DNA of 41,892 nt from a virus (IMGVR_UViG_3300028423_000450:1-41892); one strand, 5' to 3'; numbered from the stretch's first letter, positions 1-41,892 are shown. The notes: a model not told the origin generated them from the letters alone. Numbers and translations: made by a program.

Positions 1-1250
1 GCTTTTATTTGCTTTGCAGCAGGTGTAATTTCCACATCTATTTCAGCTGGCTCTGAAAGTAGCCCTCCGCTGTCCACAGCGTAGACGCGGAACGTAACCG
101 TAGATACTGCAATACCACCTCGTTTAACTTCGAACCCATCTTTGGTCCAAGTTTGGTCGTCACCGAGAATCACGTCTCCCTTTTCGAAAGGCTCTGATTC
201 GTTGTATCTATGCCAAACTTGGACTCCCAGCAAGTCATCTAAAGGGTTGCCGTTCGCGTTTGTAGTAGGATTTGTCCAGCTCAAAGTAACCCTAGCTACA
301 CTGGAAGTAATACCGTCTACGGCCCTGCTTTCCGAAGTTCCGGCCAAGTTAGTTACGGGCCCCGGGGCTACCCCATCATCTCCAACAAACTCGTTGAAAG
401 ATACCCAACGTATATCTCTCCAAGTAAACACTTGGTCGGTGGCTTCGCTATTGTCTACCCAAGTAGCACCATCCCTAACAAAGTTGTGTCCCACGGCATA
501 AACATGCCTGATTATGGTCGTGACGGGAGTTGTGTTTATAGGCTCGGCCAATGGTGAAGAAATTTCATACTCGATAAAACTAGGGTCTACGTTTGTTAGG
601 CGGAATAACCCGTCACGTCCAAACACGAGGGGGTTTTCAATACCAAGCTCTACATAAACAACATCGCCAACTTTAAACTTGTGTTGCCCGGTAAGGTTAA
701 TTCGGATTGTGCTGTCGGACCCCTCGTAGCTGGCAATCTCTGCTTTAGTTATAAGCTCAATCGGTTCGGTTGTGCCTTCCGGTGCGGCCACGTCAACTGC
801 GTACATCACTGAATTTATAAGTTCTGGCTCTTGGTCAGTAGGGGTGTATTGAAAGTTCTTACGCTCTTCATCATCCCAGGGTTCTCTGCTGACAGAAACA
901 GTGGTCAACCGACTACCCGAAACCTCAAAGTCATCAGTTGCTGACCCGTTTAAACCGCTTACTTCAAAGCGGTCATCTTTTCTGGTACCTGGGTCTGCTC
1001 CAAAAAAGACTTCTACTCTAGGCTTGCTTCCCGAGACCCCCGCTCCATACAAGTAAGCTTTCTCTATAGGGAGATATTGATTAGGGGCAGCATTAGACAC
1101 AATAACATCGACAGCATCAGCCAAAGCTTCTGCTGCTTGTTGTTCGCTAGATGTTAATAAGTCAATAGGCCTAAACTCAAGAGTTTTTACGCGACGGTCC
1201 AGTGTGCTTAATAGATTAGTAAGCTTCCTACGTCTTCTTCTAATTGCCAA
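1..1250 (-). CDS. Minor tail protein with fibronectin type III-like domain (partial, cut at left edge)
   Basis: This minus-strand frame is open from a TTG at 1250 to the left edge, about 416 residues, and its C-terminus lies outside the window. The start is chosen because AGGTGG at 1257-1262 sits six bases upstream; it overlaps the previous gene by 11 bases. The N-terminus is strongly basic (six arginines in the first eight or so residues), followed by a helical stretch and beta-rich sequence. A segment with the pattern H-K-F-K-V-G-D-V-V-Y-V is a copy of the beta module also found in three other structural proteins here. Near the cut end, the stretch from PGPVTNL through VTLSWTNP to TFRVYAVDSGG reads as a fibronectin type III-like domain, common in siphovirus tail-tip and fibre proteins. 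Its place downstream of the tape measure and distal tail genes fits a tail-tip or receptor-contact role. Confidence 0.8.
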   Translation of the reverse strand, partial: MAIRRRRRKLTNLLSTLDRRVKTLEFRPIDLLTSSEQQAAEALADAVDVIVSNAAPNQYLPIEKAYLYGAGVSGSKPRVEVFFGADPGTRKDDRFEVSGLNGSATDDFEVSGSRLTTVSVSREPWDDEERKNFQYTPTDQEPELINSVMYAVDVAAPEGTTEPIELITKAEIASYEGSDSTIRINLTGQHKFKVGDVVYVELGIENPLVFGRDGLFRLTNVDPSFIEYEISSPLAEPINTTPVTTIIRHVYAVGHNFVRDGATWVDNSEATDQVFTWRDIRWVSFNEFVGDDGVAPGPVTNLAGTSESRAVDGITSSVARVTLSWTNPTTNANGNPLDDLLGVQVWHRYNESEPFEKGDVILGDDQTWTKDGFEVKRGGIAVSTVTFRVYAVDSGGLLSEPAEIDVEITPAAKQIK

Positions 1251-3282
1251 TCTTGTCCACCTCCGGTTCTGTGACCAACTCCAACGAAACCTCTTCAGGG
1301 AAAGCAGGGTTGTCTGAGACTGTCACCTCAAACGCATCTATCTTTCTGAGCAATACTTGACGGTTAGTTCCGTCACGAAGTTCGATATAGCTTTGTAGCC
1401 TAAGTCGAACAAAATCATCATTGATAATTACCGAACACCAGTCACCGGGCTTGTATGTACCTACCTCGGGAGTCAAAGAACCGTTCACACTAATGGTAAA
1501 ATTACTGCTAGGCGGCTTTGATTCTTCTAGATATCTCTTAGCTACGTTATATAACAGCTGCTCGTTTCTGGACTCATAAGACTCCGTTTGGTCAATTAGT
1601 GGCCAGCCTCTATCTAACAAATCTATGTCCGCAGCTGCGGAGTAGGGTTGACTGGCATCCTGAGACAAGTCCGGGTCATTACCTTGTACCCAAAAACGCG
1701 TAGCTGAAGTTTCTGCTGATTCTTCAAAGCTAGCATTAGAAACATTTCCTGGGTACTCAAACACAAGCTTGTCAGCACCAAAAGCACTAACTGGCGCGAA
1801 CTCGCCGGCTGGAAGCTTCTTATCAGGCAGGCTGTTTATATATGTAGAGAGTGACGGGGGGACCAGTGGTAGGAAAGTGAATATCTTCCTAAACTTTTCC
1901 GTGTCAGAGTCAAACTCGCAATCAATTCGATACTCAAAACCATTAGGTACGTTGGAGTAGTCATCCAATATATCTCCGATAGGTCTTAGTTCAAACCCTC
2001 TAATAATAGAGTTCCTTTGACGCTCTTGACTAGGTTGGTTAGTGGAGAACTCTATGCCAAGGAATGAGTTGTTACTATACGGACCGTAAGTGGATAACGT
2101 CACAGCGGGGTCGACCAAAGCAGTTGCGGCGGAAGAGGCCGGGCTAAAAGCAACTAAGCTACCTAGTACAACAAAAGTAAAGTTATTAGCCTGAGGCTCC
2201 CCTACAGTTCTTATTGTATGAAAGCCATCTACAGAAGGGTTCAAACTTTCAATATATACAATGTCACCTTTTTTAAAACCATGAGGACCATCTGTAGTTA
2301 TAGTTACAGTGTTATTTAGCCTTTGCCAGAAAGTAATGTTGGCAAGTTGCCCTACGGCTTGTGTTTGAGCAACATCCGGCCCGGTATTTTCATATGTAAA
2401 AGTCTTGCTGTCTATAACTTCTTTTACCTTTGAATCATTAGTATCAAAACCGCGGTCTGTATCTGTAACTTTAATACGTTGACCTTTTACAAGACCATGG
2501 TCAAAACCCAGAGATATCCTTGCTACATTTGAAGACCTAGAGTAGTTATCTATAGTGAAGAAAAAATCTATTCCTGGCTCAATTGCATCGTTGGCAAACT
2601 GCAAGTCAAAGAAATCGTTTTCAAGCTCGCCCAATATGTATCTAGCGTAGTCATAAGTATCTTGGCGGACCTCAACTGTGATTATACCGGGTTCTACAAT
2701 CTGGTCTGGGATGGTCTTCTGCACCCCTTGCGAGTCTACATACTGAGCATCAACTGTAATTTGGTCAGTGCCGTTTGTTGTCAAAACAGAAAAAGTTCCG
2801 TTATACAGTGACCTGTCAGGGCCCCAATCAATATATACTGGCTCTCCCACCTCAAACTCATATTCAGTAAAATCTAAATTTACAGTAGCAGTTCCAGAAG
2901 ACACCTCTGCATTAGCACTGAAAGCATTTGAAAAGGTTTGCCATAAAACTCTGTTATATAGATAGCTAGTAAATTCTGAAGCAGAAACTTCTAAAGTCTT
3001 AGAAACAATGTCATACGTTCTCGACCAGATAATTCCGCCCCATACCGTAACACCGTTTCTAGTTATAAAGAGTGCACGCTTCCCAGGTAAAGTGTTTTCA
3101 TACAGGCTTAAGTTAAAGGTCTCTGCCACTACAGGAATAGTCCCAAAAAAGGTTCCAGCCTCCCTTAGAGAGCGCGAATAGCTAACTCCGATAAAGGGTA
3201 TCTCGGCTAATAGTTCGTTAGTGTTTATATCTGTAACAAAATACCGATATTCAACTTCGGCAGCTTTTCTTGTCTCTGTCAT
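1240..3282 (-). CDS. Minor tail / baseplate protein with three beta modules
   Basis: 680 residues. It lies directly after the distal tail protein, where siphoviruses encode the tail-hub or tail-associated protein. The first 110 residues (Y-R-Y-F-V-T-D, then S-R-S-L-R-E-A-G-T-F-F-G and W-G-G-I-I-W) resemble the N-terminal hub domain of phage minor tail proteins, as does the C-terminal part with N-E-Q-L-L-Y-N-V-A-K-R-Y-L and the pattern PGDWCSV. Between them sit three copies of a small beta module, at about residues 125-185, 250-315 and 323-395, each with a core like H-G-(F/L)-x-x-G-(D/Q)-x-(V/I)-x-(V/I). These appear to be insertions that enlarge the hub. No enzymatic motif was recognised. The ribosome binding site is weak. 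The exact role within the tail tip is inferred from order. Confidence 0.8.
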   Translation of the reverse strand: MTETRKAAEVEYRYFVTDINTNELLAEIPFIGVSYSRSLREAGTFFGTIPVVAETFNLSLYENTLPGKRALFITRNGVTVWGGIIWSRTYDIVSKTLEVSASEFTSYLYNRVLWQTFSNAFSANAEVSSGTATVNLDFTEYEFEVGEPVYIDWGPDRSLYNGTFSVLTTNGTDQITVDAQYVDSQGVQKTIPDQIVEPGIITVEVRQDTYDYARYILGELENDFFDLQFANDAIEPGIDFFFTIDNYSRSSNVARISLGFDHGLVKGQRIKVTDTDRGFDTNDSKVKEVIDSKTFTYENTGPDVAQTQAVGQLANITFWQRLNNTVTITTDGPHGFKKGDIVYIESLNPSVDGFHTIRTVGEPQANNFTFVVLGSLVAFSPASSAATALVDPAVTLSTYGPYSNNSFLGIEFSTNQPSQERQRNSIIRGFELRPIGDILDDYSNVPNGFEYRIDCEFDSDTEKFRKIFTFLPLVPPSLSTYINSLPDKKLPAGEFAPVSAFGADKLVFEYPGNVSNASFEESAETSATRFWVQGNDPDLSQDASQPYSAAADIDLLDRGWPLIDQTESYESRNEQLLYNVAKRYLEESKPPSSNFTISVNGSLTPEVGTYKPGDWCSVIINDDFVRLRLQSYIELRDGTNRQVLLRKIDAFEVTVSDNPAFPEEVSLELVTEPEVDKIGN

Positions 3283-3303
3283 ATATTGTCTCTAATTCCA
3301 GGT

Positions 3304-4236
3304 TTAACCTATCCAGCCTGACCTATATAAAAGTCTACAACTACCTGCCCCGGAGTACGAGAGGGTGTTTTCACCAGGGTCAAGGTATATCCAATCAAGT
3401 AAAGTTGCAGTCTTGAACCGACCACTTAGAACGGTATTGCCCTCAAGAAGTAAAACCTCCCTGTTAAGGGTATCTATCTCAAGTATCTGATTACTTGTGA
3501 GAGAGTCTATAATCTTTATAGAACCACCTTCTCCAGTAGTTTTTACTATCTCGGCGGGAGAATCAACACTTGCTGTTACGGGGCCAAATACTTGAAAAAC
3601 GCCTGTAACATTGGTATTACCTTCATTTTTTACTGTCACACCGCCTGAGGTTAACCCTGATGAGCGAAAGTTATCTGCTCCCCCTACCCACTCATACTTA
3701 ATCGGGTCCGCTGCCTTAAATCCAATAGAGAAGTTAGTTCTACCTCTTGCGGTTACAGTTTCTATACTAGGAGAGCCGCTCAAGCGGACAAAAGCTGCCT
3801 TTGGAATAGGAGTTTCCTTAACGACTAACCAATCTCCCTTACGGACCAGGTTTGTAGCTTTAACTAACTTATCTCTTGCCGCTGCCAACTGAGAAGAATC
3901 TTGAGTTAAAAAACTACCGCTTAAAGTTATAACGCGTGCGTTGTACCTACCTTCGGCGTCATACTCGCCGTCTCCCCAACCTCGCTGTAGTGAAGGCAGC
4001 CGAGGGTCCGGCTGTCTCCACCAGTTTTCAATATCCGTCATTACCCAGACAACGCCGTTTTCGTCTATCGTGTTCAAAGTCAGGTCACCCAGTTGGACGT
4101 CCGCCTCTAACTTAAGTCCAGAGAGAAACGGAGCAGGTAGAGGGGTAAGACCTCCGTCAACCTTTTCGTTTTCGACAGCCTGGGCGGCAGCATCCTCTAC
4201 TGAATCATAAAACTTGTGGTACTTTTCTTCAGCCAT
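3304..4236 (-). CDS. Distal tail protein (Dit-like minor tail protein)
   Basis: 310 residues, starting inside the stop codon of the tape measure gene (TAATG overlap) with AAAGGGAA upstream. It has the layout of siphovirus distal tail proteins: an N-terminal region with W-W-R-Q-P-D-P-R and G-W-G-D-G-E-Y-D, a central R-x-I-T-L-S-G-S-F-L beta segment, the conserved phrase F-S-I-G-F-K-A-A-D-P-I-K-Y, and a C-terminal galectin-like part ending in D-P-G-E-N-T-L-S-Y-S and C-R-L-L-Y-R-S-G-W. The D-P-x-x-Y and P-G-x-N-x-L patterns are characteristic of the Dit family in actinophages. It should form a hexameric ring between tail tube and hub. The start overlap suggests translational coupling with the tape measure gene. 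Confidence 0.8.
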   Translation of the reverse strand: MAEEKYHKFYDSVEDAAAQAVENEKVDGGLTPLPAPFLSGLKLEADVQLGDLTLNTIDENGVVWVMTDIENWWRQPDPRLPSLQRGWGDGEYDAEGRYNARVITLSGSFLTQDSSQLAAARDKLVKATNLVRKGDWLVVKETPIPKAAFVRLSGSPSIETVTARGRTNFSIGFKAADPIKYEWVGGADNFRSSGLTSGGVTVKNEGNTNVTGVFQVFGPVTASVDSPAEIVKTTGEGGSIKIIDSLTSNQILEIDTLNREVLLLEGNTVLSGRFKTATLLDWIYLDPGENTLSYSGAGSCRLLYRSGWIG

Positions 4237-7088
4237 TAGAAGGTTCCCTTTCTAACTTGGAATGCAATTCGACGGGACACCTCTTCAGCCAACTCCTTAG
4301 TGTCCATTCCTGGTGCAGGGTTGACGGTTACGTTTACATCACCTCGGCGTCCTGTCTGCTTAAGAGTGTCAATAAGGATTCGGTCTCGCTTTGATAGACC
4401 TTGAGCGTCAAGCGGCTCTACTCTTTCTGGCATACCTGCTTCTGCAACATTTACAAATTGGCCACCAGGTATTGGAGAAACCACTCCGCCCATAGCTAGA
4501 CGAGGTATTCTAGCTATTCTGTAAGGTGCAATTTCAGCTATTTCGGTAAATCTAAAAGTATCTGGCACAAACTTATTAGGCTGGTCTCTACCGGTGATGT
4601 AGTTAACAGTCCTTATAAGATTTTGCATCCATCCCGGAATAGGTATACTAATACTATTTAGACCTCTAATAATGCCAGTGTTCATGGCTGTAATTAAGCC
4701 GTTTACAAAACCTTCCCAAAGGTCGAGAAGACCATTCACCATGTCAATAAATGCATTTGGAATAGCGTTTGTTCCAAAAGCGTTTTCCATAGTGGTATCA
4801 AAGGATTCACCTATATTACCTGTAAATGTGTCCCAAGCTCCGCCCAAGTTCTCGGTGAGGCCATCCCACTTTTCCTCAAGTCCGGGTGCACCATCATCCA
4901 ACCACTTAGTTAGCTTGCCAGTACTCTCTTCTACGTTACTCCCTATTTCACCAAAAAAGCCATTTAATGAGTCTGCTGCAATATCAGTCAGTCCTGACAT
5001 ATCTGCAAGGCTTCCTATTAAAAAGCCAAGAGCCATACCTGGGACACCCCCGATAGCCCCAAGACGACCGCCGGTTGCAGCTCCACCACCTATCTTGAAG
5101 ATGCTACCCAGCTTACCTCCGGTTATTTTTGCTTTTTTATCAGTTTTTCCAAACAGCCCGGGTAAGGTCTTATCGAAGAATCCGAAGATACCCCCACCGG
5201 TCTTTATGAACCCTCCCTTAGGACCAATCTTAAATCCGAGGGCCATTGCCATAGGAGAAAAAATTCCAAGTAGGAACCCGCCCAATGGAAGAAGAACAAA
5301 GCTGGTAATTAAGGTAAATATCAAACCTATAGCGTTTAGTGTTTGGAAAATAGGAGAAACTATACCAAGTATCTTCTGTCCAGTATCACTGCCAACAACA
5401 CCGTTTATGCCCTCTAGGGCCGTAGTCAAAGTCGTGAAGAAGGCTTCCATGCCACCCTCATCAGTAATATTATTCATGAACGTTATAAGCTCTGTTAAAA
5501 ACTTTCCAAGCTCAGGTAAGGCACCAATCATCTTATCCATGAACTCACTAAAGTTTTCCTGGAACTCTTCGCTGTTCAACTCATCTAGGAACTCTCCCAA
5601 CTCAGGAGAAGCACCTAGTTCAAAGATTCCGCCTAGAATGTTGCCAATAAGGTCTAAGAGCTTTGTTCCGTTTTCAGTAGCTAAATTTAAATTCTCTGCA
5701 AACTTTTCGTCGTCGCCAATTTTTGAGAACCGCTCAGTTATTTCTTCTAAATATCCGAGCAGAGTGTCAGCAGCTCCGCCTTCTTCGGCGGCTTCTCCAA
5801 TGCCGAATATTCCTTGAATAATATTGCCCAGAATTGTGCCTAACTGGGAAGCGCGGTCGCCAGCTGTCTCAAAGAACTCGGTGAGCCCGCCACCCTCCTC
5901 TGAGTTAGCCTTCCTCAAATCAGAAAGAATGTTCCCGGTGCTATCCTCCATGCTGCCGAGGAATCTGTTGATGAGCGGCTCTGCCGCAATTAGTATCTCC
6001 AAAAATATGGAAAAGACATTTCCTAAGATAGTGCCTATTTGCGGTATATCTTCAGAAAACTGATTTATTAGCGTTGTAAGGCTCTCGGCTCCACCGTTAT
6101 CTAAGATGGCGTTGAAGAAGTTTTCTGCAGCCATCCCGAGAGATTCGCCAAAGTTTTCTACGGCCTCGCCAAACTCGTCTTGACGCAGTACCTCGGTTTC
6201 CAGCTTTTTTAGACCCTTCATCAAGCCTGGAACAAAGCCATCAGAAATTTTCTCTTCTAGCTCCTCAAACAGGTCCTGCAAACTAACTAAATATTCGGCC
6301 AGGGCCCGTTGGCTATCATTTAACCCTGCAAAAGGGTCCTGCACACCGCCAACATCAGCAGGGGTTACACCGTCTTCTACTTGCTTTTGGAGGTCGGCAT
6401 TTTGGTCTTTTGCCCTACGGAAAGCTAACTCTGCTTCTTCGTATGCAAGCTGTGCCTCACGACGAGCTCGAGAGTTTGGAGGTAAGTCTTGAACCCTGAT
6501 TAAATTTTCCCGAGCCTTTTCTAGATTAAGAGCAGCTCTTTCTTCGCTTAATGCAGCTTCCTCCGCGCTGAACTTTAACTGTTGCATTTCTTCGTTTATG
6601 TCACGAAGTGTTCCTGCAAACTGTTGGTTTTGCTCGTTAGCCTGTGCGACTGCAGAAAATACACCACCAAGACCTATTCTAGCCCCGATGGCTGCTGCTC
6701 CTAGCGTAACAAATGCCCCTCCCAATGCCGCTAGGGCGGGCAGTGCTGTAGCTAAAACTCCAATTAGAGTGGTTAAGGCTCCTCCCAGAGCTCCAATAGC
6801 ACCCACTAGGCCGGCTATAGCAGGTCCTGCAAAGTTGGTCACCCTTATTAAGCTCAGTAGGCGTTGTCTAGCTGCTACCAACTCCCCCTCCATGCCCTGT
6901 AGCGACTGTATTAGTCGGCTAAACGGGTTTCCGGAAGCGTTCTGAAAGTTTCTTGTAAAGCTGGTTCCCATGGAGCGACCAGCTTTTGAAGCAGCTACCT
7001 CTGCTCCCTCTAAACTTCTCCTTATATCGTTGCCAACATTGGTAGTTATGGCGCGCACAACAATAGTTGCACTACCTAGTACTGCCAT
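4236..7088 (-). CDS. Tape measure protein
   Basis: 950 residues and alanine/glycine rich. The N-terminal region carries a hydrophobic stretch (about residues 90-150, with repeated A-L-G-G-A and L-I-G-V-L-A-T), then a long charged helical section, then further hydrophobic and glycine-rich segments at about residues 570-690. This mix of long helices and hydrophobic segments, together with position just after the tail chaperones and before the distal tail protein, identifies it. Its length sets tail length; at about 1.5 angstroms per residue the tail would be roughly 140 nm, which is an estimate. AGAAAGG precedes the ATG. No lytic transglycosylase or peptidase motif was seen in it. Confidence 0.92.
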   Translation of the reverse strand: MAVLGSATIVVRAITTNVGNDIRRSLEGAEVAASKAGRSMGTSFTRNFQNASGNPFSRLIQSLQGMEGELVAARQRLLSLIRVTNFAGPAIAGLVGAIGALGGALTTLIGVLATALPALAALGGAFVTLGAAAIGARIGLGGVFSAVAQANEQNQQFAGTLRDINEEMQQLKFSAEEAALSEERAALNLEKARENLIRVQDLPPNSRARREAQLAYEEAELAFRRAKDQNADLQKQVEDGVTPADVGGVQDPFAGLNDSQRALAEYLVSLQDLFEELEEKISDGFVPGLMKGLKKLETEVLRQDEFGEAVENFGESLGMAAENFFNAILDNGGAESLTTLINQFSEDIPQIGTILGNVFSIFLEILIAAEPLINRFLGSMEDSTGNILSDLRKANSEEGGGLTEFFETAGDRASQLGTILGNIIQGIFGIGEAAEEGGAADTLLGYLEEITERFSKIGDDEKFAENLNLATENGTKLLDLIGNILGGIFELGASPELGEFLDELNSEEFQENFSEFMDKMIGALPELGKFLTELITFMNNITDEGGMEAFFTTLTTALEGINGVVGSDTGQKILGIVSPIFQTLNAIGLIFTLITSFVLLPLGGFLLGIFSPMAMALGFKIGPKGGFIKTGGGIFGFFDKTLPGLFGKTDKKAKITGGKLGSIFKIGGGAATGGRLGAIGGVPGMALGFLIGSLADMSGLTDIAADSLNGFFGEIGSNVEESTGKLTKWLDDGAPGLEEKWDGLTENLGGAWDTFTGNIGESFDTTMENAFGTNAIPNAFIDMVNGLLDLWEGFVNGLITAMNTGIIRGLNSISIPIPGWMQNLIRTVNYITGRDQPNKFVPDTFRFTEIAEIAPYRIARIPRLAMGGVVSPIPGGQFVNVAEAGMPERVEPLDAQGLSKRDRILIDTLKQTGRRGDVNVTVNPAPGMDTKELAEEVSRRIAFQVRKGTF

Positions 7089-7110
7089 AACTTACCTTTC
7101 TTTGTGTCGG

Positions 7111-7464
7111 CTATCCACCAATAGGTGGGTCTAGTAAGGCCCCAAAGGGAGCCTTTGACTCGCCTTTTGCTTCAGTGGGAGGGATGTAACTCTTAGTGGG
7201 CTTATTAGCTATTGGGTCATCTAGTTGAAAGTCTTCGGAGGGGTCAATATACTGCCTACCTTGAGCGTTGGTTGAACGTGCCGCGTATCTGTAGGTTCTG
7301 TCGTACAATGCATATAGCTTGGTACGCATATCAGAAACACTTTGAACTTCTTCGGACGAGCTGTATCTAGAATCTTCCTCAAACAGAAAATGAACTACAT
7401 CGCACAAGCGAGAAGCTTCCATTTCCTTCAAATCTAAGTTCATTGATAGGGCTTTTCCATTCAC
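7111..7464 (-). CDS. Tail assembly chaperone, frameshifted C-terminal part
   Basis: An open frame of 117 residues if started at the GTG at 7464. The frame is really open further upstream, and the residues before that GTG (L-L-T-W-A-I-D-L-W-P-Y-V) read as conserved protein sequence continuing into N-G-K-A-L-S. It lies in the -1 frame relative to the upstream chaperone gene. The expected product is therefore a fusion running from 7829 to 7111, made when ribosomes slip before the stop at 7491. The pair then supplies a short and a long chaperone for tape measure folding, as gpG and gpGT do in lambda. The C-terminal part has S-R-L-C-D-V-V-H-F-L-F-E-E-D and a proline-rich tail, matching the extension found in other actinophages. 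Confidence 0.8.
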   Translation of the reverse strand: MNGKALSMNLDLKEMEASRLCDVVHFLFEEDSRYSSSEEVQSVSDMRTKLYALYDRTYRYAARSTNAQGRQYIDPSEDFQLDDPIANKPTKSYIPPTEAKGESKAPFGALLDPPIGG

Positions 7465-7490
7465 ATAAGGCCAGAGGTCAATCGCCCAGG

Positions 7491-7829
7491 TTAGGAGGCC
7501 TCTGGCTGCTTTTCCGGGCGGTTAGTCAGTTGCTCCGTAATCCATGCAACAATGTCACCGAGAGCTTGTACGGTTACAACTTTGTCTTTACTTTCCAACA
7601 GTGTATTAAATCGAACATAGCTTTCTTCTGTAAGCACGTACTGAAAGAAATCAGTAATCATCTTCGCCTGTTCGGAAGGATTATCGCTGGAGGCCTTTGC
7701 TGTCATGTCAAGCAAAACTTTTCCTTGTACAGCCTTTACGCATTCGAACTCTTCATCGTGAAGCTTAAACTTTGCTCCCTTTAGGTCCTCATCAATAAAG
7801 CTACTACCAAAATCTTTGATTTCAGCCAT
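7491..7829 (-). CDS. Tail assembly chaperone (short product)
   Basis: 112 residues, acidic and helical, located immediately before the tape measure gene and overlapped by a second open frame in -1. It matches the G-type chaperone in position, size and composition: S-S-F-I-D-E-D, F-K-L-H-D-E-E-F-E-C near the N-terminus and an E-x-Y-V-R-F-N-T-L-L-E helix in the middle. It should bind the tape measure protein and keep it soluble until tube polymerisation. The Shine-Dalgarno (AGAAG) is modest. The gene stops at TAA 7491-7493; the remainder of the long product is encoded in the -1 frame. Confidence 0.82.
   Translation of the reverse strand: MAEIKDFGSSFIDEDLKGAKFKLHDEEFECVKAVQGKVLLDMTAKASSDNPSEQAKMITDFFQYVLTEESYVRFNTLLESKDKVVTVQALGDIVAWITEQLTNRPEKQPEAS
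7509..7515 (-). other. Candidate -1 ribosomal frameshift site
   Basis: Read on the minus strand the seven bases are G-GAA-AAG in the upstream frame. A -1 slip gives GGA-AAA and joins the downstream frame. The slip must fall between a TAA in the -1 frame just upstream (about 7522-7524) and the zero-frame stop at 7491-7493, a window of about 30 bases, and this heptamer is the most slippery run inside it. The P-site re-pairing (GAA to GGA) is imperfect, so the exact site is uncertain although the shift itself is well supported. Confidence 0.5.
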
Positions 7830-7878
7830 CTTTTTATCTTCTTTCTTTAGTCACTTATTTCATATGTAGGCATAAAAT

Positions 7879-7898
7879 GCCTAATACTATTGTATCGG
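7879..7898 (-). promoter_or_regulatory. Intergenic element CCGATACAAT-W-GT-N3-AGGC, copy 1
   Basis: On the minus strand this gap holds CCGATACAAT, then A, GT, three bases and AGGC. The same arrangement with identical spacing recurs at 27370-27389 before the giant polyvalent gene. Directly downstream is a small hairpin (AGGCAT, TTT, ATGCCT). TACAAT would be a fair -10 hexamer, but I see no convincing -35 at 16-18 bases. It may be a phage-specific promoter or a processing site. Confidence 0.4.
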
Positions 7899-7900
7899 AC

Positions 7901-8431
7901 TTAAGTGATAACTATTCTTGGCTTAAAGATGGGTAGTTGCCTTGTTAGGTAGCGGTTTGGCTGCGTACCAGGGTGTCTTACCATTGACGTGAATACACGC
8001 TTTCCGTTAACAGTAAACTTAAGTTTCCCACCGGGACTTGCGGTAATGACGTGGGGACGAGTGCCTTCGTGGTGCATTAATGCATAACTTAAATCTGAGC
8101 CTATTACTATGTATTGACCAGTAACGTTACCTAGGTGGCGCTTATATATGGAAGCCTTTAACCGACCGGTCTTTACTCCTACCTGAGCCTTGGCTCCCTT
8201 CTGAGCTAACTCTGCGCGGGCTTCTAACTTACGCCATAGCGGGCCAGCAGGAGTATTTAGGTAAGCACGTAAGTTGTGGTGATAAAGGCGTACTCTAGTT
8301 ATCTTAAAATCAAAACTAGCAGGATTAACAGTAGCGGAGGTTACTCGCCCCGCTTTACGTAAAGGTTTTAGGCTCTTTCTTACTACGTAAGTTCCCCAGT
8401 TGTCAGGAATCCATGGCTTGAATAGGGGCAC
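7901..8431 (-). CDS. Head-tail connector / neck protein (HK97 gp10-like)
   Basis: 176 residues, starting at a GTG with AAGGAG upstream. The pattern V-K-T-G-R-L-K-A-S-I followed by H-H-E-G-T-R-P-H-V-I, then L-K-F-T-V-N-G-K-R-V and V-R-H-P-G-T-Q-P-N-R-Y-L is diagnostic of the HK97-gp10-like neck family. These proteins sit at the head-tail joining interface and help complete the tail end. The protein is very basic at its N-terminus. It lies between the putative tail terminator (8441-8950) and the tail chaperones, the standard siphovirus order. Confidence 0.85.
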   Translation of the reverse strand: MPLFKPWIPDNWGTYVVRKSLKPLRKAGRVTSATVNPASFDFKITRVRLYHHNLRAYLNTPAGPLWRKLEARAELAQKGAKAQVGVKTGRLKASIYKRHLGNVTGQYIVIGSDLSYALMHHEGTRPHVITASPGGKLKFTVNGKRVFTSMVRHPGTQPNRYLTRQLPIFKPRIVIT

Positions 8432-8440
8432 TTAAACTCC

Positions 8441-8950
8441 TTAAGGTATAACCATTGTCAGCTGCATGTTTACTAACTGAAAGCCGCCCTCGGGAGGAGA
8501 GACATCAAGTCCCACCACTACACCTGGGCCAAAGCCACCGCCAGTCTCATCCCAAGCATCAATGCGTTTTGCCGATTCCAACAGCACCCACGCATCTATT
8601 GCTGACTTTGCAGAGTATTCCTGTATTTTTTCAGCTGATGGAGCTCTACCGTTTTGACCAACCGTAGGAACTTCTCTTGCAATAGAGATACCAACAGTTG
8701 CACTACGTGGAATACTATTACCCCTTGCCGGCTGAGGTATTTCCTCACCGGGCGTGCCAAGGAACGCCTGAATTAAATAAACAACAACTTGTTCTGAATC
8801 TACTGCGGGCTGTCCCATCGTCCAATACTGACGATTAGGTAGTTGCACGTTATATTCTGCAAACTGCTGGGCGACTCTATCAACGATGCCGTCCATCATA
8901 TTTTTTAAATTCAGCGCGTCCTCAGACACACCCGATAAGTCGATTGCCAT
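8441..8950 (-). CDS. Probable tail terminator / head-tail joining protein
   Basis: 169 residues with GAGGAG just upstream of the ATG. The helical start (A-L-N-L-K-N-M-M-D-G-I-V-D-R-V-A-Q-Q), the central beta portion with Q-P-A-V-D-S-E-Q-V-V-V-Y-L, and the C-terminal G-G-F-Q-L-V-N-M-Q-L-T-M-V-I-P resemble the actinophage head-tail connector that precedes the tail chaperones. The gene follows the small proline/glutamate-rich protein with no gap and precedes the gp10-like neck gene. Function is assigned from order and general resemblance. Confidence 0.6.
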   Translation of the reverse strand: MAIDLSGVSEDALNLKNMMDGIVDRVAQQFAEYNVQLPNRQYWTMGQPAVDSEQVVVYLIQAFLGTPGEEIPQPARGNSIPRSATVGISIAREVPTVGQNGRAPSAEKIQEYSAKSAIDAWVLLESAKRIDAWDETGGGFGPGVVVGLDVSPPEGGFQLVNMQLTMVIP

Positions 8951-9151
8951 TTAGAGCTCCTCTGCGGAATCCTCTACTACTGGCTCTTCGACAACAGTTG
9001 GCTCCTCTACTACCTCAGGCTCTGGGGCAGGTTCTGGAGTAGGCTCAGGAGCAGGAGCTGCCTTCACCTGTGGTTTTGGAGCAGCTTTCTTAACAGGCTT
9101 AGCTCCGCCAAGCATGTCTGCTGCTGTGAAGTTAGTTTGTACTTCTGCCAT
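8951..9151 (-). CDS. Small proline/glutamate-rich protein, head-tail region
   Basis: 66 residues. The first 25 residues (with T-A-A-D-M-L-G-G-A-K) look structured, the rest is low-complexity A-P-K then P-E-P and V-V-E-E-P repeats, so it is likely disordered and acidic at the C-terminus. AAAGGAAAG precedes the ATG, and its stop is one base from the start of the next gene. Small proteins of this type occur in the connector region of actinophages, but no role was recognised. Confidence 0.7.
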   Translation of the reverse strand: MAEVQTNFTAADMLGGAKPVKKAAPKPQVKAAPAPEPTPEPAPEPEVVEEPTVVEEPVVEDSAEEL

Positions 9152-9162
9152 TTATCTTTCCT

Positions 9163-10272
9163 TTAGTTATACATCTGGGTTGTTAGGTTCCCAGTTGCTA
9201 GCTCAACGATGCTTTCCACACCGTCCTGTTCCTGAGAGGCATATAGTGACCACGTCCCAGGGTCTACCATCCCGATGGTTTTCTGGATGGAATCATAATC
9301 AGCCGTAAAGCTTACGGTCTCGTTTACATCATCAAGTGTAATGTCTGATGCTGGCACAGAGTATGTGGTGCTGCCACCATAATTCTTTAGCTCTACTTTG
9401 GCAGTGTATCCACTGTCTGGAAAAAAGTTACTGAGGTCGAGTCCCAGGCCTTCAGATGACCAAGTAACATCAGAGCCAATGACGGATGTGAGGTCAAAGT
9501 TCTCGTTGGGAGTCAGCTTAGGTGACTTAGGTGAGTAACGACGAGCCCTTGGCCTATCGGCAGAAAATACTTTTGCCTTACGGCGAGCATTGTCTGGGTT
9601 AACCGTCTTTAAAAATAGGTCAATTTCATATAGACCAGTTTTCAACTCATCAATAAATTCTTGGTTATCAATGATTGTGTAAGAAACACCTTGGCGTGAG
9701 ATAGAAGTCACACGCTGAGGAAGCTCACAGTCTTCGTCGCCTGACCACAAGCGAGCGAACTCCAAAGCCAGTTTGCGAGCGGCCATCTTGCCAGCAACGG
9801 GCACAGGAGTTCCATAGGAATATGTGACCTCGGTGTTGCAAGGTGTCCAGGGCGTACCAGCACGAACATGCAATGTTGACTTGTCAACAAGATAGTAACT
9901 GCTTGGGTCAAGTATCTTACCAATGCGGTTACGTACAGCGTGAACCTTGGTTACAGGTCCGCCGCGAAGTTTAATTCTAGAGTCAGGCGATAGTCCGTCT
10001 GAGGTTAGTTCTGAATACTCATCGTAGTCAGAAGCTGGGATGTTGTAAACGTCACCACCAAACAAAACGGGACTGTTTGTTTTCTCTGATGGTCCCATTC
10101 GGTTGTTTCGAAGAGTACAAATGTATCGCTCGGTAACAGTGGTGACACCAGTGTACTTGCGACCTGACATTGCCCAAAGAAGGTTTGACGCTACCTGAAC
10201 AGCTTCGTCGGCGTATTCGGTGAAACCGTAATTCCCCAGCTCTTCTGCTGTAATCCACAAATTACTTGCCAT
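9163..10272 (-). CDS. Head-to-tail connector (adaptor) protein with extra C-terminal beta domain
   Basis: 369 residues. The first 230 residues have the connector signature: an N-terminal helical segment with A-D-E-A-V-Q-V-A-S-N-L-L-W-A-M-S-G-R, a W-T-P-C-N-T-E-V-T-Y-S-Y-G-T-P-V-P strand, then A-A-R-K-L-A-L-E-F-A-R-L-W and L-P-Q-R-V-T-S-I-S-R-Q-G-V-S-Y, ending with P-D-N-A-R-R-K-A-K-V-F-S. This family binds the portal and prepares it for the tail. Residues about 250-369 are a beta-rich extra domain not expected in the adaptor, perhaps surface exposed. AGGAAGAG precedes the start. The gene comes after the major tail protein, a less usual order. Confidence 0.78.
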   Translation of the reverse strand: MASNLWITAEELGNYGFTEYADEAVQVASNLLWAMSGRKYTGVTTVTERYICTLRNNRMGPSEKTNSPVLFGGDVYNIPASDYDEYSELTSDGLSPDSRIKLRGGPVTKVHAVRNRIGKILDPSSYYLVDKSTLHVRAGTPWTPCNTEVTYSYGTPVPVAGKMAARKLALEFARLWSGDEDCELPQRVTSISRQGVSYTIIDNQEFIDELKTGLYEIDLFLKTVNPDNARRKAKVFSADRPRARRYSPKSPKLTPNENFDLTSVIGSDVTWSSEGLGLDLSNFFPDSGYTAKVELKNYGGSTTYSVPASDITLDDVNETVSFTADYDSIQKTIGMVDPGTWSLYASQEQDGVESIVELATGNLTTQMYN

Positions 10273-10290
10273 AGTCTCTTCCTAAAAATT

Positions 10291-10338
10291 ACGGGCGATG
10301 CACCTGATATCTAGGATACCGATTGATGCATCGCCCGT
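10291..10338 (-). terminator. Long hairpin downstream of major tail gene
   Basis: Perfect 12-bp arms (ACGGGCGATGCA at 10291-10302 and its complement at 10327-10338) enclose a smaller internal stem. On the minus strand the second arm is followed by TAATTTTT, giving an intrinsic-terminator shape. AT-rich sequence on the other side means it could also act on the plus strand. It probably reduces read-through from capsid and tail tube genes into the connector genes. Confidence 0.75.
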
Positions 10339-10353
10339 TTATATTTTTAATTA

Positions 10354-11385
10354 TTAGTCTGCGTTTGACCTAATTACGTTGTCGAATCCAACCTCTGGGT
10401 TGTAGTCAACGCTACCTGGAACGTTGTACTGTGTCTCAGAGTCGGATGGCTTGGAGCTTACCAGTGCGGCAGCATCAGTTACGTTGACGGCTGGTGCATC
10501 GGCAGCAGTCTTAGCGTACTTAATGGTCCTGTTGGTTACTCCGGTCAATGTGTATGTACCGTTGAAGGTCAGGTCAACACCAGATACAGTTACGGTCTCA
10601 CCTACGGTAAATCCGTGAGCTGCCTCTAGGGTCAGGATTGCTTCGTTGTTAGAGATTTCCTTCTTTGTTACGTTGAACTCTGCACCCTGGTCAAGCTCGG
10701 TTACTGCTACAGGTGCGTTGTTACTGTCATAAGTAAAGAATCCGGTCAAGCCAACTGGTGCGTAGGTTGCACGTGCATAGCTATAAGGACGCTCTGCAGC
10801 AACTGGGTACTCCCACTTCTCGTCGATTCCGGTTGAGAAGTTAGCATTTCCAAGGCCGTATCCCTCGAAAGTAGTTGCCAGCATTCCATTCTCAATTACA
10901 CGGTCACCTGATAGGCGAAGCTTTGCGTATGGGAACACCCAGTGGAAGTAAGGAAGTGTTGAAGACTTCTTACCGTCCTTAATTGCGTGCGACCATGCTT
11001 CAATAGCAACACCATTACCTGAAGGGTCGTCACCAACACCAGGTGCAGCATAACCGATTGAAGAATCGGTGCCGTTCACGTCTTTACGGAGAAGTAGACC
11101 GCCGGAAATTAGAGCAGAAAGCTCTGGGTCTGGCTCGGCGATTGCCAACTCCATGGTAATACGCTTTAGGGTGTCTGGAGCTTTGTATGTAACAAAGACA
11201 GCACCGTTTGCGTTCTTTTCTGTGATTTCATCGCCCTCTTCATACTCTGGGGTAAATGATACACGCATAAAACCGGCTGTGATGTAGCTGTCTCCTGCGC
11301 CAGTTAGTAGGTTTCCAGCAGCGTCGAGGCGGGTGACACGGATACACACACCCTGAATGCTTGCTGCGTACTCTTGAGTAGCCAT
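10354..11385 (-). CDS. Major tail protein (tail tube) with inserted beta module
   Basis: 343 residues with AAGGAG upstream of the ATG. The first 230 residues match major tail proteins of actinophages: G-V-C-I-R-V-T-R-L-D, then V-S-F-T-P-E-Y-E-E-G-D-E-I, A-P-D-T-L-K-R-I-T-M-E-L, W-S-H-A-I-K-D-G and P-Y-F-H-W-V-F-P. The protein polymerises into the tail tube. Residues about 240-310 are a separate beta module with A-A-H-G-F-T-V-G-E-T-V-T-V-S-G-V, N-G-T-Y-T-L and T-I-K-Y, related to modules in the second capsid protein and the tail-tip proteins; it is probably displayed on the tube surface. Strong hairpins bracket the capsid-like and tail tube genes, consistent with high expression. Confidence 0.88.
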   Translation of the reverse strand: MATQEYAASIQGVCIRVTRLDAAGNLLTGAGDSYITAGFMRVSFTPEYEEGDEITEKNANGAVFVTYKAPDTLKRITMELAIAEPDPELSALISGGLLLRKDVNGTDSSIGYAAPGVGDDPSGNGVAIEAWSHAIKDGKKSSTLPYFHWVFPYAKLRLSGDRVIENGMLATTFEGYGLGNANFSTGIDEKWEYPVAAERPYSYARATYAPVGLTGFFTYDSNNAPVAVTELDQGAEFNVTKKEISNNEAILTLEAAHGFTVGETVTVSGVDLTFNGTYTLTGVTNRTIKYAKTAADAPAVNVTDAAALVSSKPSDSETQYNVPGSVDYNPEVGFDNVIRSNAD

Positions 11386-11410
11386 TTAGCTATTCTCCTT
11401 ATTTCTCGTC

Positions 11411-12490
11411 TTACGCCGTCAAATCGACTTTGGCGGCTAGGTGGATGGATGTGTCAAAGTGGACCGATGCAGTACGGAACGCTTTGATTCTCATGTCATT
11501 TGCATTTCCCGACACATCGTAGCCCTGGGCTAGATTGTCGTTTACGACATCTGGTGTTCCTAGATTTACATCTAGGCAGCCAGTGGCGTAAATCCATTTG
11601 CTGTCCAAGGTAGCAATTCCCTGAACAAAACCTGTAACTTGTTCCTGAGATGTATCCTCAGCATTGACAGGTATAGTAAAAGTATCAGAGTCAGTAACTG
11701 TTGCGGTGTAAGTTCCATTAACTGATATGCCAGTGCTGGAAATGTTTACGTAAACACTGTCGCCCGTAGTTAGGTAGTGAGGGGTGGAGGTGTTAATAGT
11801 CACAACGTTGGTTGTTATCGAAGCTGTTGCGGCGGACGCAACAGGGTTGTTACCTGAATAGCCAGCTCCAATAACTACAGGAGAGCCTAGACGAGTAACA
11901 ATCATGTCTTCTTTCTTGTTAAACTGTAAAGCAGTCTTTAAGATAGATGCAACATCTGCACTCATGTGGATATATGGCTGCTCGCCAGTAGGCGAAGCTT
12001 GACGTGCTTCGTGCTCAAGGGCAGCTAATGCTCTTGCAGCATCTAGGGCAGTAGCACCATTAAGAATGGTTGCACCGCTAGCCAGCACTGGGTTACCTAA
12101 TCCCTGGCCTAGGCTAACGCGTCCATCATGCAACTCTTTCTCTACTGCCTTCTGTGTAGCAGCTTCGAGCTGGTCGGTGACTCTCTTAAAACGGTCTTCA
12201 TAGACCAAGCCAAAAGTTGAGTCAGTGTCCTCTACCTCGATGAAGAAGGGCTTAACGTCAATGTAGCGAGCTGGCTTAGTTGTTGCCGAGTAGATAGAGT
12301 CTGAAGTTGTGTCTGTGTCATCGTAATTGACGATTGCTGTTGGCTCAGCAATAAATTCTTGTGCGTATCCGCGGACCCAGCGCTCTTCGCTAGGCGTGGC
12401 GCTATAAGTTTCGGGCTTAATAATGCTGAATAGACCCGCGTGATTCGGGTTCAGTTCTGGTGCGGAGAATACACCGTTGTCGAAAGCCAT
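11411..12490 (-). CDS. Second capsid-like protein (candidate pentamer or minor capsid protein) with inserted beta module
   Basis: 359 residues. The flanking sequence (V-K-P-F-F-I-E-V-E-D, E-A-A-T-Q-K-A-V-E-K-E-L, A-L-D-A-A-R-A-L-A-A-L-E-H-E-A, I-H-M-S-A-D-V-A-S-I-L, then S-P-V-V-I-G-A-G-Y-S-G and W-I-Y-A-T-G-C-L-D-V) resembles the second capsid protein that some actinophages encode next to the major capsid protein. That protein is often annotated as the pentamer subunit and probably has an HK97-type fold. Residues about 214-290 are an insertion of the beta module shared with tail proteins (T-P-H-Y-L-T-T-G-D-S-V-Y-V, N-G-T-Y-T-A-T-V, T-F-T-I-P). Separate hexamer and pentamer genes are inferred, not shown. 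AGGA precedes the ATG. Confidence 0.6.
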   Translation of the reverse strand: MAFDNGVFSAPELNPNHAGLFSIIKPETYSATPSEERWVRGYAQEFIAEPTAIVNYDDTDTTSDSIYSATTKPARYIDVKPFFIEVEDTDSTFGLVYEDRFKRVTDQLEAATQKAVEKELHDGRVSLGQGLGNPVLASGATILNGATALDAARALAALEHEARQASPTGEQPYIHMSADVASILKTALQFNKKEDMIVTRLGSPVVIGAGYSGNNPVASAATASITTNVVTINTSTPHYLTTGDSVYVNISSTGISVNGTYTATVTDSDTFTIPVNAEDTSQEQVTGFVQGIATLDSKWIYATGCLDVNLGTPDVVNDNLAQGYDVSGNANDMRIKAFRTASVHFDTSIHLAAKVDLTA

Positions 12491-12529
12491 TTATAGGTCC
12501 TATTCTAAGTTAAAAGTTTTGGTGTGGAA

Positions 12530-12555
12530 GTGCCCGGGGCCGAAGCCCCGGACAC
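12530..12555 (-). terminator. UUCG hairpin after major capsid gene
   Basis: An 11-bp stem (one G-U pair) closes a TTCG tetraloop on the minus strand: GTGTCCGGGGC, TTCG, GCCCCGGGCAC. No clean U-run follows, so it may be a partial terminator or a 3' end stabiliser for the very abundant capsid transcript rather than a full stop. Confidence 0.7.
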
Positions 12556-12576
12556 CTCCGAGAGCACTATTCTATT

Positions 12577-14784
12577 TTAGAGCTCGATGGCAGCTGCGGT
12601 TGCGCCACCAGTTGTGTCACGGAGAGCTGCTGCTACACCGTTGACGCTGATGCTTGAAGTTACCTTCAATGACTCGATACCAACCTTGGCAACACCCTCG
12701 AAGGTCTCAACGAACATCTTGTAGTCGTTGGTTCCAACAAGTGAGCTGTCGCGGATGATACCTAGGTCAAGGGTTCCACCGTCTAGGAACAAGAATGTTC
12801 CCTCGGCGAATAGGTACCAGTCGAAGCTGTCTGGGAACTCGTTAACAGCTCCAGAAGCCTGTGCACCAAAGACGTTAGCGTCTAGGGATGCAACTAGGTC
12901 AACGTTAACGGTAGCTAGGTAGCCGTTAATCTCAGCCTGTGATACAGACAGAGTTCCGTCACCTGGCATTGACAGAGCTAGGTCTGCTGCCATTGCGTCG
13001 TAAACCCATGAAGGAATGATTGCCTTCAAGCGTGTGCTTGGGTCTAGACGGTGACGTGAACGGTAACCGGTTGCGGCACGACGTAGCTGAACCAGGAAGT
13101 CACGACCAAAGCCGATTAGGCTTGAGGTAGTAACTGCGGTTGAGCCATCACCAATCTTACCCAGTAGGTAAGCCTCTGCCTCACGTGCGTGCTGTACCAA
13201 GCCGAGCTCGTTGTGACGAGCAATCAACTCTGGGTATGCACGAGTCATGAGGTTACCAAACTGCATCTGCAGAGTAACAGCATCGGTTGATACGGTGTTC
13301 TCGGCAGCAGCCTCTACGGTGTAGCTGCTCTTCGCTGATGGGTTTGGGCTCTCAGCTGCATCGTTAGCAGCAGTCCAAACGCCTACAGCGTCAGCATAGG
13401 TACCGTCAGCGAACTGTGGTGGGGTTACAAAGCGGATACCGCCACGGTCAGCCTGGAAGCGTGGCAACATGTCACGAACTGGGCGAACGGTGGAAGAACC
13501 AACGTTGTAGATGTCGTACTGAACCTCAACTGGGGCTGCGTGTCCACCAGATGCGGTAAGTGCATCCTGGCCTACAACTGCCTCAATCTTTGATTGGTTC
13601 TCTAGTGGGTCAGTACCAAGGAAACGCTCTTCTGGGTACTGGGTTGAGAAGGATGCAACGATGTGCTGCTCTCCATCTCCACCGTTGACGCGGCGGAGGC
13701 TGTGGAGACGCTTCTCCATTGCGGTTGCAACCTCGCTCATGTCTTTCATTTCGGTGCCTGCCGTGTATCCAGGAATGTCAGCACCAGCAGTAATTGCTAC
13801 TGGGGCCTCGGTTACCTGAACAACAGGGCGGCGGTCAGCAGGAGCTTCGAAGTTCTCCTCAGCAGATGCAGTCACTGTGGCCTGCCCTTCCTCTACCTCT
13901 TCGGTAGTGTTTGATAGTTCAATTGTTGATTCTGAATCAGTGGATGCCTCAGAACCCTCTTCTGCCTCAGCAGAAAGCTCAGCTTCGGCGTCAGCTGATA
14001 GCTCAGCTTCGGCGTCAGTCTCAGCAGAAAGCTCAGCCTCTGGCTCGCTTTCAGTTGATGCCTCAGCTTCTACCTCGGTTTCAGCAACTGCAACCTCGTC
14101 CTCAGCGGAGGCCTCAGCCTCTACCTCGGTCTCGACAGCAGCTTCTGCAACCTCTTCGGTTGATGCTTCAGCAGCGGTGGATTCTTCAACAACCTCTTCT
14201 GACTCGGTTGATAGTTCGGAACCGTCTTCCTGTACGGTTGATGCTTCTTCGGCTTCGGATGAAGCTTCGGACTTGTCGTCCTCGTCCTCGTCCTCGTCTG
14301 ACTTGTCGTAGCCCATCTCTTCCGTGGACTCTTCCTCGTCATCCTTGTCTGAATCCATGGCGGCTTCGTCGGCTTCAGTCTCCTCGACTGCGGCCTCCTC
14401 TTCCTTCATTTCCTCGTCCATAGGAGCCTCGGTGTCTGGGGTCTCCTCCATGGGTGACTCCTCCTCTTCGGTTTTGGGCTCATCTTCGGTCATATCTGCC
14501 ATATCCTCTCCTTCGTCGCCAGCTTCGCCTTCGCCCTTGACACGAGCGGTAGCTTCGGCTGCTTTCGCAGTTAGCTCTGCAGCAAGTGCTTCACGGCGAG
14601 ATAGCTCGGCGCGGACCATGTCAAGAGAGTCGGCTAGCGACGTCATAGCATCAACTGTCTCAGGAGTTGGGTCTTCACCCTCAACCATTTCAAACTGGCT
14701 GACAATATCATCCTGTAGCTCTGCGACTTGCTCGTCGCTTAGCTCAGCAATGCTGTCAAGCTGAGTTTTAATTTGGTCGTACAC
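12577..14784 (-). CDS. Major capsid protein with long acidic N-terminal region
   Basis: 735 residues, starting at a GTG with AGGAGG upstream. Residues 1-80 are helical and resemble a scaffold (delta) domain. Residues about 85-300 are extremely acidic and low in complexity, dominated by Glu, Asp, Ala and Ser with repeats such as E-A-E-L-S-A. The capsid domain follows: R-P-V-R-D-M-L-P-R-F-Q-A-D-R-G-G-I-R-F, a central part with R-A-Y-P-E-L-I-A-R and A-Y-L-L-G-K-I-G-D-G-S-T, and C-terminal W-Y-L-F-A-E-G-T-F and D-Y-K-M-F-V-E-T-F-E-G-V-A-K-V-G. An HK97 fold is inferred. VTASA (304), ITAGA (331) and LTASG (409) are candidate cleavage points for the prohead protease; cutting at the last would leave a mature protein of about 325 residues. 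Confidence 0.88.
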   Translation of the reverse strand: MYDQIKTQLDSIAELSDEQVAELQDDIVSQFEMVEGEDPTPETVDAMTSLADSLDMVRAELSRREALAAELTAKAAEATARVKGEGEAGDEGEDMADMTEDEPKTEEEESPMEETPDTEAPMDEEMKEEEAAVEETEADEAAMDSDKDDEEESTEEMGYDKSDEDEDEDDKSEASSEAEEASTVQEDGSELSTESEEVVEESTAAEASTEEVAEAAVETEVEAEASAEDEVAVAETEVEAEASTESEPEAELSAETDAEAELSADAEAELSAEAEEGSEASTDSESTIELSNTTEEVEEGQATVTASAEENFEAPADRRPVVQVTEAPVAITAGADIPGYTAGTEMKDMSEVATAMEKRLHSLRRVNGGDGEQHIVASFSTQYPEERFLGTDPLENQSKIEAVVGQDALTASGGHAAPVEVQYDIYNVGSSTVRPVRDMLPRFQADRGGIRFVTPPQFADGTYADAVGVWTAANDAAESPNPSAKSSYTVEAAAENTVSTDAVTLQMQFGNLMTRAYPELIARHNELGLVQHAREAEAYLLGKIGDGSTAVTTSSLIGFGRDFLVQLRRAATGYRSRHRLDPSTRLKAIIPSWVYDAMAADLALSMPGDGTLSVSQAEINGYLATVNVDLVASLDANVFGAQASGAVNEFPDSFDWYLFAEGTFLFLDGGTLDLGIIRDSSLVGTNDYKMFVETFEGVAKVGIESLKVTSSISVNGVAAALRDTTGGATAAAIEL

Positions 14785-14919
14785 TGTACCTCCTAGGCCA
14801 GTTTTGGTTATTAGGACGTCGTAACGCCCGTTGATTAACAGTCAAGGCAAGGGACTAAAGCGTAACGAAGACGCTCAGGCACTAAACCTACTTGTAATTT
14901 TACCGTATATTTTTAGGTA

Positions 14920-17900
14920 TTAGTTGAGCAGACGGAGTAATTTACTCATCTCAGACTGGACTTCACCCTGTGAGAACAAGTCTCCGCCAGACATGTAGCT
15001 TTGCAGCTTCTGAGTAGCAACGTCGGCGTCTTCTTTACCAATCTTTGATTTGACTCGGTCAATCATTCCTTCCATGAGGTCACGAAGGCCGGAAGGCAAG
15101 TCGCTGTATTTAATTTTCTCAGCATCTTTACCAAATGGTAGAGGTAGATTAGATATGGCTTTACCTAGCTCGGCCGCTGTTGCACGTACATTTCCAAGAG
15201 CCTCGGGGTTAAGTGCCTTTGCATCTAGTCTGTCTAACATAACCAGGAGGTCACTACTTGCATTAGCTGAGCGTATATAGTCTCCTGCAAAGTCTAGATT
15301 CTCTGCTTCTTCTACCTTTTTCAATGCTTTTTGTAAACCAGAAGCTCCGAGGTCTTGCTTTAGTCTTGCGAGGACCTTTCGATACTTGCCTTTGGCGTCG
15401 CGTGGCTGATTAACGCCGGAGATGTATTTCTGACGACCCTCTTCTTTATCGTATCCGCCACCCCGGCGCTCAGCTTTTTTTGAATCAGCTTCTTCCTGCT
15501 CTTCAGCTTCCTTTTTTGCCTTTTCTAATTCTTCAATATCTTTCTCGGTGGGCTCTTCCTCTGCAAACTCGGCAGAAGCAGTAATACCCCACTCTTCGGG
15601 AATTAGGTCTGTTTTGTCTAAAGCACGGGCACGCTTAACAATGTGCTTCTTTGCTTTTTCGATATCTTTAGCGCGCCCGTGGGCCTGGATTGCATCCTTT
15701 AGGTCGCTAAGAGCAGTTACAGCCTCAGATTTCATAACAGCAAAGAAGCTTGCGCCCGCAGCAACAAGTGCTAGGACCTTACCGGAAGCCACCATCGCAC
15801 GCGCGATTGGAAATCCTGGAACGTTTACCTGACAAACAGCAACCAGTTCGAGTGAGCCACCAATTGGACGCCAGTCGCCTGATGGAGCAGAAGCGCGAAG
15901 GGCCCTAACCTGAGACTCCTCAATTTCTGGGCGGAGTGAGCCAGAGACCCAAATACCGAACTCGTCTTCACCTGCGTGTACATCTGCAATTGCTGATGCG
16001 GTGTCGTCATAGTGCTTTGCAGCCTCTTCTGCACTTGCACTTAACGGAGCGTGCCCGCCTGCCAAGGTCAACTGACCAACTGGAACATCCTTACCTGCAT
16101 CGGTGTGAACAACTCCAGTGTGGAAGTATGCATACTTGCTGCGAGAGCGAGGTGGCTTAGTTGAGCGCGGTAGGCCAATGTGGCTAACGTGCCACGCAGC
16201 GATGTGACCGTAGATGCGACCACTAGGGTCTACGGTTAGTGGGGTTGGCTTAGTTAGCTGAGGGTTCTCGAACCACTCCTGAGGGGGAGTTACTGGAATC
16301 TCGCCCTCCAAATAACCAGATGCGGTAATCGGCTCTACATCCGAAAATTCTTCTATGGACTCTTCATAGAGCCCGTCTTGTGGGGTCACGTCGTCCTCCT
16401 GGTCCCCGAAGTTTTGAATAGCAATAGTGCATTCTTGGAATGCAGGCTTAGCTACAATTGTAGCAGCCATAACCCTGGCCTTATTTATAACCAGCTTGTC
16501 CTTACCCATTTCGTCGCCCTCGGCGTTCTCGGATTTCTCTTCTTTCGCTTCGAACTGGTCTAAGTCGGCAGATACACCACGCAAGAATCCGTGCCTTACC
16601 ATGCGCTCTGCCTCGCGACCATAGGGCCCGGTATCAAACACACCGTAGGTTTTAATCTGCCATAGTAAGGGGACTGGCAAATCACGGATACCAATTGCTC
16701 CCTTTTTAAATTTACGGCCATCGCCTGATTCGGCTTCTTCAGGGATGACGAGAGGAATGTAAAACTTGGAACCTTCGCCTTTTTTGATTGCACTTGCTTG
16801 TAGTGCAATCTTCTGTCTAGCGTCTTCTGCCCTAGCTTTTAACTCGCTCTGCCTAATAACTTTTGCATCCAAGTCCTCCACTGAGTTGAACATTGCAGAA
16901 GCAGCTAAAGGACTCTTCTTTCCAACGTTATATTTGCTTCCGGTGTATACGCCAGTCATTTCTTTGTGGCGAAGCTGGCAGTATCCCTTTGCGCGTGGAC
17001 CCATGTACTTAGACAAATAACGAACGCAGCGGGTCCAGTCGCCAGGGGTATTCCACATAATCTTGGCACCGCCAATACCACGAGTCCAATATCGTCGAAG
17101 TTTTTCTGCCCCACCGCGGTTTCGGTCTAAGCCTCCGGCTGCAACGATGGCGTCAACATTTCTTACCCAGTAAGAAAGCAGAGCGGCTGATGCAGTGACA
17201 GTCTCGCTATCTACCTGCTTTAAGACATCGTTCAACACCTTCTTATCATCTAGCTCTACAACAGGTGGTGGAGTAGCTGACTTTAGGTCCGACAAAATTT
17301 GGTCGTTGCGAACCCACTTGCCTTCTTTTCTCTCATATACAACAGGAGCTGTGGTTTCTTCTGTTTCGGGAACGATTGCAACTAAATCCATAACTGCAGA
17401 CAAATCATCTGGAGATACAATTGCTAGATACTTAGCTGGTATGTCGGTATTTTCCGGGTCCTGGACCTGCCCTCCTGCGGATAAAGGCTTAAATTTACTC
17501 CTCTGCTCTGCTACCCATGAATCCCAGTTATTAATTAACTTGTTAAAGTCTGACTGTTCCATCGGGGGGTAGGTGCCAGGTAAGTGAGCCTTAGGCATTG
17601 ATTTAGGGGTCCTAGGTTCTCCTAAGATGCCTGAAGTATCTAGTGGTGCATCTACTTTGGGAACTCTTCTAGGACCCTCAACGTCTTCCTCCGCTTGAGT
17701 GTATTTAGCATCAACTTCGATTTCTTTTCCAGAGTCAAGCCTTACACCGACCATTCCAGTCTTAGAGTTAACCTTAGTTATTACTCCGGAACCCCGGTCC
17801 TTATCTCCGCCAACCACGGTGCGCGCCCCAGTGGAAACAAATTTGCCGCCGGCATCTCTAGGTTGATTTAGAGCTTTTTCTGAACGCTCCTCAGGAGTGT

Positions 17901-18930
17901 AGTTGCCGTCTTGGTCTGTTACGGGTTCACCCGCAGCCAACATAACAGTGTCAATCATGTCAAAATCTTCTTCAGCAAGCCCAGCTTGCATAAGAAGAGT
18001 TTCTTCAAGGTCAATATCTTCTAGCAAAACATAGTCAAAGGGCCGTTCCTGTAAATATGCAGAGACAACCACAGCTGCTGAAGGGTCAATAAGGACGTGA
18101 GTCTTTTCAACTGTGTCATATGGTTCGTCTAAAGTTTTATCATAAAAGTAAATGTCACTATCAACGTGTCCTAGGTCATCCCAGGCGCAGTCATCCCAGA
18201 TGTAGACGCGGCCGTCAATGTCAATTTTGTATAGGCGGTCGATACCAGAGCCATCTAAGCGAATGCGAGCCATAAACTCTGGCCCGACGTTCATATCTAG
18301 CTCATGCGCAAGCTTAAAATCATTTAATTCAGCTTCATATGAATCGTGGCTGTAGTAGTCTTCATAGCCAGAAGCGGTCTTTGCTTCTTTCTTGTCTTCG
18401 CGCTCAACGATAGCAGTCGCCCAACGCTGTCCGGCATCACCTCCCCACAGAGCCCAGGCAATACGACCTGCGGACGGGAACCCGTCTTCACCGTATTCGT
18501 AGCCTTTGGCTTTCTTATCTACTTCATGGCGGGGAAAGTATTTAGCAATGTGGCGAATTTTTTCAATGCCAATTTGACCACCCTTAGCCAAACGACGAGC
18601 AGTGCTATAGCCGACTCGGGTACCACCTCGACCATGCTCTTTGCGCCATTTAAGGCCCTTCTTAGCTTCCTTCTGAACCCCACCAGGAATGGTATACATA
18701 GAGCTACCGGACGCAGTTATAGGGGGGTTGATGGTAGATAGAGCAGCCAAAGCTAGCTCTTCTGTAGTCGAGTTTAGAGATGAGTTATCTGGGCTAGCCT
18801 CAACAGAAAATTTTAGTAAATCATGCTGTGAAAAATCTTCTACTAGATTGTTTTCAATGTGAACTGCTGCAAACTTTCCATCTTTTTCGAAAAGCGCCAG
18901 TCCCTTGTTTGTACCAATGAAGTTAATCAT
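14920..18930 (-). CDS. Capsid maturation protease polyprotein
   Basis: 1336 residues in several blocks. Residues 81-172 hold a conserved phage domain (G-V-Q-K-E-A-K-K-G-L, H-G-R-G-G-T-R-V-G, K-I-R-H-I-A-K-Y-F-P-R-H, G-R-I-A-W-A-L-W-G-G). Residues 590-665 hold a second (R-N-R-G-G-A-E-K-L-R-R-Y-W, G-D-W-T-R-C-V-R-Y-L-S-K-Y-M). Residues 720-840 look like the prohead serine protease (H-G-F-L-R-G-V-S-A-D-L at 780-790 supplying His and Ser, then K-A-R-V-M-A-A-T-I-V-A-K-P-A-F). Residues 895-1060 carry the domain typical of actinophage capsid proteases (G-H-I-A-A-W, Y-A-Y-F-H-T-G, G-G-H-A, G-E-D-E-F-G-I-W-V-S-G). NQPRD motifs occur at 355 and 1174. [VI]TAS[GA] motifs at 71, 578, 868 and 1116, and TASG at 185, fall at domain edges and may be self-cleavage sites. 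The start overlaps the previous gene by 8 bases. Confidence 0.85.
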   Translation of the reverse strand: MINFIGTNKGLALFEKDGKFAAVHIENNLVEDFSQHDLLKFSVEASPDNSSLNSTTEELALAALSTINPPITASGSSMYTIPGGVQKEAKKGLKWRKEHGRGGTRVGYSTARRLAKGGQIGIEKIRHIAKYFPRHEVDKKAKGYEYGEDGFPSAGRIAWALWGGDAGQRWATAIVEREDKKEAKTASGYEDYYSHDSYEAELNDFKLAHELDMNVGPEFMARIRLDGSGIDRLYKIDIDGRVYIWDDCAWDDLGHVDSDIYFYDKTLDEPYDTVEKTHVLIDPSAAVVVSAYLQERPFDYVLLEDIDLEETLLMQAGLAEEDFDMIDTVMLAAGEPVTDQDGNYTPEERSEKALNQPRDAGGKFVSTGARTVVGGDKDRGSGVITKVNSKTGMVGVRLDSGKEIEVDAKYTQAEEDVEGPRRVPKVDAPLDTSGILGEPRTPKSMPKAHLPGTYPPMEQSDFNKLINNWDSWVAEQRSKFKPLSAGGQVQDPENTDIPAKYLAIVSPDDLSAVMDLVAIVPETEETTAPVVYERKEGKWVRNDQILSDLKSATPPPVVELDDKKVLNDVLKQVDSETVTASAALLSYWVRNVDAIVAAGGLDRNRGGAEKLRRYWTRGIGGAKIMWNTPGDWTRCVRYLSKYMGPRAKGYCQLRHKEMTGVYTGSKYNVGKKSPLAASAMFNSVEDLDAKVIRQSELKARAEDARQKIALQASAIKKGEGSKFYIPLVIPEEAESGDGRKFKKGAIGIRDLPVPLLWQIKTYGVFDTGPYGREAERMVRHGFLRGVSADLDQFEAKEEKSENAEGDEMGKDKLVINKARVMAATIVAKPAFQECTIAIQNFGDQEDDVTPQDGLYEESIEEFSDVEPITASGYLEGEIPVTPPQEWFENPQLTKPTPLTVDPSGRIYGHIAAWHVSHIGLPRSTKPPRSRSKYAYFHTGVVHTDAGKDVPVGQLTLAGGHAPLSASAEEAAKHYDDTASAIADVHAGEDEFGIWVSGSLRPEIEESQVRALRASAPSGDWRPIGGSLELVAVCQVNVPGFPIARAMVASGKVLALVAAGASFFAVMKSEAVTALSDLKDAIQAHGRAKDIEKAKKHIVKRARALDKTDLIPEEWGITASAEFAEEEPTEKDIEELEKAKKEAEEQEEADSKKAERRGGGYDKEEGRQKYISGVNQPRDAKGKYRKVLARLKQDLGASGLQKALKKVEEAENLDFAGDYIRSANASSDLLVMLDRLDAKALNPEALGNVRATAAELGKAISNLPLPFGKDAEKIKYSDLPSGLRDLMEGMIDRVKSKIGKEDADVATQKLQSYMSGGDLFSQGEVQSEMSKLLRLLN

Positions 18931-19279
18931 TTACTTTAGGGCTCCTACCGAACTCGTCATGCATAAGCTTGGCATTGTTTTTTAAATGCTCCTCCGTGAG
19001 CTTCCTGTCCTTATACAAGTTCAAAGTGTCTGCTTCTTTATTTTCCCAGTCCAGCTTATATACGGCATATTTTTGCCACTTTGTATAACCTCTGTACTCA
19101 TCGTTGTTTAGCGGCACCCAGGTTTGCTCTTGAAAATCCCACTCATCTACTCCTAGCGGTGAAAACATCCAAGCGGTTTCTACTCTTCTACTGTCTGGGT
19201 GGACATAGAAAAGTACATCTACGCCAATGTCTGTCTTATCTGAGATTGGCTCGGATTTCTTTAGAAACTTGTTACCCAT
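18923..19279 (-). CDS. Hypothetical head-module protein
   Basis: 118 residues, charged and aromatic rich (W-A-W-type spacing in T-A-W-M-F-S-P-L-G-V-D-E-W-D-F and K-W-Q-K-Y-A-V-Y-K-L-D-W). AAAGG lies upstream of the ATG. It overlaps the start of the capsid protease gene by 8 bases, so the two are probably translationally coupled. No family recognised. Position between the polyvalent gene and the protease suggests a capsid-associated or assembly role, but nothing in the sequence shows which. Confidence 0.7.
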   Translation of the reverse strand: MGNKFLKKSEPISDKTDIGVDVLFYVHPDSRRVETAWMFSPLGVDEWDFQEQTWVPLNNDEYRGYTKWQKYAVYKLDWENKEADTLNLYKDRKLTEEHLKNNAKLMHDEFGRSPKVND

Positions 19280-19305
19280 TAATTATACCTTTTCAAGTGC
19301 TTTGT

Positions 19306-19656
19306 CTAGTTTACCACTTCGGAGCCATCTTCAAGAGTGCTAGAGCCTCTCCCGAGGCCCAGGGAAGCCAAAGAAGGTCGCTCTCCTTCAATCTCTATCT
19401 TTGAGTCAGCATACATAGTGTGTAGTAAAAACATGGTTGTATTTAAGTCTGTCAATGTTGTTGGTAGATAAGGACCCTCTGGTGTAGCGGGAAAATTTTC
19501 GCCGTACTCGTCTATAAGTACTCCAATTAGAGACCTTATTACTTGCTCTTGAGCGTTTGCAGTGAAGTCGTCTTTATCAGCTAATAGTCCCATGTCGGGG
19601 GTCCACTCAAAAGACATGTCATCTATTTCGAAGGCTACGGGTTCTGTATACTCCAT
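19306..19656 (-). CDS. Hypothetical head-module protein
   Basis: 116 residues, acidic. It starts within the stop codon of the giant polyvalent gene (TAATG), so its translation is probably coupled to it. It contains E-P-V-A-F-E-I-D-D-M-S-F-E-W-T, followed by a helical stretch Q-V-I-R-S-L-I-G-V-L-I-D-E-Y-G. No family recognised and no catalytic motif seen. Confidence 0.7.
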   Translation of the reverse strand: MEYTEPVAFEIDDMSFEWTPDMGLLADKDDFTANAQEQVIRSLIGVLIDEYGENFPATPEGPYLPTTLTDLNTTMFLLHTMYADSKIEIEGERPSLASLGLGRGSSTLEDGSEVVN

Positions 19657-22600
19657 TACTCAGCCTTTCTTCCTGCCGCTAGTATCAGACCAATCATGAA
19701 GTTTACTGCATCTTGGTCAAAAGAATCAACCGGACGCCCTACCTCATAGACAATGTTAAGTGGGTTTGTATATGCAGCATCTTCATACCATTTGCCATCC
19801 TCGGGGTTGTAATATCCCTTTTTCATATTCAGTGAGGGGACTACTCCACTTTCTGATTCTGGCTCTCGATAGATTACAGCTTTACCGTTTTCATCTCTAC
19901 CAACAGCGTGTCTACCTCTACCTCTAATAAACAAATCGTTTTCTGTACCAAAGATGCTTTCAAACATAGTAGTTCCTAATTCATTAGCATTCTCTTGTGG
20001 GTTATTGATTAGATTTGGGTTTTTTCTTTGATACGTTTTACTGCTATAGGGATTACTCATGTCGGTAACCAAACCAAATTCTTTATTATATCCAGGTAGC
20101 TTCTTAAAGTCAAAAAACTCATTGCCATCAGCGTCAACTTTGCGAGCACGGTCAAAAAGGTATGCTGTCTCTGCCGTAGATATATCTGGATTTGTTCTTT
20201 GTATAAAGTGCCATAGTTCGTGAAGTGCGTTGCTTCCATGCACTCCTTGAACACCACTAGATTCTTCAGGGAATAGGGTTTTACCTTTATTAGCAAGTCG
20301 GAGCGAGTACTGGTTGTCTTCATACTCTCCAAAATGCCCTCTACCGTCGTTGGACTTGGAAACTCTAATAATTCTTCCTTCTGACTCTAAATTTGCTTGC
20401 ATTTGTTGAATTAGAGAGCGGGGTATAAACTGCAACGCATCATCTATTGACTTTTTAAATGAGCTACTGCTTTTTAAATCTACGTCCATTTGAGGAGAAA
20501 GCTCCCCAAATGGTCTCTTTAGCTGCTTTAAATATTTATCAAGATTTAAAACATTGAACTCTACTCCAAGTTCTTCCAGCTCTTCCTTGATAGAGTTTCG
20601 GAACAAGTTAGAAAGCTCTTGTTGTTTATTTGCTAACTGTTCGGAAGCTTTCCTATACTTTTTTTCGGGACCCGTGGAAGGGCCTGGTCTGTTTGCCGAT
20701 TGTGTATATTCTCTCCGAGCACTTTCTTTTGCTTCTGATAATGCAAAGACTTCTTTTTGAAGTTTATCTACCTTATCGCCATATTTTTCATCGAATCGTT
20801 TTACTGCTTTGTTATATACATCTTCTCCCCCGGCTTTTAATACTTCTACCTTTTGCTTAGCTTCATCAGTTGGACGAACTACACCTTTTGTCTTGTTGCC
20901 TTTGATAGGAGCAACTGCATCACCAAAGGTTCCTTCACGAATCTGAGCGCTAGCATCATCAGGGGAAACTCTAGAAATTGATTGAGAGCCAGGATTTAGC
21001 CTAGATACATCAGCAGAAGCGCCAGTTTCTCCACCTGAGGTCTGTTTTGGTCTAGGGGTGCTTTTATATACTTGCGCTTTACTATACAGGTCTCGGTATT
21101 TAGTAACTAATTCTTCGAACTCTGCTGCTGTTATTTCGCCATCTATGGCTTTCTTAACTTGACTCTCTATATCTCTTTTTTCTTCAGTATCTTCAAAGTA
21201 GTCTGTTCTAAACCTTAATGTGTCATATAGGTCTTCAAGAATAGCTCTTGTATCATCTGATACTGGCTCAGAGGGTTTGTAAGGAATAGTTTTCTTTGGC
21301 TCTACCTCTTCTGGGTCAAAGTCTGGTAGGTCCTTATCTCTTTCTTCCTCAGTGTTAAATTTAGCTAGTTCTGTCTCAATCTCGTCTAGCTCTTCTTGAG
21401 TACGACCCTCAAAGTCTTTAACTATCTTGTTATCTCCTTTGTGGTAGAAAACGTTATATTTAGGGTCATATCCAATATCTGGTCGTTTAGCAAGACGACG
21501 TAAGGCAAGGTCCTCTTCACGAATCCAGTGAGAATATTCGCCTAGCTCTGAACTCTGGTCGTCAGATAGCTTCATATTGTTTGTATTTAGAGCCTCAGGT
21601 AGTTTCTTACCTTTAAACTCGACCTCGGCATAGTCCGAGAAGGTGTATTTACCATCATTTGGATTTTCTACAGCCCTTAGAGCAGTAATTCTTCCTCTAG
21701 AGACCTGCCCCTCGTTATTGGTCCACTCAACGATATCTCCAACAGCCAGCTGCTTGTTATCACGGTCTACATGTGTGACCATTGGCCTAGAAGCGTCTGT
21801 ACCCCTTCCACCTGAAATCCTGCTCTTAACACTAGACAAGAATGCAGACATCTGCTCTTCATTGGCATTGGGGAATTTCTCTCGCATGGAGTTTTCCATG
21901 AAAGCATATGCCCGCTCCTTTTGCTCTGGGGTGTTGGGCAGCGTTCCTACGTAACTAGCAAAAAGACGGGCAGCAGCTTCTTGGTCACCTTCGTCAAAAG
22001 CCTTGTAGAAAGAGGGTACCTCGCCGCGGCGTTGCTGCCAAAATAGATTGTCATCTGTATTCAGCTGCTGATTACGACCACTAAGCATGATGAGCGCATG
22101 CTCTTCGGGAGTACGTAGCTTCAGGTCAGTATCGTTCTTACCAGTCTCGGCGATGTTTTCAGCATTTGCCTTGCGGAGTCTTTTAATGCCTCCATAAGCA
22201 CCGCCATATAAACGACGCTCTTTTTCTGGGTTATCAGCTAAATCAAATTCTTCATCTGGGCGCTCAATGTATTTATTGAGCAGATTTTCTATGCCTCGGC
22301 TCTGCTGAGCCTTGCCGCCAACTCCAACTAGGGCGGCAAAAGAGTTTCTTGGGCTGTAGTGAATGTATTGCTCTTCACGACCGTCAATATCAACATCAAA
22401 GACCAACATCATTTTTTTGTCGTCGGTTTCTTTGACCTTAATCTGTACTGTAACATCTTTGCCCTTTGCAGGACCTTCTTCGTCTTTATAAGTCTTCCTG
22501 TGAACAACAATAGAGCCGTCTGAAGCTATGCGAGAGTCAGGGTAAAATTCAAGAAGCTTAGCCTTCATGTCTTCAGGTGAACCAGTACCCTTAGCTTCTT

Positions 22601-25600
22601 GAATATCCTCGGCCTTAAATGGAGTTCTGTCGATAGTAGTGCCGCCATCATCAAAACGAACTAAGTCCTCGGGTATAAGTCCAGCAGGAGTTGGCTCAAA
22701 ACCGTCGGGAACATTGGTGTAAATATCATCTTCTGCATCTACATCCGCCTGAGGAGCAGGTGTTTCTACTTCTTCTACGTCCTCGAGTTCTTTCTCATAG
22801 TCATCTTCGGTTTCGGTGGCATCACGCTCGAGTTCCTGACGGCGACGCTCATCCTCTTCTCGGCGACGACGCTCATCCTCAAGCTCGCGCCTTACTCTTT
22901 CGTCTACATCGTCCAAGTCGTCCATAGGAATTGGCGTAGCCCTCCGGCGCTCAGGAGGAAGAACATCGTCTCCGGTTTTCTTTACACGAGATAGCCTTGC
23001 AGCAACAGCAGCCGGTGGAACATCGCCGTCCTCAACTGCATCTTGGAATCGGTCGTTCCTAGCAACCTGGTCCACTAAAACGTCAAAGAGAGCGGGGTCC
23101 TGGTCTCTGTTTTTGTATATATCTATGTACCTTGATATTGAACCATCTTCGTCATAAGGCTCAAAGAACTCTCTAAGCCTCTCGATATTACGGTCATCTG
23201 AAGCGCTAACCCTGTTAGGGAAATCTGCCTCGAGCTCTTCCCATGAATCGTACTTAGTTGTTCCAATATCCGGGTTAGTTCTTGGACGCAGAGTTATAGT
23301 TCCATCTTTATTCTGCTTAACGTTCCAACGCTCACCGTTGACATACTTCGAGTAAGTTCCGTTCTGAGTTTCAGTCCATGTCTCGACAAAAGTAGGTGTC
23401 TTTGTATATTGAACAGGCAAAGAGTCTTCTGGCACATTGTCTGCACGCAAGTCCTCTACTAGCTTTTCCGCGTCTTCCTTTTCTTGTTCAGGAGTAGCTT
23501 TCTTCTCGGGAGTACGTGCATCTACTGGCTCATCTTTGGCGTAAGTAATCTTTTTGTCCGAACCATCGTGCTCAACGCTAACTACATCTATGCCACTCTT
23601 GGTGCGACCTTTCTTGACGTTGGTCGCGGTTCCGATTGGATTTCCTTCCTCGTCATAAAGTTCGTCGCCAACCTTAATGTCTGCAGCTGTTTTTGTAGGT
23701 GTTGCCTTTTTCTTGGGCGCGGGGGTTTCCGGGGCTGGTGTTGGCTTTTCTGCGACCGGAGTTGTCTCTTCTTGGCGTTCTGGTTCTCCGAACTCTAGTC
23801 GAGATACTCTGTTTCCCTTACGGAAAGTCTTTTCGTAGACGTCGCCGGCTTCGTCTGTACCAATTAGAAGAACTTCGTCGTTCTCTAGACCTTCGCTGTC
23901 TTCGAGACGAACGTTCTTGCCGGTGTCTGGGTCTACAAAGAATGTATCTTCGTCTGGGTCCAAGTCTTCAACAGCAGTCCTACGTGTAGTGCGAACAGGA
24001 CGGTCAAAGTCGCTTGGTTCATCATCTACCTCTAGGTCAGGGGCGTCAATATCATCGTCATCAAAATCAAACTCATCGTCATCAAGCATGTCCGCTGGAG
24101 AGAAGGTAGCCTCTTTGAGCTCTGGCATATTCCAAGCTTCTGCACCAACATCTGGGTCACGGTCCATAGCATTGTTAGCCGGTTCAACTCCGTCTTTGCC
24201 CTGGAAATCCCTTAGCCAAGCTAGCTTACCTAAAGCCATCTTTTCTCTTGCTCTGGTAACAGCAACATAAATAGTACGCAGCTCTTCTAGTGAAGGCATT
24301 TTTGTTTCAGTTTTAGTGCCGCCGTCTTCGCCGCCCTCGGTAATTGCTTCCTTAGGTTCAGGGAAGTCTTCACCGATAATTACGTTGTCGGCTTCTAGAC
24401 CCTTCATCCGGTGAGTGGTTGTAATCCGGACGTCGTAAGTTGGGTCCTCTTCCTCCCGAGGCTTCATTCCTTCTGGAATCCTATTAGAGATTTCGGTCAG
24501 AAGTCCAGCCCTTTGCTCATCATCAGCATTAGGCATGTATTTGTTCCAGAACTTGCCTTCTCTATTCCACCTAAAACCTTTTTCTTTTAGGAGGCTTTTG
24601 AAGTCAGTGTCTGCATCTATTTTGGCTGAAGCTCCTTGGAAGTCTCCGTAAACCTCAATGTTGCCATCATCACTAATTCTGTAGTTTTGTAGCGCCCCGT
24701 TGCTATCCAGCAGTGTGGCCTCTTCACCAACAGTACCTGTTATATCTTTAGAGATTAGGTTAGATGTACCGGAGTCGTCGTCCTTTAGAACTTTCAAGTT
24801 TGGTAAAACGTTTTCTTCTACTTCTTGTAGACCTTTTTCCCAATCATTGTTGCCGATTTTATTTAGTAGGTCTATCCACTTTGCAGCACGAGAATCTTTA
24901 TCAATCGCAATAAGGTCTCTCACGTCTTTCATGGTGCGGAGACCAGCAAAGTCTTCGCTATCTGCATCCCTACCGTCAGGAGTTTTAGGTGAGGGGCCTC
25001 TAGAGTCAAAATCAGTGTCTTTCAACCACTTCAAGGTGTAGATAGCTTTTTCTAGGTCGTTCTTAAATACTGGTAGTACTCCTACACTACGACCCTCTTC
25101 CAACTGCCTCTGAATTTCGCCCAAGCCTCCGGCATTTGAACGTACAATAATAACCGTGTCCTCGTCAGGACCAAAGGGGATTGAGTCACGGTCAACAATT
25201 TCTCCGCCCTCGCCGACTCCACGGACCCTTGCGTCAGCACCAAGAAGGTTTAGGGCGGCATTAGAAGGACCTGCTAGTTCTGGTCCAAATCTTCTCACCA
25301 TTGTAAGCGGTAGCTCTACATCTGCATCTTTACTTGCATTCTTCAGAGCATTGACAGCTCCACGCCATTCGTAGATGGCTTGGTTTGGGTCACCAACGTG
25401 AACTATCTGAACATTTTTTTGATTTTTTACAACAGAGGCAACAGCAGCATTTGTGTCCTGAGCTTCGTCGAAGAAAACAACGTCAACTTTTTTACCGTTA
25501 ACCTCATACTCGCTGAGGTCAGGGTCACTCAAGGACCACATTTTTACAGCGTGGTCATGCTTTATTCTTACGCGCTTACCCTCGTACTTGCCTGTCTCCT

Positions 25601-27329
25601 TGTTAAACTTTGGGTTAGAGCCGCGCTGGACGTCTTTCCAGTAGTCATTTGCATAGTCCAAAAGCTTTTGAACAACCTTGTTGTCCGGCATAAGGTCTGG
25701 CTTATCTTCTGGACGATACTTAGCTACTGCCGCAAGTACGTGCTTGCGTTTAATTTCTTTGTCATCGCTGTTAGAGAATCGGCCGACAATTTTGTCAACG
25801 ATATTTGCCACGGTAGGTGATGTTATGTTTTCACCAAACAAAGGCATTTCATCGTAGCCTTTTAGTTTTGCAATAGCTTTATCGCCAGAAGCAACAAAAC
25901 CTTTCCTACCATTCATGGCGGCTTTTTGGTCTTTAGTTAGTTCTTGGTAGGCAAGAGAGTTGGTTGTTCGAGCCATCGTGTTTTGCTTAGGCATACGCTT
26001 CTCTGCCTCAAGCTGATTCTTTTTATTGAACTGCAGTGACAGTACACGGGACTCAGGTCGTTCACGGTTAAGGGCCTTTGCGGCTGCAACAAGGGTAGTT
26101 GTTTTACCGGAACCTGCTAGGGCGTTTACTACTGTTCTGTATCCTCCACGGACAATAGCGTTTAGAGCGTTTGTCTGCTCTTGGCTAGGAGTAAATCCAC
26201 CAAAATCTTCTACATACTCGTCGGGAGTACCTAGTGCTTCAATCTCAGAAACAGGAATCTTGTCCTGAGCCTCTTCGGGCTCTTCGTAATTCTGCTCGGC
26301 TTTTTCTTTTTCTTCCGCATTATCTTCAGTGGGTTGCTCAAGGGGCCTAGCTGGCTCTTCGGGATAGACCTTTGGCTCGTCGTCTTCGAAAATAATCTCG
26401 TCGTCGTCGTCCAGATTTAGCGGGGACTGATTTACATCTTTTAGCTTAGGTGCTTCTTCCCTAGCCTTTTCTGCTTCTAAATCTCTAAAGGGTGTCTTGT
26501 CAAACTCGTCTACCACCTCTAGCGGGCTGCCTGGTACAGTGTCAGAAACTTCACGTCTAATTTGCTTGTTGGTTAGGGGCTTTCCAACTTGCTTACCGGT
26601 TTTGTTGGAGGCTTTATACCATTTCCCATCTTCGCCCTTTATAAATCTTTTCCAGTCTCCTTCTGTTCCACTTGGTCCTTTTTCCCTAACCTTAGTTCCT
26701 TTAGGCAGGTTCAAAAAGTCTTTCAGGTCTCGAAGGCCGTCGGAGAAGGATTTCTTGGGTTTGGCGGAATCTTCTACAATGTCTGAAACTTTTTCGCCAG
26801 TCTTTGCCTGCTCGGCAAGGGCTGGTGGGAGCTTAGCTAGAGGCTCTGCCTCGCGCTCTTTGCGGAACTCTGCATCTTCTTCATCGGTAAGCTCGCCAAG
26901 AGCCATTTCTTTATCTAGCTCAGAAGCTTTGGTAATGTTTAGGTCCTCAATGTTTTGAGGTCTATCAGCAACATCTTCGGGAAGGTCGTGTGCTACATCC
27001 GGGTCAATACCTTTTCTGCGAAGAAAGTCTTTATCAATCTGAGCTGTAAGTAGCTCACCGTTGGAAGAATTTACTTCGAGAACATCACCCTCTTTAATCC
27101 CGTAGTCGGAGAAATCATTGTTGGTTACATAAGCGCGAATCTTTGTTCCATCATCATTACCACCAATTGCACGGAGGTTATTGACATTTACGTTTTCACG
27201 CTTTTTAGATTTACCCTTAAAGGCACCAATAGCGGCACGCAGTCGTGCACCAGTGGTTACCCAACGGCCCTTTTTATCTCGGGGTTGCTTTCGAGCGTTT
27301 ATGCTTCGCTCTAATGAGGTATAAGCCAT
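19656..27329 (-). CDS. Giant polyvalent protein: SF1 (UvrD/Rep-type) helicase plus HExxH zincin
   Basis: 2557 residues, by far the largest gene here. Residues 14-23 carry K-Q-P-R-D-K-K-G-R-W, a motif shared with the capsid protease. Residues about 375-1035 form a superfamily 1 helicase: Walker A A-G-S-G-K-T (405-410), Walker B D-E-A-Q-D (621-625), G-D-P-N-Q-A-I-Y-E-W-R-G (646-657), T-H-R-M-K-G-L-E (972-979) and V-A-V-T-R-A-R-E-K (1022-1030). A small insert at 911-932 has K-G-F-R-W-N-x-E-G-K-F-W. Long acidic linkers and an R/E coiled coil (1475-1520) follow. Near the C-terminus H-E-L-W-H (2370-2374) is a zinc-metallopeptidase motif, with N-A-N-E-L-G (2447) a possible third ligand. Helicase plus zincin in one head-region protein matches the 'polyvalent protein' class thought to enter the cell with the DNA. 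GAGGA precedes the ATG. Packaging is inferred from position. Confidence 0.85.
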   Translation of the reverse strand: MAYTSLERSINARKQPRDKKGRWVTTGARLRAAIGAFKGKSKKRENVNVNNLRAIGGNDDGTKIRAYVTNNDFSDYGIKEGDVLEVNSSNGELLTAQIDKDFLRRKGIDPDVAHDLPEDVADRPQNIEDLNITKASELDKEMALGELTDEEDAEFRKEREAEPLAKLPPALAEQAKTGEKVSDIVEDSAKPKKSFSDGLRDLKDFLNLPKGTKVREKGPSGTEGDWKRFIKGEDGKWYKASNKTGKQVGKPLTNKQIRREVSDTVPGSPLEVVDEFDKTPFRDLEAEKAREEAPKLKDVNQSPLNLDDDDEIIFEDDEPKVYPEEPARPLEQPTEDNAEEKEKAEQNYEEPEEAQDKIPVSEIEALGTPDEYVEDFGGFTPSQEQTNALNAIVRGGYRTVVNALAGSGKTTTLVAAAKALNRERPESRVLSLQFNKKNQLEAEKRMPKQNTMARTTNSLAYQELTKDQKAAMNGRKGFVASGDKAIAKLKGYDEMPLFGENITSPTVANIVDKIVGRFSNSDDKEIKRKHVLAAVAKYRPEDKPDLMPDNKVVQKLLDYANDYWKDVQRGSNPKFNKETGKYEGKRVRIKHDHAVKMWSLSDPDLSEYEVNGKKVDVVFFDEAQDTNAAVASVVKNQKNVQIVHVGDPNQAIYEWRGAVNALKNASKDADVELPLTMVRRFGPELAGPSNAALNLLGADARVRGVGEGGEIVDRDSIPFGPDEDTVIIVRSNAGGLGEIQRQLEEGRSVGVLPVFKNDLEKAIYTLKWLKDTDFDSRGPSPKTPDGRDADSEDFAGLRTMKDVRDLIAIDKDSRAAKWIDLLNKIGNNDWEKGLQEVEENVLPNLKVLKDDDSGTSNLISKDITGTVGEEATLLDSNGALQNYRISDDGNIEVYGDFQGASAKIDADTDFKSLLKEKGFRWNREGKFWNKYMPNADDEQRAGLLTEISNRIPEGMKPREEEDPTYDVRITTTHRMKGLEADNVIIGEDFPEPKEAITEGGEDGGTKTETKMPSLEELRTIYVAVTRAREKMALGKLAWLRDFQGKDGVEPANNAMDRDPDVGAEAWNMPELKEATFSPADMLDDDEFDFDDDDIDAPDLEVDDEPSDFDRPVRTTRRTAVEDLDPDEDTFFVDPDTGKNVRLEDSEGLENDEVLLIGTDEAGDVYEKTFRKGNRVSRLEFGEPERQEETTPVAEKPTPAPETPAPKKKATPTKTAADIKVGDELYDEEGNPIGTATNVKKGRTKSGIDVVSVEHDGSDKKITYAKDEPVDARTPEKKATPEQEKEDAEKLVEDLRADNVPEDSLPVQYTKTPTFVETWTETQNGTYSKYVNGERWNVKQNKDGTITLRPRTNPDIGTTKYDSWEELEADFPNRVSASDDRNIERLREFFEPYDEDGSISRYIDIYKNRDQDPALFDVLVDQVARNDRFQDAVEDGDVPPAAVAARLSRVKKTGDDVLPPERRRATPIPMDDLDDVDERVRRELEDERRRREEDERRRQELERDATETEDDYEKELEDVEEVETPAPQADVDAEDDIYTNVPDGFEPTPAGLIPEDLVRFDDGGTTIDRTPFKAEDIQEAKGTGSPEDMKAKLLEFYPDSRIASDGSIVVHRKTYKDEEGPAKGKDVTVQIKVKETDDKKMMLVFDVDIDGREEQYIHYSPRNSFAALVGVGGKAQQSRGIENLLNKYIERPDEEFDLADNPEKERRLYGGAYGGIKRLRKANAENIAETGKNDTDLKLRTPEEHALIMLSGRNQQLNTDDNLFWQQRRGEVPSFYKAFDEGDQEAAARLFASYVGTLPNTPEQKERAYAFMENSMREKFPNANEEQMSAFLSSVKSRISGGRGTDASRPMVTHVDRDNKQLAVGDIVEWTNNEGQVSRGRITALRAVENPNDGKYTFSDYAEVEFKGKKLPEALNTNNMKLSDDQSSELGEYSHWIREEDLALRRLAKRPDIGYDPKYNVFYHKGDNKIVKDFEGRTQEELDEIETELAKFNTEEERDKDLPDFDPEEVEPKKTIPYKPSEPVSDDTRAILEDLYDTLRFRTDYFEDTEEKRDIESQVKKAIDGEITAAEFEELVTKYRDLYSKAQVYKSTPRPKQTSGGETGASADVSRLNPGSQSISRVSPDDASAQIREGTFGDAVAPIKGNKTKGVVRPTDEAKQKVEVLKAGGEDVYNKAVKRFDEKYGDKVDKLQKEVFALSEAKESARREYTQSANRPGPSTGPEKKYRKASEQLANKQQELSNLFRNSIKEELEELGVEFNVLNLDKYLKQLKRPFGELSPQMDVDLKSSSSFKKSIDDALQFIPRSLIQQMQANLESEGRIIRVSKSNDGRGHFGEYEDNQYSLRLANKGKTLFPEESSGVQGVHGSNALHELWHFIQRTNPDISTAETAYLFDRARKVDADGNEFFDFKKLPGYNKEFGLVTDMSNPYSSKTYQRKNPNLINNPQENANELGTTMFESIFGTENDLFIRGRGRHAVGRDENGKAVIYREPESESGVVPSLNMKKGYYNPEDGKWYEDAAYTNPLNIVYEVGRPVDSFDQDAVNFMIGLILAAGRKAE

Positions 27330-27369
27330 TGAAATCCTCGGGGGTCAAATAAAAATTTACCCTATACGG

Positions 27370-27389
27370 GCCTCTAACAATTGTATCGG
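27370..27389 (-). promoter_or_regulatory. Intergenic element CCGATACAAT-W-GT-N3-AGGC, copy 2
   Basis: The gap before the giant gene repeats the element found at 7879-7898: CCGATACAAT, one base (T), GT, three bases, AGGC. It lies about 40 bases upstream of the start codon. A phage promoter or processing site is possible; no good -35 is seen. Confidence 0.4.
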
Positions 27390-27406
27390 TATTTGTACAA
27401 TGTTAT

Positions 27407-27952
27407 TTAAATGTAGAGGTCAATATCATTGATGTGGTCGACAATTTCGCTAAATCTTGCCCAGCGGAATTTTTGCCTGTCGGTTGGCACTTCCACATCA
27501 TCGCGAGTTAGGTAGTCTTTAGAATCATTTACCCAGGCTGGAACTTCGTCTAAGGCATTAAATATTTCCGTGGCGGTACCTTTGTTTAGGGCAAGGTCAG
27601 CAGCTTTTTTAGCATCAGGGTATTTTGATAAAAGTACCTTAGCGGTCTCTTCCCGCAAACTAGGTGCATTCTCTGGATTTTCAAGATTTTCCAAAGTTTC
27701 ATAAAAATCAGCAAAACCGTCAATCATGTATTTTTCCATGGGGTCATCAGTTTCAGGATTTTTCATCTTTTCAACATAAACATTAAAAGTTGACATTTTT
27801 TCGAGCTCTTCTTTAATTCGCTCTTTTGTCTCTCCTCGAGCCGCCATACGGGTTATCGTCCCCCGGGGGTCAAACAGCTCTTCGCCAGTAACTGGAGACG
27901 TCTGTGTAGACAGTGCTCCAATAAAATCCATGCGACTTTCTTTATAGGTCAT
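27407..27952 (-). CDS. Hypothetical protein, head module
   Basis: 181 residues when started at the ATG at 27952, which overlaps the stop of the preceding gene and has AGAAGG nine bases upstream. A TTG seven codons earlier is open but has no such signal. The protein is charged and helical, with a Y-V-E-K-M-K-N-P-E-T-D-D-P-M-E-K-Y-M stretch and an acidic end. No family recognised. The overlap with both neighbours places it in the portal-to-polyvalent operon. Confidence 0.7.
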   Translation of the reverse strand: MTYKESRMDFIGALSTQTSPVTGEELFDPRGTITRMAARGETKERIKEELEKMSTFNVYVEKMKNPETDDPMEKYMIDGFADFYETLENLENPENAPSLREETAKVLLSKYPDAKKAADLALNKGTATEIFNALDEVPAWVNDSKDYLTRDDVEVPTDRQKFRWARFSEIVDHINDIDLYI

Positions 27953-28415
27953 CTTCAGCAGCCTTCTTTTCAAGTTCTATAACTAAATTATACAGTCCCT
28001 CAGAAATTTGTCCAGTCTCCCTGAGTATCTCCAGACGCTTCCAAGCGTGAATGTTAGAGAAATCGTCTAGTTGTTGGTCAACCGCTGAGGCGATTAATGC
28101 AACTTTATTTTCGTCTAAATATGATTTGTTGCTAAGCCAAGCCAACTTCCCCTCTACTGTTGACTGGTTGTGGAGGTAATCATCAGAAAACAAATCTAAG
28201 TCTCTTGTGTACTCAAAATTTTCACCTATTTGGGCCAGCACAAAATCAGTAGCGCGGTCTAAGGCCTTCTGTTCGTCATCAGATACTTGCAGCTCTCTAT
28301 ACGCAACTTCTTGGACGCCACTAAACATAATTGGCTCATCTACGGGCAATGACTCATTGGCAACTGCCACTACTGAAGCTAGGTTCTTATATAGCTGTCT
28401 GTGCTCTCTATTCAT
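27942..28415 (-). CDS. Hypothetical protein, head module
   Basis: 157 residues when started at the ATG at 28415. A longer reading to 28559 is open, but it would overlap the upstream gene by about 150 bases and its extra residues look unlike protein. The chosen start overlaps the upstream gene by 8 bases, like the other couplings here. The protein is acidic and helical (D-E-Q-K-A-L-D-R-A-T-D-F-V-L-A-Q-I-G). No family recognised. Confidence 0.7.
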   Translation of the reverse strand: MNREHRQLYKNLASVVAVANESLPVDEPIMFSGVQEVAYRELQVSDDEQKALDRATDFVLAQIGENFEYTRDLDLFSDDYLHNQSTVEGKLAWLSNKSYLDENKVALIASAVDQQLDDFSNIHAWKRLEILRETGQISEGLYNLVIELEKKAAEDDL

Positions 28416-29643
28416 CCGCAAAGTCGGGCTCCTTAGGTAGTAGGTCTGCGTCGGGGCTGTCATACAGAGCAGTTGCAAGTAGTGCTGCTCGCTTAATTGG
28501 GTCCTCACCTCTAGTATTTGCTCGCATATATGCAGCTCTGAGTGCAGGTAGCACTTCATAGCTGAGGTCAGAGAACTCGGCTAATTCAAGTAGAGCGTGT
28601 TCATGGGACTCGTAGTAGCTGGCAGGCTTGAGCTCGATGAATGTTTGCTCTGTTGCAAGGGCAGCTGCGGTGATTGAATTGTTCTTTTTTGAAGACCTCT
28701 TGTGCGCTGCTGGTAGGAGGTCGTTATCAGTGACGTACTTTTTATTCTTCGGGCGACCGTTACGGAGTAGATAAAGGAAGGCATTAACGCGCGCCATCGC
28801 CCACGAGTTTCTATTCTGGTCAGGCCTGTGAGAGGTAGAGAAAGCACCAGCACCACGACGATAAACCGCTTTAAGTGTCCTAAGAGTGGTCTTCTTGCTC
28901 TTGGCGTCGCCATGTTTTTCGTTATGCTCCTTTACTTTGTTCTCTAAGGCTTTTGTGACCTTCTTCGAAAACTTAATTTTCTTTCCGCCTGCGGCCGAGC
29001 CCTTTTTGTTCTTCTTAGACCCCTTACGACGCTCACTAGGTGCGGCAGGCTTTGAGCCAGCAGTAGCAGTAACGCTAACCATTCCATCGGGGATAATCGC
29101 GAACCTGCACTTACCTTCTTCTTCAACCTGCTCTGCAATGATTGAGCATACGCCCCCACCCTGGTAGAGAACGCAGTTGCCACACTTGACGCCGATATCC
29201 TTGACTTCGTTTTCCCGAGGGGTTTCGTATCCGGCCCAGATTCCGGTTTCATCTTCGTTGAATTTTCCATAAGTATCTGCAATCGTCTTTAGTGACTCGG
29301 CTAGGTCTGCTTCTTCCTTCACAAGTTTGCCGACAGGACCCTTTGGCTCCCCGCCTTCGTCGTGTTCGGCGTCGTCACGCATGATGGAGCCGTCTGGCAT
29401 GTAGTGCCAGCCTTCAAACTCTGGCATGTCTTCAGCTGCGGCTGCAACAGTTGCATCAACAGGGACGCAGTTGGGGACCATCTTGCCACCCTTGCCTTTT
29501 TTCATACCTACCTGCTTGTAGCCCTCCCAACAGGGGTCATCGCTAGCTAGCTCGGCGTCGTACTCTTCATCTTTAATGTATGTTTCTGCGGGGGCGGCGT
29601 GACCACCCGTAGCGTTAATAGTATTATCAATGTTCTCAGGCAT
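28408..29643 (-). CDS. Head-module protein with conserved phage domains
   Basis: 411 residues; its start overlaps the portal stop (TAATG). Several blocks recur in phage head-region proteins. D-P-C-W-E-G-Y-K-Q-V-G-M-K-K-G-K-G-G lies at about 36-53. A cysteine block C-G-N-C-V-L-Y then G-G-V-C-S is near 155-170 and might bind metal or iron-sulphur. A basic lysine-rich region is at 205-260. The block F-S-T-S-H-R-P then N-S-W-A-M-A-R-V-N-A-F-L and Y-V-T-D-N-D-L-L-P is at about 270-315. Residues 9-18 (I-N-A-T-G-G-H-A-A-P) resemble residues 409-418 of the major capsid protein, so the N-terminus may be cleaved by the same protease. The basic middle suggests nucleic acid contact. I expect a packaged or assembly protein; the role is unknown. 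Confidence 0.7.
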   Translation of the reverse strand: MPENIDNTINATGGHAAPAETYIKDEEYDAELASDDPCWEGYKQVGMKKGKGGKMVPNCVPVDATVAAAAEDMPEFEGWHYMPDGSIMRDDAEHDEGGEPKGPVGKLVKEEADLAESLKTIADTYGKFNEDETGIWAGYETPRENEVKDIGVKCGNCVLYQGGGVCSIIAEQVEEEGKCRFAIIPDGMVSVTATAGSKPAAPSERRKGSKKNKKGSAAGGKKIKFSKKVTKALENKVKEHNEKHGDAKSKKTTLRTLKAVYRRGAGAFSTSHRPDQNRNSWAMARVNAFLYLLRNGRPKNKKYVTDNDLLPAAHKRSSKKNNSITAAALATEQTFIELKPASYYESHEHALLELAEFSDLSYEVLPALRAAYMRANTRGEDPIKRAALLATALYDSPDADLLPKEPDFADE

Positions 29644-31394
29644 TATCCCTCAGGCTCTGCTAATCCAGGTGGTGCTTCTTCTTCTTCTGTCTCTGTGTTT
29701 TCAGGTGTCGTTGGAGCGGCGGGGGCTTCAGATAGAAGGTCATCTATCTCGTCGGGAATGGGGGCGCCGGTGGCTTCTTGTGCCTCCTCCGTAATCTTAT
29801 TCATCACGTCTGGGGCAACAACTCTAAGTAGCGCCTCTGTGAGCTCAGGGGTGAGGGCACCCTTTTGAACCAGTAGGCGGAGGCTAAGCTCGTTGGGGTC
29901 TGGAGCGTCCTGGTCGGAAAAACCGTGAGCACGACGCCAGGTGTTGTAAGAGACTGCCATCTTGTCAAATCCGGCATCAGCATCTGAAGCGCGGTCGTTA
30001 CGGGTAGCGACCTGACTTGGGTCGTACCAAACGCATAGGCGGTTTACTTCTTGTTCCGAGTAGCCATTAGCGATTAGGTATGGACGCAAATACATAACTG
30101 TCAAGGAGTCGGCAATAAGCAACATTAGCGGCTCGATGTGTGCTTTGTAGAGGCTCTCGTCAATCTGTAGGGCGTTCGAGTACTTAACGTTGGCAAGACC
30201 AGACACCACGTCCTTGGGGACGTCTAGGCCCTGCATGATGCGCTCTAGGACCCTCTCTGACCTCTCGGCTAGTGCTGGGTCGAAGGAGCGCTCAAACTTA
30301 AACTGCTTAATCTTATCGCCAAGTTCGGCTGGACCACGAATAATCAGTGGAACGACGGCGCTCGCAGAGTCCTCGTCCTTAATCGGGGTGGTCATGGCAT
30401 CTATCAGCTGGTCTTCGAATTCATCTGCCGCCTCTTCTGGGTTGTACTGCTCGTTGTAGTCCCCTTCTTCGTCGTATGGATAGTCAGGGTCAGGTGAAGC
30501 AGCGACAGAGAGACCGTCAGGAAGGTAAAGAGCACCAGCATTGAGGCGAGAGCGAGCAGTTGCACGGAAAGTCCTATTCAGTAGAAGAAGTTCTGCACAC
30601 AAGTCAAGTAGTCCTCTCAACGATGAGTCTGATTCTTGTGTGTAGCGTGGGTGAGCCCGCCATACGCGACCAACAAAGGCATTTTTTGGTAGCTTAATGT
30701 TGTCAGCACTACCAGCAGACATGCTTGTAGCGTTTCCTGACTCTCGGCGGGGGTTGAGGATGTAGTTTCCGCGTGCATCTATCTGCAGCTCATCTACGGA
30801 ACGGATATCCCATGATTCAGGTAGGCCAGAACCAATGCGTTCTGGAATCTGAACAAGGTAACACTCACCAGTAACTTGCAAGTTAAGAGCGGCGTCTTTT
30901 AAAAGACCTGGCTGACCTCCGTAAGCAGAACTTAGACGGTCAAGGGCGCGCTCCGCCGCGGCTGCTAGCCGGGGGTCTACGGACTCTGATGTACGTACTG
31001 GTGAAGGGGCTTCGGCTGGATTGTCTACAACTGCAGAGTAAAGGCGGATACGAGAAACAACGGACGCAACTAGGTTAAAGGCGTACTTAATTTCACCGAT
31101 AGCGTCGTAATACTCCCAAGCTTCGGTCTGCCAAGCAGTAGACGCTGACTGACGACGGGCTTTAAAATATTCTGCCTCGGTTTTGTCATCCAACTTGACC
31201 TGAGCTGCAGCAGCAGTCATTGGTCGAGGAGTGTTGAATACAGCTGGCTCTGCGTAAACTACGCCAAACGAGTCAACAGACACTCCTGGAGCTACCTGAG
31301 TGCGGTTGTTCGGCGAAGAAGCACTTGCAGTAGTGGTTCTTCTCTGTCTTTGTGACTCGGTGTTTGTTTTCGAGTCTTTCTTAAAAATTCCCAA
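29643..31394 (-). CDS. Portal protein
   Basis: 583 residues, starting at a TTG with AGGA about eight bases upstream. It follows the terminase by two small genes and precedes the head genes, the usual portal position. Typical features are W-Q-T-E-A-W-E-Y-Y-D-A-I-G-E-I-K-Y-A-F-N in the N-terminal wing, the central Y-L-V-Q-I-P-E-R-I-G, V-G-R-V-W-R-A-H-P-R-Y, the stem region R-V-L-E-R-I-M-Q-G-L-D-V-P-K-D-V-V-S-G and the helical L-M-L-L-I-A-D-S-L-T. The last 50 residues are acidic and disordered (P-E-N-T-E-T-E-E-E-E). It forms the dodecameric ring through which DNA is pumped. The N-terminus contains T-T-A-S-A-S, close to the motif seen in other head proteins. Confidence 0.9.
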   Translation of the reverse strand: MGIFKKDSKTNTESQRQRRTTTASASSPNNRTQVAPGVSVDSFGVVYAEPAVFNTPRPMTAAAAQVKLDDKTEAEYFKARRQSASTAWQTEAWEYYDAIGEIKYAFNLVASVVSRIRLYSAVVDNPAEAPSPVRTSESVDPRLAAAAERALDRLSSAYGGQPGLLKDAALNLQVTGECYLVQIPERIGSGLPESWDIRSVDELQIDARGNYILNPRRESGNATSMSAGSADNIKLPKNAFVGRVWRAHPRYTQESDSSLRGLLDLCAELLLLNRTFRATARSRLNAGALYLPDGLSVAASPDPDYPYDEEGDYNEQYNPEEAADEFEDQLIDAMTTPIKDEDSASAVVPLIIRGPAELGDKIKQFKFERSFDPALAERSERVLERIMQGLDVPKDVVSGLANVKYSNALQIDESLYKAHIEPLMLLIADSLTVMYLRPYLIANGYSEQEVNRLCVWYDPSQVATRNDRASDADAGFDKMAVSYNTWRRAHGFSDQDAPDPNELSLRLLVQKGALTPELTEALLRVVAPDVMNKITEEAQEATGAPIPDEIDDLLSEAPAAPTTPENTETEEEEAPPGLAEPEG

Positions 31395-31407
31395 AGGGAT
31401 TCCTAAC

Positions 31408-31695
31408 CTAATACTTCAAATTATCGGATAGTAAGCCGATTACCGCGGATATAGCTAAGAATAATGATACCATAACCAGAAAATCTGGAGCCATAAACCA
31501 TAAGAAGGTAAAAAGCCCGGCTACCCATGTTCCTGCACACCAGTTGCAAGTCCAAAAATAACCAAAATACGTGTCTGGCGGCCATTTTCGCCAAATACGG
31601 GTTCTAAGCGGTTCTAAGACAACATCGGTTGTAATCAAAATTGTCAATCTAAACGCCGCTAGGCCCAAAAGTAACAAAGTTAGTGCATCTGGCAT
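31408..31695 (-). CDS. DUF1360-family membrane protein
   Basis: 95 residues with AGAGG upstream. The pattern A-A-F-R-L-T-I-L-I-T-x-D followed by E-P-L-R-T-R-I and T-C-N-W-C-A-G-T-W-V-A-G matches DUF1360, whose members are found next to terminase genes in many actinophages. Hydrophobic stretches at about 3-17, 53-70 and 74-88 give two or three membrane segments. The C-x-x-C pair lies between them. Function unknown. Confidence 0.82.
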   Translation of the reverse strand: MPDALTLLLLGLAAFRLTILITTDVVLEPLRTRIWRKWPPDTYFGYFWTCNWCAGTWVAGLFTFLWFMAPDFLVMVSLFLAISAVIGLLSDNLKY

Positions 31696-31697
31696 TT

Positions 31698-32030
31698 TTA
31701 GCCTCTCAGTCGTTTTAACGTCTTATATGGGTTCCAGCCTCTCAGACGTGAACCACATCCGCAAGCCCGGTTTTCGTTAAAAACTATCATTTTTCCGCTT
31801 TTTGTGTAAATTGTGGAATTTTCTTCTGGATTTTTAGAAATGTCAGAAATGCTATATTCTTCGAAAAATATGACTTTTGCATCATATTTGTCGTCTACAG
31901 CCACCAAAATGCGTTTTTCGTGCAAAATCACCCTTGCGCCTTCAAAAAAGGCCTTTTCGCCTTGGTCTTGATATTTTTCATCGGCGAAGGTTACGTCACA
32001 AGGAAAGCGGTCTACGTCGATTAAATTCAC
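31698..32030 (-). CDS. Conserved phage protein next to terminase
   Basis: 110 residues from a GTG that overlaps the terminase stop (TAGTG). The first 85 residues are beta-rich and mixed charge; the end, A-C-G-C-G-S-R-L-R-G-W-N-P-Y, is a signature I associate with a small protein following the large terminase in actinophages. The C-G-C-G motif could bind metal. Role unknown. Confidence 0.72.
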   Translation of the reverse strand: MNLIDVDRFPCDVTFADEKYQDQGEKAFFEGARVILHEKRILVAVDDKYDAKVIFFEEYSISDISKNPEENSTIYTKSGKMIVFNENRACGCGSRLRGWNPYKTLKRLRG

Positions 32031-33442
32031 TATCGAACCCTGAAAACCTTTCCTCCGGTGCCTCCTTGACTAATTTTTCGGCTAGCAAAGCTCTTTGCAC
32101 GGAGTTTGCCGCCTGAAAACCCGGGAGGAGGCTTAATTAGCATTGCAGTCATCGCATGAACCATTGCGTCAATGCGGTCAGGCGATTTTCCTTCACCTGG
32201 AATCCAAGAATACATCTGGGACTCCAAATCTTGTAGGTAGCCGACGTGATGGACGCGTCCCTGCTCGTATGCAAGGACTATTGGCTCTGCTCGGAGCTGT
32301 TTTCCGTGCTTTGAGTGGACTTCGAGGACTTTAATCGAAGGGTCGATAGAGTTGATGGCATTTCGAACGAGAGCACCGCCCTGATTAACCTCAGCCACAA
32401 CAGGGCAGCCCCAACGGCGGGCCATTTCGACCACTTTATTTGCCCATACGTCCGGCGACCCGTGAATTGAAGCATCTTCAAGAACCCACGCATGGCGTTT
32501 ATAGAGGTCACTCTCGGCAGAAGACGCGCATACCACAATGCCGCATTCGTCGCGGGGATTCTCAGCAACCGATGGGTCCACGCCAATGACACGGAGTGGA
32601 GTGTGATTCGGATAAGACATTTCTCTAGAACTTTCGACCATTTCTTCATTCCAAAGTGCTCCTTCCATGTCTTCGAGCATCTCACCATAGAGCTCTTGGC
32701 GGGCAAGAGACGTGCCTTCGTAAACGCCAGTAATAGTGTCAAGATATGCACCAGACAAGTTACCGGCGTTGTCCATTGTCGAGCCCTTGGTAATAATTAC
32801 CTTTGAGCCACCTTCTTTTTCTTGCTTGGACTCTTCAATGAGTTTGTAAAGAAGTGGGACTCGCTTGGGAGTGGTGGTAACTACCATCTGAGGGTTACGA
32901 CCAAGACGGGTACCAACTCGGAGGTTGTCAAAGGCGGTCATACCTGCAGCGTCTGGAGTTTGACGCCATGCCGCAATCTCATCGCCCCATGCGTGTGTGA
33001 ACTGTGGACCACGAAGACCATCAGGTTCGTCAGCGGTGAAGAGCGAGGCTGTATTTCCGTTGGGCCAAGTTAGACGTCGCTTGGATGGCTCGTAGTGAGG
33101 CTTTTCGGAGGGCGGGGAAACGTTAATGATTCCAGACTCACCCTCAACGATAACGTCACGTACGTCAGCCGCGGTACGAGCGACTAGAGCGAAGCGGCGT
33201 TGACCGTCTTTGGTGTATTTAGCTTGTTCGCGGACCCATTCGGCAGCTAAGCGAGTTTTACCGAAACCACGACCCGCCATTACAAGCCAGATGTTCCAGT
33301 CGTCGCCAGCGGGAGCGATTTGTTCTGGACGCCCCCAAACAGACCAGTCCCAGAGTAGCTGCTCTTCGTCAAAGTCGGCTAGTAGAGCTGCTCGCTCATC
33401 TTCGGGGAGCATAGCGATTTGCTCCATAATGCTTTTGCCCAT
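32030..33442 (-). CDS. Terminase large subunit
   Basis: 470 residues, with both activities of the packaging motor. ATPase: Walker A A-G-R-G-F-G-K-T at 56-63, Walker B F-T-H-A-W-G-D-E at 148-155 and motif III T-T-T-P-K at 189-193. Nuclease: acidic residues D289 (V-I-G-V-D-P-S), E351 (V-A-E-V-N-Q-G-G) and D422/D425 (S-P-D-R-I-D-A-M), as in RNase H-fold terminases. It cleaves concatemeric DNA and drives it through the portal. No Shine-Dalgarno precedes the ATG at 33442, but TATAAT lies seven bases upstream, so the gene may be leaderless. The next gene overlaps its stop codon. Confidence 0.95.
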   Translation of the reverse strand: MGKSIMEQIAMLPEDERAALLADFDEEQLLWDWSVWGRPEQIAPAGDDWNIWLVMAGRGFGKTRLAAEWVREQAKYTKDGQRRFALVARTAADVRDVIVEGESGIINVSPPSEKPHYEPSKRRLTWPNGNTASLFTADEPDGLRGPQFTHAWGDEIAAWRQTPDAAGMTAFDNLRVGTRLGRNPQMVVTTTPKRVPLLYKLIEESKQEKEGGSKVIITKGSTMDNAGNLSGAYLDTITGVYEGTSLARQELYGEMLEDMEGALWNEEMVESSREMSYPNHTPLRVIGVDPSVAENPRDECGIVVCASSAESDLYKRHAWVLEDASIHGSPDVWANKVVEMARRWGCPVVAEVNQGGALVRNAINSIDPSIKVLEVHSKHGKQLRAEPIVLAYEQGRVHHVGYLQDLESQMYSWIPGEGKSPDRIDAMVHAMTAMLIKPPPGFSGGKLRAKSFASRKISQGGTGGKVFRVR

Positions 33443-33449
33443 GGATTAA

Positions 33450-33471
33450 ATTATACGCTAAATATATTTAG
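33450..33471 (-). promoter_or_regulatory. TATAAT -10 with upstream 14-bp palindrome before terminase
   Basis: On the minus strand TATAAT (33450-33455) lies seven bases before the terminase ATG, so the expected start point falls on or next to the ATG. Just upstream is a perfect palindrome, CTAAATATATTTAG (33458-33471), in the -10/-35 spacer. No good -35 is seen. A regulated leaderless promoter is the simplest reading. Confidence 0.5.
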
Positions 33472-33488
33472 TCAGATGTCTACTAACC

Positions 33489-33508
33489 GCGACATTTGCC
33501 AATGTCGC
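33489..33508 (-). terminator. Hairpin between candidate small subunit gene and terminase
   Basis: Perfect 8-bp arms (GCGACATT and its complement) enclose a four-base loop directly after the stop at 33516. No U-run follows, so it could be a weak terminator or a mark separating the terminase transcript. Confidence 0.45.
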
Positions 33509-33515
33509 CTAGAGG

Positions 33516-33905
33516 CTACTCGCTGTGCTTGCGAAACTCGTCATCATAGTCATCTACAAAACGCTCTTTGAACTGGTCAAGCACCCTCCAGCCCATTTCA
33601 AGCTCTGCTACTGAGGGATGGTCGTTCATTAGCTTTGATGGCATGTCCATATAAATGCCCATAACGTCACTAAGGCTCTGCTGCATACGCTCAATGTTCT
33701 GATACACAATCTCATGAGCATGTGCCATGCCCTGTTGGAAAGCTTCTTCTCGTGCCTCGTGCAGTTCTTTTCTAGCTTCTTTTGTTGCCTCAACAGCTTC
33801 TTCTGCTGTTGGCACATCGTCATATAGCCCCGCTTCTTGCTCAGCCTGAATAAGCTCTTTCAATAGCTGTCGCTTTCTGTCGGTTTCCTCTGGTGTATCT
33901 GTCAC
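33516..33905 (-). CDS. Coiled-coil protein upstream of terminase (candidate small terminase subunit)
   Basis: 129 residues from a GTG that overlaps the previous stop (GTGA), with AAAGGAG upstream. The sequence is highly charged and helical: R-K-R-Q-L-L-K-E-L-I-Q-A-E-Q-E-A near the start, E-A-T-K-E-A-R-K-E-L-H-E-A-R-E-E-A in the middle and an acidic end. Its position just before the large subunit fits a small terminase subunit, but no DNA-binding motif is clear. Its opening resembles the preceding gene's (R-K-R-L-L-E-E-L-N-Q-L-E-L), so the two may be related. Confidence 0.7.
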   Translation of the reverse strand: MTDTPEETDRKRQLLKELIQAEQEAGLYDDVPTAEEAVEATKEARKELHEAREEAFQQGMAHAHEIVYQNIERMQQSLSDVMGIYMDMPSKLMNDHPSVAELEMGWRVLDQFKERFVDDYDDEFRKHSE

Positions 33906-34174
33906 TTCTGCTCTCCTTTGATTATTTCAATCAATTCGTTGTCCGCTTGACAGGCTATGCAGGGTGCTGGCTCTGCATGGCAGTCACACTTACATCTGCA
34001 ATCATAGTCTCTACGCTGCCCAATTATCTTGATGATGCGTTCGCGTTCTTCAAACTTGCCCTGCTCTCGGTAAGCTTGACGAAAAGATTCACTCTGTTCT
34101 TCGGACTCCAACTCGAGCTGGTTTAGTTCTTCGAGAAGCCTTTTTCTTCTAGCTTTGTTTTCAAGTGAATCCAT
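33902..34174 (-). CDS. Small charged protein with cysteine-rich end
   Basis: 90 residues from the ATG at 34174, chosen because AAGGAGG lies eight bases upstream; the open frame continues 38 codons further, but those lie over a repeat-rich leader. The N-terminal part is helical and charged. The C-terminal part has C-R-C-K-C-D-C-H then C-I-A-C, six cysteines and a histidine in about 20 residues, which suggests a zinc-binding knuckle. It overlaps the next gene by four bases. Possible role in packaging or regulation; unproven. Confidence 0.7.
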   Translation of the reverse strand: MDSLENKARRKRLLEELNQLELESEEQSESFRQAYREQGKFEERERIIKIIGQRRDYDCRCKCDCHAEPAPCIACQADNELIEIIKGEQK

Positions 34175-34190
34175 CACTCTGCCCTCCTTA

Positions 34191-34241
34191 CCAACATTTA
34201 AGTTATTAAGTGTTGGTATAAGCGTAAGTTGCCAACACTTA
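34191..34241 (-). promoter_or_regulatory. Three-armed repeat able to form alternative hairpins in a 5' leader
   Basis: Read on the minus strand the leader contains TAAGTGTTGG (34232-34241), its exact complement CCAACACTTA (34207-34216) and TTAAATGTTGG (34191-34201), which also pairs with the middle arm. The middle arm can pair with either neighbour. The second hairpin would abut AAGGAGG, so the choice could control translation or termination. This is an inference from pairing only. Confidence 0.45.
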
Positions 34242-34329
34242 TTTATCTGTGCGTACGCGCAGTTTGCGGCGAATAATTGGCTAATCACCGCAGGTTTTGC
34301 GGCAAATATGCGTGAACGAGCAGGTTTAT

Positions 34330-34569
34330 CTAGGCTTCTTCGTCGCTCTTATATTTTGCTTTAGCCCCAAAGTAACCACCAAGAATACCAATCACACCAC
34401 CAAGAGCGGTTTGAACCAGGGTCATGACCTCGGCGGATACATTTACTGGCTCGCCTGTGGTTTGGGTCTCAATAACCGCAACGGCGTAATCACCAATAAT
34501 AGCAACAAGGATAGCCACCATAACTCCGATGGCGAGTACAAACATAGTCTTATCTTTAATATTGTTCAT
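34330..34569 (-). CDS. Holin-like small membrane protein
   Basis: 79 residues with two hydrophobic stretches: about residues 8-34 (F-V-L-A-I-G-V-M-V-A-I-L-V-A-I-I) and 48-66 (V-M-T-L-V-Q-T-A-L-G-G-V-I-G-I-L-G-G). A charged tail follows. Two-span proteins of this size near lysis genes are often holins, but the M23 lysis cassette lies about 2.5 kb away and has its own candidates, so the assignment is open. No Shine-Dalgarno is present; TTGAAA and TATATA with 18-base spacing place transcription start at or next to the ATG. Confidence 0.72.
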   Translation of the reverse strand: MNNIKDKTMFVLAIGVMVAILVAIIGDYAVAVIETQTTGEPVNVSAEVMTLVQTALGGVIGILGGYFGAKAKYKSDEEA

Positions 34570-34577
34570 GGTTGAAG

Positions 34578-34607
34578 TATATATGTGATTTGGTGGAGCA
34601 GTTTCAA
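34578..34607 (-). promoter_or_regulatory. Promoter for holin-like gene (leaderless candidate)
   Basis: Minus strand: TTGAAA (34602-34607), 18-base spacer, TATATA (34578-34583), then eight bases to the ATG at 34569. Confidence 0.55.
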
Positions 34608-34681
34608 CACGTGCTCAGGTGTGATGGAGAGTTACGAGCCGTCACCGCGATGGCGATACCCGTTCGTGCCTCCAACTCTAC

Positions 34682-35074
34682 TTACTTTGTAAACCCTAGC
34701 TTTCGAAGAACGTCCGCTAACGGAACCAGCCTACCAATAGAAGCGTTGGTATTTTCACTGATAACAGGCTGCCTAGTTTCCTCAGGGTCAATCTCCCGCA
34801 TAAGCTCTTTTAGCTTGTCGGTCTTGATGTAGATAGCCCCGTCTCCGGTAGGGCTAGCCCAAACCCAATATTCAGACTCTGTAACGTTTATACCGGAGAG
34901 GCCCATCATTCCCTCGTTGTATTGCTTGGTCTCAACGTAGAAGTTGCCTGTGTCTACTGTGCGGTAGTCAGTCTTAACCTCATGCTTCCCGTCAAGGAAT
35001 AGCTCGTGCGAGTCTTCGCCGACTTTGCCTCGCTGGAAGTCAATGTCGAAGTGCGGGTTATGTGTTGACGTCAT
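34682..35074 (-). CDS. PD-(D/E)XK nuclease-like protein
   Basis: 130 residues; the start overlaps the previous stop (ATGA). The core G-K-V-G-E-D-S-H-E-L-F, then E-V-K-T-D-Y-R-T, then N-F-Y-V-E-T-K-Q matches the PD-(D/E)XK arrangement: the first acidic residue, E-x-K and a strand with E. T-E-S-E-Y-W-V-W adds the aromatic strand seen in restriction-like nucleases. Such phage proteins serve in DNA repair, Holliday junction resolution or host DNA cutting; this one is too short for me to say which. Confidence 0.6.
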   Translation of the reverse strand: MTSTHNPHFDIDFQRGKVGEDSHELFLDGKHEVKTDYRTVDTGNFYVETKQYNEGMMGLSGINVTESEYWVWASPTGDGAIYIKTDKLKELMREIDPEETRQPVISENTNASIGRLVPLADVLRKLGFTK

Positions 35075-35781
35075 TTAAATATTTTCTTCTTCCAAAATCG
35101 GTCTTTATATGCACCCCAAAAAACGTTTTTAAGGGATAAAGGTTTGTATTTATTTTTAGGGTCATACTCTTCTAGCTCGTGCTCCCAGTTTTCGCGTTTA
35201 AACGGAAACATTTGAAAAATAGGCGTACCTACAGGAATGATTCCGTCAAACCCTTCTTTTATAAAAAAGGGATGATTTCCTTCGTTGTCATGCTGATAGT
35301 CATCAGCATCTATTATTCCTGTAAGTGTCCTAAACGGTAAGTCTTCTCTATTTAAAGGATGAGTAATTAAAACGCTATATCCCTTAGGTAGCTTAGGAAT
35401 CCATTGAGCTTGCCATGCACATTCATGAGGATAAAACCCCCTAAAGTAGTCTTCTTCAAAGAAAGAAGCAGAGCGAATTACAAAAGGAAGCGGTCCTCCA
35501 GGGAAAAAGTAGTTAAAGTCGCGGGGACCGCTCCTCTCTATCTTTATCTCGTTCCATGTGCTGAAGGTGTATCCAAATCGAAATGTATCTGCAAAAGGCA
35601 TGCACAGTTTGACAGTCGCATCAACACCGCCTTGGTTGTTAAAGTCCGGACGGCCACCATTAGCAAAAGCTGGTATACGTTTCCACCACTCAGGTATTGA
35701 ATCCTTAGCTGGAGTTGGTGGAGGTACTAGTTCTACCACCTCTTCTGCTAAAGGGGCAAACTTTATCTTGTTGTAGTTCAT
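35071..35781 (-). CDS. Conserved phage protein of unknown function
   Basis: 236 residues, coupled to neighbours on both sides by ATGA overlaps. It has a marked set of conserved-looking blocks: S-I-P-E-W-W-K-R-I-P, V-K-L-C-M-P-F-A-D-T-F-R-F-G-Y, H-E-C-A-W-Q-A-Q-W-I-P-K, P-K-G-Y-S-V-L-I-T-H-P-L-N-R, D-L-P-F-R-T-L and P-V-G-T-P-I-F-Q-M-F-P-F-K-R. From memory, proteins of this type are widespread in T4-like cyanophages and other tailed phages, without a known role. I could not recognise an enzyme motif. Confidence 0.7.
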   Translation of the reverse strand: MNYNKIKFAPLAEEVVELVPPPTPAKDSIPEWWKRIPAFANGGRPDFNNQGGVDATVKLCMPFADTFRFGYTFSTWNEIKIERSGPRDFNYFFPGGPLPFVIRSASFFEEDYFRGFYPHECAWQAQWIPKLPKGYSVLITHPLNREDLPFRTLTGIIDADDYQHDNEGNHPFFIKEGFDGIIPVGTPIFQMFPFKRENWEHELEEYDPKNKYKPLSLKNVFWGAYKDRFWKKKIFK

Positions 35782-36368
35782 TTTTGGATTCGGTTATCAG
35801 CCTTGATTGGTGCGTAGACCTTGCTGGTTGCGGTTACGGGCTGCTTGTAGCCGTAGCGAACCAGGCGGAAACGTAGAGCACCGTGTGTAACACCAAGCCT
35901 CTTGGCTAGGCGATACAGAGTCACGCCTTCAACAGTGTGGGCGTGGTTTAGTAGACGCGTGTACTCCTCGGCCTCTTCACGGTACTTAGTTCCGTTTGAG
36001 CGAACCTGCTGAGCGTAAGGCTGCAGCTCTAGTAGACGCGCCAACGTGTCTGGGTGAGGCTCGACAATCTCACGCTTTTTCTTTACCGGACGACGTGGTG
36101 GTTCTGGGACCTCGAACGGGAAGTCAATATTGTCAATTCTTCCGTCGTTGTCGTTGACGAGCTTCACAATCTGACGGACGCGCTCCCTGGTTACATCAGA
36201 ACCGTTAGAGATTGCCTCAAACGTCCAGCCCTTCTCGTAGAGGCGGCAGATTAGTTCGTTACGTAACTCTTTATCGGCTGTAGCAAAGAACTGCTGCACC
36301 TCCTGTGGAAGCTTCTGGTTTTTCTTTAAAATGTTTTCTTCTGGCATTGTTGTAGTCATTTCTATCAT
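35778..36368 (-). CDS. Double helix-turn-helix DNA-binding protein
   Basis: 196 residues, start coupled to the previous gene by TAATG; an ATG three codons later is also possible. Residues about 36-71 (C-R-L-Y-E-K-G-W-T-F-E-A-I-S, then T-R-E-R-V-R-Q-I-V) resemble a sigma region 4-type helix-turn-helix. Residues about 145-172 (V-E-G-V-T-L-Y-R-L-A-K-R-L-G-V-T-H) form a second. The gene at 37896-38396 has the same two-domain plan. It may regulate phage genes or act as a small terminase; the sequence supports DNA binding only. Confidence 0.7.
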   Translation of the reverse strand: MIEMTTTMPEENILKKNQKLPQEVQQFFATADKELRNELICRLYEKGWTFEAISNGSDVTRERVRQIVKLVNDNDGRIDNIDFPFEVPEPPRRPVKKKREIVEPHPDTLARLLELQPYAQQVRSNGTKYREEAEEYTRLLNHAHTVEGVTLYRLAKRLGVTHGALRFRLVRYGYKQPVTATSKVYAPIKADNRIQK

Positions 36369-36655
36369 TATTTACTTCTCTTACGGAATTTTGGAGAATC
36401 TGGCTTTACCTCGTGAACTTCGACGCGAAACTTGTCTTTGTCATTTAGGTCAAGCTCTGGATTCTGCACTGTTCGGATATCGGTCACGTGAATCATTGAT
36501 TCGAGTACCTTGGTTATGAACTCAAGGTCTTGGGCAGTTGCAAAAGATGGGTAGTAAATCTCCACCTCGCAATCTGTCATCTCGAAGATTCCGCTAATAG
36601 GTACAAGCTCTCGAAACTGCTCGACGCTCTTAGCGCGAATCGTTTTCGACATCAT
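36368..36655 (-). CDS. Hypothetical protein
   Basis: 95 residues, acidic with a basic tail. It contains F-R-E-L-V-P-I-S-G-I-F-E-M-T-D-C-E-V-E-I-Y-Y, a beta-type stretch, then a helix and a strand with R-V-E-V-H-E-V. It overlaps the preceding small membrane gene by 26 bases and the next by one base. No family recognised. Confidence 0.7.
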   Translation of the reverse strand: MMSKTIRAKSVEQFRELVPISGIFEMTDCEVEIYYPSFATAQDLEFITKVLESMIHVTDIRTVQNPELDLNDKDKFRVEVHEVKPDSPKFRKRSK

Positions 36656-36791
36656 GTATGTCGTCTCCTCTCTCTGCGGCGTTAAAGATAGTTCTCACAA
36701 GCAAGAAGCCAAGTGTCAGGAAAGTTATGACAAACGCTCCTACGGCTGCAAGGCTCCAAAGCGCTACTGGTATTAGGTCCGCATTACGCAC
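36630..36791 (-). CDS. Small membrane protein, lysis cassette
   Basis: 53 residues from a GTG at 36791. One long hydrophobic span (V-A-L-W-S-L-A-A-V-G-A-F-V-I-T-F-L-T-L-G) followed by a charged acidic tail. It overlaps genes on both sides by 8 and 26 bases, a coupled arrangement that supports it being real. It is a candidate holin, antiholin or spanin-like lysis accessory. Confidence 0.6.
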   Translation of the reverse strand: MRNADLIPVALWSLAAVGAFVITFLTLGFLLVRTIFNAAERGDDIHDVENDSR

Positions 36792-36951
36792 GGTCGCGCT
36801 CCGTTAGAACGGCAAACGTAATAGACGCAGCTCCTAGTGCTACTGTCAGCGGAAAGCTACCTGTGGTGGCAAAGTAGGTAGCTAAGCCGGCAAGGATAAT
36901 TGCGGCTACTGCACCCCACTTAACGCTTCTTATAAAACTGATGAATCTCAT
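36784..36951 (-). CDS. Small membrane protein, holin candidate
   Basis: 55 residues from an ATG that overlaps the previous stop (ATGA). Two hydrophobic spans (about 11-27 with W-G-A-V-A-A-I-I-L-A-G-L-A and 33-48 with L-T-V-A-L-G-A-A-S-I-T-F-A-V-L) joined by a short turn, and a charged end with E-R-D-R. This is a plausible holin of the lysis cassette. Confidence 0.65.
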   Translation of the reverse strand: MRFISFIRSVKWGAVAAIILAGLATYFATTGSFPLTVALGAASITFAVLTERDRA

Positions 36952-37106
36952 TTGTCTCTGTCTTTCTTTGGTGGTACTACTCCAAGCAGTGTCTCAACTT
37001 GTTCCTTCTGTTTTTTACGGTGCTTACGAATAGTGTTGTATTTGGGCACCAAATAGATGCCGCATATGATTAAAATAAAAATAATCCAACTAATTATTTC
37101 TTGCAT
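36948..37106 (-). CDS. Small membrane protein, lysis cassette
   Basis: 52 residues. One hydrophobic span at the N-terminus (I-I-S-W-I-I-F-I-L-I-I-C-G-I-Y-L-V) followed by a basic, lysine-rich tail. It overlaps the M23 peptidase end by 17 bases and the next gene by four. The single-span shape with basic tail could be an antiholin or a spanin-like factor. Confidence 0.6.
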   Translation of the reverse strand: MQEIISWIIFILIICGIYLVPKYNTIRKHRKKQKEQVETLLGVVPPKKDRDK

Positions 37107-37857
37107 GATGACAGCTTAGGTACTCGATTACTTGGTAGGTAGCGAGCAATGGAAGCGGGTTCTTGTGCTCACCGTTAACCGTAATCTCAAAGTGCAGGTG
37201 GTCGCCGGTGGATTGTCCGGTATCTCCGACAAGACCTAAGAGGTCACCCTTCTTCACAATAGAGCCGACACCTACGCCATTAGGAATTGAGTCAGTCTGT
37301 AGATGCGCATAAACGGTCTCCCAGGTTTCGTACTCCCCGGGGAAGTCAACGCTTGGTACTCGGTGCTCAAGCTTGACCCAAGTGCCGTAACCGCCAAGAA
37401 CGCCTGCCTCTACAACAAGTCCGTCCAACACTGCAACTACGTCTGCTCCACGTCCGGGGACAAAGTCGGTGCCTTTGTGGTCGGCGGAGCATCCGTCGCA
37501 AGGTGGCGTACGCCAGCCGAAGTCTGAGCTCACCTCAGGTGGGTCTACAGGCCAGATGGCGTTGCTGTAATTAAGTTTGTTGTAGCGGTCAACAATTGCT
37601 CGGGGTTTAGATTTAGGTTCGCTCGGCTCTTCTTTTTCGGGAGGATTAATAAGGGCGTCTATTGGACCGCCTTTGCCTTTGTTCTCTGGAAGTAAGGGTT
37701 TTGAAAATTGTCTCTCTGCGGCATTAACCGAAATGCTGGAATATGAGACGTACTCAATCTGAGGAGCTGTCGGGTTAGGTGGCCCGAAAAGCATAGGGGA
37801 AAATAGGGCAACAAACGTCATCGTAGCTGCCATACCTCTGTGGCTAGTGTTTCTCAT
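37090..37857 (-). CDS. M23 metallopeptidase (candidate endolysin)
   Basis: 255 residues. The N-terminus has a basic start then a hydrophobic stretch (M-T-F-V-A-L-F-S-P-M-L-F), suggesting a signal or anchor. Residues about 60-95 are a proline/charged linker. Residues 100-235 hold a LytM/M23 domain with zinc ligands H127 and D131 (D-H-K-G-T-D-F), a further H185 (Y-A-H-L) and H220-L-H222. It should cleave peptidoglycan cross-bridges, most likely as the lysin. No separate cell-wall-binding domain is seen. The gene has its own TTGACA-17-TACACT promoter with the -10 eight bases before the ATG and no Shine-Dalgarno, so it may be leaderless. Three membrane genes follow in overlapping order. Confidence 0.85.
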   Translation of the reverse strand: MRNTSHRGMAATMTFVALFSPMLFGPPNPTAPQIEYVSYSSISVNAAERQFSKPLLPENKGKGGPIDALINPPEKEEPSEPKSKPRAIVDRYNKLNYSNAIWPVDPPEVSSDFGWRTPPCDGCSADHKGTDFVPGRGADVVAVLDGLVVEAGVLGGYGTWVKLEHRVPSVDFPGEYETWETVYAHLQTDSIPNGVGVGSIVKKGDLLGLVGDTGQSTGDHLHFEITVNGEHKNPLPLLATYQVIEYLSCHHARNN

Positions 37858-37865
37858 AAGTTGTA

Positions 37866-37894
37866 AGTGTAATAGTGGCGTCTACTATTGTCAA
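37866..37894 (-). promoter_or_regulatory. Strong promoter for the lysis cassette
   Basis: Minus strand: TTGACA (37889-37894), 17-base spacer, TACACT (37866-37871), then eight bases to the ATG at 37857. Both hexamers are close to sigma70 consensus. The predicted start falls on or next to the ATG, hence leaderless translation. It overlaps the end of the upstream helix-turn-helix gene. Confidence 0.8.
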
Positions 37895-37895
37895 G

Positions 37896-38396
37896 TTATT
37901 TATGTACGCGTTTGTACATCGCCCTATAAGTAACACCCGCGGCCTCAGCGAGTTCGCGGATGGTGACTCCTTTCAAATACATCTCTTTGCATAGTCTCGT
38001 GAGCCGCGCGTTGGCTACGGCTGGCTCAGAAGTGCTTGCCATCTTAGCTCGATACTTCTTAGCTAAGGGGGCTAGATACTGCAGTCTTGTAATTGTAGCC
38101 TCATCGAGACCTGGTGATTTGCGGTTTTGAGTCGCTTCACGCCTTTGAGGGAGAGGAATAGTGGCGTCTATGATAACTCGTGCACCTGAATTGGCAATCC
38201 TGTCGACCCAGCTGCGGATAGTGCTGCGCGGTCGGGGAGGATTTAGGGCCTCACCGATACTGGCAAGTGTCCAACCCACTTTATATAGGTCATAAGCTCG
38301 CTGCTTTAGCTCGTGAGGCTTGAGCGAGTTCAGTAGCTCAACCTCGTGGGGAGGTAGCTGTTGACCTCGGGCTGCTTTTCTTTCCATTTGGGTCAT
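37896..38396 (-). CDS. Double helix-turn-helix DNA-binding protein
   Basis: 166 residues from the ATG at 38396. A longer reading to 38531 is open, but its extra residues are translated from A-tract sequence (K-K-N-S-K-K-F-F-Q-K) and are not believable. Residues about 27-63 (R-A-Y-D-L-Y-K-V-G-W-T-L-A-S-I-G-E-A) and about 138-166 (M-Y-L-K-G-V-T-I-R-E-L-A-E-A-A-G-V-T) are two helix-turn-helix units. Its plan and the Y-x-K-G-W-T and V-T-x-R-x-L-A phrases match the protein at 35778-36368, so the two are probably paralogues. Position at the edge of the repeat-rich gap suggests that it may bind there. Confidence 0.7.
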   Translation of the reverse strand: MTQMERKAARGQQLPPHEVELLNSLKPHELKQRAYDLYKVGWTLASIGEALNPPRPRSTIRSWVDRIANSGARVIIDATIPLPQRREATQNRKSPGLDEATITRLQYLAPLAKKYRAKMASTSEPAVANARLTRLCKEMYLKGVTIRELAEAAGVTYRAMYKRVHK

Positions 38397-39131
38397 GTTA
38401 GCACAGTGGAGTAGATTTAGTACCTTAAGCGTATTTTTTTGGAAAAATTTTTTGGAATTTTTTTTTGAAAGAAGGCGAACTCGGATTTTGGTTTTTATTT
38501 TAAGAGGGGGGGTCCGGCAAACGGTGTACAAGTAGTACCTTAGCTTGAACTGCTTTTGGCCGGTGAGTTGGATGCGGTTTCTACGGGGGGTCGGTCAGAT
38601 TGTTTCGGGCGTGTCGTGATACCGAAAACCGGCAAATCGGCAAATTTCAAACATTCAACCTTAGGTTTAGGGTTTCAGTTTTAGCCGTATGTCAAATGGT
38701 CTTGTCTTGCTTAGATAATTTTCAAAAAAGTGGCTATTTTCGGGGTTTCCAGTTTCTTCAAATAGTAGGGCTAAGTGTGGTTTCTAAAAGCCCCTGAAAT
38801 CGTTTCTAAAGCGTTTGAATTTATTAGGTATGGAATTACCCCCCTGGTAGTATTCAACCCCTTAGAAACGCCCTGAAAGTCCGCTAGGGGCAATCACCGC
38901 ATAAGTTGCCTATCTATTTGGGCGTATTGTCTAATGCCTAAAAAGTAAAATCAACCGCTTACCGCATTAGCCTATTCGGGTCTGGCGGATAGACCGAAAC
39001 CGAACGCCTAAGTTTTCACTAATCAAAAAAAGTTAGGCGTTCAAGTTCAAGTTGAAACTTAGGGTTACCGCATAACCGCATACCGCAAGCAAAAAAACCC
39101 CCGCACTAGGCGGGGGTTTATCTAGTTTTGG
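38397..39131. other. 735-bp non-coding region with repeats (candidate origin or regulatory zone)
   Basis: No gene is supported here. On the plus strand the stretch holds a long A/T-rich tract (38430-38510), TAGTACCTTA twice (38418-38427 and 38533-38542), four exact ACCGCAT copies (38896, 38961, 39067 and 39075) plus ACCGCAA at 39082, and a 10-bp inverted repeat GAACGCCTAA (39002-39011 and 39033-39042) whose stem extends past one mismatch. It ends in the terminator of the following small gene. An origin, a packaging site or a regulator-binding zone are all possible. Confidence 0.6.
39091..39120 (-). terminator. Intrinsic terminator
   Basis: Minus strand: AAACCCCCGC, five-base loop, GCGGGGGTTT, then a T-run. 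Perfect 10-bp stem just after the gene at 39132. Its 3' flank on the gene side (TAACCAAAACTAGATAAA-like) is shared with the next terminator. Confidence 0.9.
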
Positions 39132-39368
39132 TTAGTCATCCAGCATTTCTTTTAGAAATTTGACTACATACCCGTAAGCAAGCTCACGCCCGTATGACTG
39201 ATTCATTATGTCACGGTTGATTCTAGCATTTACGGGGTCAATATTCTCATCGGTATCTATCCATTCATTAGTCCAGCGGTCTTTGGAATATGTGGCGTTA
39301 TCCAACCATTCTTCCATTTCGCGGATTAGAACTTCAATTCTTACGGTCTTTTCAATCTTTGAACTCAT
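39132..39368 (-). CDS. Small hypothetical protein in promoter-operator cluster
   Basis: 78 residues, charged and helical (R-I-E-V-L-I-R-E-M-E-E-W-L-D-N-A). A GGGGGA run lies upstream of the ATG. It has its own promoter at 39437-39464 and its own terminator at 39091-39120. No family recognised. Members of this cluster look like early or accessory genes because each is separately switched. Confidence 0.75.
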   Translation of the reverse strand: MSSKIEKTVRIEVLIREMEEWLDNATYSKDRWTNEWIDTDENIDPVNARINRDIMNQSYGRELAYGYVVKFLKEMLDD

Positions 39369-39423
39369 TCGAGTCCCCCTATCTCCCGGGGAGTCCCCGG
39401 GGGTAAAATATCCAACAACTCTT

Positions 39424-39439
39424 GCTGAATGATTTCAGC
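39424..39439. promoter_or_regulatory. Operator-like palindrome (variant sequence)
   Basis: GCTGAA, four bases, TTCAGC. It overlaps the -10 of the promoter by three bases, exactly as the GCTTAC palindromes do at their promoters, but its sequence differs. Confidence 0.7.
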
Positions 39440-39464
39440 TTAGCATATAAAAAACAATTGTCAA
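39437..39464 (-). promoter_or_regulatory. Promoter for small gene 39132-39368
   Basis: Minus strand: TTGACA (39459-39464), 16-base spacer, TAAGCT (39437-39442). An A/T tract (complement of TTTC-A8-GTT) lies six bases upstream of the -35. Confidence 0.78.
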
Positions 39465-39511
39465 GTCAATTTTCAAAAAAAAGTTCAAAAAAGTTTTTTC
39501 GGCAAAAAAAT

Positions 39512-39538
39512 AAACCCCTAGCACTTGGCTAGGGGTTT
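39512..39538 (-). terminator. Intrinsic terminator
   Basis: Minus strand: AAACCCCTAGC, five-base loop, GCTAGGGGTTT, then TATTTTTTT. 11-bp perfect stem directly after the gene at 39552. Confidence 0.9.
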
Positions 39539-39551
39539 ATCTAGTTTTGGT

Positions 39552-39749
39552 TTACCACTTACCAAAAGCTTTTGCCAATTGGCGGTTTCTTAGGTAGTCA
39601 CTCAAGTGGCAGAATTTCTTGTAGTATTCGGTAGCCAGTAGCACACCACCCGCACTATAAGCTTTTGCCATTTCTTCGCGGGCTTCAGTTTTTAGTTTTT
39701 CAATCTCCGCGTCGGTTAGGTTATCTAGGTTTAGTGTTGTTGTTGTCAT
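39552..39749 (-). CDS. Small hypothetical protein in promoter-operator cluster
   Basis: 65 residues, helical (L-T-D-A-E-I-E-K-L-K-T-E-A-R-E-E-M-A). GGGAGA precedes the ATG. Own promoter at 39803-39831 and own terminator at 39512-39538. No family recognised. Confidence 0.75.
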   Translation of the reverse strand: MTTTTLNLDNLTDAEIEKLKTEAREEMAKAYSAGGVLLATEYYKKFCHLSDYLRNRQLAKAFGKW

Positions 39750-39789
39750 CCTGTATCTCCCTATCTAGTTTTCAAGTTGTAAGCTTTTT

Positions 39790-39805
39790 GCTTACATATG
39801 TAAGC
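39790..39805. promoter_or_regulatory. Operator-like perfect palindrome
   Basis: GCTTACATATGTAAGC is its own reverse complement over all 16 bases. It overlaps the -10 by three bases and covers the expected transcription start. Confidence 0.82.
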
Positions 39806-39831
39806 ATATCATACCAAAAAATATTTGTCAA
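39803..39831 (-). promoter_or_regulatory. Promoter for small gene 39552-39749
   Basis: Minus strand: TTGACA (39826-39831), 17-base spacer, TATGCT (39803-39808). The A/T tract lies five bases upstream of the -35. Leader of about 45 bases with a Shine-Dalgarno. Confidence 0.85.
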
Positions 39832-39874
39832 GTAAATTTCAAAAAAAGTTTCAAAAACTTTTCACGGCAAAGAG

Positions 39875-39904
39875 AAACCCCCCAACCAAAAGGCTAGGGG
39901 GCTT
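39875..39904 (-). terminator. Intrinsic terminator
   Basis: Minus strand: CCCCCTAGCC, TTTT, GGTTGGGGG (with G-U pairs), then TTTCTCTTT. It follows the gene at 39922. Confidence 0.8.
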
Positions 39905-39921
39905 GTCTATTAGGGGGATTA

Positions 39922-40167
39922 TCAAATGCTATGTTCAGCTACATAGTGAGCAAGCACGGCTTTTAGTTTCTCAAAAGCTGTAGGGGCGTATGGAGAAGTA
40001 GCGGCTAGGTATTTGGTAGTAGCCCACTGGATTGGCTCACTAGCGTGACATAGTTCCCAAAGCTGGTCTCTCTGAGTGTCGCTAATCTCTCTGCCATAGT
40101 CGAACAAGCTATTCACCGCTATGTCAAAAGCCGCTTCTGCCGTAATGTTTCTTCCTGTTGTCTTCAT
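39922..40167 (-). CDS. Small hypothetical protein in promoter-operator cluster
   Basis: 81 residues with AGGAG upstream. It is helical (A-A-F-D-I-A-V-N-S-L-F-D-Y-G-R) with a histidine-containing end (V-L-A-H-Y-V-A-E-H). Own promoter at 40199-40227 and own terminator. No family recognised. Confidence 0.75.
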   Translation of the reverse strand: MKTTGRNITAEAAFDIAVNSLFDYGREISDTQRDQLWELCHASEPIQWATTKYLAATSPYAPTAFEKLKAVLAHYVAEHSI

Positions 40168-40185
40168 TTCTATCTCCTATCTGCT

Positions 40186-40201
40186 GCTTACATATGTAAG
40201 C
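40186..40201. promoter_or_regulatory. Operator-like perfect palindrome
   Basis: GCTTACATATGTAAGC, identical to the copy at 39790-39805 and placed the same way over the -10. Confidence 0.82.
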
Positions 40202-40227
40202 ATATCAGCCACTTGAAAAAATGTCAA
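40199..40227 (-). promoter_or_regulatory. Promoter for small gene 39922-40167
   Basis: Minus strand: TTGACA (40222-40227), 17-base spacer, TATGCT (40199-40204). The A/T tract lies five bases upstream of the -35. Confidence 0.85.
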
Positions 40228-40292
40228 GCCAGTTTCAAAAAAAGTTGAAAAGTTTTGTTCCCACTTTTTTACTTCAGCGGGGGTAGAAGCAA

Positions 40293-40324
40293 AAAACCCC
40301 TAACCCTTTTAGGGGCTAGGGGCT
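40293..40324 (-). terminator. Intrinsic terminator
   Basis: Minus strand: CCCCTAGCCC, six-base loop, GGGTTAGGGG (one G-U pair), then TTTTTT. It follows the gene at 40337. Confidence 0.85.
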
Positions 40325-40336
40325 ATCTGGTCGGGC

Positions 40337-40537
40337 TTAGTCGTTATAGCCCTCAATAATGTAGCCATCTCTCTCAAGACTATCGGCGTAATCGTTCAGT
40401 CCAGTCCTGTAAGCGATTGGGTCGCACTCCATCAAGATTATAGATGGTAGGAACTTCATTCCAGCAACTGAAACTTCACCCTCGGCATCTAGCAATTCTT
40501 CATACATTTCTTTCAAAGTGTTCTCGGTAATTTCCAT
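40337..40537 (-). CDS. Small conserved phage protein in promoter-operator cluster
   Basis: 66 residues with GGGAGA upstream. D-P-I-A-Y-R-T-G-L-N-D-Y-x-D-S-L is a phrase I recognise from a small protein common in phages infecting varied hosts; its role is unknown. Own promoter at 40586-40614 and own terminator. Confidence 0.78.
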   Translation of the reverse strand: MEITENTLKEMYEELLDAEGEVSVAGMKFLPSIILMECDPIAYRTGLNDYADSLERDGYIIEGYND

Positions 40538-40572
40538 CTCTATCTCCCTTGTCTATTGTCTATAAGCTTTTT

Positions 40573-40588
40573 GCTTACATAAGTAAGC
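40573..40588. promoter_or_regulatory. Operator-like palindrome
   Basis: GCTTAC, ATAA, GTAAGC. It has the same arms and the same position relative to the -10 as the other GCTTAC copies. Confidence 0.8.
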
Positions 40589-40614
40589 ATATCAACATTA
40601 TGGACATATGTCAA
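40586..40614 (-). promoter_or_regulatory. Promoter for small gene 40337-40537
   Basis: Minus strand: TTGACA (40609-40614), 17-base spacer, TATGCT (40586-40591). The A/T tract lies five bases upstream of the -35. Confidence 0.85.
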
Positions 40615-40643
40615 GCTAATTTCTAAAAAAGTTTGAAAAGTTT

Positions 40644-40886
40644 TTAGGCGGTTACACTCATATCCCCATCAACCAATTCCATAATGTCTAGGAACTCACT
40701 GAACCTAGCTAGGGCTTTAGCTGTGGCTTGCTGTGCCGTATCGCCCCATTCCTGAATTAGTAGCTGGTCGCCCTGTTCAATTGTTGCCCTGAACTTTTGA
40801 AGACTAAGCAAGTGAGGGAACTCCTCAACCATCAAATCCAAACCCTTTAGGCTAAACCTTGTCCTGTTTGTCATCATCTCTTCCAA
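40644..40886 (-). CDS. Small hypothetical protein in promoter-operator cluster
   Basis: 80 residues from the TTG at 40886, but ATGs at 40877 and 40874 are more likely starts: GGAAGAG (40878-40884) would serve them and nothing precedes the TTG. Helical (A-T-A-K-A-L-A-R-F-S-E-F-L-D-I-M-E-L-V). Own promoter at 40905-40933. No strong terminator follows, only the A/T tract of the next promoter. No family recognised. Confidence 0.72.
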   Translation of the reverse strand: MEEMMTNRTRFSLKGLDLMVEEFPHLLSLQKFRATIEQGDQLLIQEWGDTAQQATAKALARFSEFLDIMELVDGDMSVTA

Positions 40887-40887
40887 T

Positions 40888-40906
40888 CTGTTTGCGATAC
40901 AAACAG
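40888..40906. promoter_or_regulatory. Operator-like palindrome (third sequence type)
   Basis: CTGTTTG, five bases, CAAACAG. It overlaps the -10 of its promoter by two bases, in the same place as the other palindromes. Confidence 0.72.
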
Positions 40907-40933
40907 TTTACCCTTTCAAGTCCAAAAAGTCAA
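40905..40933 (-). promoter_or_regulatory. Promoter for small gene 40644-40886
   Basis: Minus strand: TTGACT (40928-40933), 17-base spacer, TAAACT (40905-40910). No A/T tract upstream. Confidence 0.72.
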
Positions 40934-40942
40934 GCAATCGGC

Positions 40943-40960
40943 AAAAGTGTTCCCACTTTT
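40943..40960 (-). terminator. Weak terminator-like hairpin
   Basis: AAAAGTG, four-base loop, CACTTTT, placed between the gene at 40975 and the next promoter. The stem is A/T rich and the U-run is within it. Confidence 0.4.
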
Positions 40961-40974
40961 ACAATTCTTGAACC

Positions 40975-41391
40975 CTATGCTCTCTCCTTGTTCTTGTTGG
41001 CTAGGGCTTCTTCAATCTCTGCCCTTGTGACAATCTCGCAACCCATCAAAGCATCTGGCGGTATGTCACCGCTATGAACATAGCTACTAGCCCCGCCAAA
41101 GAAACTGGCTGAATGGTCTGAACCCTTTTCCCAAGACTCTCCGCCTGTTACATCAGTGTCTATCAGCCAGATATGAATTTCATCGTGAGAAACCATTTCA
41201 GTCTGAACCTTGCCATCAACTAGCTCGCTGTGGGGGTGGTCGAGAATTCGAAAATACATAAAGCTCAAAGCTTCACCTAATGAACTAGCGGCATACACTT
41301 CTGTAAAGTTTGACTTCAACCCCTGTTCCTCAATGCTGTCATAGGCACACTGAGGAGCCGCGTGATATAAAACTTCTGGTAGGTTTTCCAT
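40975..41391 (-). CDS. Putative ADP-ribosyltransferase-fold protein
   Basis: 138 residues with GAGGGAAAG upstream. The opening L-Y-H-A-A-P-x-x-x-Y-D-S-I-E-E-Q-G-L, then V-Y-A-A-S-S-L-G-E-A-L-S-F-M, and a C-terminal S-G-D-I-P-P-D-A-L-M-G-C-E-I-V are arranged as in small ADP-ribosyltransferase or Tpt1-type folds (histidine strand, G-L after a helix, Y/S strand, closing strand). The fold call is from motif spacing only, and catalytic residues are not certain. Phages often carry such proteins to modify host proteins. Own promoter at 41419-41447. Confidence 0.55.
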   Translation of the reverse strand: MENLPEVLYHAAPQCAYDSIEEQGLKSNFTEVYAASSLGEALSFMYFRILDHPHSELVDGKVQTEMVSHDEIHIWLIDTDVTGGESWEKGSDHSASFFGGASSYVHSGDIPPDALMGCEIVTRAEIEEALANKNKERA

Positions 41392-41405
41392 CTTTCCCTC
41401 TCTCT

Positions 41406-41421
41406 GCTTACACTTGTAAGC
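41406..41421. promoter_or_regulatory. Operator-like palindrome
   Basis: GCTTACA, CT, TGTAAGC, placed over the -10 as at the other promoters. Confidence 0.8.
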
Positions 41422-41447
41422 TTACTGCCTATCGGCACACTTGTCAA
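41419..41447 (-). promoter_or_regulatory. Promoter for ADP-ribosyltransferase-like gene
   Basis: Minus strand: TTGACA (41442-41447), 17-base spacer, TAAGCT (41419-41424). No A/T tract upstream. Confidence 0.82.
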
Positions 41448-41473
41448 GTCTTTTCACATCTCCAGAAATCAGA

Positions 41474-41497
41474 AAACCCCCTCCGAAGAGGGGGCTT
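41474..41497 (-). terminator. Intrinsic terminator with UUCG loop
   Basis: Minus strand: CCCCCTC, TTCG, GAGGGGG, then TTTTCT. It follows the gene at 41526. Confidence 0.88.
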
Positions 41498-41525
41498 TCC
41501 TTGATAGGGGGATAGGGGGACAAAT

Positions 41526-41849
41526 CTATGAACGCCTACGGGGGTTTACCTTGTCGGCAAGCCTGTAGAGCTTGTTCGATAGCTCAACCTTGAGCCAAAA
41601 CTTATTTTTTACAACATATCCCCAAATCTGGATACTTGCCACCAAAGCAAAACCAAATCCAGACCAACCAATTAGTGCTGGATAGAACTCCGCACCAAAA
41701 GCTGACAAATCGGCTTCTGACTTTAGTAGGTGAAAGTCAATGCTTGCCCCTGCCCAAACGGCTCCTAGTGGCAAACTGAACCAACTTAGAACACCCTGAA
41801 AAGTTTCATAAGTTGAGCCTGTGCTGTTTATTCTTCTTGCTGTTTTCAT
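41526..41849 (-). CDS. Small membrane protein
   Basis: 107 residues with two hydrophobic spans (about 20-38 with S-W-F-S-L-P-L-G-A-V-W-A-G-A and 56-77 with L-I-G-W-S-G-F-G-F-A-L-V-A-S-I-Q-I-W-G) and a basic C-terminal tail. There is a terminator directly after it. The promoter is outside the window and no clear Shine-Dalgarno is seen. Holin-like by shape, but it stands far from the lysis cassette; function unknown. Confidence 0.72.
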   Translation of the reverse strand: MKTARRINSTGSTYETFQGVLSWFSLPLGAVWAGASIDFHLLKSEADLSAFGAEFYPALIGWSGFGFALVASIQIWGYVVKNKFWLKVELSNKLYRLADKVNPRRRS

Positions 41850-41892
41850 TTCTTGTTGTTCTTTCTATTCCCTGTTGTCTTTCGACATAATC

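Follow-up and report, generated by a model that had tools for sequence, protein, structure and literature searches.

The head-module ORF and its gene neighbourhood

The window, that is, the whole stretch of DNA analysed here, is a 41,892-base virus record from IMG/VR and represents a large fragment of actinophage type and freshwater type. An open reading frame of 2557 amino acids runs from ATG to TAA on its minus strand (19656..27329) with no internal stop; the initial annotation had placed it exactly, and the strand is added here. In the direction of transcription, the gene order is terminase large subunit (32030..33442, minus strand; Pfam Terminase_6N, 5e-24), portal protein (29643..31394, minus strand; PHROG 776, 2e-107), three small-to-medium genes and the 2557-aa ORF. 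Downstream of it are two small genes, a capsid-protease-type protein of 1336 aa (14920..18930, minus strand; PHROGs 859/18402), the major capsid protein (12577..14784, minus strand) and then the neck and tail genes. The best relative of the capsid protein is found in Actinomycetia phage DSL-LC01 (70%), followed by Microbacterium, Arthrobacter and Gordonia phages of 103-195 kb. DSL-LC01 is itself an assembly from a lake metagenome, and its protein of the neighbouring capsid-protease type has a weak Peptidase_S78 match. No tRNA genes were found in the window, and portal patterns used to look for the host revealed no relative among 84,980 bacterial species genomes.

Analysis of Pfam and PHROG matches, motifs and gene order bears out that a helicase and an HExxH motif are carried on one protein between portal and capsid genes. 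Helicase, HELWH, QPRD motif and the slot among head genes were all found, so the earlier observation is correct. Portal and capsid profiles recovered 160 IMG/VR loci, and a peptidase profile added eight loci, some of them on contigs already recovered; searching IMG/VR with the whole protein gave one weak locus. The same succession of N-module, helicase, mid region, core and peptidase is present in L176 (2591 aa), L178/L179 (2642 aa), L180 (2548 aa) and L183 (2485 aa), and helicase plus HExxH occupy this slot in five further contigs and in gp77 of the cultured Arthrobacter phage Mimi. The closest full homologue is 74% identical in protein sequence while synonymous sites are saturated, and the 2557-aa protein is thus, as judged from sequence comparison, under purifying selection. 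Identity to this homologue differs by part, being 88% in the N-module, 84% in the core, 80% in the helicase and 59% in the peptidase.

The N-module, the core and the regions between the enzymes

The N-module (residues 1-200; 26730..27329, minus strand) combines a Q-x-R-D-x-x-G-x-W motif with a predicted SH3/Tudor-like barrel behind it. Alignment places the QPRD motif at residues 15-18 (27276..27287, minus strand), with Q15, R17 and D18 invariant in 16 aligned sequences, and it matches the QPRD motifs at residues 356 and 1175 of the 1336-aa protein. The initial annotation had described it as a motif of the capsid protease. It is present and shared with the capsid-protease-type protein, but is not specific to it, because it belongs to the N-module of several head-module proteins. 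An HMM of the N-module matched 90 ORFs. One match in IMG/VR record G001 lies about 100 kb from the head module, and the matches in record G004 fall into two clusters. The region homologous to the N-module in L064 is beta-rich in an AlphaFold model, and the whole L064 model gives Foldseek matches to Tudor/SH3 barrels.

In the whole records of five deposited phages (Mimi, Atuin, DSL-LC01, Big4 and Pumpernickel), all 11 N-module matches are located between portal and capsid. P1 DarB is a 251-kDa virion protein of which the N-terminal 30 residues suffice to send a reporter into heads (PMC9024508). On the basis of this precedent and of the confinement of the N-module to head genes in these five phages, we propose that the N-module is a candidate head-targeting tag, and its distribution fits a capsid-targeting reading.

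The core (residues 1541-1980; 21390..22709, minus strand) was found in 78 ORFs and, the N-module aside, is kept more widely than any other part, being retained in forms without helicase or fused peptidase. The initial annotation had suggested a search for a domain in residues 1540-2100. Such a conserved domain does exist, and it is predicted to contain one SH3-like barrel on the strength of the AlphaFold model of the L064 homologue and the Tudor/SH3 matches of that model as a whole. It falls in no named family, and a Pfam scan of its carriers gave nothing useful.

A 'mid' region (residues 1340-1450; 22980..23312, minus strand) accompanies the helicase in full-length homologues. It is probably related to the small upstream gene for a helical domain (27407..27973, minus strand), since comparison of the two profiles gives an hhalign probability of 94.8% over about 52 residues. 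BLAST alone did not detect this relation; profiles alone revealed it. Long acidic linkers are located at residues 1078-1200 and 1450-1540.

The helicase is an optional insert

Residues 375-1078 (24096..26207, minus strand) form a UvrD-type SF1 helicase, as the profile search proposed by the initial annotation makes clear. Pfam reports UvrD-helicase (5e-17, residues 385-661) and UvrD_C (8e-9), and PHROG 1967, a DNA helicase, matches residues 379-1032 at 1e-64. The Walker A motif, the DExx box and motifs III-VI expected of this type are all in place: motifs I, II (DEAQDT), III, IV, V and VI are intact in seven sequences, namely the window protein, four homologues, Mimi and Atuin. Its top relative of solved structure, by sequence, is FBH1 (F-box DNA helicase 1; E 2.6e-53), followed by Rep, PcrA and UvrD, and the likeness to FBH1 is limited to the helicase part. 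Established knowledge of these four enzymes suggests that the helicase is a 3'-5' translocase which could strip proteins off DNA.

L018, with a portal 86% and a capsid 81% identical to those of the window, has the window-type peptidase and an otherwise retained carrier (N-module and core), but no helicase; L182 likewise has this peptidase and no helicase. In the portal tree the window and L016 have L018 as their fully supported sister, and helicase presence or absence changes at least three times on well-supported branches. As so close a sister is devoid of it, the helicase is a module that is gained or lost, and these comparisons indicate that it is an optional insert behind the N-module. A link of helicase presence to in-frame fusion of the peptidase (6/6 versus 8/42, p 2e-4) was also considered and dropped, as the counts are not independent.

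One might regard the helicase as an ordinary replication enzyme that became fused by chance to neighbouring genes and is never packaged. It is indeed related to common phage UvrD helicases, and it is the sole such copy in Mimi and Atuin. However, it always lies inside a head-module carrier, behind the N-module, and is missing from close relatives such as L018 in which the carrier is otherwise kept; for these reasons we dropped this very unlikely reading.

The C-terminal peptidase-like domain

Homologues and an AlphaFold model delimit a peptidase-like, zincin-type domain at residues 2228-2551 (19677..20648, minus strand). HELWH occupies residues 2370-2374 (20208..20222, minus strand, by alignment), and an invariant alignment column marks Glu2450 (19980..19982, minus strand) as the predicted third zinc ligand. 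The initial annotation had made its reading depend on conservation of HELWH. Across eight homologous sequences of 24-57% identity, H2370, E2371, H2374 and E2450 are invariant, so that both the HExxH and the downstream Glu of zincins are kept, and the W position alone varies (W, T or Q). In the model (pTM 0.75), HELWH belongs to one helix and the Glu to the helix that follows, which is the order given for polyvalent MPTases by Iyer et al. (PMC5512222).

The window domain has no match in Pfam, its sequence profile none in the PDB, and Foldseek found nothing significant for its model in the PDB and viral libraries. Most other peptidases of the slot are of an HExxH...EHFAES form, the profile of which matches solved zincins at 1e-5; hhalign aligns the window domain with this form over 20 columns at 8% probability, covering the motif only. 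The window peptidase is therefore, by its sequence, a divergent clade. The helicase is certain; the HExxH domain, by contrast, is probably a peptidase, and 'zincin' is a putative label, given on the basis of the motif, the order of the helices and the equivalent position in the slot.

Positional equivalence is apparent from the survey of the slot. An HExxH-bearing ORF is present in 26 of the 27 complete portal-to-protease slots, L031 with another payload being the lone exception. Among homologous slots HExxH occurs in 23/24 against 0.29 expected from composition, and in 0/256 ORFs for portal, protease or capsid at these loci, which argues that its presence in the slot is not due to chance. Four relatives, Big4, Cece, Pumpernickel and DSL-LC01, showed no HExxH in their slots.

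The enzymes attached to the carrier, here called payloads, differ widely between relatives. The slot payload is an ADP-ribosyltransferase in Atuin, Sixama and Forza, a weakly matching 2H/Acb1-like domain in GMA2, an ArdcN plus MPTase-PolyVal protein in L071 (Pfam, E 7e-49) and a frameshift-attached domain without HExxH in L031 and L152, and the peptidase itself has been exchanged between very divergent clades. Mimi gp77 (2709 aa) is situated between the portal and the capsid maturation protease. It and Atuin gp71 share with the window protein the slot, the N-module and an FBH1/UvrD helicase (about 31% identity in Mimi). However, gp77 ends in a HEFGH of a different subtype, gp71 combines its helicase with an ADP-ribosyltransferase domain and has no HExxH, and the core was not detected in either.

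Because the peptidase is nearly universal in the slot, it might act as a second head-maturation protease on scaffold or capsid proteins during assembly, with no need for injection; group 1 jumbo phages do have a conserved zincin for which a maturation role has been suggested (PMC7824862). This is unlikely in our view, since a capsid-protease-type gene is already present downstream, payloads also include ADP-ribosyltransferase, ArdC and non-peptidase domains, and the four relatives named above have no HExxH in the slot.

Predicted programmed -1 frameshifting in relatives

In the first 15 cases tested in which the peptidase is not fused, its frame is always -1 to the carrier and overlaps the carrier end, and each case has an in-phase heptamer, CCCAAAA or AAAAAAA, placed directly or one codon before the carrier stop. 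Of 46 slot ORFs that extend in the -1 frame, 37 had the heptamer in a wider scan, as did three carriers filed as 'other', giving 40 in total; heptamer-bearing carriers belong to 34 distinct contigs, counted by contig name. The same scan of controls gave 0/79 portals, 0/80 capsids and 1/80 protease-type ORFs. Within carrier bodies the frequency of in-phase heptamers is 0.0015 per codon; at the ends, 38 were counted in 770 codons. The sites thus have the X XXY YYZ form, in phase and within the overlap before the 0-frame stop, and RNA structure is predicted 3' of them: the 50 nt downstream of the site fold with a mean z of -2.5, compared with -0.3 upstream and 0.0 after portal and capsid stops (p = 2e-9). 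RNAalifold of nine sites showed no covariation, the hairpins differing in register and sequence.

The first 20-125 codons of the -1 frame after the shift contain no start codon. In this stretch, before the first possible start, dN/dS is 0.028, 0.13 and 0.13 in three comparisons of about 100 codons, and 0.29 in a fourth, less informative pair over 43 codons. As a stretch without a start codon evolves as protein, ribosomes must enter it from the carrier. Taken together, this is strong in-silico evidence for -1 programmed frameshifting in the 34 contigs.

Short overlaps of adjacent genes are common in these genomes and A7 runs are prone to sequencing errors, so that the separate -1 frames could be seen as normal genes translated by reinitiation or as homopolymer artefacts. 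CCCAAAA, however, is no long run of a single base and is found in many contigs independently, the start-free stretch shows protein-like evolution where tested, and the downstream RNA structure is specific to these sites. An origin in sequencing error was dropped on the grounds of this recurrence, the selection on the -1 frame and the RNA structure, and the alternative as a whole appears highly improbable.

The window gene has no CCCAAAA or AAAAAAA site anywhere. In the window phage and the full-length helicase-bearing homologues the peptidase is fused in frame, with no shift site at the gene end. No frameshift site was found at the end of the corresponding gene in cultured relatives, and tblastn with the L064 carrier gave no match in the deposited phages of the collection. 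Frameshift-borne peptidases have no N-module of their own; their packaging would therefore depend on the frameshift being real.

The peptidase always goes with one and the same carrier, either fused to it or linked by the -1 frame, and this, as well as the long acidic linkers, would also suit an enzyme that cuts its own carrier at these linkers. Helicase and core would be set free in this way, prior to packaging or once injected, and frameshifting would set the enzyme dose. Self-processing is discussed by Iyer et al. (PMC5512222). We regard this reading as possible but doubtful, because the peptidase is the least conserved folded domain of the protein, it has been swapped between very divergent clades, and the frameshift payload of L031 and L152 is devoid of HExxH.

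Discussion

By its organisation and position, as read from sequence, the 2557-aa protein belongs to the polyvalent proteins. It joins enzymatic domains of unrelated kinds (UvrD helicase and HExxH domain) in one polypeptide which is encoded among the virion genes of a portal/terminase phage, and the occurrence of the pair in the same slot of five contigs and in Mimi gp77 makes it a variant of the polyvalent-protein theme. The polyvalent reading of the initial annotation agrees in these respects with the description by Iyer et al. of large multidomain proteins that include a zincin-type peptidase (PMC5512222), but not in the Pfam domains associated with such proteins: MPTase-PolyVal, ArdcN and LPD, which are usual though not required, were not found in the window protein, whose peptidase matches no Pfam family, and the first two are present in the L071 payload. 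In the available part of that paper, UvrD helicases are ascribed solely to actinomycete proteins of conjugative type, SWI2/SNF2 being the helicase usually present. Payloads attached by frameshifting do not feature in it, and the phrase 'ribosomal frameshift' occurs 0 times.

Among individual systems, P1 DarB, a giant anti-restriction virion protein, likewise has a helicase part, and it is packaged through an N-terminal signal; its helicase, however, is a methylase-SF2 enzyme and not a UvrD-type SF1, and its authors found no consensus among Dar N-termini, in contrast to the shared N-module of the window group (PMC9024508). As in lambda gpG/gpGT and retroviral Gag-Pol, the shift site lies close to the 3' end of an abundant structural-type ORF and would yield a longer minor product, and Gag-Pol frameshifting likewise serves enzyme packaging. 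The phage frameshifts described in the available part of that source concern tail chaperones and coat or tail extensions, and not enzyme payloads on a head-module carrier (PMC5009743).

The explanation that we consider fairly likely is that of a head-tagged carrier (N-module and core) with two payloads, a zincin-type peptidase as the C-terminal part and, behind the N-module, a UvrD/FBH1-like helicase, and with frameshift dosing in relatives. Architecture, conservation, helicase motifs, the invariant HExxH...Glu, head-module position and purifying selection are sequence-based, and from here on we infer the steps of delivery. The N-module would guide the carrier to the inside of the prohead, a role that in DarB falls to the first 30 residues, and the protein would pass into the cell together with the DNA. 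There, the helicase may move along the incoming DNA or displace host recombination or restriction proteins. After delivery the peptidase may cut host proteins, which we favour because payloads differ so widely between relatives, or it may release domains of the carrier to which it belongs. That the payload evolves fast and is exchanged speaks for targets in the host more than for housekeeping, short of proof. Cleavage of host defence proteins, as suggested in the initial annotation, is one of several options for the target; Iyer et al. (2017) stress self-processing and give host targets as a further possibility (PMC5512222). In most relatives, -1 frameshifting would add the peptidase to a fraction of the carriers, giving few enzyme copies in a Gag-Pol-like manner; the window phage and its helicase-bearing relatives have a fixed in-frame fusion instead.

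For the actinophage group as a whole, we lean slightly towards a scheme in which a head-tagged carrier ends in a frameshift socket, a minority of carriers being loaded with exchangeable enzymes (mostly zincins, also ArdC-type and others), so that each head would contain a few active effectors that are delivered with the DNA, in the way of Gag-Pol for retroviral enzymes; the window phage would then represent a hard-wired socket with an added helicase. As far as checked, no description appears to exist of a phage head gene that combines UvrD and zincin, of a tag common to head-module proteins or, most notably, of payloads attached by frameshifting, and our literature search found no report of frameshift-attached enzyme payloads on head-module carriers. 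Polyvalent proteins would thereby gain a testable delivery grammar of common head tag, carrier and dosage switch. Ordinary reporters are enough to assay the frameshift sites, which are short, and the cultured phages Mimi and Atuin are open to direct virion proteomics. If the tag works, the N-module alone would allow injected actinophage effectors to be recognised in sequence data, and the frameshift-added peptidase suggests a way to load few enzyme molecules per virus particle.

Payloads other than the HExxH peptidase

The gene position between the portal and capsid-protease-type genes, which in the window holds the 2557-residue helicase and HExxH protein, is occupied in Gordonia phage GMA2 by Orf10 (L011:7303-9954), whose C-terminal region gives a weak 2H/Acb1-like match. 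The depositors of Orf10, who had done virion mass spectrometry, annotated it as a 'putative structural protein'. The payload of approximately 260 residues that lies behind the predicted frameshift site in the relatives L031 (8392-9180) and L152 does not contain an HExxH motif, and a Pfam search with it gave no significant match.

A frameshift-like site is also present in the capsid-protease-type ORF of locus L107 (5103-9239), where an in-phase CCCAAAA lies close to the stop codon and is accompanied by a -1 extension. The remaining part of the protease family is located downstream, at 9380-9883. It is possible that this arrangement represents a second frameshift or an indel.

Neighbouring genes and additional copies of the N-module

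In the window, the small gene upstream of the giant protein (27407-27973) probably shares a helical motif of about 52 residues with residues 1340-1450 of that protein, and a gene of the endolysin/metallo-endopeptidase type (37090-37857) is present upstream of the terminase.

In some of the helicase-bearing relatives, a second giant protein with the N-module, the Q-x-R-D-bearing N-terminal region, is encoded immediately after the portal (L063:12225-17684, 1819 aa; L068:7733-17153, at least 3140 aa). The 160,704-base contig of L133 (G004) carries two similar pairs of N-module matches about 136 kb apart, which look as if two head modules were present on one contig, through either duplication or chimeric assembly. 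The clearest exception to the confinement of the N-module to head genes is a single match on the contig of L075 (G001:C1:13277-13555): it falls in an open frame of 481 aa, and the head module is about 100 kb away.
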